A stretch of DNA of 64,000 nt from Polytrichum commune (lineage: Eukaryota > Streptophyta > Polytrichopsida > Polytrichales > Polytrichaceae). This document shows positions 1 through 64,000 of the stretch, piece by piece. A program made the translations under genes and the position numbers. Within the stretch, counting starts at the first letter, position 1, and each line of letters starts with the position of its first letter. The DNA lies in the NCBI GenBank assembly GCA_950295325.1, contig OX485807.1, positions 7,008,501-7,072,500 of the forward strand, in the 5' to 3' direction. A model generated the notes under the pieces. The model was not told where the DNA came from and searched no databases. It saw only the letters and a list, made by a program, of their open reading frames with translations.

Positions 1-53
1 AGGAGGGACCTGCTGCTTGGTCCAGCGCCGCTGCCCCTCCCCCCGATGACGAG
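1..53 (+). CDS. 3' end of the exon preceding the HAD exon, copy 1
   Basis: The reading frame ending GAT GAC GAG at 45-53 meets a donor site GTAACT at 54. Read in that frame the fragment is Ala/Pro-rich and ends Asp-Asp-Glu. Copy 2 has the equivalent junction at 53347, where GAG is followed by GTAATG, also in phase 0 and after a low-complexity segment. The match of position, phase and donor suggests that the HAD exon is always joined to an upstream exon. Only 17 codons are visible. Confidence 0.5.
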
Positions 54-80
54 GTAACTCTCCTCTGAGAATACCATTTT

Positions 81-541
81 TTAACGAACGCGCGTTCGTA
101 ACCTCTCTAACATCGCGATGTTTTTCTCTTCATCGACATCCAGTGGCCTTGCGAGAGCCCTCTTTAGCGGTCCCCCTTAGGGCCGAACAGTTTTGTAGGA
201 CACGGCATCATTTTGCCTTAGGAAAATGTGATAGACTATCACGTGAGAAATGTAAATATTCAACGGATTAATATATGAGCCTATGTTATCTGCATCGCGT
301 TGCTTCAAATTCTCTGCCCTCGACCCCTTCTCGTATGTTGTATATGTTGATGAGATTATGTTCATTCTTGCATACCCACCTCATTCGCGAACGCTCGTTC
401 GTGAAAGGCTGCGACCCACTGTCCACCTCATTCGCGAACGACCGCTCGTAAATGTACGTGTAGCCGCGCTCACGAACGAGCGCTCGTAAATGATGCGCAC
501 CGCCCCCGCAGCCTTCATTCACGAACGCTCGTTCGCAAGTG
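81..541. repeat. Intronic palindrome cluster, type P1
   Basis: Five short dyads lie in the 54-671 intron at 81-101, 382-405, 429-454, 469-493 and 516-541. Each has arms close to CGAACG and CGTTCG around two or more free central bases, often flanked by CATT or TTAA. The first is a perfect 16-bp palindrome at 84-99; the others carry one or two mismatches. Spacing is irregular. A related dyad lies in coding sequence at 1796-1817. They occupy the same gene position as the type P2 dyads of copy 2 but differ in sequence. Confidence 0.8.
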
Positions 542-671
542 TGCCCTTGAGCACATTTTCCTTGCACTCTCCTCACTTCCTCGTCTTTCCCCATAATGCA
601 CCGTCTTCATTTTCTACGCAAAATTTCATTATTGGATCATAGAATTAAACTAGTCGAGTTGTTCATCACAG

Positions 672-1439
672 GACCCCCCGGAGATTGGTCGCAACCCCTC
701 TACCAGTGGACCTCCCACCCGGAACAAACCTTTCATCGTTTTTGACCTCAACGGGGTGTTGTGTCACACCCAACACATCCCAAGGGTCCCCACGCGTCCC
801 TTCCGTCACCCCGACGAAAGGGACTACGACGGCGAGCTCGACACCTTCATTAACCGCAAGGCTGTCCGCGCCCGTCCCGGCTTGCGTGACTTCCTTCGCG
901 AGGTGGTCGAGTTCGCTCACGTCATTGTGTGGAGCTCCATGGTCATGGAGAACACCGAGCCCATCGTGCACTTCTTGTTCCGCGATCTCCCGAGCCCTTG
1001 CCTCGTCCTCGGCCAAGAGGACTGCGACGAGCTGCTCGACGAGAAAGGTCAACCGGTGCCCAAGTTTGGCGGTCGGGGCGGAGGACAACAGTTCCTCAAG
1101 GTCCTCCGCTCGAGACTCTGGCGAGGCGTCCCCCGTCTGCAAGGGACGCCGCACGGGTGGTGGCCGACTCCAGAGAACACCGTCCTCATCGACGACAGCC
1201 CCACCAAGAGTGTCTTGAACCCCCCGGGCAACGTCATCTTCCCGGACACTTGGACCGGCGATAGGCAAGACACATTTTTGGTCGATAGGCTAGCCCCCTA
1301 CCTTAGAAGGCTCGTGCTCCACGCCGGTAGCATCCCATTTTTTGTTAGGTCCAACCCCTTCGGCAATGCGGCGCTAAGCCCCCGCGATAATGTATTCAAG
1401 AGCATCATGAGGCTCGCCAAACTCAATAAATTGATTTGA
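672..1439 (+). CDS. FCP1/NIF-type HAD phosphatase-like exon, copy 1
   Basis: Exon beginning after acceptor CACAG (671) and ending at TGA 1437-1439, 255 codons. The NIF/FCP1-homology fold of the HAD superfamily is recognisable. Motif I is FDLNGVL about 24 residues in. The motif II region is VIVWSSMVMEN and the motif IV region is NTVLIDDSPTKSVLNPP, followed by FFVRSNPFG as in plant FCP1-like HAD proteins. Canonical FCP/SCP enzymes have DxDx(T/V) in motif I; here the second Asp is Asn, so phosphatase activity is doubtful. There is no convincing start codon in the exon, and the in-phase upstream exon ending at 53 supports an internal exon. The stop after KLI is shared with copy 2. It lies inside the giant TIR element, about 1.5 kb from its end. 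Confidence 0.82.
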   Translation, partial: DPPEIGRNPSTSGPPTRNKPFIVFDLNGVLCHTQHIPRVPTRPFRHPDERDYDGELDTFINRKAVRARPGLRDFLREVVEFAHVIVWSSMVMENTEPIVHFLFRDLPSPCLVLGQEDCDELLDEKGQPVPKFGGRGGGQQFLKVLRSRLWRGVPRLQGTPHGWWPTPENTVLIDDSPTKSVLNPPGNVIFPDTWTGDRQDTFLVDRLAPYLRRLVLHAGSIPFFVRSNPFGNAALSPRDNVFKSIMRLAKLNKLI

Positions 1440-1550
1440 AATGCCTCCATGTCTTTGCTTGTATCATGTGGTTCACATTTACTAATGCTTGCTTCGTTTT
1501 TGGATGTCTTTTGTTGTTGTGATTGTTGTTGTTGTTGTTCTTGCCCATAG

Positions 1551-2078
1551 TCTGCCCCCATATGCGACGCCCCTGTGGTCGACGGCCCTTCCCGTCCCCT
1601 CTCGCCCCCTGCCTCCCCTTCCCGCGACGTCACGGGCTTCCAAATGCCATCCCTCTACCAGTTCTCGGCGGTCGACGCGGCCTCGGCCGTGGATTACTCC
1701 CGCGACGTCGGCATCGACGACGGCGTCGTCAACAGCCCGCCCCCACCACTTGTCGCCCGCGCCTACGCCCCGTCGCCCTCCCCCCTCTCCAAGGAGAAAC
1801 GGACGCTCGTTCGTTTGGGACACCTCTCGCCCTCGAGGGACGACGCCGTCGCTCGTCGCGGGCCGAGCCGGCGTCTCCGCATGGAAGGCCCCCGTTGCCA
1901 CACCTCCCCCGCCGACTCCGTTCCTCCCCCCGCAACGTCCTCCGCGATCGTGGGCCCTCCACGCCTCGACTCCCCCCCGCCATCCAACATAATTGCAATA
2001 GTTCCATCGGCTCCGGATGCTCCCGTCGACGCCCCCCTCGTTCCCACTGTTCCCCGCATGGACGTCCCCAAAGCCAAG
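1551..2078 (+). CDS. Ser/Pro-rich exon downstream of the HAD gene, copy 1
   Basis: Open frame from acceptor TTGCCCATAG (1550) to donor AAG/GTGCCC (2078/2079), phase 0 at both ends. The product is rich in Pro, Ser and Arg and likely disordered. It aligns with the equivalent exon of copy 2 through blocks such as DAAS-(A/T)-(V/I)-DYS, GVV-(N/D)-SPPP and SPSPL, then a basic RRLRM block. Conservation of frame and splice sites between two diverged copies implies translation. How it connects to the HAD exon, which ends in its own stop, is not resolved: a separate gene or alternative transcript are both possible. No known domain is recognised. Confidence 0.65.
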
Positions 2079-2230
2079 GTGCCCTCCTCAACCCTGAACC
2101 CCTTTCTCGCTTTTGCTTTCCTTGTCTTCCGTTTGCGTGCCGTTCTCTTTACGAGCGCCCATCCCAAACCGCCCTCATTATTTTCCCCACTCCATTCCTA
2201 TTCTTATCTTCCTATGACGTTGTTTCGCAG

Positions 2231-2551
2231 GTGGTTACCCGCTCGCTTGGTGCCCGGCCCTCCTCCACGTCCTCCTTGGATAGGCACGCCCTCAAGGCCG
2301 CATCTTCCGAGTCCGATCGTTGTCTGGCCCTCCGGAGAAGCGCAAGACGTTCCCTTTCGCAAACACCCTCGCATTCTACTTATAATACCACCTCTTACAA
2401 TTCGGGAGCGCGTCCTGAAACATGCAAGAACGACACATATTCCTGTCCAGGCAACACACAAGGATACAGTCGTGGGCCTGAGATTTTTAGAGCCATGGAG
2501 GCCGCCAAAAAAAAGGGCTTAGCCGCAAAAAAAAATAATGGGTCGGACTAG
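2231..2551 (+). CDS. C-terminal exon of the Ser/Pro-rich protein, copy 1
   Basis: Opens after acceptor TGTTTCGCAG (2230) and closes with a TAG stop at 2549-2551, in phase 0 with the exon ending at 2078. The last third carries a Tyr/Ser/Asn block (YNTTSYNSGAR) and a motif GYSRG-(P/A)-EIFR followed by a short Ala/Lys helix. Copy 2 has the same order at 55307-55594. No enzyme family is recognised. The basic, low-complexity character would fit a nucleic-acid-binding tail, but that is inference. Confidence 0.65.
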   Translation: MVTRSLGARPSSTSSLDRHALKAASSESDRCLALRRSARRSLSQTPSHSTYNTTSYNSGARPETCKNDTYSCPGNTQGYSRGPEIFRAMEAAKKKGLAAKKNNGSD

Positions 2552-2943
2552 TGTGACGTCTAGAAGCGTACTAGTGGGACGGACTCCCTAAATGGGCTTA
2601 GGTGTAGAACATATTTAAGTGCTTACTTTCTATGCTATTCCAAGTTACTCAAGACATTGATGGTATTTCCATTATAATTGTATTTCAATCCCAATTAATT
2701 CATTCAACTTCCATTCATTCTTCGCACCTTCCCTTCCATTCATAACGAGTTGTGATTTCATACGCAACTATTTTCATGTATGCCTCACATTTTTGTTCAC
2801 TTCCATGCCTTTATGTATAATAATAGTAGCATACCATTATACATATGGAATTTTTAGTCGTCATTACTGGTCCAATTTTGAAAGGTGCATCCTTATATAG
2901 TCTCATAATCAACAAAAAGTCTCCAAATACCGAATATAGTGTT
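2552..2943. other. 3' subterminal region and right TIR of copy 1
   Basis: About 390 bp of A/T-rich noncoding sequence between the last exon and the transposon terminus. It contains no long ORF. A GTCTCA motif just inside the TIR (2900-2906) echoes the same motif inside the copy 2 terminus. The TIR itself is 2914-2941. Confidence 0.7.
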
Positions 2944-3826
2944 ACCATTGCCGATCGTGTAAGTCCCTGTTTCTGCCGAACTTCAACAATTCAAATCTGC
3001 AGCCAGAATTAGGTAAAGACTTCAACTTACGAGCTTCATTCAAGCACACCATATCCATGTTTAACTCCACTAGTTGATTTAATCGAGAAGCTCAGTTGAC
3101 ATACAAAGACAGGAATGGAGTCTAATAGGATACCATAGAAGTAACCGGAAAACCCACCTTGTGGCAGGAAGGGAGCGATTGACTGGCCCGTAACATGGAA
3201 ACCCTACAAATTGAGATTCCAGCCATCTTGCAACTTCTCAAAGAGACACGAATCTAAGCGACTTCTCAAAGAGACACGAATGGCAAGAAACTAAGCCACA
3301 GGGAGGTGATTTGAGGAGCTCATCAGAAACCCCACAATCACACCCTACAACTGGTAATTTACAACCCCTTTGCATCACAAACCCTTACAACCACACCCTT
3401 AGCTACACAATCTAGAAACCTTGAACCTCAGCATGGGAGATGGGTACCATACCAGGAGCGGAGAGCACAATGAGAGAGGAGCGTAGATCGAAACGGAGAG
3501 AATGAAGGGGGGACTTCGTCAACAGTCTGTGACCCCTGCAGACCCACAGCGAAGTGGACTGCATCCACACCTTCCACATGAACGGCTCCGATGTCGCCAC
3601 GTGGCGCGTAAAGAACCCTCCCAACCTGCATCCAACGCCCAAAACCCCAACATGTGCTTCTCCCGAATTTTCGGAGCTGTGGGGCCGCGGAGCATCTGAT
3701 GCAGGCTTGTGTTGAGCAGTGCCGGATTTGGTGGCGCCAATGTAGCTGACATCGGACATTTGGAGGCTATTCATCCCCATTAGTGATTTGGACACAACAT
3801 TACAACACTTAGCAAGTAAGAAACAC
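2944..3826. other. Unassigned intergenic sequence
   Basis: Flanking DNA to the right of copy 1. I see no recognisable gene or element here. Minus-strand frames open at 3412-3795 and 3519-3752 but have no family resemblance I can name. GAGACACGAAT occurs twice about 30 bp apart near 3242-3282. Confidence 0.4.
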
Positions 3827-4135
3827 TTACAGACTCACTGCAGCTTGTTGCATGGGCTTCATAATCTCCTTGATCTTCGCGACGCGTTTGTCGCGTTCCA
3901 TCTCATAGGAGCACCTGTCGAGGTCCCCATCGTCATCTTCAATGGGACCGCTGACAAGAGGTTGGCCACGCTTCTCCTTGGTCTTCGGAGGTCTGAGAGG
4001 TTCGGTCACGGAGTCCATATCCTCAGCCTTATACTTCAAAGATTCGCACAAACTACCTCTATACTCTCTACAGATAAGACAACAATTTAAGTCTCTTGCC
4101 TTGAGCCCAAACGTGCAATACGCCATGGACTGCAA
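3827..4135 (-). pseudogene. Possible exon of a CACTA-associated (TnpA-like) protein
   Basis: Minus-strand frame of 102 residues. Its end, YEMERDKRVAKIKEIMKPM, resembles the YExxRxxRIxxNxxxM pattern seen near the C-terminus of plant CACTA accessory proteins. Upstream is an acidic stretch (PIEDDDGDLD). In coding direction a GTAAGTG donor-like site follows directly at about 3825. The position fits the accessory gene of the CACTA element that holds the tnp2 exons further right. The resemblance is short and rests on memory of the family, so the assignment is weak. Confidence 0.3.
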
Positions 4136-4204
4136 TGTATTTAGGGGCGGGGACCTAACGGATACAATCCGACGCGCCAGGGCTTCACTATGTAGACTGT
4201 TCCA

Positions 4205-4290
4205 ATTTGAATAATGACTAGTGAATGACTCGTGAATGACTAGTGAATGACTTTTGGATGACTACTTAATGACTAGTGAATGAAAATAGG
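4205..4290. repeat. TGACTAGTGAA-type short tandem repeat
   Basis: Six or so degenerate copies of an 11-bp unit (TGACTAGTGAA and variants). The same unit recurs at about 6355-6480, 7215-7335 and 13400-13555, all near the tnp2 transposon genes. Repeats of this kind are typical subterminal or regulatory binding sites in CACTA elements. Confidence 0.7.
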
Positions 4291-6200
4291 CATACGAAAC
4301 AAGAATGGATTTCATCACACTTACGTATAAGTGCGGTATATGAATCGGGTGGAATCGATTATGATATATTAAAGGGTCCACTAAAATTAGGCAAACAGGG
4401 TGAAAAATGTTGTTTATTTCAGGAACATGGTAAAAAGGGGTTGGAATTGGAATTTACTTAGGGCCTGATTGAAATTACTTTTACAAAACACGAACAAGTT
4501 TGGACACATTTACGTATAAGTGCGGTGGATGGGTGGGGTGGAATCGATTATGATGATCTATTTAAGGGTCCACTAAAAGTAGGCAAACAAGGTGAAAATG
4601 TTATCTATTTCAGGAACAGGGTAAAAAGGGGTTGGATTTGGAATTTACTTAGGGCCTGATTGAAATTACTTTTACAAAACACGAACGGGTTTGGACACAC
4701 TTACATATAAGTGCGGTGGATGGGTGGGGTGGAATCGATTATGATGATCTATTTAAGGGTCCACTAAAATTAGGCAAACAGGGTGAAAAATGTTGCCTAA
4801 TTCAGGAACAGGGTAAAAAGGGGTTGGAATTATGATTTACTTAGGGCCTGATTGAAATTACTTTTACAAAACACGAACGGGTTTGGACACACTTACGTAT
4901 AAGTGCGGTGGATTGGTGGGGTGGAATCGTGTGAGAAATGTTGTCTATTTCAGGGTCGGAAAACAGGGTAAAAAGGGGTCGTAATTTGCATTTACTTAGG
5001 GCCCGATTGAAAGTGGGTATAGGAAACAAGAGTGTGTTTGGACACACTTATGTATAAGTGCAGTGGATGGGTGGGGTGGAATCGCTTAGGGTCTATTGAG
5101 GGCATGGATAAAAATAGGTGAAGGGTGTGAAAAACATTATCTATTTCGGTCTATTTCAGGATTAGGGTAGAAAGGGGTCCGAATTTGAATTTACTTAGGG
5201 CCCGATTGAAATTACTTTTACAAAACAAGAATGGGGTTGGACACAATTACGTATAAGTGCAGTGGATGGGTGGGGTGGAATCGATTATGATGTATTTAGG
5301 GAATGGATAAAAATAGGCAAACAGGGTGAAAAGTGATGTCTATTTCAGGGTTGAGGGTAAAAAGTGGGTTGGAATTTGGATTTATTTAGGGCCCAATTGA
5401 AAGTAGGGATACGAAAAAAGAATGGGGTTAATGACACTTAGGTAGAAGTGAGGTGAACGGGTGGGGTGGATTTGATCTGGATGTATTTAGGGGTGGAATA
5501 AAATTAGGTAAATAGTGTGATCTATTTCAGGGTTGAGGGTAAAAAGGGGTCAGTTTACAGGGTAAAAAGGGGTCGTAATTTGCATTTACTCAGGGGCCGA
5601 ATGAAAGTAGGTATAGGAAAGAAGAACGGGTTTGGACACACTTAGGTATAAGAGCATCCTCACTCGATCTAGGTAAAGCTCACTGCAAACCAAAACCTAT
5701 CTTTTGACTGACCTAAAATTAGAAACTTAAATTACCATCATTAGAAGCACACCTAAATAAACGTGAGATATTTCTCAAGAAAAAAGAATTGTAAAAATTT
5801 GACGTAGGTGAAATCCCTCATTGAAAACACCACATTTTCAAAATTTAGAGGGAGTGTACCAAATCTTGCTTTAAAATGGAAAGATCCTCCCACACTCCCT
5901 CCAAATTTTTGACATTTAGAGGGAGTGTGGGAGGATCTGTCCATTTTTAAGCAAGATTTGGTGCACTCCCTCTAAATTTTGAGCAATTTTAAGCAAGATA
6001 GGTCTTGGTTTGCAGTGAGCTTTACCTAGATCGACTGAGGATGCTCTAAGTGCGGTGGATGGGTGGGGTTGGATGGATTATGATGTATGTAGGGACCGAC
6101 AAAAAATAGTGAAAAAGGGTGATCTATTTAAGGGTTGGATGAATGCGGGAGGTAGGAAATAGTGAATTGGATGTTGGGGAGATTTAGGTATGAAGGAGAA
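4285..6200. repeat. ~190-bp imperfect tandem array
   Basis: The landmark GGGCC-(T/C)-GATTGAAA recurs near 4461, 4652, 4844, 4999, 5198, 5389 and 5593, giving intervals of about 191, 192, 155, 199, 191 and 204 bp. Each unit also holds a phrase like ATAAGTGCGGTGGATGG and a GGGTAAAAAGGGGT block. The array resumes after the MITE at 5652-6046 and fades near 6200. No coding potential is evident. Confidence 0.85.
5652..6046. mobile_element. Tourist-like (PIF/Harbinger) MITE
   Basis: A 395-bp unit with long inverted arms (about 50 bp, few mismatches) starting GAGCATCCTCA. It is flanked by TAA at 5649-5651 and 6047-6049. Removing the element and one TAA restores the surrounding tandem-repeat phrase GGTATAAGTGCGG, so the empty site is visible in neighbouring units. 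TIR sequence and TWA duplication are those of Tourist/Harbinger MITEs. The interior contains a second, smaller inverted repeat around AGAGGGAGTGTGGGAGGATC (near 5918). Confidence 0.9.
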
Positions 6201-7413
6201 AGGTTGCTATTGTGGCGGATTGGGTTTGGTTTCATTCATGTAGGAGCAAACTTTGAATGAAATGGAACGGAACGTAACGTAACAGATTGGGGTGTGAATG
6301 GGTTACCCCGGTTAAGCTAGGGTTTCCATACGCAGAGCGTTCCAATTTGAAGAACGATTAAGTAACGACTAGTGAGTTACTCTTGAGCGACTGGGAAGTC
6401 AATGTTGATTGACTAGGGAATGACTACTGAATGACAAGCTTATGACCAATTTATGAAAACTGAAAGACTAGTGGTAATCGAACCCCTGATCAGACGCCAC
6501 AACCCTATAAGCCCGTGAAATATGTTCATTCTGTTGCGTCAAACCTCTGGCCCAAGACATGTGCATAGCCATCTTTATTATTTGGAGGATAATTTCGCCA
6601 GGTTAGAGCTAGGAGTGGAACTTATCAGCATGGTCGCAATATATCATCCTATGTGCTGAAAATATACCAACTATGTACCCAACAACATATTCGTCCCCAC
6701 AAACGTCTACCACGTATTGAATGGAGGGACCAACCCTCGGCGCATTCTTAATAGTCCAATCAGCTACATGTTGCCATGCTCCAAGTTTCCTTTATTCAAA
6801 TGGGGTCTACTCTATAATATTCCTTAGCATGATTGGCAAATATCATGCAGTATAGAACTTCAGCTTGTGATTTCTCAAACTCAACCGGGTCATATGTAAC
6901 TAACTGTCGGTCCCCCCCCCAACAATTAGTGAAGAATGCTCACTATTGAGGAGTGTGGACTCACCTGATGTCCATTTTGTGCATAATCAGTAGAGATCCT
7001 AGTGCACAACTACTTGAGATCGTGGTGTTTCCAAGCCCACATGGTTACGTGTAGATGTCCTTGCACTTTTTTCTTTAATGGTTTGAGATATATTTCAGGA
7101 GATTTATGTAGTATGAGCATAGAACCTACAACTTAATTCAAGGGATGCAATCGTCTCACAGTAATTTGTGATTGGCAAACCACAAGAAGGGGGCATATAC
7201 CCTCTGACCAACTAGTCAAGGTTGTTGACTAGTGAATGACTAGTAAATGACACGGGGATGACTAGTGCATGATTGCCCACATGTTTAGATATGTCTGGTT
7301 ACATGTGAACGACTAGTGTGTGAGTACTCTACGACCAGTTTATGACAGGTTGTCAACCAAGAAATGGGTGGATACAACCATGTTTAGGGGCCTAATATTA
7401 AAGTACCTAATAT
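6201..7413. other. Noncoding leader region of the CACTA element
   Basis: No convincing gene. Degenerate TGACTAGTGAA clusters lie at 6355-6480 and 7215-7335, the latter just upstream of the tnp2 frame. The remainder is unremarkable A/T-rich sequence. Confidence 0.5.
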
Positions 7414-9183
7414 GTGCATAGTGGCAAGCCTGCAGGTTACATGGACCATCGAAGACTCCCTCTTAGTGATAGGAGACGGCAACAACTTCGAGACGACCAT
7501 CTGTGGAGGAGGGAGCAAGAGAGGGCCAGATTGTATGGCTTGAGACGAATTCATTGCCCATGCTCCAAATGCAAGGGACGGGTTCAATGCTCTATTGCAA
7601 AAGTGAAGGACCATCTAATCCGAAATGGGAGGGAACCCAGCTTCAGAGTGTGGAGGGGGCCTGGAGAGAGGGACGGATCCGATGAGGAGTGGGAACATGA
7701 GCTTAGTAGACCCCCAGGAGCACATGACGGACACATTGACGAAGGGTTGGATATGCACGCGATGGTTGAGGACGCATTCACAAAAATTGATGAGGCACCA
7801 GCCCCCCCCACTACATTGGAAGATCAGTTGGAGGACATAGTAATAGGTGCCTTCACAGTCGTCGATGAGCTGGCCCATGATGACCACGAATTTTCTGACG
7901 ATGAGCTAGAGGACGAGGTTTTGGGGGAAATTGGAGGTGGCATTGCAGAGGAAGACAATTATGGTGATCCGCACGAGTTGGAAACATCAATTGAGGAGTT
8001 GTACCATGGAGCCAAGTCTTCGGTGTTGGCCGCCACGATATTGATAATGACATTGTGTACGGTCCATGGTGTGAGCAACAAGTTTGCGGACCAGCTATTC
8101 ACCCTCTTCCGCGAACACCTACTACCCAGTGAGAATATGCTACCCAAAAACCTCCATGCTGCAAAAGGCTTGATTCGGAAATTAGGATTGAATTACAATA
8201 CAATTCATGCATGCCAAGCAGGTTGTGTATTATTTAGAGGGCAATATGAAGGTGCAACTCATTGTCCAAAGTGTAAGAAACCACGTTACAAAGACGAGGC
8301 CAATAAACGGAGGCCTTGGAAAGTACTTAGACACTTTCCCCTAATTCCAAGACTAAGGCGTATGTTCCGTACACCCACAATATCTAAACTCATGGTGTGG
8401 CATGCAAAGAACACAAGCAGTGATGGATTGGTAAGACATCCTTGTGATTCAAAGGCATGGAATCACGTACATGAAAATGTAGATTATAGTTTTGGCCAGG
8501 AAAACCGCAACATTCACTTAGGAATGGCGGCCGATGGAGTAAACCCTTTCAAGTTGCAACGTACGAGTTGGAGTACATGGCCAGTAATGTTGTTAAATTA
8601 CAACATACCCCCATGGTTGACTACGAAGAAATTTTTCATAATGTTGGCGTTGCTAATCCCGGGAAAACAGTCTGTGACATCTCAATTCTTCGATGTGTAC
8701 TTGGAACCATTGGTAGAGGAGTTCATCCAACTATGGAAGGGTGTGGATGCTTATGATGTGCTCAAAGAGGTGGGGTCAAGGGCCTTCAAACTTAGAGCAA
8801 TTTTGTTGTGGACCATACACGATTTTCCTGGTTATGGGACAGTTGCAGGTGTTGCACATCAGGGCTATGCGGCATGTCCTGTGTGTGGGCCTCATTTTAA
8901 AGGTGAACATTCTATCGAACTTGGAAAGCAAACCTATACAGACACAAGGAGGTGGCTTGCCCATGACGATCCGTGGAGATCACCGGAAATGAAAGACCAC
9001 TTCAATGGACGTATAGAAGTTCGCGGTAAGCCCAATGTGGTTAATGCAAATGAGCAAATGCAGCGAGCCACCGAATATCAAACCTGGTTGGATGCAGGCA
9101 ACAAAGAGGGTGCCGCTGGAGACCCCTCCAAAACACACGGCGTGAAAAGGAGGAGCATCTTACACAACCTGCCTTATTGGAAG
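7414..9183 (+). CDS. CACTA transposase tnp2, exon 1
   Basis: About 590 codons up to a donor site at 9184 (AAG/GTATATG). The N-terminus holds the transposase-associated zinc-binding region (RIHCPCSKCKGR near residue 50). An acidic linker follows. The tnp2 core has HACQAGCVLFRG and CPKCKKPRYK near residues 270-300. HLGMAADGVNPF lies near 370, LLWTIHDFPGYGT near 470 and ACPVCG near 490. The Asp residues in AADGV and IHDFPG are the likely catalytic acids of the CACTA DDD/E fold. The frame runs on to 9252 only as intron read-through. The protein would excise and insert the CACTA element. The assignment is firm; activity is doubtful because of the downstream break. Confidence 0.92.
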
Positions 9184-9652
9184 GTATATGTTCCAGCTGC
9201 TTTGACTCAATTGTTGTATGCATCCTCACAGGGAACGACATGTCCAACTTAAAAAATACTAAAAAACGACTGAATGTGCTCATAGATGGCATAGACAAGT
9301 GCACGTGTCAGAAGCATTTAGTTGTTGAGTAGTAGTAGAATAGTCGTTTACCATACACATGGGCACATGTCCATTAACATAGTCGTTTGAAAGTCGTTTA
9401 CAATACATATGTTCAACCAAGGGAAATGACTACGAGAAACTACACGTCTGGAAACGTGGCAACACAGACGAGAGTATATGCTCCCACGACCCATCCATTA
9501 GTACAGTCGGTGCGTTACAATACGTCCACAATGACACAAAATTAGTAGTCGTTGTAGACATCAACGACGTAAACGCTAGTCGTAATCGTAGTCGTTATCG
9601 GACGAGTTTCCGCAGGGTCCTTTCACTAACTAGTATATGACTATATTGCCAG
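9184..9652 (+). other. tnp2 intron
   Basis: Donor GTATATG at 9184 and acceptor TTGCCAG ending 9652. Joining the exons gives LPYWK-DLLIRYTLDVMH, the uninterrupted pattern of tnp2 family members. The intron carries several AGTCGTT(T) motifs between about 9340 and 9600, which recur in the 3' noncoding part of the element near 14900-15060. Confidence 0.85.
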
Positions 9653-9973
9653 GATCTACTCATACGATACACCCTGGATGTTATGCATTGTGAGGCAAAC
9701 TTTTCGAAGAACATATTGAAGACCGTCACAGGACACAAGGACACAGTAAAGGTCCGCCGCGACCTGCAACGCAGAGGCATCAGGCCGCATTTGTGGCTCA
9801 TTCCCCACCCAAGGAAAAATGGGAAAATGTTGAAACCGGCGGCCCCGTATGTGTTGACAAGCGAAGAGTTCGAAGTATTTAGCAGTGTTATCGAGAACCT
9901 GAAGACACCATCAGGACATGTTTCCAACATGGCTCAGTACGTACGGAAGAGGACGTTCGGGGGTTTAAAGTCT
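9653..9973 (+). CDS. CACTA transposase tnp2, exon 2 (partial)
   Basis: Continues the tnp2 family pattern from DLLIRYTLDVMH through KARRDL-like (VRRDLQRRGI) and SSVIENLKTPSGHVSNM to FGGLKS. In intact family members GLKS is followed directly by H-D-(Y/C)-H-V-L-M. Here that phrase resumes only at 12696, so the transposase frame is split by 2.7 kb. The last residues of the open frame beyond 9973 belong to the inserted sequence. Confidence 0.85.
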
Positions 9974-12695
9974 GTGGTACAACTTTTTGGTCTCAGAATA
10001 GTCATTTTAGGATTTTGATAGGATGTGAATTCATATCGACACTTGCAATGTGAAATGGACACTAAAGTAAGTTATTAGTGATCAATTATCCGAAATGAGC
10101 TAAGGGTGAGACATTTAGTTCATATGAAACAGTTCCAAGAGGAAGAGTCTTTTGGGCAGGGCAATAGACATGTGACCAAGTCGAAGAGACTTATGAAATC
10201 TGGCCCCAAGAGGCAAGGAAGCTAGTTCAGGGGATATAAAGGAGAAGAGGGGGAGGAGAAGGGAGTTCCTCTCGAAAAGAGAGTCTCCCTCGTCTTGCAG
10301 TTTTTGAGCGAGTCTAACTTGGGTGTGAAGCCCTTTTGAATGTACATTTTACTCTACATAATATAAGCGTGAAGCTATTTTGTCAATTCTATGTGAGAAG
10401 ATTGAATTTGTTGTGTGGGTATACGTTGTGAATTAATTGAGTCAGAGTATATTTCCTGGTTTCGGGAAGAATCCAGAGTGAAGTTGCGACGTCTTACTTC
10501 TGTGAAAGAAATAAATTAATTGTCGTGTGATTTCAATGGTGAAAGTCTATCAGTCACCGGGTTTGAATGTGAAATTCCAACGTGACTGATTGGTAGTGGT
10601 CCTCTCGGGAAGGGAGAGACAATCTCTCTACAGTTGCTGGAGTCTACCTTGTTTAATTACTCTTGGCGTGAAGCCTATTGAAGATTGTAAATCGTGTCTT
10701 ATGATTCACTCCCGGTAATGGAAATGTAAGTTCGCATTGTGAACTCATCATGTCGTCATCGGGTGAATGTGAAATTTGTCCCTTCAGTGTGTATTCGGCC
10801 ATGAGAATTGATTGGATTAATCCCACTCTATCTGATGTGAATTCAGGGTAGAAGTTTGAGAAACATCCTGTCTTCTCTTTGGAAATTCCTATACAGGTGC
10901 AAGTTGAAATCAAACATCGGTGAAAGAAGTGAATTCTATTTACCTTTGTCTTGTGATTGTCTGAGGTGAAACTGTGCGAAGCAGTTTAACCATATTATAT
11001 CCTTTGGGCTTATCTATGTGCATGAGTGGAATGAAGAATGTGAAATTCCGTGAGAGCCACTTTATGTCTTAATTCTGTAAATTTAATCAGGAGACTCCAA
11101 GCCAAATAAGTAAGTGTGTCTGGACGCCTGAGGTGATAAGTGTCTTAATTGAATGCAAGAACTTATTTCAGTGAGCAAACCCCCTTCCTTTCATGGTTGT
11201 GATGGTCGTGGTTAACTTACCGTGAATGATTGAAGTCGAACTCTCGATCAGAATGAAAATCCAGTGTCGAAAACTCATCAGCCAAAGGGAAGAGAGTAGT
11301 GGAGATCACTCGAGATGAATTCAGTATAGAAGATATCTTGAAGTCAAATCCTTAGATAACATACTTATTTGATAACTAAGGTGCTATTTGAGTGAAGGAA
11401 AATACATGTCCACACAAAGTTTGTCTGTAACTCCAAACGGATAACAACGTTATGTTTTCAGAGTAGAGATTCGTCGGTGGAAATCACTACTGAATTAAGT
11501 GTCGAGTGAGCAGGTGTAATGAGGCTCTGAAAGTTTGCCGCGATGGAGTTTGCTAAGTGGTAGTAGCAATTATCACCTTGAGAGAGAGTGCGAAGATTGT
11601 TCTGTCGAAGCACTTTGTCTGATGCACGGAATCGGTGTAGTGATTACTCACCATAATGATGTGGATAAGCTCAAATGCATTCAAAGGAAGAAGTGTTGCT
11701 GTGATAAACTTGTCGCCAATTGCGAAGAGGGGGAACGAAAAGCGTAGATGTGGCCGATCGGAGAGGAAGTCGCGCGCGCGGGAGTGAAGACTGAAAAGGA
11801 AGGAGTCGCGGGAGAAGCGTGGGTATTTAACCCATATCGTTAGGGGGAGCACTCAAAGGCAAGCATAAAAGGAGGAGCAGCCTACTCCTTAGCCGAGAAC
11901 AAGACGTTGACTTGGTTACTGGATACTAAGACTATGGCCCTCTCTATGAGACGTGACTTGACACTGGTTACTTGTGACTGTTATTGGTGACTAGACTATG
12001 GCCGTGCCGTGCAGACTATGGTCCTACCGATTAGACTCTTACGGTCCCGGTCCGGTTCAGTTCGCTTCGCTTAGACTCGGTCACTAGGTTTCTGTCACAC
12101 GTTAGACTTTTGTTAATTTTAATAATTTATTTTAATGCATTCAATTCCACTGAGATAGTGTTAAGTCTAAAACTGACTAAGGAAATAATTCATTACTGTG
12201 GTCGATAACTAATTTAATTAAATCCATCATTTAACCATAGGAGGAGTCAATTGTGAACATAATATCCTTACTGACTGTGGTGTGGCCTTTCGATACTTGG
12301 CTACTTTACTGAAGAGACTATGGTTCACCTCAAGGAGTTTTTGCCTTGGGTTTCTGAGACTATGGCGTACTCAAATGTCTATGGCTGAGCTGTGACTCCC
12401 TGAATTGCAAAACACATTATAAGAGTGATGTTACTGATGAGAGTGGGTTGTGAGGGAGTGACTGATCAATTGCATGTACTGCTGTGAGTGACCCTCAACC
12501 TTAATTAAATCAATCCTAAAACTCATTCTAGAAGTCTTTTTCCCTGTGTTTGTTGTCCTAAATACATCTTAATTCTCTTGTAATTTATCAATTAACTCAA
12601 TGGTGATCCCTAGATGCAACACCTGACACTCATTTGGCCTTCCCTGTGTGGTTTTCTTAATTGGAACCCAATCTAAAAACCTATCTACATTTTGG
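9974..12695. mobile_element. 2.7-kb sequence splitting tnp2 (insertion or defective intron)
   Basis: Interrupts the frame between GLKS (9973) and HDYHVLMQ (12696). It begins (TC)TGTGGTAC and ends TTTTGG(CA), so it can be read as a TG...CA element or as a GT-start intron whose acceptor is GG instead of AG. No clean target duplication is visible. Inside are a TATA-like GGATATAAAGG near 10230, purine-rich leader sequence after it and dozens of GTGAA words spread over 10020-11500, features that fit a long LTR. No long ORF is present. Confidence 0.5.
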
Positions 12696-13280
12696 CATGA
12701 CTACCATGTGCTTATGCAGCAAATCATGCCACTAGCACTACGAGGTCTTTTACAACCTGGTCCACGAATGGCGGTGATGAGGATTTCGAAAGTGTTCCGA
12801 AGGATATGTGGGAGTGTTTGGAACCCATTGGAGTTTGAAGCTCTTCAGGCGGACGTCGCACGGAGCATGGCACTTCTGGAGATTCATTTCCCTCCCTCAT
12901 TTTTTGACATTATGACGCATTTATTGTATCACCTTGTCGATGAATTGGACATGTGTGGTCCCGTCTCCACAAGGTGGATGTATCCTATTGAAAGATACAT
13001 GAAAACCCTAAAGCATTATGTTCGGAACATGGCAACACCGGAGGCATGCATGGCGGAGGGTTACGCGAGGGATGAATGCCTAGGTTTCATCACGGAATAT
13101 CTACACAAGTTTGAAGTGGTTGACCGTCGAGTATGGGATGCGGATGAGGAGTACGGAGTACGGAGATGCAGAGGAGGTGCTAGAAGGGGCAGGAACAAAG
13201 TACTTGATGACACCAGCATTGAGAGATGTAGCCCACCAATATGCTTTGACGAATTTATCCCTCATGGCACCTTTGCATAG
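12696..13280 (+). CDS. CACTA transposase C-terminal region (DUF4218)
   Basis: Starts with HDYHVLMQQIMPLALRGLL. The DUF4218 core follows: FPPSFFDIMTHLLYHLVDEL, then GPVSTRWMYPIERYMKTLK, where plant members usually have M-Y-P-F-E-R-(Y/F)-(M/L). It ends EFIPHGTFA with TAG at 13278-13280, directly followed by GTGAGT. In the family this domain is the C-terminal part of the tnp2 transposase. It is in line with exon 2 once the 2.7-kb interruption is removed. Confidence 0.88.
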   Translation, partial: HDYHVLMQQIMPLALRGLLQPGPRMAVMRISKVFRRICGSVWNPLEFEALQADVARSMALLEIHFPPSFFDIMTHLLYHLVDELDMCGPVSTRWMYPIERYMKTLKHYVRNMATPEACMAEGYARDECLGFITEYLHKFEVVDRRVWDADEEYGVRRCRGGARRGRNKVLDDTSIERCSPPICFDEFIPHGTFA

Positions 13281-13399
13281 GTGAGTGTGACCGTAATTTT
13301 TTTTATTGCACATTATTGTGTCAATGTGCCCTGTTATTTTGCAAAAATATGAACGCCTCTGTAAACCCCTACTGCCTGAGCGGGCGGATGAGTCCGTCA

Positions 13400-13555
13400 T
13401 GAATAATGAATGACTAGTGAATGACTAATGAGCGACTAGTGAGCGACTCGTGAATGACTATTGAATGACTTATGAGCGACTAGTTAGCGAGTGGTGAAGG
13501 ACTAGTGAATGACTTATGAGGGACTATTGAGCGACTGGTGTATGACTATTGAATG
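13400..13555. repeat. TGACTAGTGAA-type tandem repeat between transposon genes
   Basis: About 13 degenerate 11-bp units built on TGA(A/G)-TGACTA-(G/T)TGA, in the gap between the DUF4218 stop and the DUF4216 frame. The gap starts with a donor-like GTGAGT at 13281, so the array may lie in an intron. Confidence 0.75.
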
Positions 13556-14302
13556 ACTGGTTGGATGTACAGGCAATGGAAAGTGGAACAGGAGGCAAAT
13601 CCCAACATATCGGCTTTTGGAAAATGGATTAAAGACGTAGTACGCAATCACCCTGTTGACCCGAACGATGAGGATGACATGGATAGGGTTCTGATGTGCA
13701 GCAGACCGTCACAGTTAGCCACACGATATACGAGGATGAAGGCATATGGAAACCACTTTCGGGTGGAGGACCAACAGTCCAGGACATTAAAAACCTACGA
13801 TAGCGGAGTTGCCTCTGTGTTTCACATGCCCTACGAGGGTTCGGAGGAGGTGACATTGAATTATGTGGGAGTACTAAAGGATATACTAAAATTGAACTAT
13901 GGGCCAATTCGTACACCTGTCATACTTCTTAGGTGCGAGTGGATGAAGCAATTTAACAATCGGGGCAACCCAACGTATGTAAGAGATGAGGCTGGATTCA
14001 TGGTCGTGAATTTCCGCCACAGGGTTCCTCAGATGTTGGATCCGTTCATATATCCCAGCCAAGCGACTCAAGTATTTTGGTCAGACGAAGTGCGGAAACC
14101 GGGGTGGAAAGTAGTCTTGGCAAAGGAGGCACGCTCCCAAAGACATGAACAGAGCACACAAGATGTCTTCATGACCACCACCGAAGAAACGGATGGCATG
14201 CAGTTGGCAAACCATGTGCCTCCCCCGCCCACCACAGCGTCATTGGTGGGAGCCATAGAACTATCAGATTCCGATAACTCATTAGCACTAGCTAAATTTT
14301 AG
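13553..14302 (+). CDS. DUF4216 protein of the CACTA element
   Basis: A 249-codon frame ending at TAG 14300-14302. The DUF4216 region spans roughly residues 70-190: KAYGNHFRVEDQQSRTLKTYDSGV, NYVGVLKDILKLNYG, VILLRCEWMKQF and PFIYPSQATQVFWSDE. The remainder is a low-complexity tail. DUF4216 normally sits directly after DUF4218 in plant CACTA transposases or as a neighbouring ORF. The first codons overlap the tandem repeat and may not be the true start; an intron joining it to the DUF4218 exon is possible. Function beyond association with CACTA transposition is unknown. Confidence 0.85.
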   Translation: MTGWMYRQWKVEQEANPNISAFGKWIKDVVRNHPVDPNDEDDMDRVLMCSRPSQLATRYTRMKAYGNHFRVEDQQSRTLKTYDSGVASVFHMPYEGSEEVTLNYVGVLKDILKLNYGPIRTPVILLRCEWMKQFNNRGNPTYVRDEAGFMVVNFRHRVPQMLDPFIYPSQATQVFWSDEVRKPGWKVVLAKEARSQRHEQSTQDVFMTTTEETDGMQLANHVPPPPTTASLVGAIELSDSDNSLALAKF

Positions 14303-15208
14303 GTGTTTGTTTTTACAGAAGCCTAGCTGGGGTCACAAATGTCCTTAGTGGTTGTATTTAACAATATTGTGACTGAACTACAACTCCACTATGACTAAGA
14401 CGTCCACGTCATCGAGTACGTGGCATGATAAATGAAAAAGATTGTTCTTGCCCAGTGCCCTCCATTGAACACATGATTTCAGACCTGCATCATATGTGCA
14501 CATTGGCAATGTATATCTTCCATATATGTACTTGCAATCTGTTGGAGAGTCATGGTTAAGTATGGGTTAGTGAAGGGCAACACAGAAATGACTGCACAGT
14601 TGCTATGTGAGAGTTGTTTTGGCACGTCACACCGGCATGGATGAGTTGGACGATGAATAACTAACCTTTCACCAAAAGTTGCACATGTCATCCACGAGTC
14701 ATTTCAGTAACTGAACAATGACTAAACGCTTGTACACGTCATCCCAATCTTGGCGGGCGTGTGAGTCAGTCATTGAGCTCGAAATTCGTAGTCATTCTTT
14801 TGACAGGTCACTATTATCGAGAATAATTTTCACTCAATTAATTCCTAATTTCCACGTCATTAGAGGGATGTAAGTGCCACATCACATATTTGTGTTATTT
14901 TTAAATAATAGTAAACCCGTAGTCGTTAAATCACGACCAGATAATGACTAACAGTCAGCCACGTCAAGATATTCTATCCACGTCATACACGAATGGATGT
15001 AGTGGATGAAATTTGTTAGACATAAAATGAGTATGTTGTGCGGTCGTCAACAGAGTTCATCTTTAGTCATTTAAATGACTAAACAATGACTCACATGTTA
15101 GCCACGTCACACAAGGTGACTTCATCAGGCATCACAGTCGTTTAATGAGTTGTTTAGGACACTGAGTCATTGATACCCTGGTTGGAATGGACAAGGTTTG
15201 TTGTAGTG
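14303..15208. other. 3' noncoding region and right terminus of the CACTA element
   Basis: No gene. Many TGACTAA and AGTCGTT words and several CACGTCA words occur between 14690 and 15130, consistent with CACTA subterminal repeats. The terminus at about 15195-15208 reads TTTGTTGTAGTG, the reverse complement of CACTACAACAAA, a typical plant CACTA TIR. The matching left TIR was not found, and the Copia coding sequence resumes directly after 15208. Confidence 0.7.
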
Positions 15209-15209
15209 C

Positions 15210-16958
15210 CTTGCCCCGACTGCCAAACCAGCTAAACGAGCCACACCAGCTAAAACGACCACTAAACCAGCCCCTAGACCTAAGACACCTAGACCAAAGA
15301 CCATTAAGCTGAAAATACACTATACGGCCGAATCGTTGGATTCGGACCCTGGAACTCTAGAAGAGGCCCAATCCAGGGCAGACTGGCCCATGTGGCAACA
15401 GGCCCTAGAGGCAAAATATAATTCACTTCGGAAACACAAGGTGTTTGGTCCGACAGTGAATAACTTGGACAAGCATCCAATAGGACACAGATTGATATTC
15501 ACAAGGAAATTTGATGCAAGCGGGGCCATTACAAGATACAAGGTACGTCTAGTCGCTCAAGGTTTTTCACAAAGACTAGGGGTCGATTTTGACCAAACCT
15601 ATTCTCCTGTAATGGACACTATATCTTTTAGATTCTTGCTTGCATTAACTGTTCAATTATCATTGCATATATATCTCTTGGATGTTGTCACAGCCTATTT
15701 GCATGGTGTCTTAGACACAAAACTGTTTATTGTACCGCCACCTGGCTTTATGCGGTCCATACCCGCGGCCATACCCGGCAAGCACACGGGTTTGCAGATA
15801 ATGAAAGCTTTATACGGACTGAAGCAGGCCGGGAGGACCTGGTACCACCATTTGTGCAATTATCTGATTTCTAAAGGTTTCGTTCATAACCCGACCTTAC
15901 CGTGTATATTTACTTTGGTAAATGCTAATGGTTTTATCATAGTGGCAGTTTACGTCGATGATCTAAACATAATTGGTATGCCTGAATTATGCAAGTACAC
16001 TCAAGATCTACTGGTACAACATTTTGACATGAAAATATTAGGAAAAACAACATATTGCCTAGGGCTGCAGATTCAGCACTTTGAGGATGGTAGTATTTTG
16101 TTACATCAGCAGGCATATATCCAGAAATTACTAAAAAGTTTTAATATGGATCAAGCCCATTCGTTGGCTACCCCTATGATAGGTAGAAATAAGATTAGGG
16201 AAGACCCCTATCATCCTCGTGAGGAGGAGGAGGAGGTTATTGATAAAAAGAAATACCTCACGGCTATAGGGGCATTCACCTATCTTACTACGCATACTAG
16301 GCCGGATATTGACTTTGCTACTAGCATGCTTGCTAGACATAGCCAAAATCCTACTGCTAGGCATTGGAATGGAGTAAAACACTTATTAAGGTACTTACGG
16401 GGAACCGAAGACTTAGGTTTGTTTTACAGAAAATGCCAAAATCAAGAAATTACAGGTTATGCCGATTCAAGCTTCAACACGGACGAGATTGCAGGCAAGT
16501 CCCAAACGGGATACATATTCATCCGAGACGGAGCCCCGATTTCGTGGAAGTCAGTAAAGCAAACAGTTACTGCTACATCAACTAACCACGCTAAGTTACT
16601 GGCGTTCCATGAAGCTGCTAGGGAAGCAATTTGGCTACGAACTTTGGAGGGCATCATCACTAAGCAATGCAATATCAAGACTCAAGAGAAACCAACAGTG
16701 ATATATGAGGACAATGCCTCATGTGTGAGGCAAATGCAATCAGGTTTCATTAAAGCTGATAGGACAAAGCATATTAGCCCTCATATATTCAACTTCTCTC
16801 AAGACTTAGTTGAGAGTGGTCAAATAGAAATCAGAAAGATAGAATCTGAAAATAACATAGCAGATATGCTAACTAAAACACTCCCAGCCTATAAGCACAA
16901 GAAACTTGTAGAGGCTGCAGGTATGAGATCATTTTCTGATCTTAACCGAAATGAATGA
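15210..16958 (+). pseudogene. Copia polyprotein: reverse transcriptase and RNase H (5'-truncated)
   Basis: The frame begins directly after the CACTA terminus in a Lys/Pro/Thr-rich linker and runs to TGA 16956-16958. Counting from Met 15336, the RT starts with the WPMWQQALEAKYNSL region. It has LVAQGFSQRLGVDF near 75, the palm block LLDVVTAYLHG near 115 (the first Asp of the catalytic triad) and the YVDD box at 206-209. RNase H includes GYADSSFNTDEIAGKSQTG near 380 and ends KTLPAYKHKKL. Gag, protease and integrase are missing because the CACTA element cut the Copia element. RT and RNase H look uninterrupted, so the copy is fairly young. Copies RNA to DNA in cytoplasmic particles. Confidence 0.95.
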
Positions 16959-17029
16959 CACTCTTTTCTTTACTGAGGTTTTATCCCATTGGGTTTTACT
17001 TAGTAAAGTTTTTAACGAGGTCATCTCTA

Positions 17030-17366
17030 GGTTGAGGAGGAGTGTTGTAGAGGTAGGCATCTACATCCTAGACGTAGACAGCCACGTAGCAACCTCGAGA
17101 TTAGCAAAGGCTTAATTAGAAGTCTCCAGCTCTAATTAGCCTGGTCCAGGGTCCGAGGAGGAGCTGGATGCTTATCTCAACTACCGAGCATTAAGGAGGG
17201 AAGCCGCCGTTTGAACTACGAAGTCAGGAGTATCTTTCAGAGGCTTTATGACTACTATGTACACACTTATAGTATATAAGGAGGCCTCTCCTTGAGGACC
17301 TCCACTTCTTGTTTTTGCACCGTTATGATGTTGCTCTGACCACCTGATTTCTCTCCCTTTATAACA
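17030..17366 (+). repeat. Polypurine tract and 3' LTR of the Copia element
   Basis: GGTTGAGGAGGAG directly precedes TGTTGTAGAGG at 17043; the LTR then runs to TTTATAACA at 17366, giving TGTT...AACA ends and about 324 bp. A TATA-like TATAGTATATAAGG lies near 17270. The next five bases (ATGTG, 17367-17371) may be the target duplication. The insertion is in an older Ty3 sequence that starts at 17372. Confidence 0.75.
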
Positions 17367-17371
17367 ATGTG

Positions 17372-17930
17372 CTCACCATTTCACCAAGTACTCCTTTGTG
17401 CATTTTGTTTCCTTTTCACTTGGGCTTCCTACATTTGAGGATGCCCTCTTACCTCATGTTCCAAATGACCTCGACAAGGTCGGAAGGTGGCCTACTCACT
17501 TGCTTGTGATCGGGCCACAAGGTGTATTCCGTAAATGGCTTTAGTAATGAGACATGAAATGTTAGATGCACTTTGATCTCGGGCGGTAATTCCAACTTAT
17601 ATATGTCCTTGAACATTTGTTCCACAATGGGAAACGGAGCTCCAATTTTGGACATGAACTTTGGAGTAAGGCTTTCCCCAAGGTGAAGTTGTCCACATTC
17701 AACAACACCTTATTGGCCCACCTCATACTCCACTTCGCATCTTCCGGCATTGACTTGCACTTCGTAGCACCTTCGGGCTTTCTCCACCAACAACTTGCCT
17801 CCAAGGATGATGGTGAAGTGGCTCCAGAGGTGGAACTCGTCTGCAGCAATTCGGGATGCGCATCGGTTTTCCAAGGCTAACTTCGCCGACACCAAGTTTC
17901 TAGAATGGCTGAATCGGGCAACATGGTGGG
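17372..17930 (-). pseudogene. Ty3/gypsy integrase C-terminal remnant
   Basis: Minus-strand fragment related to Gypsy 1 (20938-21350). It includes KLELPPEIKVH-x-TFHVSLLKPF, the integrase tail typical of Ty3 elements, and a RCYEVQVNAG segment. Frames are broken. The Copia 3' LTR abuts its left edge, so the Copia element probably inserted into this copy. Confidence 0.8.
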
Positions 17931-19026
17931 CTCAGGTTAGTGTTGATCTTAAAATTTATGATGTCATTTGACTGTGCTCTAGGGCACTGCCATTAACGGG
18001 ACTGCTAAGGGCGGGGGTTGGGTAGAGAGGGTTTATGGGCCAGAAATGGTCGGGTGAGAGGGTAGACCGAGACATGGAAGAGGAGAGCAAAAGCCCCACT
18101 AAGGCAGTGCATCGAGGGTGCTGATGAGAGAGGGAGTTGTGGAAAGGGTGGCAAGCTATAAGACAAAATCTAATTTTTTAACATTGTGTGGTGTGCATGG
18201 CCTCAACAGACGAGTTCTGATGTCTCTTCTGAGTTCGGACGAGTTCCGCAGTGGAGGATGACGAGCTCTTCTCGGGTGTTCTCACAAACCTGGGGGAGAA
18301 TATTAACTACAATCCCGATGGCGAAGATCCTATCTTGACTATCTTCGATTACGTGGAGGCCATGAGGTGTCAGCTCTGGGAGATTGCCTTCTTCATAGAG
18401 TTGGGTGGATATGAGCCCAAGATGAGTGCTCATATTTGTTTTATGTTTAGGATCTACTTAGAATTGCATTTGGAGTGTTGTTAAAACAATCAAAAGTATA
18501 AAAATAGTGAGGCTTGGTGTGGATTTATGTTTAGGCCTTAAGCCATTTTGTGTGGTGAATTAGAAGCTTAGTGACATTAGGGAGTGTTTTGATTAGAGGA
18601 GTAGTGCTTGATGAGGCAAGGGGAAATGCCTTTGATTTAAATGTTTGAATTATAACATGTTCTTGTTGGTTTAGGGGGTGAGGGTTTAGTGGATAGGATA
18701 AGGTCCTACTAAGAAGGAGAGGATTAGAAGGTTGTGGTCTTGGGTGCACCTTCCTTCACTCCTATCCTCTCAACCTTCTCCTCTCTTTCCTCATTCCATT
18801 TCTCTCTTCAATTCTCTTTCTCTTCTCCTCTCTCTCTCGCTCTCTTCTCTAGGAAGTTGAGCTCTTAGAGCTCGGGAAAAAATGTGGAATTAGGTAGGGG
18901 ACTTAGTGGGATTAGTGGAATTAGGTAGGTGAATTAGGGGGAGGCCTTGGAGAAGCTCTCTTTTGTTCATTTTCTGGTTTTTGTGGTTGAGGGTGGAGAA
19001 GCTTAGTTAGAAGTAGCCGCAGCTAA
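17931..19026. other. Older LTR-like sequence left of Gypsy 1
   Basis: No gene recognised; a 77-codon plus frame at 18251-18484 has no family I can name. A CT-rich stretch lies at about 18768-18855. Together with 26002-26536 it reads, in reverse order, like the LTR at 60821-62796: CT-rich block, GGAATTAGGTAGG block, GGAGCTGGGTTTATGAAGG block, then an end in TTTGGCCTCACA. Confidence 0.55.
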
Positions 19027-20000
19027 TGTCGCAACCCTTGCTAGCCCCCCTTGACAATCTTGCCGATTTTCAATTCTAGCAAAGGTTACGAGCACTAACC
19101 ATTCGCATTCCGCCATGCTAATGGTTAGCTCCTCCTACCCCGGACCTTATAGTTCATAGGAGGGAACCAACCCTCCTACTTTGCTTTCGGGACTCACCCC
19201 TTAATCGGTAACTCATTTCTTGGATGTGGACTTCCATCCATGGAAGTCCAATCCTATGTTGATCATCGCGTTGCCGGAGCAACACTACAACAACCCGAAC
19301 CATACTAGGCAACTATGGCCTCACAATGGGCCAATGCCCATGGAGGCCGTGCCGTTCGGCCTCGGGTGGGTGAGGCCACACCACCTCACCCATATAAGCC
19401 TCTAGGACTTCACGCGGGGCCCCTACCCCACCGTCAACCAACCTCTTGTCTCTCCACCAAGAGTTGGGGCCAAGTGGACATTCTCCCTTAGCCGCTGGGC
19501 TAAGAAGCCTCTAGCAGCTTCAGACCATCATAACTTCCTTGTATGATGTCCGAGGCTAGCAACCAACCACTCCATCTTCATCTACGTTTCACGTAGATGC
19601 CGATGGACTCCTCACTTGCCCCATTTGGGCAAGTTATGAGGACGTTATGCCTCTTTGAACCTTGGCAGTCCCGGGAGTCACTCCCAGGCACTGCTGCACC
19701 AGGGCGCTGTCCCGGGACAGCGCCCCACTCAAATGGCCATAACTCCTAGCTCACACCTCCGATTGAGGTGTTCTTGAGCATTCTAGAATCACCACGCCAT
19801 GAGCTACGCATAGCTCATGGCCTTACCCTTGTGCCTCCTAGTCTCCGTGGGTGGGAGGCGTTCCCAACGCCCGGGGCCCTCACCCACACTAGGATCACTT
19901 GGGCCCTCTCACCAATGGCGCCACAAGTCCCGGGTGTCACTCCGGGGTCCCCCTTGTGCCCATGGTGTTTCGGGCACTCCTTATGGAGAGGTGCGCGACA
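19027..20000 (-). repeat. 3' LTR of Gypsy 1
   Basis: 974 bp. In plus orientation it starts TGTCGCAACCC and ends GTGCGCGACA. Any open frame across it repeats in every LTR copy of the window and is not a gene. Confidence 0.95.
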
Positions 20001-23000
20001 CTCACCCCCACCAAACGGAGTCGATGCCCTCATCGACTATACTTTTAGTCGGCACACCAATTCTCAAGTTGCCATCCTCTATGGTGCGGCATTGTGTTTA
20101 CCTTAGGGCGCGACCCCCACAATGCATCTTCAAATTTGGCATGGTCCCAAAGGTGTCGTTCCTAGGTGGTCCGTTAGCGACCTTGGATCTCTCATCCAAG
20201 GACCTAACCTATACTAGACCCACCTACTTTGGGACTCACTTGGGTTGCCCCTCCTTTGGGGCCTCCCCCGTTAGGCTCCACTAGCCTAACATGACACATC
20301 TAGGCGAGACCTCAACGCTTCCACTAAGTTGTCTCGGTTGCAACTCCGAGATGGCTTTCCATTGTTAAGCCACGCCTCGATCGCACGGGGGTGATGCCAA
20401 GTCCCGCCCGACTCGGTTCCCACTTTGCTCTTTCGAGACATGGGTTCATGACTCCCATGCGCCAACTCTTGTTAGCTCGCGGGTAGCACTTTTATGAGCA
20501 CGCGCCATCACCTTGTCCCCGCCCGGACAAGCCCACAACTAAGAAGTTTCTTGGTTTTATCCAAGGCCCGTCCAAGCCATGGCCCCCAATTACTCGGCTT
20601 ACCCAACCTAGTTTGGCATGTCTATTCCCCCTCTTCCATTAACCAAGCACAAGTACAAGACTAGGACCTCATCTCATACTTTTCTCTTTGCACCACTAAA
20701 GTTTGGATTTTATTCCCTCAAGCCAAAGAACAAGTTCATGTTGTGGAGTAATTAACCTCGAAGCTAAGTATGCTACTAGCGTCTCTCCCCCACTAAAGGA
20801 GATTGATGTCCTCATCAATGCCTACGCTTCATTTTATTGGAATCCTTCGCCTTAGTTTCTTCAAAGTGCTTTACCAATTCCTTGGCGTTCATCATGTCTC
20901 TTGCCGCTACCCAAACGACTTCTTTCTCATGGTATCCTCACCATTTCACCAAGTACTCCTTTGTACATTGTCTTTCCTTTTCATTTGGGCTTCCTACACT
21001 TGAGGATACCCTCCTACCTCATGTTCCAAATGAAGTCCACAAGGTCGGGAGGTGGCCTAATCACTTGCTTGTGATCGGGCCACAAGGTGTCGTCCTTAAA
21101 TGGCTTTAGGAATGAGACATGAAATGTCGGATGCACTTTGATCTCCGGCGGTAATTCCAACTTATACATGTCCTTGAACACTTGTTCCACAATGGAAAAC
21201 GAAGCTCCAATTTTGGACATGAACTTTTGGAGTAAGGCCTTTGGGCAAGGTGAAGTTGTCCACATTCAACAACACCTTATTGGCCCACCTCATACTCCAC
21301 TTCGCGTCTTCCGGCATTGATTTGCACTCCGTAGCACCTTCGGGCTTTCTCCACCAACAACTTGGTCATCTCCAAGACTTGTTTACCATCCTTGGCCAAG
21401 TCCTCACCATCTAGGTTGAACTCTAGTGCTAAATGTGCCCCCTCGAGAGCTAGGTTAATAGGTTGGAGCGCATCCACTCCATAAGCCACCACGAAAGACC
21501 ACCCCTTGGTAGCCAAGTGCGTGGCTACATTGCAATTACACTCCGCTCGACCCACATAGTCCACCCAATCTCCTTGGTCCGCCCCCACCAAGTTCCTCAA
21601 GTATTGCTTCAAGACTCCATTCACACGCTCCGCTTCCCCATCCATTTGGGAATGCAAGGTCGTGCTAAACATTAGTTTCATTCCGACCTCCTTAGAGGAA
21701 TGCATTGAAAATGCACTTGTGAACTTTGGATCTTGATCCCACACAATCACTCTTGGCAACCCGTGGTGCCTCAACCATCCTTTGAGAAAAGGCTATGCGG
21801 TCTCCAACGCGGTGGCGGTTCCCACAATCGGCACCATGTGTGCCAACTTGGCAAACCGGTATACCATCAACAAGATGGCATCATACCCATGTGACTCCGG
21901 CAAACTTGCCATCAAGTCCATGCACATACTATGCCATGGCGCCGACGGGATAGGCAACGGTTGCAAGAAACCGCCTTGCTTTTGGTAAGAGGCTCGGTTC
22001 ACTTGGCACTTTAATTCAAGCCTTCACAAAGTGGGCTATATCTTCCTTTTATGCACCACCAATGGTAACTCCATGACACCATTCTATGGTGGTTTTTTCT
22101 TTCTCCTCTATGGCCGGCAATAGGACTATCACATTCTTCCTTCAAAACCGATAGCCTTTACTTGCCTTGTGGCACATACACCCAACTTTGTTTGCACTTG
22201 AACAATCCGTCCACCAACTTAACCTCTTTGAGCACCTTGCTCTTGCGAAGCTCACCTAAAAGTTTTCGTGCCTCGGGGTAGTTAATTTACCCCTCCCGTA
22301 TCTTGCATCACAAGTTTCCTTCGCCGGCACACATTAGCCACAAGGTTTGGATGGTTCTCATTGCTTGGAACTCTTCCCGTCTACTTAGCGCATCCGGCAC
22401 CACATTTCCACGGTCCGGTTTGTGGACCAAATCCACCTTCATAAGCGCCAAACTATCATGCCACCGCAATGACTTGGCGCTCACTTGCGATTGAATGTCA
22501 AAATTCTTTTAGGACACATTGTCCATGTAGACCTTTGATTTGTGCGACCCCAAATAGTGTCGCCACATCTTCAAGCAATGCACTACTGCAAAAAAGTTCT
22601 TTGTCATGAGTTGGTTGTCTTCTTTGACAACCATCGAGCTTCATGCTCGCATATGCAATGGCCATCCATCTTACATTAACAATACACCATTGGCACAGTT
22701 ACTTGCCCCCATATGCACCTCAAAAGGTTTGTCAAACTCCACGAACTTGAGCACGGGCGGCAAAGAGAACTTGGTCTTAAGCTCCCCAAAGACTTGGTTG
22801 CAAGGCTCATCCCAATTGTGGGATAGCCATTTCTTCCACAAGTCGGATAAGGTCGGATAACCATCGAGCTTAATGCTCTCATATGCAATGGCCATCCATC
22901 TTACATTAACCATCCGCCAATGGCAAAGTCACTCGCCCCCCATATGCACCTCAAAAGGTTTTTCAATCTCCGCGAACTTGAACACGGGTGGCAAAGAGGA

Positions 23001-25000
23001 CTTTGTCTTAAGCTCCCCAAAGACTTTGGGACAAGGCTCATCCCACTCTTGAGATAGCTTTTTCTTTCACAACTCGCACAAGGTTCAACAACCTTTAAGC
23101 TTAATGGTCCCATATGCAATGGGCATCCATCTTGGATCAACATCCGCCAATGGTAAAGTCACTTGCCCCCGTATGCACCTCAAAAGGTTTGTCAAATTCC
23201 GCGAACTTGAGCACGGGCGGCGAAGAGAACTTCGTCTTAAGCTCCTCAAGGACTTGGTGGCACGGCTCATCCCACTCTTGGGATAGCCATGTCTTGCACA
23301 AGCCAGACAAGGTTTAACAACCATTGAGCTTATTGCTTTCATATGCAATGTTCCTTCATCTTGGATCAACATCCGCCAATGGTAAAGTCCTTCGTCTCCA
23401 TGTGCACCTCAAAATGCTTATGAAAACCTGGAAACTTAACCACATCTTGTGAAGGGAACTTGCTCTTGAGCTTCCCAAGGTCTTGGTGACAAGGCTCATC
23501 CCACTCTTGGGATAGCCATTTCCTTAATAAGTTGACTAAGGTCCTAGTAACCTTAAAACAAATCTAGAATGAAGTGGTGGTAGTAGTTGGCTAGGCCAAC
23601 CAATGACCTAAACCTTTTTTGAGTCAAGGGCCAATTCTCCTCTTGGATTGCCTTGAAATTCTTCATGTTTGTCCACCAACTTCCTTTGTCACCACATGCC
23701 TCAAGAACTCAATTATTTCTTGAGCAAAGTTGCAATTCACTCCTTGGCGGTAACATTTTGAATAACACATTGGTGAATACATCCTTGTATCTCACCAACA
23801 TCCCATAAGTATGGTTTGGGGGAGGCCCATCTTTCCTAGCCTCCCCATGAGTTCCTTGGAGTTGCTCCAATTGAACCACGACCATTATGTTTACTATTTT
23901 TCATTTGGTTCATTAAGACCAAATTCAACTTGGGTCCTCCTACCATAGGAGTCCTTGTCAATTTGTAGTTCAATTCTTTGCCATCATGGCATATCACAAA
24001 TGCACCGCAAGCTCATCGGCTTGCACCTCACATCTTTCATGTGAGTTTCAAAGAAGGCGGCCTTCATAATGACATGCATTTCATCTATTTCACTTGGTGT
24101 GAAATTTTGACAAAAATCCAATGTCCCACATTGAAAGGTTACATGCATCGCGGCCTCCTTTGTCTCATGCGGTTTGCCCTTTCCAAACCGCACCTTGGTG
24201 GGCTTGCCCGTTCTACCAATAGGCAAGCCCCAACTCCCTTATGAGTTTTGGGCTCAAGAAGAAGTCGTAGCCTCTTTGTCAATACACGAGACATTTCTCC
24301 CATTCATTTGAGCCTCAAGGTACAAAAGACTTGGCCTCGGCTTAAGGCTACTAGCCTTGGCCACAATGCCATCATCTTACATTCGGTTCGTGGCACAAGT
24401 ATTATTTGGCGGGGTACCTATCTCCCCTCAACGTCCATTGTTGTAATGCACCGTCAAATTGCTTAATGGGGTCATCGGCCTTGATGCTCATGGCAATTTT
24501 GATGATCCCCACCACAACCTCAATAAACTTTGGAAATTTGAACTTGGTCTTCACCACCCGCTTTTGAAACCCACCTAAAACGATGCATTTCTTAGAAAGC
24601 TCGTTCATCTAAGATGTACAATTCATTTGGGTGTGAAATGCGCGCATATACGCCTTAAGAGGCCCGGACGCCTCATTTCCACCAAATTCATTCCAACATC
24701 AATACCTTCCTAGCATTTCGAATTGGAATTTCAATCGAACATTAATGCCCTCCAAGGTTTTGGGTGCATTCGGTATTCTAGGCCCCAAATGTTTTTTTTT
24801 TTGAGGTGTGCGGGAGCCCTTTCAAAGGACTCCACCATCATGCCCACCATTGTCATTAGAACTAATGGTATGGTCAAATTCCATTTACACATGATCTTTG
24901 TTCCAATTTGAGCCTCACAACCTTGTGGAAACCCCGGGCTCACCATCATAACCCGCATTTTTGATAGCCATGTTTCCCTCAAAGTGCGAGCTCAAAACTT
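20001..25000 (-). pseudogene. Gypsy 1 gag-pol remnant
   Basis: Reading minus: gag-like segment (24990-24730); pepsin-like protease region with RFGKGKPHETKEAAMHV (24226-23984); RT thumb and connection region with AIQEENW-like sequence near 23650; four tandem copies of the RNase H entry segment (DKPFEVH-x-GAS, 23550-22630); integrase with QKQGGFLQPLPIP and a first catalytic Asp in MDLMASLP (22002-21793); integrase core HGLPRVIVWDQDPKFTS and SQMDGEAERVNGVLKQYLRN (21774-21277); and the tail KLELPPEIKVHPTFHVS (21265-21014). The RT fingers and palm, including the YIDD box, are absent: protease-side sequence joins thumb sequence near 23731-23751. Multiple stops and frameshifts. Confidence 0.85.
22628..23560. 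repeat. ~230-bp tandem repeat inside Gypsy 1 pol
   Basis: The phrase CCATCGAGCTTCATGCTC and variants start near 22628, 22859, 23089 and 23317, about 230 bp apart. Each unit encodes, on the minus strand, the RT-RNase H junction with DKPFEVH and ELKTKF blocks. Gypsy 2 and Gypsy 3 contain the same arrangement with about three units. Confidence 0.85.
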
Positions 25001-25002
25001 GG

Positions 25003-25020
25003 AACCCTGCTCTGATACCA
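25003..25020 (-). promoter_or_regulatory. Primer-binding site of Gypsy 1 (tRNA-iMet)
   Basis: Read on the minus strand it is TGGTATCAGAGCAGGG, two bases inside the 5' LTR. The match to the 3' end of plant initiator-Met tRNA fixes the element's orientation. Confidence 0.92.
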
Positions 25021-25022
25021 CG

Positions 25023-25996
25023 TGTCGCAACCCTTGCTAGCCCCCCTTGACAATCTTGCCAATTTTCAATTCTAGCAAAGGTTACGAGCACTAACCATTC
25101 GCATTCCGCCATGCTAATGGTTAGCTCCTCCTACCCCGGACCTTATAGTTCATAGGAGGGAACCAACCCTCCTACTTTGCTTTCGGGACTCACCCCTTAA
25201 TCGGTAACTCATTTCTTGGATGTGGACTTCCATCCATGGAAGTCCAATCCTATGTTGATCATCGCGTTGCCGGAGCAACACTACAACAACCCGAACCATA
25301 CTAGGCAACTATGGCCTCACAATGGGCCAATGCCCATGGAGGCCGTGCCGTTCGGCCTCGGGTGGGTGAGGCCACACCACCTCACCCATATAAGCCTCTA
25401 GGACTTCACGCGGGGCCCCTACCCCACCGTCAACCAACCTCTTGTCTCTCCACCAAGAGTTGGGGCCAAGTGGACATTCTCCCTTAGCCGCTGGGCTAAG
25501 AAGCCTCTAGCAGCTTCAGACCATCATAACTTCCTTGTATGATGTCCGAGGCTAGCAACCAACCACTCCATCTTCATCTACGTTTCACGTAGATGCCGAT
25601 GGACTCCTCACTTGCCCCATTTGGGCAAGTTATGAGGACGTTATGCCTCTTTGAACCTTGGCAGTCCCGGGAGTCACTCCCAGGCACTGCTGCACCAGGG
25701 CGCTGTCCCGGGACAGCGCCCCACTCAAATGGCCATAACTCCTAGCTCACACCTCCGATTGAGGTGTTCTTGAGCATTCTAGAATCACCACGCCATGAGC
25801 TACGCATAGCTCATGGCCTTACCCTTGTGCCTCCTAGTCTCCGTGGGTGGGAGGCGTTCCCAACGCCCGGGGCCCTCACCCACACTAGGATCACTTGGGC
25901 CCTCTCACCAATGGCGCCACAAGTCCCGGGTGTCACTCCGGGGTCCCCCTTGTGCCCATGGTGTTTCGGGCACTCCTTATGGAGAGGTGCGCGACA
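25023..25996 (-). repeat. 5' LTR of Gypsy 1
   Basis: 974 bp. By eye it differs from the 19027-20000 LTR at about one base (TTGCCAATTTT against TTGCCGATTTT) in its first 100 bp. Confidence 0.95.
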
Positions 25997-25999
25997 GCT

Positions 26000-26127
26000 A
26001 AGGAGCTGGGTTTATGAAGGAGCTGGGTTTATTTAATTAGAAGTAAGGAACTGGGTTTATGAAGGAGCTGGGTTTATTTAATTAGAAGTAAGGAGCTGGG
26101 TTTATGAAGGAGCTGGGTTTATTTAGT
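26000..26127. repeat. 45-bp tandem repeat
   Basis: Three units starting near 26000, 26045 and 26090, each with GGAGCTGGGTTTATG, then a second GGAGCTGGGTTTAT, then TTAATTAGAAGTA. A reverse-complement relative lies at about 61510-61590 inside another LTR. Confidence 0.85.
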
Positions 26128-27164
26128 TAATTAATGCCTACTAGCCTAATTAGCCTCCGAGTTAATTAGTCCTTGGTTAGTTCAAGCTACACCCTACCTT
26201 AGATTGTTGGTTAAGTGTGTGGCTACATGGTGGCATTAAGATACAAAGTTGGTGCTAAGCTACGGGGTTGACTTTAAACGTGGAGTTGACACTAAGTTGC
26301 GGAGCGGGAGTGCATTCGTGTGGGGAAGTTGATAGAGGGTGAAAAGATAGTACCAATAGGGAAAAGAGTTTATCAACGCTTGTACTCACAATGTGGAATA
26401 AATTGGTGTGACTCAAGTTATGTGTGATGTCATGGGAATGAATGACGGAGGAAAAGTAAACTAGTATGAATACGAATGTGATCGCCATAGCCTCACCCGG
26501 ACTAGGACGCTTAAGGGTGGGCGGTTTGGCCTCACAGTGGAGAAAACGGCGCTCACAAGAACAACCCCCCGGAAAAACAACCATTCTTCGTTCGGTGCAA
26601 CCTAGAAAAAATAGGATCATGAGACCAGCGGCGGTTGGAAGGTGCTGGGCCTCTTAGTTGTTCGCTCTTTCTACACACACAGGAGTTAGTACCAAGCGGC
26701 AAAGGAGGTTGCTGCCGGATGGGCAAAGCAACACTGAGATACCAAGGATTCGAGGATTCAAGGCTAGCGAGGGGGGAAACCAGCAAGGGCCAGGGAGATG
26801 AGCTCTCAGGCTTGAAAACTCAATGCCGTGAATGGTGAGAGAAAAATGGCACAGAAGTGTGAAGGCAGCCAACACAGAGAGGGCGGCAAGCATGGCCTGC
26901 GCGAGCATCCAGTTCCACTGGCAGAAAGGCTACAGGTCCCTCAACGAGGGGCAGTAAGCTCAGAGGGAGAATCTTGGGACTCAAAGGCAACTGATCCTCG
27001 GTGGATTCCGAATTGTGAAAGTAGTGGGAGATGCGACCAGAACAAGAGTCTATTGGCGTGCTACAGGTGGAGGCTAAATTCAGCATTGCAATGTTGGTGA
27101 CCAGGAGAGGATTGGGTGGCGACCCTGGAATCAAGTCCAAGTGTGAGCCCAAAATGGAACACGT
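26128..27164. other. LTR end and unassigned flank
   Basis: Up to 26536 this is the end of an older LTR: GGACGCTTAAGGGTGGG followed by TTTGGCCTCACA is the reverse complement of the start of the LTR at 60821. From 26537 to 27164 no gene is recognised. TGTGAGCCCAAAA at 27143 copies the other end of the same LTR family and may be a second, truncated member. Confidence 0.55.
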
Positions 27165-28545
27165 GTGGGAACACGCGAACACCAAAATATCCGGATTGGC
27201 GGTTTTAAGTGCCTAATCCGGGTTGTCCGGATGACCCTAGTATCGTCCAGGGATTTTGTGAAGTGTAGGAGGTCTAAAACTCTCCGTACCTGCTTATTTC
27301 CTCTTCCTTAGCCAAATTTCCGGAAACCCTAGTTTTCCGGATTTTTGGTTTTTGGGGACACTCTTAGCCTTTTTCTGGGGTGTGCCTTTCCGGATGATAT
27401 TTCTAGGTCCTAATTATAATGCTTACCCACCCCTCTACGTCTACCCTCTAGAATAGGCGGTTTCTTCCGGTGAAGACGTCCTTCATAAGGTTGCAATCCG
27501 GAAACTCCCTCACAATCAATCCGGATTGATCATAACCGTCTTGGCAGGTCACACAGAGAGATCCGGATTGTATCTTGGGACTATAGTGACCAGAGGAGTC
27601 CGGATTCCGGCCGGAGATCTTACTCGACGGGATGAGTGGGTGACCCGTACCACTTTCCGGATTGCCCCGTCCACCAGTGATGATACCTCTTCGGAAGATC
27701 ATATCAGTCCGGAACCCTTCCGGACCTTTGCCTAATCCTCCCCACGGCTGTCTCACCGGGACGTTACCTAGACATCCGGAACAATGAGGATTTCTTCCAA
27801 CTACACTCCGGAGGTGGCCTCCAACCCGGAATCCTTACTGATCCGGACCTTCCCTTCTCCGTTCGACGGATCTGTCCGGCTACCTCTACCTTGGATTCTG
27901 CTCAATCTGAGCTAACTGGGCGATCCGTACCACCAATCCGGATAGGTCCGTCTAAGGACGGTGGGACCTCTTCAGAAGATCAGATTGGCGTAAGTCCGGA
28001 TCCCTTCCGGATCTCACCCAATCTTCCCAGCGGCTATCCCACCTAGACGTTACCCAACCTACCGGATTAGTGAGGTTTCCCTCCCACTACACTCAGAGAG
28101 GATCTACAAGGCGATAACCGGATCTGATCCGGGTCTCCTCTCTCATGTCCTATCCGGAACTCCTATCCTTCATGCTCTCTCTCTCTTCCACTACCGATCT
28201 CCGGATCATTCACACAAACATCAATCGAGAGAAGTCAAGGAGTGAGAAGCAAAGACATTTATTCAGAATCGGAGTAATCGCAATACAACAATTGAGAAGG
28301 AACCCTTCTCAAGCTCCTTATTTAGCCTTAAGTAGAGGCTCAAAAATCCCTAAACTGAGGGCGGCGGCCCAAACGGCCGCCGCTCAAGAAAACCCTAACT
28401 ACACCCGGTCTCCCGGATTTCCCGGATCCAGATCCGGGTTTTCCGCTGACACTACCAAGGGAGAATTTTATTAATCGTCTTCAAAAACTCCTAAGTCCTA
28501 CCTGCCTACCTCTATTCTGCGTAACTAATCTAGCTACTCTCCTAA
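27165..28545 (-). other. 3' noncoding region of the gag A element
   Basis: In gag orientation this follows the stop codon. It is closely similar to 44401-45785 downstream of gag B and ends at the same point (GTGGGAAC at 27165 and 44401), so the boundary is real. It is rich in TCCGG/CCGGA words and holds a GC hairpin at 28361-28383. No coding frame of note. Confidence 0.7.
28361..28383. terminator. GC hairpin in the gag A 3' region
   Basis: Perfect 9-bp stem GCGGCGGCC / GGCCGCCGC with a 5-base loop, about 160 bp beyond the gag stop. The same hairpin occurs at 45601-45623 after gag B. Its role (3' end formation, packaging or none) is unknown. Confidence 0.5.
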
Positions 28546-29107
28546 CTAAGAAGACCGGTGCTTCTTCGGAGCCAATCCCTCCTTTGAGTGACTCCCTAAC
28601 CCGCTGACGGCGGATGAGCCCCCTGTCGGCGATGCCTTCTGCAGCCGCGTGAGCATCCTCCTCATATTCGGAGACGGAGCAACCTCGTCCTCCGAATCCG
28701 CTGCCCTCTCGGTCCGTGGGGTAGCGGTCCCTGGTGTTCCGGAGACTGTCCCTGGGGTTCCGGAAGCTGTCCCCATCCGGATGCTTCGGACTGGAGAAGG
28801 ATCGCTTCCGGTGCCCTGCTCCGGATTCCGTCCGCCCGAGAGCGAAGCCGTCCGCGGATCCCTGTTGGAGGCCGCCCTTGAGGGTGGCGGAGGAAAGGGA
28901 CTCACCATTTGGCAGTCCCGTGGAGACGATGACGAGGCGTGGGTCATAGGGGCCTTGCCCCTACTCGGAGTTGCCTCCCGATCGGAAGTCTGGTGCCGGA
29001 TCGGCGTCCTAGCCCTATCCGGAGTCCGGGACCTATCCGAGTTCCGCGGAACAGGGGACTGGCCCCTTCCGGATCGGACCGACCCGGTGCTCTTCCGCCT
29101 CACCTGG
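28546..29107 (-). pseudogene. gag A, C-terminal piece
   Basis: Encodes the Ser/Arg/Pro-rich tail of the gag-like protein, colinear with the last ~187 residues of gag B (from RRKSTGSVRSG to KKHRSS). It is cut at its upstream side by Gypsy 2; the CCTGG at 29103-29107 is the target duplication. The frame is intact within this piece. Confidence 0.9.
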
Positions 29108-32100
29108 TGTCGCAACCCTTGCTAGGTCCCTTAATAATCTTGCCAATTTTCAATTCTAGCAAAGGTTACGAGTCGCTAACCCTTCGCATTCCGCCATGCT
29201 AATGGATAGCTCCTCTTACCCCGGACCAATAGTTCATAGGAGGGGAACCAACCCTCCTACTTTGCTTTCGGGACTCACCCCTTAATCGGTAACCCATTTC
29301 TTTGATGTGGACTTCCATCCATGGAAGTCCAATCCTATGTTGATCATCGTGTTGCCGGAGCAACACTACAACAACCCGAACCATACTAGGCAACTATGGC
29401 CTCACAATGGGCCAATGCCCATGGAGGCCGTGCCGTTCGGCCTCGGGTGGGTGAGGCCACACCACCTCACCCATATAAGCCTCTAGGACTCTATGCGGGG
29501 CCCCTACCCCACCGTCAACCAACCTCTTGTCTCTCTACCAAGAGTTGGGGCCAAGTGGACATTTTCCCTTAGCCGCTGGGCCTAGAAGCCCCCACAGCTT
29601 CAGACCATCATAACTTCCTTGTATGATGTCTGATCATAACAACCAACCACTCCATCCTCATCTACGCTTCACGTAGATGCCGATGGACTCCTCACTTGCC
29701 CCATTCGGGCAAGTGGTGAGGAAGTTATGCCTGTTTGAACCTTGGCAGTCCCGGGAATCACTCCCAGGCACTGCTGTACCAGGGCGCTGTCCCGGGACAG
29801 CGCCCCACTCAAATGGCCATAACTCCTAGCTCACACCTCCGATTGAGGTGTTCTTGAGCATTCTAGAATCACCACGCCATGAGCTACGCATATCTCATGG
29901 CCTTACCCTTGTGCCTCCTAGTCTCCGTGGGTGGGAGGCGTTCCCAACGCCCGGGGCCCTCACCCACACTAGGATCACTTGGGCCCTCTCACCAATGGCG
30001 CCACAAGTCCCGGGTGTCACTCCGGGGTCCCCCTTGTGCCCATGGTGTTTCGGGCACTCCTCATGGAGAGGTGCGCGACACTCACCCCCACCAAACGGAG
30101 TCGATGCCCTCATCGACTATACTTGTAGTCGGCACACCAATTCTCAAGTTGCCATCCTCTATGGTGCGGCATTGTGTTTACCTTAGGGCGCGACCCCCAC
30201 AATGCATCTTCAAATTTGGCATAGTCCCAAAGGTGTCGTTCCTAGGTGGTCCGTTAGCGACTTTGGATCTCTCATCCAAGGACCTAACCTATACTAGACC
30301 CACCTACTTCGGGACTCACATGGGTTGCCCCTCCTTTGGGGCCTCCCCAGTTAGGCTCCACTAGCCTAACGTGACACATCTAGGCGAGACCTCAACGCTT
30401 CCACTAAGTTGTCTCGGTTGCAACTCCGAGATGGCTTTCCATTGTTAAGCCACGCCTCGATCGCACGGGGGTGATGCCAAGTCCCGCCCGACTCGGTTCC
30501 CACTTTGCTCTTTCGAGACATGGGTTCATGACTCCCATGCGCCAACTCTCGTTAGCTCGCGGGTAGCACTTTTATGAGCACGCGCCATCACCTTGTCCCC
30601 GCCCGGACAAGCCCACTGCTAAGAGGTTTCTTGGTTTTATCCAAGGCCCCTCCAAGCCATGGCCCCCAATTACTCGGCTTACCCAACCTAGTTTGGCATG
30701 TCTATTCCCCCTCTTCCATTAACCAAGCACAAGTACAAGACTAGGACCTCATCTCATACTTTTCTCTTTGCACCACTAAAGTTTGGACTTTATTCCCTCA
30801 AGCCAAAGAACAAGTTCATGTTGTGGAGCAATTAACCTCGAAGCTAAGTGTGCTACTAGCGTCTCTCCCCCACTAAAGGAGATTGATGTCCTCATCAATG
30901 CCTACGCTTCATTTTATTGGAATCCTTAGCCTTAGTTTCTTCAAAGTGCTTCACCAATTCATTGGTGTTCACCATGTCTCTTGCCGCTACCCAAACGGCT
31001 TCATTCTATCCTCACCATTTCACCAAGTACTCCTTTGTACATTTTCTTTCATTTTTACTTGGGCTTCCTACACTTGAGGATGGCCTCCTACCTCATGTTC
31101 CAAATGACGTCCACAAGGTCGGGAGGTGGCCTAATCACTTGCTTGTGATCGGGCCACAAGGTGTCGTCCTAAAATGACTTTCGTAATGAGACATGAAATG
31201 TCGGATGCACTTTGATGTCCGGCGGTAATTCCAACTTATACATGTCCTTGAACACTTGTTCCACAATGGAAAACGAAGCTCCAATTTTGGACATGAACTT
31301 TTGAAGTAAGGCCTTTGGGCAAGGTGAAGTTGTCCACATTCAACAACACCTTATTGGCCCACCTCATACTCCACTTCGCGTCTTCCGGCATTGATTTGCA
31401 CTCCGTAGCACCTTCGGGCTTTCTCCACCAACAACTTGGTCATCTCCAAGACTTGTTTACCATCCTTGGCCAAGTCCTCGCCATCTTGGTTGAACTCTAG
31501 TGTTGAATGTGCCCCCTCGAGAGCTAGGTTAATAGGTTGGAGCGCATCCACTCCATAAGCCACCACGAAAGACCACCCCTTGGTAGCCAAGTGCGTGGCT
31601 ACATTGCAATTACACTCCGCTCGACCCACATAGTCCGCCCAATCTCCTTGGTCCACCCCCACCAAGTTCCTCAAGTATTGCTTCAAGACTCCATTCACAC
31701 GCTCCGTTTTCCCATCCATTTGGGAATGCAAGGCCGTGCTAAACCTTAGTTTCATTCCGACCTCCTTAGAGAAATGCATTGAAAATGCACTTGTGAACTT
31801 TGGATCTTGATCCCACACAATCACTCTTGGCAACCCGTGGTGCCTCAACCATCCTTTGAGAAAAGGCTATGCGGTCTCCAACGCGGTGGCGGTTCCCACA
31901 ATCGGCACCATGTGTGCCAACTTGGCAAACCGCTCTACCATCAACAAGATGGCATCATATCCATGTGACTCCGGCAAACTTGTGATCAAATCCATGCACA
32001 TAGTATGCCATGGCCCCGACGGGATAGGCAACGGTTGCAAGAAACCGCCTTGCTTTTGATAAGAGGCTCGGTTCACTTGGCACTTTGTTCACGCCTTCAC

Positions 32101-32699
32101 AAAGTGGGTTATATTCTCTTTTATGCACCGCCAATGGTACCTCTTTGACACCATTCTATGGCAGTTTTTTCTTTCTCCTCTATGGCCGGCAATAAGACTA
32201 TCATATTCCTCCTTCAAAACCGATAGCCTCAACTTGCCTTGTGTCACATACACCCAACTTTGCTTGCACTTGAACAATCCGTCCACCAACTTAACCTCTT
32301 TGAGCACCTTGCTCTTGCGAAGCTCACCTAAAAGCTTTTGTGCTTTGGGATAGTTAATTTACCCCTCCCGTATCTTGCATCACAAGTTTCCTTCGCCGGC
32401 ACACATTAGCCACAAGGTTTGGATGGTTCTCATTGCTTGGAACTCTTCCGGTCTACTTCGCGCATCCGGCACCACATTTCCGCGGTCCGGTTTGTGGATC
32501 AAATCCACGTTCATAAGCGCCAAACTATCATGCCACCGCAATGACTTGGCGCTCACTTGCGCTTGAATGTCAAAATTCTTTTAGGACACATTGTCCTTGT
32601 AGACCTTTACTTTGTGCGACCCCAACTAGTGTCGCCACATCTTCAAGCAATGCACTACCGCAAAGAAGTTATTTGTCATGAGGTGGTTGTCTTCTTTGA

Positions 32700-33390
32700 C
32701 AACCATCGAGCTTCATGCTCGCATATGCAATGGCCATCTATCTTACATCAACAATCCGCCATTGGCAACGTCATTCACCCCCGTATGCACCTCAAAAGGT
32801 TTGTCAAGCTCCGCGACCTTGAGCACGGGCGGCGAAGAGAACTTGGTCTTAAGCTCTCCAAAGACTCGTGACAAATATCATCCCACTCTTGGGATAGCCA
32901 TTTCTTCCACAAGTCGAACCATCGAGCTTCATGCTCTCATATGCAATGGCCATCCATCTTGCATTAACATCCGCCAATGGTAAAGTCACTCGCCCCCCGT
33001 ATGCACCTCAAAAGGTTTTTTCAAGCTCCGCGAACTTGAACACGGGTGGTAAAGAGGAACTTGGTCTTAAGCTCCTCAAAGACTTGGTGGCAAGGCTCAT
33101 CCCATTCTTGGGATAGCCATTTCTTGCACAAGTTGGACAAGCTTCTACAACCATGGAGCTTAATACTCCTATAAGCAATGGTCATCCATCTTGGATCAAC
33201 ATCCGCCAATGGTAAAGTCCTTCGCCTTCATGTGCACCTCAACATGCTCATGAAAACCCGGAAACTTAACCACATGTTGTGAAGAGAAGTTACTCTTGAG
33301 CTCCCCAAAGGCTTGGTGACAAGGCTTATCCCACTCTTGGGATAGCCATTTTTTCCAACATGTTGACTAAGGTTCTAGCAACCTTAGAAA
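32700..33390. repeat. ~225-bp tandem repeat inside Gypsy 2 pol
   Basis: Units begin near 32700, 32926 and 33149 with CCATCGAGCTTCATGCTC or variants; a weaker fourth follows. Same segment as in Gypsy 1 and Gypsy 3. Confidence 0.8.
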
Positions 33391-34229
33391 AACCATGAAT
33401 GAAATGGTGGTAATAGTTGTCTAAGCCAACAAATGACCTAAGCTTTTTTCTTGAATCAAGGGCCAATTCTCTTCTTGGATTGCCTTGACATTCTTCATGT
33501 TCGTCCACCAACTTCCTTTGTCACCACATACCTCAAGAACTCAATCTCTCGTTGAGCAAAGTTATTTTTCACTTCTTGGCGGTAACTTTTTGGGCAACAC
33601 ATTGGTGAATACATCCTTGTATCTCACCAACATCCCACCAATGTGGTTTGGAGGAGGCCCATCTTTCCTAACCTCCCCATTCATTCCTTGGAGTTGCTCC
33701 AATCGAACCACGACCATTATGTTTTCTATTTTTCATTTGGTCCATTAAGACCAAATTCAACTTGGGTCCTCCTACCATAGGAATCCTTGTCAATTTGAAC
33801 TTCAATTCTTTGCCATTATGACACATCATAATGCACCGCAAGCTCACCGGCTTGCACCTCACATCTATCATGTGAGTTTCAAAGTAGGCAGCCTTCACAA
33901 TGACATGCATTTCATCTATTTCACATGGTGTGAAATTTTGACAAAAATCCAATGTCCCACATTGAAAGGTTACATGCATCGCGGCCTCCTTTGTCTCATG
34001 CGGTTTGCCCTTTCCAAACCGCACCTTGGTGGGCTTGCCCGCTCTATCAATCGGCAAGCCCCAACTTCCTTGTGAGTTTTGGGCTCAAGAAGGAGTGGTA
34101 GCCTCTTTGTCAACACATGAGACATTTCTCCCATTCATTGAGCCTCAAGGTACAAAAGATTTGGCCTTGGCTTAAGGCTTCTAGCCTTGGCCACAATGCC
34201 ATCGTCTTACATTCGGTCCTCGGCAACTT

Positions 34230-34520
34230 GGCTTGGCTTGGTCCGCAAAGCCAACTTTAAACATTTTGTCCGCGGGACAAATTGGTTTGGTGGCACAAAA
34301 CCAATTTCTAATAGTTTGTCCGCAAAACAAACATGTTTTGCCTTGGTAGCACAAAGCCACCTTCCCACACTCCGTCCGCGGCACAAACATGAATTGCCTT
34401 GGTAGGACAAACCCACCTCCCAACATTCCGTCCGCGGCACAAGTATGATTTGCTTTGGAAGCATAAAGCCACCTTTCAACATTCCGTCCGCGGCTCCAAC
34501 ATGTTTTGCCTAAGTAAAAT
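34230..34520. repeat. ~55-bp tandem repeat in the Gypsy 2 gag region
   Basis: About five units with GTCCGCGGCACAAACATG-like cores near 34266, 34318, 34372, 34429 and 34483. Gypsy 3 has the counterpart at about 39490-39730; Gypsy 1 keeps only one unit near 24390. Confidence 0.8.
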
Positions 34521-35160
34521 GGACCAAACAATTTGCACTCATTTCTTTGGGACCTACTTTGGCTAAAGCCACTTGTGGTGATGCGTCGCCAAACTTCTCT
34601 TTGGGACCATTGTCTTCAATGCTCTTGCAAACTTGATGGTCCCCACCATGTCCTCAAGAGGCCTTAGGGACTTAAACAAGGCATCCACCACCTGCTTTTA
34701 AAACCCCACCTAAAAGGATGCATTTCTAAGAAAGTTCGTCCATTTTAGGTGTATCCTTCATTTGTGCGTTTGAATAGCGCACATAGGCCTTAAGAGGCCC
34801 CGGGTGCCTCATTAGCACCAAATTCATTCCAACATCAATACCTTCCAAGCATTTCGAATTGGAATTTCAATCCAACATTAATGCCCTCCAAGGTTTTGGG
34901 TGCATTCGGTATTCTAGGCCCCAAATGTTTTTTTTGAGGTGTGCGGGAGCCCTTTCAAAGGACTCCACCATTTTCCTTACTAAATCCACCATCATGCCCA
35001 CCATTGTCATTAGAACTAATGGTATGGCCAAATTCCATTTACACATGATCTTTGTTCCAATTTGAGCCTTACAACCTTTTGGAAAACCCGGGCTCACCAT
35101 AATAACCCTCAGGTTTGATAGCCATGTCTCCCTCAAAGTGCTAGCTCAAAATATTGGAAC

Positions 35161-35176
35161 CCTGCTCTGATACCAA
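35161..35176 (-). promoter_or_regulatory. Primer-binding site of Gypsy 2 (tRNA-iMet)
   Basis: On the minus strand TTGGTATCAGAGCAGG adjoins the 5' LTR (35178-36150). Same tRNA as Gypsy 1 and 3. Confidence 0.9.
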
Positions 35177-36150
35177 GTGTCGCAACCCTTGCTAGGTCCC
35201 TTAATAATCTTGCCAATTTTCAATTCTAGCAAAGGTTACGAGTCGCTAACCCTTCGCATTCCGCCATGCTAATGGATAGCTCCTCTTACCCCGGACCAAT
35301 AGTTCATAGGAGGGGAACCAACCCTCCTACTTTGCTTTCGGGACTCACCCCTTAATCGGTAACCCATTTCTTTGATGTGGACTTCCATCCATGGAAGTCC
35401 AATCCTATGTTGATCATCGTGTTGCCGGAGCAACACTACAACAACCCGAACCATACTAGGCAACTATGGCCTCACAATGGGCCAATGCCCATGGAGGCCG
35501 TGCCGTTCGGCCTCGGGTGGGTGAGGCCACACCACCTCACCCATATAAGCCTCTAGGACTCTATGCGGGGCCCCTACCCCACCGTCAACCAACCTCTTGT
35601 CTCTCTACCAAGAGTTGGGGCCAAGTGGACATTTTCCCTTAGCCGCTGGGCCTAGAAGCCCCCACAGCTTCAGACCATCATAACTTCCTTGTATGATGTC
35701 TGATCATAACAACCAACCACTCCATCCTCATCTACGCTTCACGTAGATGCCGATGGACTCCTCACTTGCCCCATTCGGGCAAGTGGTGAGGAAGTTATGC
35801 CTGTTTGAACCTTGGCAGTCCCGGGAATCACTCCCAGGCACTGCTGTACCAGGGCGCTGTCCCGGGACAGCGCCCCACTCAAATGGCCATAACTCCTAGC
35901 TCACACCTCCGATTGAGGTGTTCTTGAGCATTCTAGAATCACCACGCCATGAGCTACGCATATCTCATGGCCTTACCCTTGTGCCTCCTAGTCTCCGTGG
36001 GTGGGAGGCGTTCCCAACGCCCGGGGCCCTCACCCACACTAGGATCACTTGGGCCCTCTCACCAATGGCGCCACAAGTCCCGGGTGTCACTCCGGGGTCC
36101 CCCTTGTGCCCATGGTGTTTCGGGCACTCCTCATGGAGAGGTGCGCGACA

Positions 36151-36524
36151 CCTGGGGAGAACGGACCCTTTCCGGAGCCCCTCCGGAACTACCAGGCCGA
36201 GAGCCGCCTCCCTGCTGGCTGGGTCCTGCAGAGGACGGCGGATTCTGAACCAGGGCTACTTCACCAACCACCTCGTAGAGGGTTCCGGTTGGTGACCCTG
36301 GCGGACCCGGATAGAGCACCCTCCGCGGTGTTCCGCTTGGCGGGACCACCCTCTGGATTTCCGCCAGGAGATCCTTCATCGTCCGTGAATACTTCACGAG
36401 GATGGGGAGGGTCTGCCTGGCGGAAGCGGGATCTCCGGACTCCATCATCCGGCCGTAGAGATGCGCCTTGTTGACGATCTCCGCTGGATGACCCACCAGC
36501 TCCCGGATCCGGCTGAAGAACACT
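36151..36524 (-). pseudogene. gag A, middle piece
   Basis: Continues gag A between the two insertions: from FSRIRELVGHPAEIVNKAHLY to GGAPERVRSPQV in gag B numbering (about residues 395-520). The left end carries the CCTGG duplication of Gypsy 2. The right end carries CACT (36521-36524), the duplication of the giant TIR element. Confidence 0.92.
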
Positions 36525-36552
36525 ACCACTATATTCGTTAAATTGAGACTTT

Positions 36553-37054
36553 CTCTAGTCTCAAATTAATATATGGATCAAAGAACTTGAAGAGGCCCGA
36601 AACTATATTGTCAACAATCTCAATTATATTATATGTTCTAATATCCCAAATCTATGATGTACGGACATAAGCACATATGGTAGAGCACTCGACACCAACT
36701 TCATCAACAAAAATACATTGGGTAGAGCACTCCAAACAAGTTTCACCCAAAAAACATATAAACTGATTTCTATTATTAGCATGCACAATAGAATATAGAC
36801 ATTGCAACATACAAAGTGCATGTAATAAATGCATATTTCTTCATTCGACAATATAGTCCCAAACATAATAATAAGATGAACTTCATTTTTTTTTGAAATA
36901 TAGTAAATGGATATTCATCCAACTCCAAACAATATAGTATTCGTAAGTTCTACCCAAACTCTGCCCCAATTTTGAAGAGCACACATATGTGTAATTTATA
37001 TTGCTATAATTATGTATTAAACTATAATCATGCTAACACAATCCTACCAACTTC
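36553..37054. other. Left subterminal region of copy 2
   Basis: A/T-rich and noncoding. GGTAGAGCACTC appears twice about 41 bp apart (near 36680 and 36721), next to CCAAAC in the second case, loosely resembling the right-end repeat GGTTTGGATTGCCCTACC in reverse. A short inverted repeat GAGACTTTCTCTAGTCTC lies directly inside the TIR. Confidence 0.6.
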
Positions 37055-37865
37055 TCATTCAACGTGGGTTGCTTCTTGTGCAATCCGAGCAAGGTTGTCT
37101 TTTGCAAAAGTTATGTACTTTTGAGGGATGGACACTGATCCACTATGGTTTTTCCGTGGTTTCCATGCTATGAATATGGAATCTGTATCTACCCAAGATG
37201 GACCGTGCTCAGAATCCACCTTCCACCGAAAGTTAGGGTTTGTATCCCAGCCTGTATAATGCCGAATCACATCTTCATTCCTTGCTGTCGGTCGATAGTA
37301 CTCCACTTGTATCTGTCGAAAATGAGGGCTGGAAGTTACAAAATTGGGTTTGGACAAAGCTCTTGCCACCCACACTGGCTTTGCATATGTCTCGTCTCCA
37401 GGACGTAAAATGAGCATATAACCTTCATGACAATCCACTGCAATGCGGAAAGATGGTGGGGGACGACTACTAGCCGGCCCCACGTAATGGTCGTCCACAT
37501 CAAACTCCTCTCGAACCTCTCCATTTCCCAAAAGACTAGGCTCCGAAGCTTGCACATCGACTCGTGTTTGTGGCCAAAATCCATGCCTCAAAGTATGAGG
37601 GCTATCTTGGTGGAGGTCTGCGAAGGCGGCACGAACACGTGTCCAATAATGTATCCAACTCCCATAACGATGCCAACATGATCCGCCAACATCCGCTATT
37701 TTCAAACTCTCCCAATATTGTATGAAGCCTGATATACCTTTCAAAATATCCTCCAAATTCTTCATGGCTATTGGCTTGCAAGGCCTAGGCTCCCCATCCG
37801 GTAACATGGTCTTTCCATCCGCATCCACGCGCCACACAAGAAGACCCTCCGGCGAGCTCCAGTCT
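37055..37865 (-). pseudogene. Orphan gene of the giant TIR element (C-terminal part)
   Basis: Minus-strand frame of about 270 codons, cut at its upstream side by Gypsy 3 at 37866 and ending 0.5 kb from the left TIR. I do not recognise the family. Visible features: a segment SSPEGLLVWRVDADGK, a middle part with a mixed hydrophobic/aromatic pattern (SWIHYWTRVRAAF), and a well-structured end with GYMLILRPGDETYAKPVWVAR, then QVEYYRPTARNEDVIRHYTG and a WKVDSEHGPSWVDTDS block. The absence of stops suggests it was functional when Gypsy 3 arrived. It is transcribed away from the HAD gene. It could be the transposase end or an accessory protein; nothing in the visible part decides this. Confidence 0.6.
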
Positions 37866-38840
37866 TGTCGCGCACCTCTCCATGAGGAGTGCCCGAAACA
37901 CCATGGGCACAAGGGGGACCCCGGAGTGACACCCGGGACTTGTGGCGCCGTTGGTGAGAGGGCCCAAGTGATCCTAGTGTGGGTGAGGGCCCCGGGCGTT
38001 GGGAACGCCTCCCACCCACGAAGACTAGGAGGCACAAGGGTAAGGCCATGAGCTATGCGTAGCTCATGGCGTGGCGATTCTAGAATGCTCAAGAACACCT
38101 CAATCGGAGGTGTGAGCTAGGAGTTATGGCCATTTGAGTGGGGCGCTGTCCCGGGACAGCGCCCTGGTGCAGCAGTGCCTGGGAGTGACTCCCGGGACTG
38201 CCAAGGTTCAAAGAGGCATAACGTCCTCATAACTTGCCCGAATGGGGCAAGTGAGGAGTTCATCGGCATCTACGTGAAACGTAGATGAAGATGGAGTGGT
38301 TGGTTGTTATGATCAAACATCATACAAGGAAGTTATGATGATCTGAAGCTGCTGGGGGGTTCTAGGCCCAGCAGCTAAAGGAAAATGTCCACTTGGCCCC
38401 AACTCTTGGTAGAGAGACAAGAGGTTGGTTGACGGTGGGGTAGGGGCCCCGCGTGAAGTCCTAGAGGCTTATATGGGTGAGGTGGTGTGGCCTCACCCAC
38501 CCGAGGCCGAACGGCACGGCCTCCATGGGCTTTGGCCTATTGTGAGGCCATAGTTGCCTAGTATGCTTCGGGTTGTGGTAGTGTTGCTCCGGCAACGCGA
38601 TGATCTACATAGGATTGGACTTCCATGGATGGAAGTCCACATTGGGGAAATGGGTTACCAATTAAGGGGTGAGTCCCGAAAGCAAAGTAGGAGGGTTGGT
38701 TCCCTCCTATGAACTATTGGTCCGGGATAAGAGGAGCTATCCATTAGCATGGCGGAATGCGAAGGGTTAGCGACTCGTAACCTTTGCTAGAATTGAAAAT
38801 TGGCAAGATGGTCAAGGGGGGGCTAGCAAGGGTTGCGACA
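37866..38840 (+). repeat. 5' LTR of Gypsy 3
   Basis: 975 bp, starting TGTCGCGCACC and ending GGTTGCGACA, in plus orientation. It is slightly more diverged from the Gypsy 1 and 2 LTRs than those are from each other. Left flank AGTCT; no right partner. Confidence 0.93.
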
Positions 38841-38842
38841 CT

Positions 38843-38858
38843 TGGTATCAGAGCAGGG
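38843..38858 (+). promoter_or_regulatory. Primer-binding site of Gypsy 3 (tRNA-iMet)
   Basis: TGGTATCAGAGCAGGG two bases after the LTR, as in Gypsy 1 and 2. Confidence 0.92.
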
Positions 38859-38904
38859 TTCCAATATTTGATCTAGCACTTTGAGGTAGACATGGCTATC
38901 AAAA

Positions 38905-41676
38905 ATGCGGGTTATGATGGTGAGCCCGGGGTTTCGAAAAGGTTGTGAGGCTCAAATTGGAACAAGGATCATGTGCAAGTGGATTGTGACCATACCATTG
39001 ATTCTAATGACAATGGTGGGCATGAGGGTGGATTCGGTGAGGAAAATGGAGTGCTTTGAAAGGGCTCCCACAAACCTCGAAAAGTATTCGGGGGCTAGAA
39101 TACCGAATGCATCCGAAAGCTTGGACGGTGGTAATATTGGATTGAAATTCCAATCCAAATTGCTTAGAATGTGGTGAAGTTGGAATGGGTGCAAATGCGG
39201 CACTCAAGGCTTTTAGGCCTATGTGTGCGATTTAACCACCATAATGAATGGCACAACTAAGATTGACTAGTTGGCTAAGAAACACATCGTTTTAAATGGG
39301 GTTTCAAAAGCGGGTGGTGAATACCATGTTCAACTCCCCAAAGCTTCTTGAGCACGTATCGGGAATCTTTAAGATTCGAAGAACATTGAAGCCGATGGTC
39401 CCGAAAGGAAGTTGGGTGGCGCATCACCACAAAGTGGGTTTTAGCCGATATTGGTCCCAAAGAAATGGGCGAAAGTAGTTTGGCCCATTATACCAAGGCA
39501 AAACATAGTCGTGCCGCGGATGGAATGTTGGGAGGTGGGTTGATCCTACCAAGGCAATTCATGTTCGTGCCGCGGACAAAGTGTGAAAGGTGGCTTTGTG
39601 CTACCAAGGCAAATCATGTTTGTTCCGCGGACAAACTATTAGAAATTGGTTTTGTGGCACCAAACCAATTTGTTCCGCGGACGGAATGTTTAAAGTTGGG
39701 TTTGCGGACCAAGCCAAGCCAAGTTGCCGAGGACGGAATGTTGGACAATGGCTTTGTGGCCAAGGCTAGTAGCCTTAAGCCGAGGCCAAGTATTTTGTAC
39801 CTTGAGGCTCAAATGAATGGGAGGCTTGTCTCATGGGTTGACAAAGAGTTAAGGCATTCTTTCATGACCCCAAAGCTCACAAGGGAGTTGGGGTTTGCCG
39901 ATTGGTAGAGTGGTGAAGCCCACCAAGGTGCGGTTTGGAAAGGGCGAACCGCATGAGACAAAGGAGGCCGCGATGCATGTAACCTTTCAATGTGGGACAT
40001 TGGAATTTTGTCAAAATTTCACACCATGTGAAATAGATGAAATGCATGTCATTGTGAAGGCCGCCTTCCTTGAAACTCACATGATAGATGTGAGGTGCAA
40101 GCCGGTGTGCTTGCCGTGCATTACGATGTGTCATAATGGCAAAGAATTGAGGTTCAAATTGACAAGGACTCCTATGGTAGGAGGACCCAAGTTGAATTTG
40201 GTCTTAATGGACCAAATCAAATATGGTAAACATAATGGTCGTGGTTCAATTGGAGCAACTCCAAGGAGCGTATGGGGAGGCTAGGAAAGATGGGCCTCCC
40301 CCAAACAACATTGGACCGGTGTGATGTTGGTGAGATACAAGGATGTATTCACCAATGTGTTGCCCAAAAAAATTACCGCCAAGGAATGAAAAATAACTTT
40401 GCTCAACGAGAGATTGAGTTCTTGATGTATGTGGTGACAAAGGAAGTTGGTGGAAGAACATGAAAAATGTCAAGGCAATCCAAGAGGAGAATTGGTCTTT
40501 GACTCAAAAAAACGGCTAAGTTAGGTCATTTGTTAGCCTAGCCAACTGCTACCACCATTTCATTCAAGGTTTTTCTAAGGTTGCTAGGACCTTAGTCAAT
40601 TTGTTGAAAAAAAAAATGGCTATCCCAAGAGTGGGATGAGCCTTTTCACCAATTCTTTTGGGGAGCTTAAGACGAAGTTCTCTTCGCCGCCCGTGATCAA
40701 GTTTGCGGAGCTTGACAAATCTTTTGAGGTGCATACGGGGGCGAGTGATTTTACCATTGGTGGATGTTGATCCAAGATGGATGCCCATTGCATATGGGAG
40801 TATTAAGCTTAATGGTTGTCGAACCTTGCGCGACTTGTGAAAGAAATGGCTAACCCAAGAGTGGGATGAGCCTTTTCACCAAGTCTTTGAAGGAGCTTAT
40901 GACGACGTTCTCTTTGCCGCCCGTGGTCAAGTTCCCGGAGCTTGACAAACCTTTTGAGGTACATATGGGGGCGAGTGATTTTACTATTGGCGGATGTTGA
41001 TGATGCAAGATGGGTGGCCATTGCGTATGGGAGCATGAAGCTCGATGGTTGTCCGACCTTGTCAAACTTGTGAAAGAAATGGCTATCCCAATAGTGGCAT
41101 GAGCCTTTTCACCAAGTCTTTGGGGAGCTTAAGACCAAGTTCTCTTCGCCGCCCGTGCTCAAGTTCGCGGAGTTTGACAAACCTCTTGAGGTGCATATGG
41201 GGGTGAGTGCCTTTGCCAATGGTGGATTATGTGTAAGATGGATGGCCATTGCATATGGGAGGATGAAGCTCGATGGTTGTCAAAGAAGACAACCAACTCA
41301 TGATAAAGAATTTCTTTGCCATAGTGCATTGCTTGAAGAGGTGGCGACGCTATTTGGGGTCGCACAAAGCAAAGGTCTACATGGACAATGTGTCCTAAAA
41401 GAATTTTGACATACAAGCGCAAGTGAGCGCCAAGTCATTGTGGTGACATGATAGTTTGGCGCTTATAAAGGTGGATTTGATCCACAAACCGGACCGCGGA
41501 AATGTGGTGCCGGATGCGCGAAGTAGACCGGAAGAGTTCCAAGCAATGAGAACCATCCAAACCTTGTGGCTAATGTGTGCCGGCAAAGGAAACTTGTGAT
41601 GCAAGATACGGGAGGGGTAAATTAACTACCCCAAAGTACAAAAACTTTTAGGTGAGCTTCGCAAGAGCAAGGTGCT
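38905..41676 (+). pseudogene. Gypsy 3 gag-pol remnant
   Basis: Plus-strand pieces: gag-like (38905-39177), a Cys/Ala-rich repeat segment (39465-39790), protease region MPIGRVVKPTKVRFGKGEPH...GGPKLNLVLMDQ (39895-40284), a junction where KKNYRQGMK meets NNFAQREIEFL (about 40370-40410) marking the missing RT palm, thumb (FIQGFSKVAR-like near 40560), RNase H repeats with DKPFEVH, and an RNase H end with DNVS-type sequence near 41380. Frames shift repeatedly. Confidence 0.85.
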
Positions 41677-44400
41677 TGTGAACCCTTTGAGTGGTCCACC
41701 ACTCTGCGGGATCACTTTTAGTTAGAATGTTAGCATTAAAAGTTAGAATTGATAGGGAATTTAGGAAAAATTAGTTCATTTAGCATTTAGCCTAGAAGAA
41801 GGAAGGTCAAAATGAAACTAAGTAGTGCTAGAAGATAGCAAAGTAGAAAAAATGTGCTAGCTAGTAAAAACAACTAGCTAAGCAAATATTAGTAGATGCT
41901 AGTTATTAAGCAATTGTTAGTAGATGCTAGCTAAGCAAGTGTTAGTTTATTAGTTAGTATGAGGCACACAAGACTATTGGAGGTGTTTTACGTAAGAAGA
42001 TAAAATCGGCGTGAAGAATTTTGAAGAAAAAAAGAAAGAGAGCAAGGGGGCTACTTGCCCACTTGCCCCCTTGCCAACTCGATGGCGGAAAAATTAGAAA
42101 GATTTCTAAAGGTTTTTTGTCGGAGCCACCTCGGCGAGAGGGTGGCAACCTCAACCGGGAAAACCCCCGAGCCAAAATTTCGGGAAAGGGTTTGAAAAAT
42201 GGATCCGGTGGAGGAGGGGTCCAACCCTTTTGTGAGAGGGTTTAAAAACCCCTCCTTCCACCTTGTAGCTCTCTCTCTTTCTCTAGTTTTTGGGCGAAGC
42301 CCTACTTCAATGTAATTAGGAAAAAATCCTTTAGCATGTATTCTCAATGGTCTAAAAGAAAGGCTTGAGAACCTCCTCTACTCTCTCTCTCCTAGTTAGG
42401 TTGTGTGTTTATTAACACACCAACAAAATTATTCCTTCTTTTGTAGAGGTAGGTTGGATGGTAGAATTTTGAGTAGAGGCATTATAGACCTCATCTGCCA
42501 ATGCCCTGAAGGCTTAGTTCAAAAGCTAGAACAAGATACTTATCATTTTTCTCTTAGAGAGATTTCATATAGCTATCCATAGCCGTTTCCCATTTGTGAT
42601 TTGGTTGAGATGACAATTAGTTATGGATTTTCAAAGATGGAGTAGAAAAACTGGGTGGTCTTGTGGGTAGCGGCTGCTGGATCAGACCTGCGAGCCCAAT
42701 AGGAATTTTAATTCCAAGAAATTATATTTTTCCCAAGTAGAACTTTTGTGTAGCTTTCCAAAATGGCTTAGAACATTTGATTTGAGCATGATTTGAATTA
42801 GATATGAATTGTGCAAGATGGGACACATAGTTTGAGAACTTTTGGTTGACTGCTGCATTACAGAGGACCTGCTGGGTTCACTTCGGCTTACCTTTCTAAT
42901 CACATATTTTAATCAAATACATCTTTTTAATATCTCTCCAGGGTCATATAGAACGTTTGATTTGAATAAGATTTGAATTAGATATGAATTGTTGAAGGTG
43001 AGATACATAGTTTAAGTCTTCTTGATTGACTGCTGTGTTACAAGGAGTCTGTTGAATTTTTATTAGCTTAACCTGCTGATGTCATAATTTTTCTAGTTAG
43101 AGCTTGTTCATAGCTTTCCAATGGTATAAGGAAAGCCTAGATCCAAGTAGTAAGGAATGTGCTATGAATTTTTGAAGTTAGAAGGTAGATAGGTGGGTTG
43201 GAAGGGTCGGTTGAATCGACCTCACACTTCCAACCCTCATAACTTTTGCATTTCTTATCCGATTAGAGTGATTTTTAGATCATTGGAAAGATAATTTGGT
43301 GCACTAAGTATAAATATTATGCTTAGGATTAAATTACAGGGCAAAATAACACTTTATATTTTAATTGTTAACTAAGGTACGCTTACTACCAAACTAGTTA
43401 CAAAGAAGGAGGCAAGGTCGACGCTCGGAAAGTGGAGCAAGGAAGGAGGTAGCGGCTCGGCCTACATCAAGCCCAAATCAACCGAGGAAAATTGAGGTAA
43501 ATTAACTAATCTTAAGCCTTCCATTTAGGATTGGAGGGAGCACGGCTAAGGTACGCATTTCTAAACCCACTCACCTATCTCGTAAGGTCAAGTGGCTTGA
43601 CCACTTGACCGCCAAGGGAGTACCCAATTCCATTGTTTTCGGGGCCCTTGGTATGTTTTGTGGTAGTAGCTTCATTTATTAGCAAGTTTCGTGTGTGGTA
43701 AGTCGGATTAATCACCGGCACGACCACTCTGAATGTTGTTGGTGGAAAGGTGGGGTTAATGACCCGCGAATCCACTATTATGTTGTTGGCCCCATAGATT
43801 GGGAGTAATGGCCCCAATTTATGAAGATTGCGCAACAGGTTGAACCTACAGGTCGCCCGTCACCCTGGTCCCATTGAGTTGCATTTCGTGGTCTATCCAG
43901 TGTAAACACATTTAACAATGAAAACATACAAAATAAATCGTAAACCCTTGTTGGCAAGAGACCCGAGGTAAGGGGTGATGCCTAATATGTTAATGTAGTG
44001 AGTTAGGACGTGCAAACAAAAGTAAGTAATTAAGAAGGAATTTGTGTGAAGGGTGGGACTTAGGCCAAGTTCCCCCGCTTAGAAAACTAAATAGAACTAA
44101 ATAAAGAAATAGGAAGAATTGAATGGTCCATCAAATTGTCGTTATTCCGTTCGTTGAGTTAGGGTGGTATGAGTCACACCCGGTTGGGCGTATCAGAACC
44201 ATCCCAATTCACAAATTAGGATTGCCTTGGTTTCAAGGCTGGTGCATCTGCGCGTAGAATAGGTTGTAGGTTAAGGTTAGAACTAGATATGAAATTGGTT
44301 AGTGGAGTTTAAAGCCACACTAATAAAAAACTAAGGCCTAACCTCCGGAGGTACTACGACGCATATTTAATCTCCCTTAAAAATCTAACTACTCACGTTT
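41677..44400. other. Noncoding, LTR-like sequence between Gypsy 3 and gag B
   Basis: Starts TGTGAACCC directly at the Gypsy 3 breakpoint. A TATA-like TTTAAAAACCCC lies near 42240, followed by a CT-rich stretch, as in a plant LTR. From 42690 to 43200 a degenerate ~240-bp unit repeats, marked by GATTTGAATTAGATATGAATTG at about 42790 and 42968. From 43400 to 44400 the origin is unclear. No long ORF; no target duplication was found. Confidence 0.5.
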
Positions 44401-45600
44401 GTGGGAACCCACAAACACCAAAAGTTCCGGATTGGCGGGTTTTTGTGCCAAATCCGGATATTTCCGGGTGACCTTAGTATCGTCCAGGGATTCTGTGAAG
44501 TGTAGGAGGTCTAAAATTCTCCGTACCTGCTTATTTCTTCTTCCTTAGCCAAATTTCCGGAAATCCTAATTTCCGGATATTTGGTCTTTGGGGACATTCT
44601 TAGCCTTTTTCCGGAGGGTACCTCTCCGGATGTTATTTCTAGGTCCTCTTTATAATACTTACCCACCCCTTTACGTCTACTCTCTAGAATAATTGGTTCC
44701 TTCCGGTGAAGACGTCCTTGATAAGGTTAGAATCCGGAAACTCCCTCACAACCAATCCGGATTGATCAGGTCCGTCCTGGCAGGTCACGCAGAGAGATCT
44801 GGATTGTTTCTTGGGACCAAAGTGGCCAGAGGAGTCCGGATTCCAACCGGAGATCTAACTCGACGGGATGAGTAGGTGATCCGTACCACTTTCCGGATTA
44901 CCCCGTCCAAAGACTGTGAGACCTCTTCAGAAGGTCGGATGGCGTAAGTCCGGCACCTTCCGGATCTTGCCCAGTCCTAACGACGGCTATCTCACATGGA
45001 CGTTACCCAGGCATTCGGAACAATGAGGATCTCTTCCTACTGCACTCCGGAGGTGGCCTCCTATCGGAATCCTTACTGATCCGGACCTCTCCTTCTCCGT
45101 CCGACGGATCTGTCCGGCTACCTTTACCTTGGATTCTACTCAATCTGAGATAACTAGGCGATCCGTACCACTAATCCGGGCAGGTCCGTCTAAGGACGGT
45201 GGGACCTCTTCAGAAGATCAGATTGGCGTAAGTCCGGATTCCTTCCGGATCTCACCCAATCTTCCCAGCGGCTATCCCACCTAGACGTTACCCAACCTAC
45301 CGGATTAGTGAGGTTTCCCTCCCACTACACTCAGAGAGGATCTACAAGGCGGTAACCGGATCTGATCCGGGTCTCCTCTCTCATGTCCTATCCGGAACTC
45401 CTATCCTTCATGCCCTCCCTTTCTCTTCCACTAACGATCTTCGGGTCATTCACACACACAGCAATCAAGAGAAGTCAAGGGGTGAGAAGCAAAGACATTT
45501 ATTCGGGGTAGGAGTAACCACAATACAACAATGGAGAAGGAACCCCCCCCAAGCTCCTTATTCAGCCTTAAGTAGAGGCTCAAAAATCCCTAAACTGAGG

Positions 45601-45623
45601 GCGGCGGCCCAAGCGGCCGCCGC
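45601..45623. terminator. GC hairpin in the gag B 3' region
   Basis: GCGGCGGCC / GGCCGCCGC stem with a 5-base loop, counterpart of 28361-28383. Confidence 0.5.
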
Positions 45624-45785
45624 TCAAGAAAACCCTAACTACTCCCGGTCTCCCGGATTTCTCGGATCCAGATCCGGGTTTTCCGCTGACACTATCAAAG
45701 GAAAATTTTATTAATCGTCTTCAAAAACTCCTAAGTCCTACCTGCCTACCTCCCTTCTGCCCAATCAATCTAGCCACTCCCCTAA

Positions 45786-47858
45786 TTAAGAAGACCGGTG
45801 CTTCTTCGGAGCCGATCCCTCCTTGGAGTGACTCCCTAATCCGCTGACGGCGGATGAGCCCCCGGCCAGCGACGCCTTCTGCAGCCGCGTGAGCATCCTC
45901 CTCATGTTCGGAGACGGAGCAACCTCGTCCTCCGAATCCGCTGCCCTCTCGGTCCGTGGGGTAGCGGTCCCTGGTGTCCCGGAGACTGTCCCTGGGGTTC
46001 CGGAAGCTGTCCCCATCCGGATGCTTCGGACTGGAGAAGGATCGCTTCCGGTGCCCTGCTCCGGATTCCGTCCACCCGAGAGTGAAGTCGTCCGCGGATC
46101 CCTGTTGGAGGCCGCTCTCGAGTGTGGCGGAGGAAATGGACTCACCACTTGGCAGTCCCGTGGAGACGATGGCGAGGCGTGGGTCATAGGAGCCTTACCC
46201 CTACTCGGAGTGGCCTCCCGATCGGAAGTCTGGTGCCGGATCGGCGTCCGAGCCCTATCCGGAGTCCGGGACCTATCCGAGTTCCGCGGAACAGGGGACT
46301 GGCCCCTTCCGGATCGGACCGACCCGGTGCTCTTCCGCCTCACCTGGGGAGAACGGACCCTTTCCGGAGCCCCTCCAGAACTACCAGGCCGAGAGCCGCC
46401 TCCTTGCTGGCTGGGTCCTGCTGAGGCCGGCGGATTCTGAACCAGGGCTACTTCACCAACCACCTCGTAGAGGGTCCCGGTTGGTGACCCTGGCGGACCC
46501 GGATAGAGCACTCTCCGCGGTGTTCCGCTTGGCGGGACCACCCTCTGGATTTCCGCCAGGAGATCCTTCATCGTCCGTGAGTACTTCACGAGGATGGGGA
46601 GGGTCTGCCTGGCGGAAGCCGGTTCTCCTGACTCCATCATCCGGTCGTAGAGATGTGCCTTGTTCACGATCTCCGCCGGATGACCCACCAGCTCCCGGAT
46701 CCGGCTGAAGAGCACTGCCTGCTCCGCATGATACTTCCGGATCTCCTCACTCTTCTGACTCAGCTCCTGGGTCATAGCCGCTACCTGTGCGGTGAGGTGG
46801 GCGTTCTCCGTCTTGGCCTGCTCCAGCTCCTTCCGGTCCGCCCTCTTTGCCAATTCCCGGAGAATGTTTCCGGGTCCGCAGTCGTCCAAAGCATGGTTCG
46901 CCCCCTTGACGATGTGCTCCAGTCGGTAGTACTGGGTCTTGAGGTCCTCCATCCCCTCCTGGAACCGCTTGAATGGATTCTCCGGGAAGTCCCAAGCGGA
47001 TAGGTCCACATTTCGCCATGGGGTCTCCCGGCTGGGTCCGGCTTCCGGATGTTGGTGCGGGGGAGGGGGAGAGAGTGGCCTCGAGACGGTTGGTGGCGGG
47101 TTTCCGGGTGACGAGGGAGGTGCTTCCGGAAGAATAGGGTCGCTGGAGGTCTCCGTCTCGACGTCTCCGACTTCCGGGAGCAGCTTGTAGGTGACCTCAT
47201 CCGCCGCTATTGTGAGCAGGTCCTCCTCCTCAGCCGTGATGCAGTCGAAATGCTGGTAGAGGTGCAAAATGAAGGGGGAGAGGAAGGAGGGTTTCCGGCC
47301 AATATGGGGGAGGGCCCGTCCGACTATCTCCTGGATGATCAGGCCCCAATTCACCGGCCGGACTCCGGACATTGCACCAAACAGCGTGTTAGCCATGGTG
47401 AGGCTAATCCGCTTCGGCTTGTCCGGATTGAGAATGGGCAGGAGAAACTCTAGCACTCTCCGCTCCCTAATATTCCGGCAGTTCCCTGGGTGAAACCCGT
47501 CCTTTGGATCCACGTCCCCTCTGAATTTCCCGGCGAACAGGCCGTCGCGGCGGCCGGCCCACCCCTCCGTGATTCCCCTGGGAAACCCGTAGACCCTGTT
47601 CCACGTATCCGGAGTCCAATGTTCCGGATCCCTCCTCTTTGTGCCTAGCCACTGATTTCCCCTCTCGAATTTAAACTCGCGGAGGGTATCTTCCGCTCTG
47701 AGATTCCAGGGTTTGGAGAGCAATCCCGCACAACCCATGACCCTGAGATCCTCCGCGAGCTCCTGCAGCTCTCTATCCTCCCTCGGAATTGCAGGGGTGA
47801 GGGCTTTCAGCGGAATCGGGATGGGTTCCCGCTGATCCTCTTCCCGTACTTCCGGCAT
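45786..47858 (-). CDS. Gag-like protein of the gag-only retroelement (intact, 690 aa)
   Basis: The only long uninterrupted retroelement ORF of its family here. Residues 1-235 form a globular region: NRVYGFPRGITEGWAGRRDGLFAGKF, RERRVLEFLLPILNPDKPKR, ANTLFGAMSG-x-RPVNWG and LHLYQHFDC. This resembles the plant 'putative transposon protein' type of gag N-terminus. Then come a Pro-rich linker (about 245-290), a likely coiled coil with regular E/K/A/L heptads (about 345-400, ELEQAKTENAHLTAQV), a helix region and a Ser/Arg/Pro-rich basic tail (about 500-690) that may bind RNA. No CCHC knuckle, protease or RT is seen. Copies A and C in the window are broken versions. Expected role: particle assembly and RNA packaging. 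Confidence 0.85.
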   Translation of the reverse strand: MPEVREEDQREPIPIPLKALTPAIPREDRELQELAEDLRVMGCAGLLSKPWNLRAEDTLREFKFERGNQWLGTKRRDPEHWTPDTWNRVYGFPRGITEGWAGRRDGLFAGKFRGDVDPKDGFHPGNCRNIRERRVLEFLLPILNPDKPKRISLTMANTLFGAMSGVRPVNWGLIIQEIVGRALPHIGRKPSFLSPFILHLYQHFDCITAEEEDLLTIAADEVTYKLLPEVGDVETETSSDPILPEAPPSSPGNPPPTVSRPLSPPPPHQHPEAGPSRETPWRNVDLSAWDFPENPFKRFQEGMEDLKTQYYRLEHIVKGANHALDDCGPGNILRELAKRADRKELEQAKTENAHLTAQVAAMTQELSQKSEEIRKYHAEQAVLFSRIRELVGHPAEIVNKAHLYDRMMESGEPASARQTLPILVKYSRTMKDLLAEIQRVVPPSGTPRRVLYPGPPGSPTGTLYEVVGEVALVQNPPASAGPSQQGGGSRPGSSGGAPERVRSPQVRRKSTGSVRSGRGQSPVPRNSDRSRTPDRARTPIRHQTSDREATPSRGKAPMTHASPSSPRDCQVVSPFPPPHSRAASNRDPRTTSLSGGRNPEQGTGSDPSPVRSIRMGTASGTPGTVSGTPGTATPRTERAADSEDEVAPSPNMRRMLTRLQKASLAGGSSAVSGLGSHSKEGSAPKKHRSS

Positions 47859-48511
47859 TTTCCTCTCCTCTCACCCTTTCTGGCTTGCAACCTCTCCCTC
47901 TCTCTTCCGGAGTCCTTCTCTTCCGTCTAAGTGCCACAAAGTCCCGGCAAGCCCACTGCCGGTGACTGAAAAGTGCTGAGTCCCAGCAATCCAACTGCTG
48001 GCGGCTCGAAAGAAGGAACACCTCACCACTCGTTCTCTCAACAGGTTGCCTTTTTCCAGAAAAGAGTGTGAGGGAGAAGGAAGGGACCCTTAAATCTCCT
48101 TCCTCCCTCTTCCTTCCCCTGTTACCGTTCGGTTTAACGGAAAACGGTTACCAACCGTTTTCCGGCGGTTCCCACCAACGGTTTTACTAACATTTTCACC
48201 AACGGCTCTCTTTTCCCCCAACCGCCATAAGGCCCGTTGTAACCGCCACTTCCGGGCCGTTGGGTAATCTTGGCGCGTCCGTCACTTGGTTTGGACCATG
48301 ATTGCATGGTCCGCCCATCCTATTTGACGGACCGGTCATAGTACTTATTTAGAGTCGTTTTACCGCACAAGGCGGGGTTAGACTACTCTATTTCCTAGTA
48401 CCATTAATTTTGTCCTAATAGACCCTATTATCCTCAGATAAGCAAGGTAAAATACGGAAATTGAATCTGTATTTCCGTATTTCCGTATTTCCGTCGAATT
48501 TGGACTCCCAC
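47859..48511 (-). promoter_or_regulatory. LTR-like promoter/leader of gag B
   Basis: In gag orientation it starts TGGGAGTCCAAATTCGACGG, runs through repeated GGAAATAC words and AACGGTT-rich sequence, and reaches a TATA-like segment (TTTAAGGGTCCC near 48080-48095), about 230 bp before the ATG. Equivalents lie at 57289-57953 (copy A) and 58335-58999 (copy C), where copy A has ATATTTAAGGG. Confidence 0.65.
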
Positions 48512-48512
48512 A

Positions 48513-48530
48513 GGTCGATCGACCCAAACT
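48513..48530. repeat. Half of a P2 palindrome at the gag B junction
   Basis: GGTCGATCGACCCAAACT is the right part of a P2 dyad (arms GTTTGGGTCG / CGACCCAAAC); its left arm is missing at the gag B boundary. Confidence 0.7.
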
Positions 48531-48591
48531 GCTGTTACATTTGTTATTCCATGAGATGTTGTCTAACATGAATTGTTGGCTACGTGTGCAG

Positions 48592-49923
48592 GACTTCAAA
48601 TATCAGATGATCAATAAATTCTCCTCGATAGACAATGCTAGCCACAAGCAAAAAATATATAACGAGTTGCGAGGAGAAATATATTTGATCACCGCGTCCG
48701 ACTCCGTGTGGGGAAAATGGAGGAGTGTTTTTGAAAAACACGAGACGGGGGGCCTTATGGACCCCGACACCGGCATGCTCTTCAACCAGACTACGCGCTT
48801 CAAGCAAATGAAGCCTCTGGTGAGGGAGTTCTTCAGAGCGCTTCAAGGTCTTTCCGAGACAGAGATGGGAAAAACGGCGTCCCACATCCTACACGTGGAG
48901 ACGACGGCGAAGAGATGATGGGTCCACCCCAAGATCGTCTTCACCAAACCCAAGATCTTCGTCCCTTCATGCTACACCATGAAGGAATGGACGGAGAACA
49001 AGAAGAAGAAGACGACCATCGTCCAAGAGCTGCACAAGCTGGTGCCCGAGAAGAAGCTCATCGTGGACGGAGAGGTCGACGAGGCGCACTGGAGGGCCTT
49101 CAAAGCCGAATATAAGTTCACTAGTGCGTCCATGGCGGCACTCATGAGGGAGGCGGGAGACGACTTCCTCAGATCCAAGCTCGTGAAGGGGGGGAGGAAC
49201 CGGGTGCTTCCCGAACACTCAGCGCGGGCCTTCTCCAACTTCATAAAGGAGAAGAAGATCGTCAGTTTCGAAGGCGATGCGCAATTCAACATGGTCACCG
49301 TCGAGCCTCTCAGGATCCAAGGTTGGCCGGGCTCTGAGTCCAGGAAGGCGATCAGGACTAAAGCCGGGGACCGCTTCCCCTTCGGAATGATAGACTTCAG
49401 GAATATCCCTGGAGCCTCATTCGAGGGGACTATGAGCACCCCTTTTTACGATGCTTTCTTGTCGAAGTTCGTGGACTACGCCAGCCCCAAATTCAGGGAG
49501 GTCGACGTCTGGCTCTGGATTGTCGAGGACAGGAGGGCAGAGCAGGTTTACGAGATCGTGCGCAAATTGCAGCCGGAGTATGCCGTCTCGAAATCTCACT
49601 ACGTTGCTGCACCGGCGGAGGGGGTGTACAGCACGTTGAAAGACAAGAAGACGAAGATAGTCAACGTGTTGTGCTTGTACTTCGTGTACAAAGTTGATCT
49701 ACTTAAGGTGCCCAACCATCCTATAGCCAGGATGGAAAAGCTCTTCCAAGTCCAAGAAGGGTTGGGTACCAGCAGGAGTTTGTATGACGAGGCGAAGTAC
49801 GCCAACTACCCCGCGGATGAGCTGCACATGGAGTTCTACCTGCGGATGATGAGGACCCTCACCAAGAGAGGGGACTGCATCTTCAACGTTTTCGGGGGAT
49901 CCAAACCGATTTTTGCAGCAATG
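48592..49923 (+). pseudogene. MTase-like/HAD gene, exon with methyltransferase-like fold (copy 2)
   Basis: Opens after acceptor TACGTGTGCAG (48591) and ends at donor ATG/GTAAGC (49923/49924), phase 0, 444 codons, with one in-frame TGA at 48916-48918. The C-terminal third resembles beta-class N4/N6 amino-methyltransferases: FYDAFLSKFVDYAS and VDVWLWIVEDRRAEQVYEIV fit motifs V-VI, and ELHMEFYLRMMRTLTKRGD followed by CIFNVFGGSKPIFAAM fits the helix and motif I (usually DPFxGSGTT). Where motif IV (DPPY/DPPW) should be, the sequence is GMIDFRNIPG, so catalysis is unlikely. The N-terminal half is unrecognised and basic. The TGA could derive from CGA by one C-to-T change. Confidence 0.6.
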
Positions 49924-50205
49924 GTAAGCAAAGAACCATGAAAGCCCTATACGGACGGTTTGGGTCGAGCGATCCAAACTATGTTTGCCCCTAGTTTGGG
50001 TCGAGCGACCCAAACTGGGTATGCCCATAGTTTGGGTCGAGCGACCCAAACTGGGTATGCCCATAGTTTGGGTCAAGCGACCCAAACTGTGCATGCCCTA
50101 GATTGGGTCGCTCGACCCAAACTAACTATTCTTATTTTATTTTGGATGTCATTTTTCCTTACTCTTCATTAGTTTATACTAATACTATTGATTTGGATTG
50201 TGCAG
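49924..50205 (+). other. Intron with palindrome array
   Basis: Donor GTAAGC, acceptor TTGTGCAG. Splicing joins ...IFAAM to MSGLNIYSYVEDADVQFY, which continues the methyltransferase motif I-II spacing (a Glu/Asp acidic residue about 15 residues after motif I). More than half of the intron is the P2 array. Confidence 0.8.
49957..50123. repeat. P2 palindrome array, 36-bp period, five units
   Basis: 24-bp dyads at 49957-49980, 49993-50016, 50029-50052, 50065-50088 and 50100-50123. Arms are AGTTTGGGTCG and CGACCCAAACT with central AG, AA or CT. Linkers are 12 bp, mostly GGGTATGCCCAT, itself partly dyad-symmetric. Units differ by only a few bases. All dyads have CpG on both sides of the centre. 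Confidence 0.95.
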
Positions 50206-51310
50206 ATGTCTGGGTTGAACATCTACTCCTATGTGGAGGATGCCGATGTTCAATTTTACAGGACCCAGAAGGCACTGGCCAAGAAAATGGACATCCTTGA
50301 CTGGATACCCGGATCCTACGTTGAAGAGATAGTCGAGGGGGGTGAGAATCCTTTGGATATGGCGAGGCGAATCAACCCGGGTGAATTCGCCATGCGTGCC
50401 CCCGTTCAATTGCCAGAGCCGCTCATCGGGTTGCATCCGGGCAATCCGTCGATGGGAGCAGGTGGCGAGGTTGGGGAGGAGGAGGAGGAGGAAGCAGAGA
50501 AAGTGGAGGGGGAGGTGGAGGAAGGGGCAACAGGATTCACTCAAGAATCCGAGGCCCCTCAGCGGAAGAAGGCCATGCGGGCTGCCACGCCGCAAAGCAG
50601 GCTGGTGCCCGCGTTGACGGTGGACGACGCGAAGGACATGTACTCGAGGGACGCGACGGCCACCTTCAGGGAGCGGAGAAGGATGAAGGGGCAGAAGCTG
50701 TACGGGGACTATGCGGTGGAGGAGACAATCGCAATAAGCTCAGAGGACGAGGACGACATGGAACTCGCCAAGAGGCTGAGGTCGGATCCTGCCTCCCCCA
50801 GAGCGTTCGCCGGAAATGTGAGGGTGAAACCGGAGGTCCTCACCGTGGAGGAGGCGAACGCAAAAATGCTCCGAGACGAGGAGCAGCGTGTGCGACTGCA
50901 GAGGGCTGCCGCCGAGGAACCCTCGGTCCGCAACGAAGTCGCGGAGTTGAGGGCTCTCCTGTTGGAGCAGGAGCGGCAAAGGGCGATGGCCCAAACTCCG
51001 TCCCAAGCGGAGCTCATCACGCAAGTGATCCAGGGCATGCTGGCGCAGGGATTGGTGATGGCTCCCCCGAGTTCATTCCCGCACTTGCCCGCAGGCTTCC
51101 CGCCACAGGATATCGCCCCGCGGCCCACGCTGCAGCATTCCTTCAGCTTCGCGCAGTTGCTGCAGCCGCACGCCCGCCCTTACGCGCCCGTCTAGCAGGT
51201 GGACGACCCCAACCTTTGGCGCGTCGCCGGAGCGTCCAGCTCGTTGGCGCCCCCGCCGCTCCGGCCTCCCATCCTCTCACCCCCACAACACCAGCGGGAC
51301 GACCCCCACA

Positions 51311-51403
51311 TGTTTGGGTCGTCCGACCCAAACAGTGCCCACGTTGCAGCGTCCCAGAGCGACGCTCGCCAAGCAGCAGGGTTTGGGTCGGCCGACCCAA
51401 ACC
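51311..51403. repeat. Two P2 palindromes within coding sequence
   Basis: Dyads at 51311-51334 (centre TC, arms TGTTTGGGTCG/CGACCCAAACA) and 51380-51403 (centre GC). In frame they encode FGSSDPN and FGSADPN. A degenerate half-site lies near 51201-51215. Confidence 0.9.
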
Positions 51404-51769
51404 CCGTCCCCGACCAGACCCCGGTGGACGAGGGCATGTTAGACGTTGAAGCACTAGTAGAAAATTTTGCGTCCGGATCAACAAAAAAGTGTTGGTCGCG
51501 GTTGTTACTTAGGACGCGTTGACCTGGACACTCTGTAACACGGTTTTGTTGATCTGTTCTGTTGATCTGGTCATCAAAAGTTTATCAACAAAAATAAAAA
51601 TAAAAATCAATTTTTTTACTTTCCGGATTTTCCGGAAAATTTTATTTTTTACGGCCTGGATGTTCGGGCAAAAAAAATTAATTTCAGACTACTACCACAG
51701 CACAAACTACGTCCCCATCAACTCCAACATACTCGCCTAGGCTTGCTAGGCTAGGCTAGAGGTCATAGT

Positions 51770-51845
51770 TGCGGGCCAAGGGATTGGAACCCCCAACCTT
51801 GGGCTTCCCACTTGGTGGTTCTAACCACCAAGTCAACACACTTTC
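51770..51845 (-). repeat. tRNA-related (SINE-like) segment
   Basis: On the minus strand the order is GGTGGTTAGAACCACC (box A-like, about 51813-51832), then GGTTGGGGGTTCCAATCC (box B-like, 51781-51800). Spacing is short for a tRNA and no cloverleaf with matching acceptor arms is evident, so a SINE head or tRNA pseudogene is more likely than a tRNA gene. Confidence 0.45.
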
Positions 51846-51884
51846 TTGATATAAAGGGAGTGCTTTAAACCCTTTTATAGTGCA

Positions 51885-52870
51885 CCCTCCATAAATGTTA
51901 CACCTATAAGTGTAAACCCTCTCTAAATGTTAACTTTCTTCTACTCCCCACATATTGCACACTATAAATGTTAAACGTGTTAATTGTTAACAAAATGGTA
52001 CTCCCTTCTTTGTAAATTTAACTTTATAAATGTTAACAAATGAAATACAACCATGAGGTGGATGATAAAGACTACACATTCAATTACCAAAGAACCATTG
52101 ATTCATACTTCACCCATGATTTGTAAACTTGATATTGAAATAAAGTTTTAATTGGGTTTGCAATTTTATGAATGGTATTCTCTCACAAGCACTCTTCACA
52201 ATTGCTTATATTTATAAATGTTAAGATTTGTATATTGCTCAAAAAAATAATTTTATGATTGTTAGATGTTAACACCTTTATAAATGTTAACTTTGATCCA
52301 CTCCCGGAGGTTAACATTTATAGAGGGTAGATTGTATGTGAGGAACACTTCAAACCTATTTACAATATATTTTGATATATACTATTTAAATAAATTCTTA
52401 GTATATACGTATATCCTAAAATAGATTATTTATGTATATTATGAAATATACTATTTATGTATTTTTTGACACATACTATTTACGTATATTTTGACATGTT
52501 CTATATACATATATTCTGAAATGTAGTATTTACATATATTCTAAAATATAATATTAACATATCTTCAAAAATATACTAAAAATAATATATTGCAAGTTAT
52601 ACTATAAATAATGTATTTCAGAATACACTATTTATAGTATAATATATCATATCATATTTTTAATATATTGCAGATTGTACTATTTATAGTATATTTTAAA
52701 CTATACTATTTTAAGTATATTACAGATTATACTATTTATACTATGTTATGTAATATACTATTTATACTTTATTATGTAATATACTATTTATAATATAATC
52801 TGTAATATACTATTTATAGTATACCCTGCACTATATTATTTATAGTATAATCTGCAATATATTATTTACA
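51885..52870. repeat. A/T-rich repeats inside the CACTA MITE
   Basis: About ten copies of (T)ATAAATGTTAAC between 51890 and 52330, then some fifteen copies of (A)TATACTATTTATAGTATA-like words between 52370 and 52870. The second motif is a dyad. No coding. Confidence 0.8.
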
Positions 52871-53368
52871 GTATTTAGTAGTATTCAAGATTCCAAAAGA
52901 TTTCAAAATACTCGAAATTTTTTCCAAAAGGATAATGGAATATTCTAAAGATTCTAATTTTGTGTGAGTTTTGTTGATTTGGCCATTGTACTACTCGAAT
53001 CAACAAAAAGTAGGCACCAAACTGTTGGTTTTGGCAAGAAGTTACAAATTCAGTGAAATAGGTCATTGCAGTGCCCAAATCAACACAAATCTGTTGATTT
53101 TCAGTTGATTTGGTCATGATTTTCTAGTAGTGAAGGCCCGCAAGGGCCTGGTGATACCTCTACTCCTAACCCAGTCGATGAACCAATGCATGATGCGCAT
53201 GCGGAGGTTGGGTTGGGACAAAGGCCTGACAGTCAGCCTTTGCAGGAGCAGGTTGCGGCTGACGTCGTCGTCGGAGGCGGCGGTGACAGAGGTGGGGCAG
53301 CGCAGGCGATGCCGGCATCAACGTCGTCAAGGCACGACCAAGGTGAGGTAATGCACTGACCCCACTCA

Positions 53369-53390
53369 ATTTGGGTCGGTCGACCCAAAC
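53369..53390. repeat. P2 palindrome in the intron before the HAD exon
   Basis: ATTTGGGTCG and CGACCCAAAC around GT, 21 bp after the donor at 53348. It holds the same gene position as the P1 cluster of copy 1. Confidence 0.9.
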
Positions 53391-53858
53391 TCCATGGGTC
53401 TTTGTCTTCTTGCCTTGGTCGTGTCCCCTAGCTACCCTAAACTCACACACACGTCGCCCCCCCGGCACTCGCGCCCTTCGCCACATCCCCCCGACCATTC
53501 GTTCGTCCACCTACCCCGGCTTGCGACGAAGTCTTCATCACGGCGGCCCGTCTCTTCAAATTTTCTTAGACTTAGAAGTAGGCTAGTTTGAACGCATCGT
53601 TCAACGCGGCTCCCCCCAATCAAAATGTACATAGAGCATTGTATACAATACAATCACCATTTTTGACTCCTATATACTTGTATATTGTGTTTGAATGTAT
53701 TTTGTATGCTCTTGTCTCTCTTGTATCCCTTGTTGCACCCCCTCCAAAATGAATCAATTGGTTTTGTGTTTGCACCAAGAACATTCGTTTCCTTAATGCT
53801 TCGTTTGGACATAGCATGACATAAGTCGCCCACCGTTTTCTCTCGATCGTATCCGCAG

Positions 53859-54671
53859 GGCTCGGAGCATAGCGTAGCGGCTCCCCGACGCTCTTCTCCA
53901 AGGAGCGCAGAGGGCAGCACGGCGGCCCCCCCGGTTTTACCCGCCCCGCCCCCGCTGCCGAAGAAACGATTCCTGGTGTTAGACCTGAACGGTGTCCTCG
54001 TGCAGTGCGTTCATTGCCCTAGGGCCCCCACAGTGCCCTTTTGCAAGCCCGAGGACGCTAATTACGACGGGCCGCCCACGTTCATAAAAAGCAAGCTAGT
54101 TCACCTCCGCCCGTGGCTTCGGACCTTCCTCCAGATCGCCCAACAACGATGGTGGGTGGTCGTGTGGAGCTCCATGACGACCGAGAACACCAATGCGGTC
54201 GTGGAGTTCATCTTCAAGGGCATCGAACCCCCCTGCATGGTCCTAGCACAGGAAGCCTGTAGAATATTGTACACACAGGACGGCAAAGTCGTCAAAAAAC
54301 CAAACAACCCCGCTTCCCCCCAATACCTCAAGGTCTTGAAGCCCATTTTTTGGGACCAGCGACCGTCCTTGATAGGCGTCCCCTACGACGTCCGCCCCAC
54401 CCGCGAGAACACGCTCATGGTGGACGACAGCGCCGCAAAGAACATGTTGAACCCGACGGCCAACTTCATAGTGTGCCCTACGTGGACGGTCGAGAAGGTC
54501 CGGGACCGATTTTTGTTAGACCTTAGTAAATACCTCCAGGCGCTCTGGGGAAGCGGACTTCCCGTAAACAATTTTGTTAGGAATAATCCCATAGGCGAGA
54601 GATACTTGGATCCACGAGACCATTTGTACAGAGAGTTGTTATCTCACGCGAAATTTAACAAGCTCATTTGA
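53859..54671 (+). CDS. FCP1/NIF-type HAD phosphatase-like exon, copy 2
   Basis: Acceptor TATCCGCAG (53858) to TGA 54669-54671, 270 codons, uninterrupted. A Pro-rich lead-in precedes LPKKRFLVLDLNGVL (motif I). Further blocks are WVVVWSSMTTEN (motif II region), NTLMVDDSAAKNMLNPTANF (motif IV region) and FVRNNPIG. As in copy 1, the second Asp of DxD is Asn, so the nucleophile is kept but the general acid is not. NIF-domain HADs act on phosphoproteins such as the RNA polymerase II tail, or are inactive scaffolds. It is phase-compatible with the exon ending at 53347, so it is probably the C-terminus of the MTase-like fusion. Both copies stop after the same KLI tripeptide. Confidence 0.82.
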   Translation, partial: GSEHSVAAPRRSSPRSAEGSTAAPPVLPAPPPLPKKRFLVLDLNGVLVQCVHCPRAPTVPFCKPEDANYDGPPTFIKSKLVHLRPWLRTFLQIAQQRWWVVVWSSMTTENTNAVVEFIFKGIEPPCMVLAQEACRILYTQDGKVVKKPNNPASPQYLKVLKPIFWDQRPSLIGVPYDVRPTRENTLMVDDSAAKNMLNPTANFIVCPTWTVEKVRDRFLLDLSKYLQALWGSGLPVNNFVRNNPIGERYLDPRDHLYRELLSHAKFNKLI

Positions 54672-54814
54672 GACAGTACGTGTGTTTGTATGTGTGTGTG
54701 TGTATATGCGCCTGCCCATTTTGTGTAATTTACGCTTCATATGTATCTTGATTTTCACGCGCTCTATCTCCCCCCTTTTCCTTGGGTTTTGTTTTGTTCC
54801 AATTTTGACTCCAG

Positions 54815-55168
54815 CGTTTGGAGCCCTCTATTGACGTCGTCAGCGAGTCAGACTTGGGGAGCTTCTTCTACGAGACCGTTTACGACGCCGCGTCAACCAT
54901 CGACTACTCCAAGGAGCCTCTTGACGCCGGCGTCGTCGATAGCCCCCCACCCAAGCAAATCTTCCGGCGATCTGCGTCCCCGTCACCGCTCAAAGGCATA
55001 AATCGCAAATGCGTCCGGACATCCCCCTCTCGGCCCGGCGGCAGTAGTACACCTCAACGGCGGCTGCGGATGGACGCTCGGCCTACGAAGAGTGGAACCC
55101 TTCCTATTCCTTTGCGGGATGCCTTGCCCCTCCTCGCCAACTCCGACGGGAACGCCCCCGGTGACAAG
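54815..55168 (+). CDS. Ser/Pro-rich exon downstream of the HAD gene, copy 2
   Basis: Acceptor TTTTGACTCCAG (54814), donor AAG/GTGAAC (55168/55169), both phase 0. Shares with copy 1 the order DAAS-x-(I/V)-DYS, GVV-x-SPPP, SPSPLK and a basic RRLRMD block. No known domain. The preceding HAD exon ends in a stop, and no conserved donor was found in it, so this exon may start a separate transcript. Confidence 0.65.
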
Positions 55169-55306
55169 GTGAACCCCCCCCAACCCCCCCAAAAAGCATG
55201 GTTATCCGCGCATTACAATCATTTTGCACTTAAAAAATGAACGTGTGACACGTTTGGGTCTTCCTCCCTAAACTAACACATGTGTTCTTGCGTTGACGCG
55301 TTGCAG

Positions 55307-55594
55307 GTTGCTCCCACCCGTAAACCTATGCGGTCTAGTGCGTCCATCGAGTTGGAGCGTTTCTACTCCATGACCAGAAATGCAAGACAGTCCACTTCAT
55401 CGTATTCGAATTCTTCGTCGTATAATTCGGGCGGCCGACGGAATACAAAATGTGTTATTGATGGCGTTCACCCCAAGAATGGCTATAGTCGCGGGGCGGA
55501 GATTTTCAGGAATGTTGAAGCAATGCGAGCAAAAGAAGCTGCAGCAAAAGAAAAAAAAGCAAAAGAAAAAGAGGTAGTATCCGAGGCTAGATAG
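55307..55594 (+). CDS. C-terminal exon of the Ser/Pro-rich protein, copy 2
   Basis: Acceptor GCGTTGCAG (55306) to TAG 55592-55594. Contains SSYSNSSSYNSGGR, GYSRGAEIFRNVEAM and a Lys/Ala/Glu helix (KEAAAKEKKAKEKE). It matches copy 1 in order and spacing. The end lies about 550 bp from the right TIR. Confidence 0.65.
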   Translation, partial: VAPTRKPMRSSASIELERFYSMTRNARQSTSSYSNSSSYNSGGRRNTKCVIDGVHPKNGYSRGAEIFRNVEAMRAKEAAAKEKKAKEKEVVSEAR

Positions 55595-56142
55595 GCCATA
55601 GTAGGCGTAGGGTTTTGGGCCATAGGCAAGAACATTTTGGGTCGCACTATCCAATGCATGTGTGGTGTTAGCATGATATGCATTTTACATGCCACACTTT
55701 GTATGTTTTTTTTTGCAATAATACAAGTTAGACATGATTTCCCCTTCCATATGGTCTAAGGTTTGGATTGCCCTACCTAAACCATCACAAATATGAGTTT
55801 GGAATATTTTGTATGCAATATTATATTGGTTAACATATTAACCCTTCAATAAGATCTATGGTTTGGATTGCCCTACCTAAACCATATTCATACAAGCTCT
55901 AATATTTTGTGTGCAATAATATGAATGTTTTAAGGTTTCCCCTTAAATGTGGTCTAAGATTTGGATTGCCCACCCTAAACCATCAAAAATATGAGTTATT
56001 TATGGGGTTCTTGGTCTAAACACCTGCTTCAAAGTGTTCGCATCTTACAACTTTCTCCAATATGTGTTCCATTTATCCTTGTTCTTATTTATGTGAATGT
56101 CTCAAAATGCCCAAAAAGTCTCAATTTAACGAATATAGTGTT
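55595..56142. repeat. Right subterminal repeats and TIR of copy 2
   Basis: Three ~100-bp tandem units start near 55741, 55840 and 55938; each contains GGTTTGGATTG-CCC-(T)ACC(T)AAACC, a decayed dyad of the P2 type (55760-55783, 55860-55883, 55958-55981). Further degenerate P2-like dyads lie at 55252-55273 and 55635-55654. The TIR is 56113-56140, followed by TT and the CACT duplication. Confidence 0.85.
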
Positions 56143-57288
56143 CACTGCCTGCTCCGCATGGTACTTCCGGATCTCCTCGCTCTTCTGGCTTTGCTCCTGA
56201 GTCATGGCCGCTACCTGTGCGGTGAGGTGGGCGTTCTCCGTCTTGGCCTGCTCCAGCTCCTTCCGGTCCGCCCTCTTTGCCAATTCCCGGAGAATGTTTC
56301 CGGGTCCGCAGTCGTCCAGAGCATGGTTCGCCCCCCTGACGATGTGCTCCAGCCGGTAATACTGGGTTTTGAGGTCCTCCATCCCCCCCTGGAACCGTTT
56401 GAAAGGATTCTCCGGAAAGTCCCAAGCGGATAGATCGACATTCCGCCATGGGGTCTCCCGGTTGGGTCCGGCTTCCGGATGTTGGTGAGGGGGAGGAGGA
56501 GAGAGTGGCCTCGAGACGGTTGGCAGCGGGCTTCCGGGTGACGAGGGAGGTGCTTCCGGAAGAATAGGGTCACTGGAGGTCTCCGTCTCGACGTCTTCGG
56601 CTTCCGGAAGTAGCTTGTAGGTGACCTCGTCCGCCGCTATTGTGAGCAGGTCCTCCTCCTCAGCCGTGATGCAGTCGAAATGCTGGTAGAGATGCAAAAT
56701 GAAGGGGGAGAGGAAGGAGGGTTTCCGGCCAATATGGGGGAGGGCCCGCCCCACTATCTCCTGGATAATCAGCCCCCAGTTCACAGGCCGGACTCCGGAC
56801 ATGGCACCAAACAGCGTGTTAGCCATGGTAAGGCTAATCCGCTTCGGCTTGTCCGGGTTCAGGATAGGCAGGAGGAATTCCAACACCCTCCTCTCTCTCA
56901 GGTTCCGGCAGTTCCCGGGGTGGAAGCCGTCCTTCGGATCCGCGTCCCCTCTAAATTTTCCGGCGAACAAGCCGTCGCGGCGGCCGGCCCATCCTTCTAT
57001 AATCCCCCGAGGAAACCCGTAGACCCTGTTCCAAATATCCGGAGTCCAGTGTTCCGGATCTCTCCTCTTTGTCCCTAGCCACTGATTTCCTCTCTCAAAC
57101 TTAAACTCTCGGAGAGTATCTTCAGCTCGGAGGTTCCAGGGTTTGGCTAGCAACCCCGCGCAGCCCATAACCCGGAGATCCTCCGCGAGCTCCTGTAGCT
57201 CCCTATCCTCCCTCGGAATTGCAGGGATGAGGGCTTTGAGCGGAACCAGGATAGGTTCCCTCTGATCCTCTTCCCGTGCTTCCGGCAT
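56143..57288 (-). pseudogene. gag A, N-terminal piece
   Basis: Starts MPEAREEDQREPI and runs colinear with gag B to KYHAEQAV (about residue 380), where the giant TIR element cuts in; the last codons of the open frame are transposon sequence. With 36151-36524 and 28546-29107 it accounts for the full 690-codon gene. Confidence 0.92.
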
Positions 57289-57953
57289 TTTCCTCTTCCC
57301 TCAGTTTCCGGCTTGACCACGGAAACTCCCTCTCTCCCGGATCCCTTCCCTTCCGTCTAATTGCCACAGAGTCCCGGCAAGCCCACTGCCGGTGACTGAA
57401 AAGTGCAGAGTCCCAGCAATCCCACTGCTGGCGGCTCGAAAGAATTAACACCTCACCACTCGTTCTCTCAACAGGTTGCCTTTTTCAGAAAAAAATAGGA
57501 GGGAGAAAGAAGGGACCCTTAAATATCCTTCCTCCCTCTTCCTTCCCCTGTTACCGTTTGGTTTAACGGAAAACGGTTACCAACCGTTTTCCGGCGGTTC
57601 TCACCAACGGTTTTACTAACATTTTTACCAACGGCTTTCTTTTCCCCCAACCGTCATAAGGCCCGTTATAACCGCCACTTCCGGGCCGTTGGGTAATCTT
57701 GGCGCGTCCGTTACTTGGTCCGGACCAATGGTTTGGACCATGATTACATGGTCCGCCCATCCTATTTGACGGACCGGTCATAGTACTTATTTAAAGTCGT
57801 TTTATCGCACGAGGTGGGGTTAGAATACTCTATTTCCTAGTACAATTAATTTTGTCCTAAGAGACCCTATTATCTTCAGATAAGCAAGGTAAAATACGGA
57901 AATGGAATCCGTATTTCCGTATTTCCGTCTTTCCGTCGAATTTGGACTCCCAC
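57289..57953 (-). promoter_or_regulatory. LTR-like promoter/leader of gag A
   Basis: Colinear with 47859-48511. In gag orientation it begins TGGGAGTCCAAATTCGACGG, with a TATA-like ATATTTAAGG near 57520-57530. Confidence 0.65.
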
Positions 57954-58334
57954 GTTACCCCACTCCCAAATGTGAGAGTCCCCGCGAACATCCAAATTGA
58001 ACCGTGCTTGGATTAAGACATACCCTGCCTAGGCTCTGGTTCCGGGCGGGTATCTTCCTCGTCCTCTGTTGAGACGTCCGGTCGGTACCTCTTCACTCGG
58101 GACCCGTTCACACGGGTCTCCAGCCAATTACCTTGCAGGTCCTCGAGCTGGAGCGACCCGTTCTCGAATAACTCCGTTACTCGGTAGGGCCCATCCACCG
58201 AGTATGCAGTTTACCCGGAAACCGTTCATGCCGGTTGTCGTAGAGTAGTACCAACCCGCCCTTCCGGATCCCGTGGCTCCAGGGGAGTTTGGCGTCGAAT
58301 TTCTCCTTCCGGTCAGCCTGGACGGATATAGTAT
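57954..58334 (-). pseudogene. Ty3/gypsy integrase C-terminal tail
   Basis: Minus-strand segment: KEKFDAKLPWSHGIRKGGLVLLYDNRHERF, then GKLHTRWMGPYRVTELFENGSLQLEDLQGNWL and a tail RVNGSRVKRYRP, with a frameshift near 58195. This is the GPY/F-type integrase end of Ty3 elements. It lies just upstream (minus direction) of the gag A LTR-like region and is cut on its other side by the gag C LTR-like region. Confidence 0.85.
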
Positions 58335-58999
58335 GTGGGAGTCCAAATTCGACGGAAAGACGGAAATACGGAAATACGGGTTCCATTCCGTATATTTTCG
58401 TGCTTATCTCAAAAGTAATAGGGTCTTTTAGGTTAAAATTAATTGTACTAGGAAATAGAGTATTCTAACCCCGCCTTGTGCGATAAAACGACTTTAAATA
58501 AGTACTATGACCGGTCCGTCAAATAGGATGGGCGGACCATGTAATCATGGTCCAAACCATTGGTCCGGACCAAGTAACGGACGCGCCAAGATTACCCAAC
58601 GGCCCGGAAGTGGCGGTTATAACGGGTCTTATGACGGTTGAGGGGAAAAAAACCGTTGGTAAAAATGTTACTAAAACCGTTGGTGAGAACCGCCGGAAAA
58701 CGGTTGGTAACCGTTTTCCGTTAAACCAAACGGTAACAGGGGAAGGAAGAGGGAGGAAGGATATTTAAGGGTCCCTTCCTTCTCCCTCCCACTTTTTTCT
58801 GAAAAAGGCAACCTGTTGAGAGAACGAGTGGTGAGGTGTTAATTCTTTCGAGCCGCCAGCAGTGGGATTGCTGGGACTCTGCACTTTTCAGTCACCGGCA
58901 GTGGGCTTGCCGGGACTCTGTGGCAATTAGACAGAAGGGAAGGAATCCGGAAGAGAGGGAATTTCCGTGGTTGAGCCGGAAACTGAGAGAAGAGGAAAA
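58335..58999 (+). promoter_or_regulatory. LTR-like promoter/leader of gag C
   Basis: Plus-strand copy starting TGTGGGAGTCC at about 58334 and ending at the gag ATG (58999). It forms a large inverted repeat with 57289-57953 across the integrase fragment. A TATA-like GATATTTAAGGG lies near 58760. Confidence 0.7.
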
Positions 59000-60464
59000 T
59001 GCCGTAAGCACGGTGTCGCGCACCTCTCCATGAGGAGTGGCCGAAACACCATGGGCACAAGGGGGACCCCGGAGTGACACCCGGGACTTGTGGCGCCATT
59101 GGTGAGAGGTCCCAAGTGATCCTAGTGTGGGTGAGGGCCCTGGGCGTTGGGAACGCCTCCCACCCACGGAGACTAGGAGGCACAAGGGTAAGGCCATGAG
59201 TTATGCGTAGCTCATGGCGTGGTGATTCTAGAATGCTCAAGAACACCTCAATCGGAGGTGTGAGCTAGGAGTTATGGCCATTTGAGTGGGGCGCTGTCCC
59301 GGGACAGCGCCCTGGTACAGCAGTGCCTGGGAGTGATTCCCGGGACTGCCAAGGTTCAAACAGGCATAACTTCCTCAAGACTTGCCCGAATGGGGCAAGT
59401 GAGGAGTCCATTGGCATCTACGTGAAGCGTAGATGAAGATGGAGTGGTTGGTTGTTATGATCAGACATCGTACAAGGATGTTATGATGGTCTGAAGCTGC
59501 TGGGGGGTTCTAGGCCCAGCAGCTAAAGGAAAATGTCCACTTGGCCCCAACTCTTGGTAGAGAGACAAGAGGTTGGTTGACGGTGGGGTAGGGGCCCCGC
59601 GTGAAGTCCTAGAGGCTTATATGGGTGAGGTGGTGTGGCCTCACCCACCCGAGGCCGAACGGCAAGGCCTCCATGGGCATTGGCCTATTGTGAGGCCATA
59701 GTTGCCTAGTATGCTTCGGGTTGTTGTAGTGTTGCTCCGGCAACGCGATGATCAACATAGGATTGGACTTCCATGGATGGAAGTCCACATTGGGGAAATG
59801 GGTTACCGATTAAGGGGTGAGTCCCGAAAGCAAAGTAGGAGGGTTGGTTCCCTCCTATGAACTATTGGTCCGGGGTAAGAGGAGCTATCCATTAGCATGG
59901 CGGAATGTGAATGGTTAGCGCTCGTAACCTTTGCTAGAAACGAAAATTGGCAAGATTGTTAAGGGACCTAGCAAGGGTTGCGACACACGGGAAGAGGATC
60001 AGAGGGAACCTATCCCGGTTCCGCTCAAAGGCCTCATCCCTGCAATTCCGAGGGAGGATAGGGAGCTACAGGAGTTCGCGGAGGATCTCCGGGTTATGGG
60101 CTGTGCGGGGTTGCTAGCCAAACCCTGGAACCTCCGAGCCGAAGATACCCTCCGAGAGTTTAAGTTTGAGAGAGGAAATCAGTGGCTATGGACAAAGAGG
60201 AGAGATCCGGAACACTGGACTCCGGACATTTGGAACAGGGTCTACGGGTTTCCTCGGGGGATTACAGAAGGATGGGCCGGCCGCCGCGACGGCTTGTTCG
60301 CCGGAAAATTTAGAGGGGACGCGGATCCGAAGGACGGCTTCCACCCCGGGAACTGCCGGAACCTGAGAGAGAGGAGGGTGTTGGAATTCCTACCTATCCT
60401 TAACCCGGACAAGCCGAAGCGGATTAGCTTTACCATGGCGAACACGCTGTTCGGTGCCATGTCC
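58999..60464 (+). pseudogene. gag C, N-terminal pieces
   Basis: The ATG is followed by CCG TAA, a nonsense change at codon 3 where other copies have a Glu codon. A solo LTR (59014-59984) is inserted at codon 5, and the frame resumes at 59985 with REEDQREPIPVPLKGL and continues to ANTLFGAMS, where the next LTR inserts (60465). One small deletion (LEFLPILN against LEFLLPILN) is also present. Confidence 0.9.
59014..59984 (+). mobile_element. Solo LTR of the Gypsy 1-3 family
   Basis: 971 bp, TGTCGCGCACC to GGTTGCGACA, with target duplication CACGG at 59009-59013 and 59985-59989. No internal region, so it arose by LTR-LTR recombination. Confidence 0.95.
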
Positions 60465-63384
60465 TGTCGCGACCCTTGCTAGTTTTTCTCCACTTAGCTC
60501 AATCGCTTTCCAACTCTAGCAAGTGTCCCGAGCGCTAACCTGCACATTCCACGCACATGCATGGTTAGCTCCCAAAACCGCGGACCTTCAATCCCATATT
60601 TGGTCACCAAACCCTCCTACACATGCATTCGGGACTCTTTCCCCTTAGTAGGTAACCCATCACTAAGGTGGACTTCCATCCATGGAAGTCCACTCCCTAC
60701 TTGGTCATAGTGTTGCTAGGACAACACTACAACCACCCGGAGCACATTGCCAAGTATGCTCCGGGGGGGTCGGTCGGCAAAGCCGCCTCACCCATATAAG
60801 CCTCTAGGACTTTTGGCGGGTGTGAGGCCAAACCCCCCACCCTTAAGCGTCCGTAGTCCGAGTAGTGGGTTTGGGCTCACATTCCTCCGCGGTATTGGAT
60901 TTGGACTTGGATGAGTCCATAGTGCAAGGTTCACCCTTCAAGTGGTCTTGGATTTAACTGGAATTTCACTTTTAACAACTCAATGTACGATTTCAATACG
61001 TATGTGGAGAATGCACAAGTTAACTATGTTATTTTAACCTCCTTATGCTCGGGTGCTATTTTGTCTTTGTTTGCTTCTAACGTCCATCCGGCTGCTTTAG
61101 CTACACAAGCCCTTAAGGATATCCCTCTCCTAAATGGAGTCCGTGCCGTTGACTCTATACTACCACTTGAACTATCACTTGTGTATTCCGTATCGCTACT
61201 ATAAGAGGTCTCACTTGGTGTCTCCATACCGTACATAAGCCTTTAAGTATTAAGAAATACTTATGTGACTTATGTCAATCTCTCCCTCGCACCTTTGGTC
61301 TTTGCTTCCTTTGTCTTGCCATCGCGAGAGTGCTCCACATTCTCCATTAAGTTGTGCACGTGGTTTATTTTTAAAGAGAGGATGCAAGTGTAAAAAAAAA
61401 CACTATTCTCTATAGTCAATCTCAAATACATTTACTTGTAAAAGCCACACATAACACTAACTAGCATAATGTAACTAACTACTTGTCTATGAGCTAATTA
61501 GGTAGGCTATCTACTAAGCTCCTTCATGAACCCATCTCTTTACTTTCTAATTACATAAACCCAGCTCCTTCATGAACCCACAACTTTGTAGTTGTAATCC
61601 CCAACTACCTCACTAATTATTCAAGCCCTTAACTAATCTTCCTACCTAATTTCCCTAATTCTACTAACAACCCCTTTCTAATCACACAATTCTTCTCTAA
61701 TCCTAAAATCCTAAAATCCTAGAGAGGAGAGGGGGAGAGAGAATTTCCTAACTTCACTAAGACTAACTAATCCACACAAGTATATTTTTGCACTCATCAC
61801 AACATCAAGTGCTCAACTCTTAAACATGGAACTTGCAACCACGTGTATTCAAAACATGAACTTTAAGTACCACAAATTGGAATCATGAATTAACTTTAAA
61901 ATCCTTCACGTCAACACTAATTCTACCAAGAGGTCAAGCCCTCTTCAAGGCTAACAAGCCTTGGCTCTCGAACTAAAAACTAAGCACACACATGTGCTCC
62001 AATATGGCTTCCCACACCCACACTTATAACTCGTGGGGTGCCTTGGAGCACAAAGGAAAGAGAGGATGAGTGAGGGAAGAATGAGGGATTATATAGTAAG
62101 CTTGAGGGGGTGAGCACCCTCAAGGCTCACGATAAGCCCTTGAGATTTCCTCCTACTTAGTAGGCGCCAATCCTATCTTCTAAGCCTTCCTCCCTCAAAT
62201 GATCAACAAGGATCCTAATTCGAACATTTAACTAGCCTTGGCTTTCTACCTACCACACTTTACCAAACTTGGGATGCTTCAACCCAAACTTAGCCTCCTT
62301 CGCTTTCCGCCGCCATAACTTTCTCCCCTTACTTTCCCAAATCGTCGCTCACCACTTAATTCAAACCACGATGCTTAACTCGTGATTTGATTGGTGCTTT
62401 GAGAATTTGCTTATCCTCCACCTTGCATTCTTCCTTGGGCCTTCCCCATTAAGTGGCCATGATGAGGTGGTCCACTTGTGCGCTCCATGTGATCCTCCAT
62501 TCATCCCAATTCGAATGCACTTGCCTCTTGAGTCACTTTGGTTGTCTCCATCCATTTGTACTAGCCTACTCACTAACTACTCAATCCAAGTTCTCCTTAC
62601 CTATCCTCATTCGCTCAAATCCTTCCGAAGGTAAAAACACAATAACAACTCACATCCTAGCCTCTTACAACATGGTACTTCTAAGACTAACATTTCACTC
62701 TTTTTATATTTTTGTGAAGTAACATGCTACTTCAAAGTGCATCAACTAACGTTTCAAGGGTCTAAGACTAAATGTGGGCACCCTTTTGGGCTCACAGCGG
62801 GGCCCCTCCCCCACCGTCAACATCCCTTTTGTCTCTCTACCAAGAGTTGGGGCCAAGTAGACATTTTCCCTTAGCCGCTGGGTCTAGAAGCCTCCCTGCA
62901 GCTTCAGACCTTCATAACTTCCACGTGCGGTCTCTGAATCTAACAACCAACCACTCTATCGTCATCTACATTTCACGTAGATCCCTATGGACACCTCACT
63001 TGCCCTATTCGGGCAAGTATTGAGGAAGTTATGCCTGTTTAAACCTTTGCAGTCCCGGGAGCCACTCCCAGGCCCCTGCTGTTCCAGGCCGCTGTCCCGG
63101 GACAGCATCCCACTCAAAGTGCCATATCTCCTAGCTCACACCTCACATTGAGGTGTTCTTTAGCATTCTAGAATCGGGACGCCATAAGCTACTCATAGCT
63201 TATGGCCTTACCCTCATGACTCCTAGTCTTTGTGGGTGGGAGGCGTTCTAAACGCCCGGGGCCTCACCCACATTAGGATCACTTGGTCCCTCTCACCAAT
63301 GGCGTCACAAGTCCCGGGTGTCACTCCGGGGTCCCCCTTGTGCCCATGGTGTTGCGGGCACTCCTCATGGAGAGGTGCGCGACA
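60465..63384 (-). mobile_element. Older solo LTR of the same family, split by another LTR
   Basis: Begins TGTCGCGACCCTTGC and ends GTGCGCGACA; target duplication TGTCC at 60460-60464 and 63385-63389. The outer parts (60465-60820 and 62797-63384) are a diverged version of the 973-bp LTR. The middle is the insertion at 60821-62796. It is more diverged than any other LTR of this family here. Confidence 0.9.
60821..62796. mobile_element. Solo LTR of a second family (1,976 bp)
   Basis: TGTGAGGCC at the left and GGGCTCACA at the right, with target duplication GCGGG at 60816-60820 and 62797-62801. No coding frame above 75 codons. It contains GGAGCTGGGTT repeats in reverse orientation (about 61510-61590) and a GA-rich run near 61720. 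A relative in the opposite orientation ends at 26536. Confidence 0.88.
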
Positions 63385-63727
63385 TGTCCGGAGTCCGGCC
63401 TCTGAACTGGGGGCGAATTATCCAAGAAGTAGTGGGGCGGGCCCTCCCCCATATTGGCCGGAAACCCTCCTTCCTCTCCCCCTTCATTTTGCATCTCTAC
63501 CAGCATTTTGACTGCATCACGGCCGAGGAGGAGGACCTGCTCACAATAGCGGCGGACGAGGTCACCTACAAGCTGCTTCCGAAAGCCGAAGACGTCGAGA
63601 CGGAGACCTCCAGCGACCTTATTCTTCCGGAAGCACCTCCCTCGTCACCCGGAAGCCCGCTGCCAACCGTCTCGAGGCCACTCTCTCCTCCTCCCCCTCA
63701 CCAACATCCGGAAGTCGGACCCAACCG
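63385..63727 (+). pseudogene. gag C, third piece
   Basis: Continues after the nested LTRs with SGVRPLNWGRIIQEVVGRALPHIG and HLYQHFDCITAEEEDLLTIAADEV, colinear with gag B up to QHPEVGPN, where another Gypsy-family LTR begins. The frame is open in this piece. Confidence 0.92.
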
Positions 63728-64000
63728 TGTCGCAACCCTTGCTAGCCCCCCTTGACAATCTTGCCGATTTTCAATTCTAGCAAAGGTTACGAGCGCTAAC
63801 CATTCGCATTCCGCCATGCTAATGGTTAGCTCCTCCTACCCCGGACCTTATAGTTCATAGGAGGGAACCAACCCTCCTACTTTGCTTTCGGGACTCACCC
63901 CTTAATCGGTAACTCATTTCTTGGATGTGGACTTCCATCCATGGAAGTCCAATCCCATGTTGATCATCGCATTGCCGGAGCAACACTACAACAACCCGAA
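63728..64000 (-). mobile_element. Gypsy-family LTR, cut by the window end
   Basis: TGTCGCAACCCTTGCTAGC and onward is nearly identical to the Gypsy 1 LTR. The left duplication would be AACCG (63723-63727). Whether it is a solo LTR or the 3' LTR of a full element cannot be seen. Confidence 0.93.

What the first reader, a model, noticed from the sequence alone, without database searches (positions are those of the whole stretch)
36525..56142. Undescribed giant TIR transposon with cargo genes and a 4-bp target duplication
Termini at 36525-36552 and 56115-56142 are inverted repeats. The interrupted gag A gene gives an exact empty site, with CACT duplicated at 36521-36524 and 56143-56146. Copy 1 (right end at 2943) has the same TIR cores and the same HAD and downstream exons in the same order. 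The outermost CACTA would suggest En/Spm, but En/Spm makes 3-bp duplications, no tnp2 is inside, and the cargo is unlike any CACTA I know. The 19.6 kb includes about 9.6 kb of later insertions (Gypsy 3, gag B, MITE), leaving roughly 10 kb native.
Basis: partly seen in the sequence, partly recalled or inferred. Interest (0 to 1): 0.92.

Follow-up and report, generated by a model that had tools for sequence, protein, structure and literature searches.

The report
Giant moss transposon with methylase-like cargo
This is a damaged copy of a very large jumping gene, one of many in what is probably a moss genome, whose intact relatives carry their own unusual transposase plus one long fused protein resembling a disabled DNA-methylating enzyme, a combination that may show how giant transposons escape or exploit host control.

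Summary
The element is real. Its ends are AACACTATATTCG..., and 30 of 31 paired ends examined (30 genomic pairs plus the window copy) have an exact 4-bp target duplication; none fits 3 bp outside CACTA. The 26-bp core occurs 802 + 805 times in the genome, control 0; 21 of 34 pairs on contig C1 span 14-19 kb. The window copy is a wreck: about 7.3 kb native, 12.3 kb inserted, roughly 9.3 kb of native DNA missing, which is why no transposase was seen; only its C-terminal end survives (37055-37868). Less damaged relatives encode a 983-aa DUF7869 protein with a predicted RNase H/integrase core and invariant Asp positions, and one spliced 1649-aa protein: ParB-like motif, methyltransferase-like domain without catalytic motifs, HAD domain with Asn for the second catalytic Asp. 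Copy 1 is a second 17.9-kb family with the same genes at 27-63% identity and its own 4-bp duplication. A DDD-type transposase with 4-bp duplications in moss points to the Sola superfamily, unproved. En/Spm is not supported. The fused, apparently inactive cargo under purifying selection is the new part.

The parts
36521..36524 (.). Left copy of the 4-bp target duplication CACT
   Evidence: Sequence; single CACT in the empty site at 46713-46716
36525..36552 (+). Left terminal inverted repeat, ACCACTATATTCGTTAAATTGAGACTTT (30 of 31 left ends begin AA, this one AC)
36520..37868 (+). Native left arm, 97.5% identical to the copy L012
   Evidence: 20 copies compared
37055..37868 (-). C-terminal remnant of the DUF7869 transposase gene, cut at 37868 by inserted LTR sequence; the catalytic core is missing here
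   Evidence: ORF 37055-38116 ends like the 502-aa exon of L012; DUF7869 in L012; junction
37869..48512 (.). 41677-44400 within it was not identified.
   Evidence: exon A has no match in the window
48592..49923 (+). Exon B, methyltransferase-like domain; one in-frame TGA at 48916-48918, where 32 of 32 aligned relatives have an amino acid (C in 18)
   Evidence: genome row C5:7057092-7058423 '1 TGA'
50206..51451 (+). Exon C, first part: end of the methyltransferase-like domain and acidic/proline-rich linker; a stop at 51193-51195
51452..53130 (.).
   Evidence: Absent from L048, where the exon is continuous
53131..53347 (+). Exon C, last part
   Evidence: tblastn of exon C residues 422-493
53859..54668 (+). 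Exon D: NIF/FCP1-type HAD phosphatase domain, in frame with exon C by splicing in L048; second catalytic Asp is Asn (DLNGV)
   Evidence: Pfam PF03031 E 3.5e-15 for ORF 53820-54668; exon start; splice model
54809..55594 (+). Two further ORFs downstream of the HAD stop, also present in L048; similar coding-looking stretches follow the HAD in copy 1; gene model not settled
56115..56142 (-). Right terminal inverted repeat
56143..56146 (.). Right copy of the 4-bp target duplication CACT
1..2943 (+). Right end of copy 1, a second family with all five coding parts (C5:6993565-7011443); holds its exon D (672-1436) and the right TIR; followed by target duplication ACCA

Best explanation
The feature is a decayed, probably non-autonomous copy of a giant (mostly about 14-18 kb) cut-and-paste DNA transposon, most likely a member of the Sola superfamily (DDD transposase, 4-bp target duplication). 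Shown: inverted ends AACACTATATTCG..., 4-bp duplications, about 1,600 ends in the genome, and two genes reading away from each other towards the two ends. Gene 1 (left, minus strand) encodes a DUF7869 protein of 983 aa predicted to have an RNase H/integrase core with invariant Asp positions; inferred: it binds the 28-bp ends, cuts them and joins them to target DNA with a 4-bp stagger. Gene 2 (right, plus strand) encodes one 1649-aa protein made of a ParB-like motif, a domain with the predicted fold of N6-adenine/N4-cytosine DNA methyltransferases but without their catalytic motifs, and a HAD phosphatase-like domain with a changed catalytic Asp. Inferred: this is a non-catalytic DNA- and chromatin-binding accessory protein that protects the element (anti-silencing decoy) or guides the transposition complex. 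The cargo is a constant part of the element, because two families whose proteins share only 27-63% identity carry it in the same order.
Confidence: 0.75

Rival explanations
1. A CACTA (En/Spm) element that lost its tnp2 gene, with the two outer bases and 4-bp duplication being an accident of this copy.
For: The TIR core reads CACTA...TAGTG. Genuine tnp2 (PF02992) genes exist elsewhere in this genome (150 scored of 643 candidates).
Against: 0 of 31 pairs fit a 3-bp duplication outside CACTA, 30 of 31 fit 4 bp outside AACACTA. tnp2 hits (150 scored of 643 candidates) lie in 1 of 34 C1 pairs, a 42.9-kb span that may be a false pair. No PF02992 match in either gene product at E <= 10. The 41 residues between the second and third Asp hold no C(2)C pair, which PMC12730594 describes for EnSpm transposases together with H(3-4)H (passage read).
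Confidence: 0.03
2. A superfamily of its own: DUF7869 transposases form a clade outside Sola and all named superfamilies.
For: Pfam catalogues DUF7869 only as a domain of unknown function, and no paper in the library holds the word DUF7869 (0 papers).
Against: DDD catalytic pattern, 4-bp duplication, size that can exceed 15 kb and presence in moss all match the description of Sola in PMC10741241; PMC9033089 lists Physcomitrella Sola1.
Confidence: 0.25
3. The methyltransferase-like and HAD parts are host genes captured by chance and carried passively.
For: Giant transposons often pick up host genes (general knowledge). 27 of 95 scored exon B copies carry stops (my count of the table).
Against: The same fused gene in the same order in two families at 27-44% identity, flanked by the same type of ends; dN/dS about 0.1-0.15; 68 of 95 scored exon B copies without a stop (the scored set is the most similar part of 1236 candidates, so it may favour intact copies).
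Confidence: 0.12
4. Gene 2 is an active DNA methyltransferase (adenine or cytosine-N4) that marks the element.
For: Predicted fold and order of parts resemble beta-class enzymes such as M.MboIIA, RsrI and CcrM.
Against: Where I place the catalytic DPPY motif, 33 of 33 aligned sequences read otherwise (DFRN in 28); where I place motif I, 32 of 33 read FGGxK in place of a G-rich loop (motif names and places recalled or inferred). Copy 1 reads DFRG and CGGSK there.
Confidence: 0.1

Closest known systems
Sola superfamily (Sola1 in Physcomitrella; Sola2 in Dictyostelium)
   Same: DDD transposase, 4-bp target duplication, variable TIRs, some elements over 15 kb, present in moss (PMC10741241 passages; PMC9033089 table row). 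Sola2 of Dictyostelium also carries extra genes (Fanzor1) and has AT-rich 4-bp duplications (PMC3627910 passages).
   Different: No published Sola with a ParB-like/methyltransferase-like/HAD fusion appeared in the listings of my searches. Sequence homology to a Sola transposase was not tested.
CACTA / En-Spm
   Same: Inner TIR motif CACTA...TAGTG; tnp2 genes coexist in this genome.
   Different: Two further bases outside, 4-bp instead of 3-bp duplication, other transposase.
TET/JBP-carrying fungal DNA transposons (Kyakuja, Zisupton, Plavaka, EnSpm and others)
   Same: Several transposon lineages carry an enzyme that acts on DNA methylation, proposed there to help escape silencing (PMC12730594, abstract and passages).
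   Different: Here the cargo is a methyltransferase-like protein, apparently without catalytic residues, not a dioxygenase.
Virus-borne Mariner elements with endonuclease and DNA methyltransferase (PMC3627910)
   Same: Transposon with a methyltransferase gene (passages).
   Different: Mariner transposase, separate genes, methyltransferases with recognisable domain matches.

Membership tests
Sola superfamily | 4-bp target site duplication | tested here: met
   30 of 31 paired ends; copy 1 too
Sola superfamily | DDD-type RNase H transposase | tested here: met
   Asp 305, 308, 430, 472 invariant in 38 of 38 sequences; RNase H-like order of strands in the model and integrase/transposase matches. 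Catalysis itself not tested.
Sola superfamily | Sequence homology to Sola1, Sola2 or Sola3 reference transposases | not testable with these tools
   No Repbase held; the founding paper is not in the library
CACTA / En-Spm | Termini beginning with CACTA at the very end | tested here: not met
   Two bases lie outside CACTA: AA in 30 of 31 left ends, TT in 31 of 31 right ends
CACTA / En-Spm | 3-bp (2-3 bp) target duplication | tested here: not met
   0 of 31 with 3 bp, 0 of 31 with 2 bp directly outside CACTA
CACTA / En-Spm | tnp2 transposase (PF02992) | tested here: not met
   No match in either gene product; 1 of 34 C1 pairs spans a scored hit
Beta-class / MT-A70-type DNA methyltransferase | Rossmann-type methyltransferase fold | tested here: inconclusive
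Beta-class / MT-A70-type DNA methyltransferase | Catalytic D/N-PPY/W motif and SAM-binding FxGxG motif | tested here: not met
   At the places inferred: DFRN in 28 of 33 and no DPPY; FGGxK in 32 of 33; copy 1 DFRG and CGGSK. Motifs recalled from general knowledge
ParB-like / DGQHR domain | Significant profile match | tested here: not met
   No ParB match in Pfam or NCBIfam for 26 proteins; one weak PHROG ParB hit, E 0.28, in one relative. Motif LIDGQHSVEA only.
NIF/FCP1-type HAD phosphatase | Pfam NIF domain over its cut-off | tested here: met
   PF03031, 56.5 bits, cut-off 21.8
NIF/FCP1-type HAD phosphatase | DxDx(T/V) catalytic motif | tested here: not met
   DLNGV in window, L048 and copy 1; motif recalled

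The most novel reading that the evidence does not exclude
Moss genomes host an ancient group of giant transposons whose second gene is a permanently inactivated ParB-methyltransferase-phosphatase fusion, kept by selection as a DNA-reading decoy that shields these 17-kb elements from silencing or directs their insertion; the DUF7869 transposase would found its own superfamily or a deep new branch of Sola.
Probability: 0.3. Interest if true: 0.85.

Novelty: new variant of a known kind. Interest (0 to 1): 0.7.

Why it matters
It gives a likely function to a domain of unknown function (DUF7869) that occurs in moss proteins: a transposase making 4-bp duplications. Annotation tools that look for CACTA...TAGTG could misfile these large elements as En/Spm. 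The conserved, apparently inactive methyltransferase-like fusion raises a testable question: why a transposon would keep a dead DNA-modifying enzyme for so long. Nearly identical copies with open frames exist, so transposition and anti-silencing could be tested in a laboratory moss.

Tried and rejected
Looked for relatives of the methyltransferase-like exon in viral contigs: 25 stretches matched patterns, none a relative. Searched PDB sequences with the exon B ORF, the HAD ORF and profiles of exons B and A: nothing meaningful. Pfam and NCBIfam scans of exon A and exon B families gave only chance-level hits. PHROGs gave one weak ParB hit in one relative; phage tblastn of that relative found nothing. 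A viral structure library gave no significant relative of the transposase, best E 0.039. An origin of gene 2 from a phage or giant virus is therefore not supported, nor excluded. One homolog of exon A is filed under a cyanobacterium MAG (P0211); I take it for eukaryotic DNA in a soil bin, without proof. Named moss proteins appeared for the transposase but not for exons A and B; those two searches admit only proteins of 0.55-1.75 times the query length, so a long annotated fusion would have been missed.

Full report
WHERE IT IS. The window lies on contig C5 of a 408-Mb genome in 64 contigs. Six large contigs have listed lengths of 42-78 Mb and a seventh, C4, reaches at least 57.9 Mb. Named relatives of the element's transposase come from the mosses Ceratodon purpureus and Physcomitrium patens, so the host is probably a moss (inference).

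THE OBSERVATION. The 26 inner bases of the two ends are a perfect inverted repeat (36527-36552 against 56140-56115). Two more bases belong to each end: AC on the left, TT on the right. CACT flanks both (36521-36524, 56143-56146). A gag relative in the same window shows the site before insertion, with a single CACT at 46713-46716.

MORE THAN CHANCE. The 26-bp core with up to 2 mismatches occurs 802 times forward and 805 times reverse in the genome; the reversed pattern, a control, gives 0 and 0. The first 100 places are listed. On contig C1 I formed 34 head-to-head pairs from that list; 21 span 14-19 kb, one is 4.8 kb and twelve are 22-44 kb; the median is 17.4 kb. I fetched the flanks of 29 of these 34 pairs and of 1 of 3 pairs on C2. 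Counting outward from AACACTA, 29 of these 30 pairs and the window element have an exact 4-bp duplication, 30 of 31; none extends to 5 bp, and no pair has a 3-bp duplication next to CACTA. Crossing left and right flanks of different copies gives 12 of 930. The duplicated sequences are AT-rich but varied. The one exception differs by one base.

SELECTION. Between L048 and the window copy dN/dS is 0.116 over 443 codons of exon B and 0.151 over 382 codons of exon C, and 0.096 over 270 codons of exon D (that script stopped with an error after these lines). This is one pair of copies. Of 1236 candidate places for exon B in the genome 95 were scored, at 90% identity or more; 27 of the 95 contain stops by my count. 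Fifty-four relatives of part of exon B and 47 of exon A exist in public data, nearly all without an informative name.

A SECOND FAMILY. Copy 1, whose right end is in the window, begins at C5:6993565 and ends at 7011443. Its flanks both read ACCA, an exact 4-bp duplication. It holds the transposase (57 and 63% identity in two pieces), exon A (35%), exon B (37.5%), exon C (27%) and exon D (44%) in the same order and orientation. The changed catalytic places are shared: DFRG, CGGSK and DLNGV. So the cargo is an old, constant part of these two families, and its loss of catalytic motifs is old too.

THE WINDOW COPY. Only 36520-37868, 48513-51451 and 53131-56142 match L012 or L048. The block 37869-48512 is foreign, and roughly 9.3 kb of native DNA expected there (most of the transposase, a minisatellite spacer, exon A) is missing. 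A 1.68-kb insertion splits exon C (51452-53130). Exon B has a stop at 48916, exon C one at 51193. This copy cannot make either protein whole; it could at most be moved by others.

CLASSIFICATION. The genome also has true tnp2 genes (PF02992; 150 scored of 643 candidates), but only 1 of 34 C1 pairs spans such a hit, a 42.9-kb span; DUF7869 hits lie in 7 of 34, at one end, although only 150 of 1491 candidates were scored. Sola transposons are described as encoding a DDD transposase, making 4-bp duplications, being mostly 2-9 kb but sometimes over 15 kb, and occurring in Physcomitrella (PMC10741241, passages read; PMC9033089, table row). That fits. The founding Sola paper is not held, and no reference sequence could be compared, so membership is likely, not shown.

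MECHANISM. Shown: ends, duplications, gene content, order, selection in one pair. Inferred: DDD chemistry with a 4-bp stagger; gene 2 as a non-catalytic DNA-binding accessory. Precedents: transposons that carry DNA-methylation enzymes, proposed to escape silencing (PMC12730594, abstract and passages), and Sola2 elements with extra genes (PMC3627910, passages). My preferred reading is anti-silencing or decoy, at perhaps 40%; targeting of the transposition complex is the main alternative.

NOVELTY. Searches of an open-access full-text library for DUF7869 (0 papers), giant moss transposons, ParB plus methyltransferase plus transposase, moss transposable elements, transposon-borne methyltransferases and Sola listed no description that I recognised of this element or this cargo; I saw titles, abstract starts and the passages named above, not whole papers, and long result lists were cut to 10-20 rows.

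CHECK.

Noticed in passing
window 51452-53130: A 1.68-kb insertion in exon C with strong internal inverted repeats (52404-52884) and ends reading CACTAGTAGAAAAT / GATTTTCTAGTAGTG; looks like a MITE or foldback element.
   Followed up: partly
L027 position 477 (C5:2463100-2473000): A second element end, CACTATATTCGTTAATCGGAGACTTT preceded by AA, lies 433 bases inside a copy of the first family; the same end type as copy 1, so one family may have inserted into the other.
   Followed up: no
genome, e.g. C2:3679358 and many others: Another DUF7869 group with open frames of 692 aa occurs in many places with nearly the same score; perhaps a further transposon family.
   Followed up: no
window 49958-50124; L012 3786-5196: Minisatellites in introns and spacers translate as repeats such as GFGSxDPN, VWVGRPKP and LGRSTQT in different frames; similar stretches occur at the ends of relatives from metagenomes.
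   Followed up: no
window 4210-6137 and 13405-13558: Tandem and inverted repeat arrays outside the element.
   Followed up: no
P0211: A protein filed under an uncultured Synechococcales cyanobacterium is a distant relative (28%) of exon A; possibly eukaryotic DNA in a misassigned bin.
   Followed up: no
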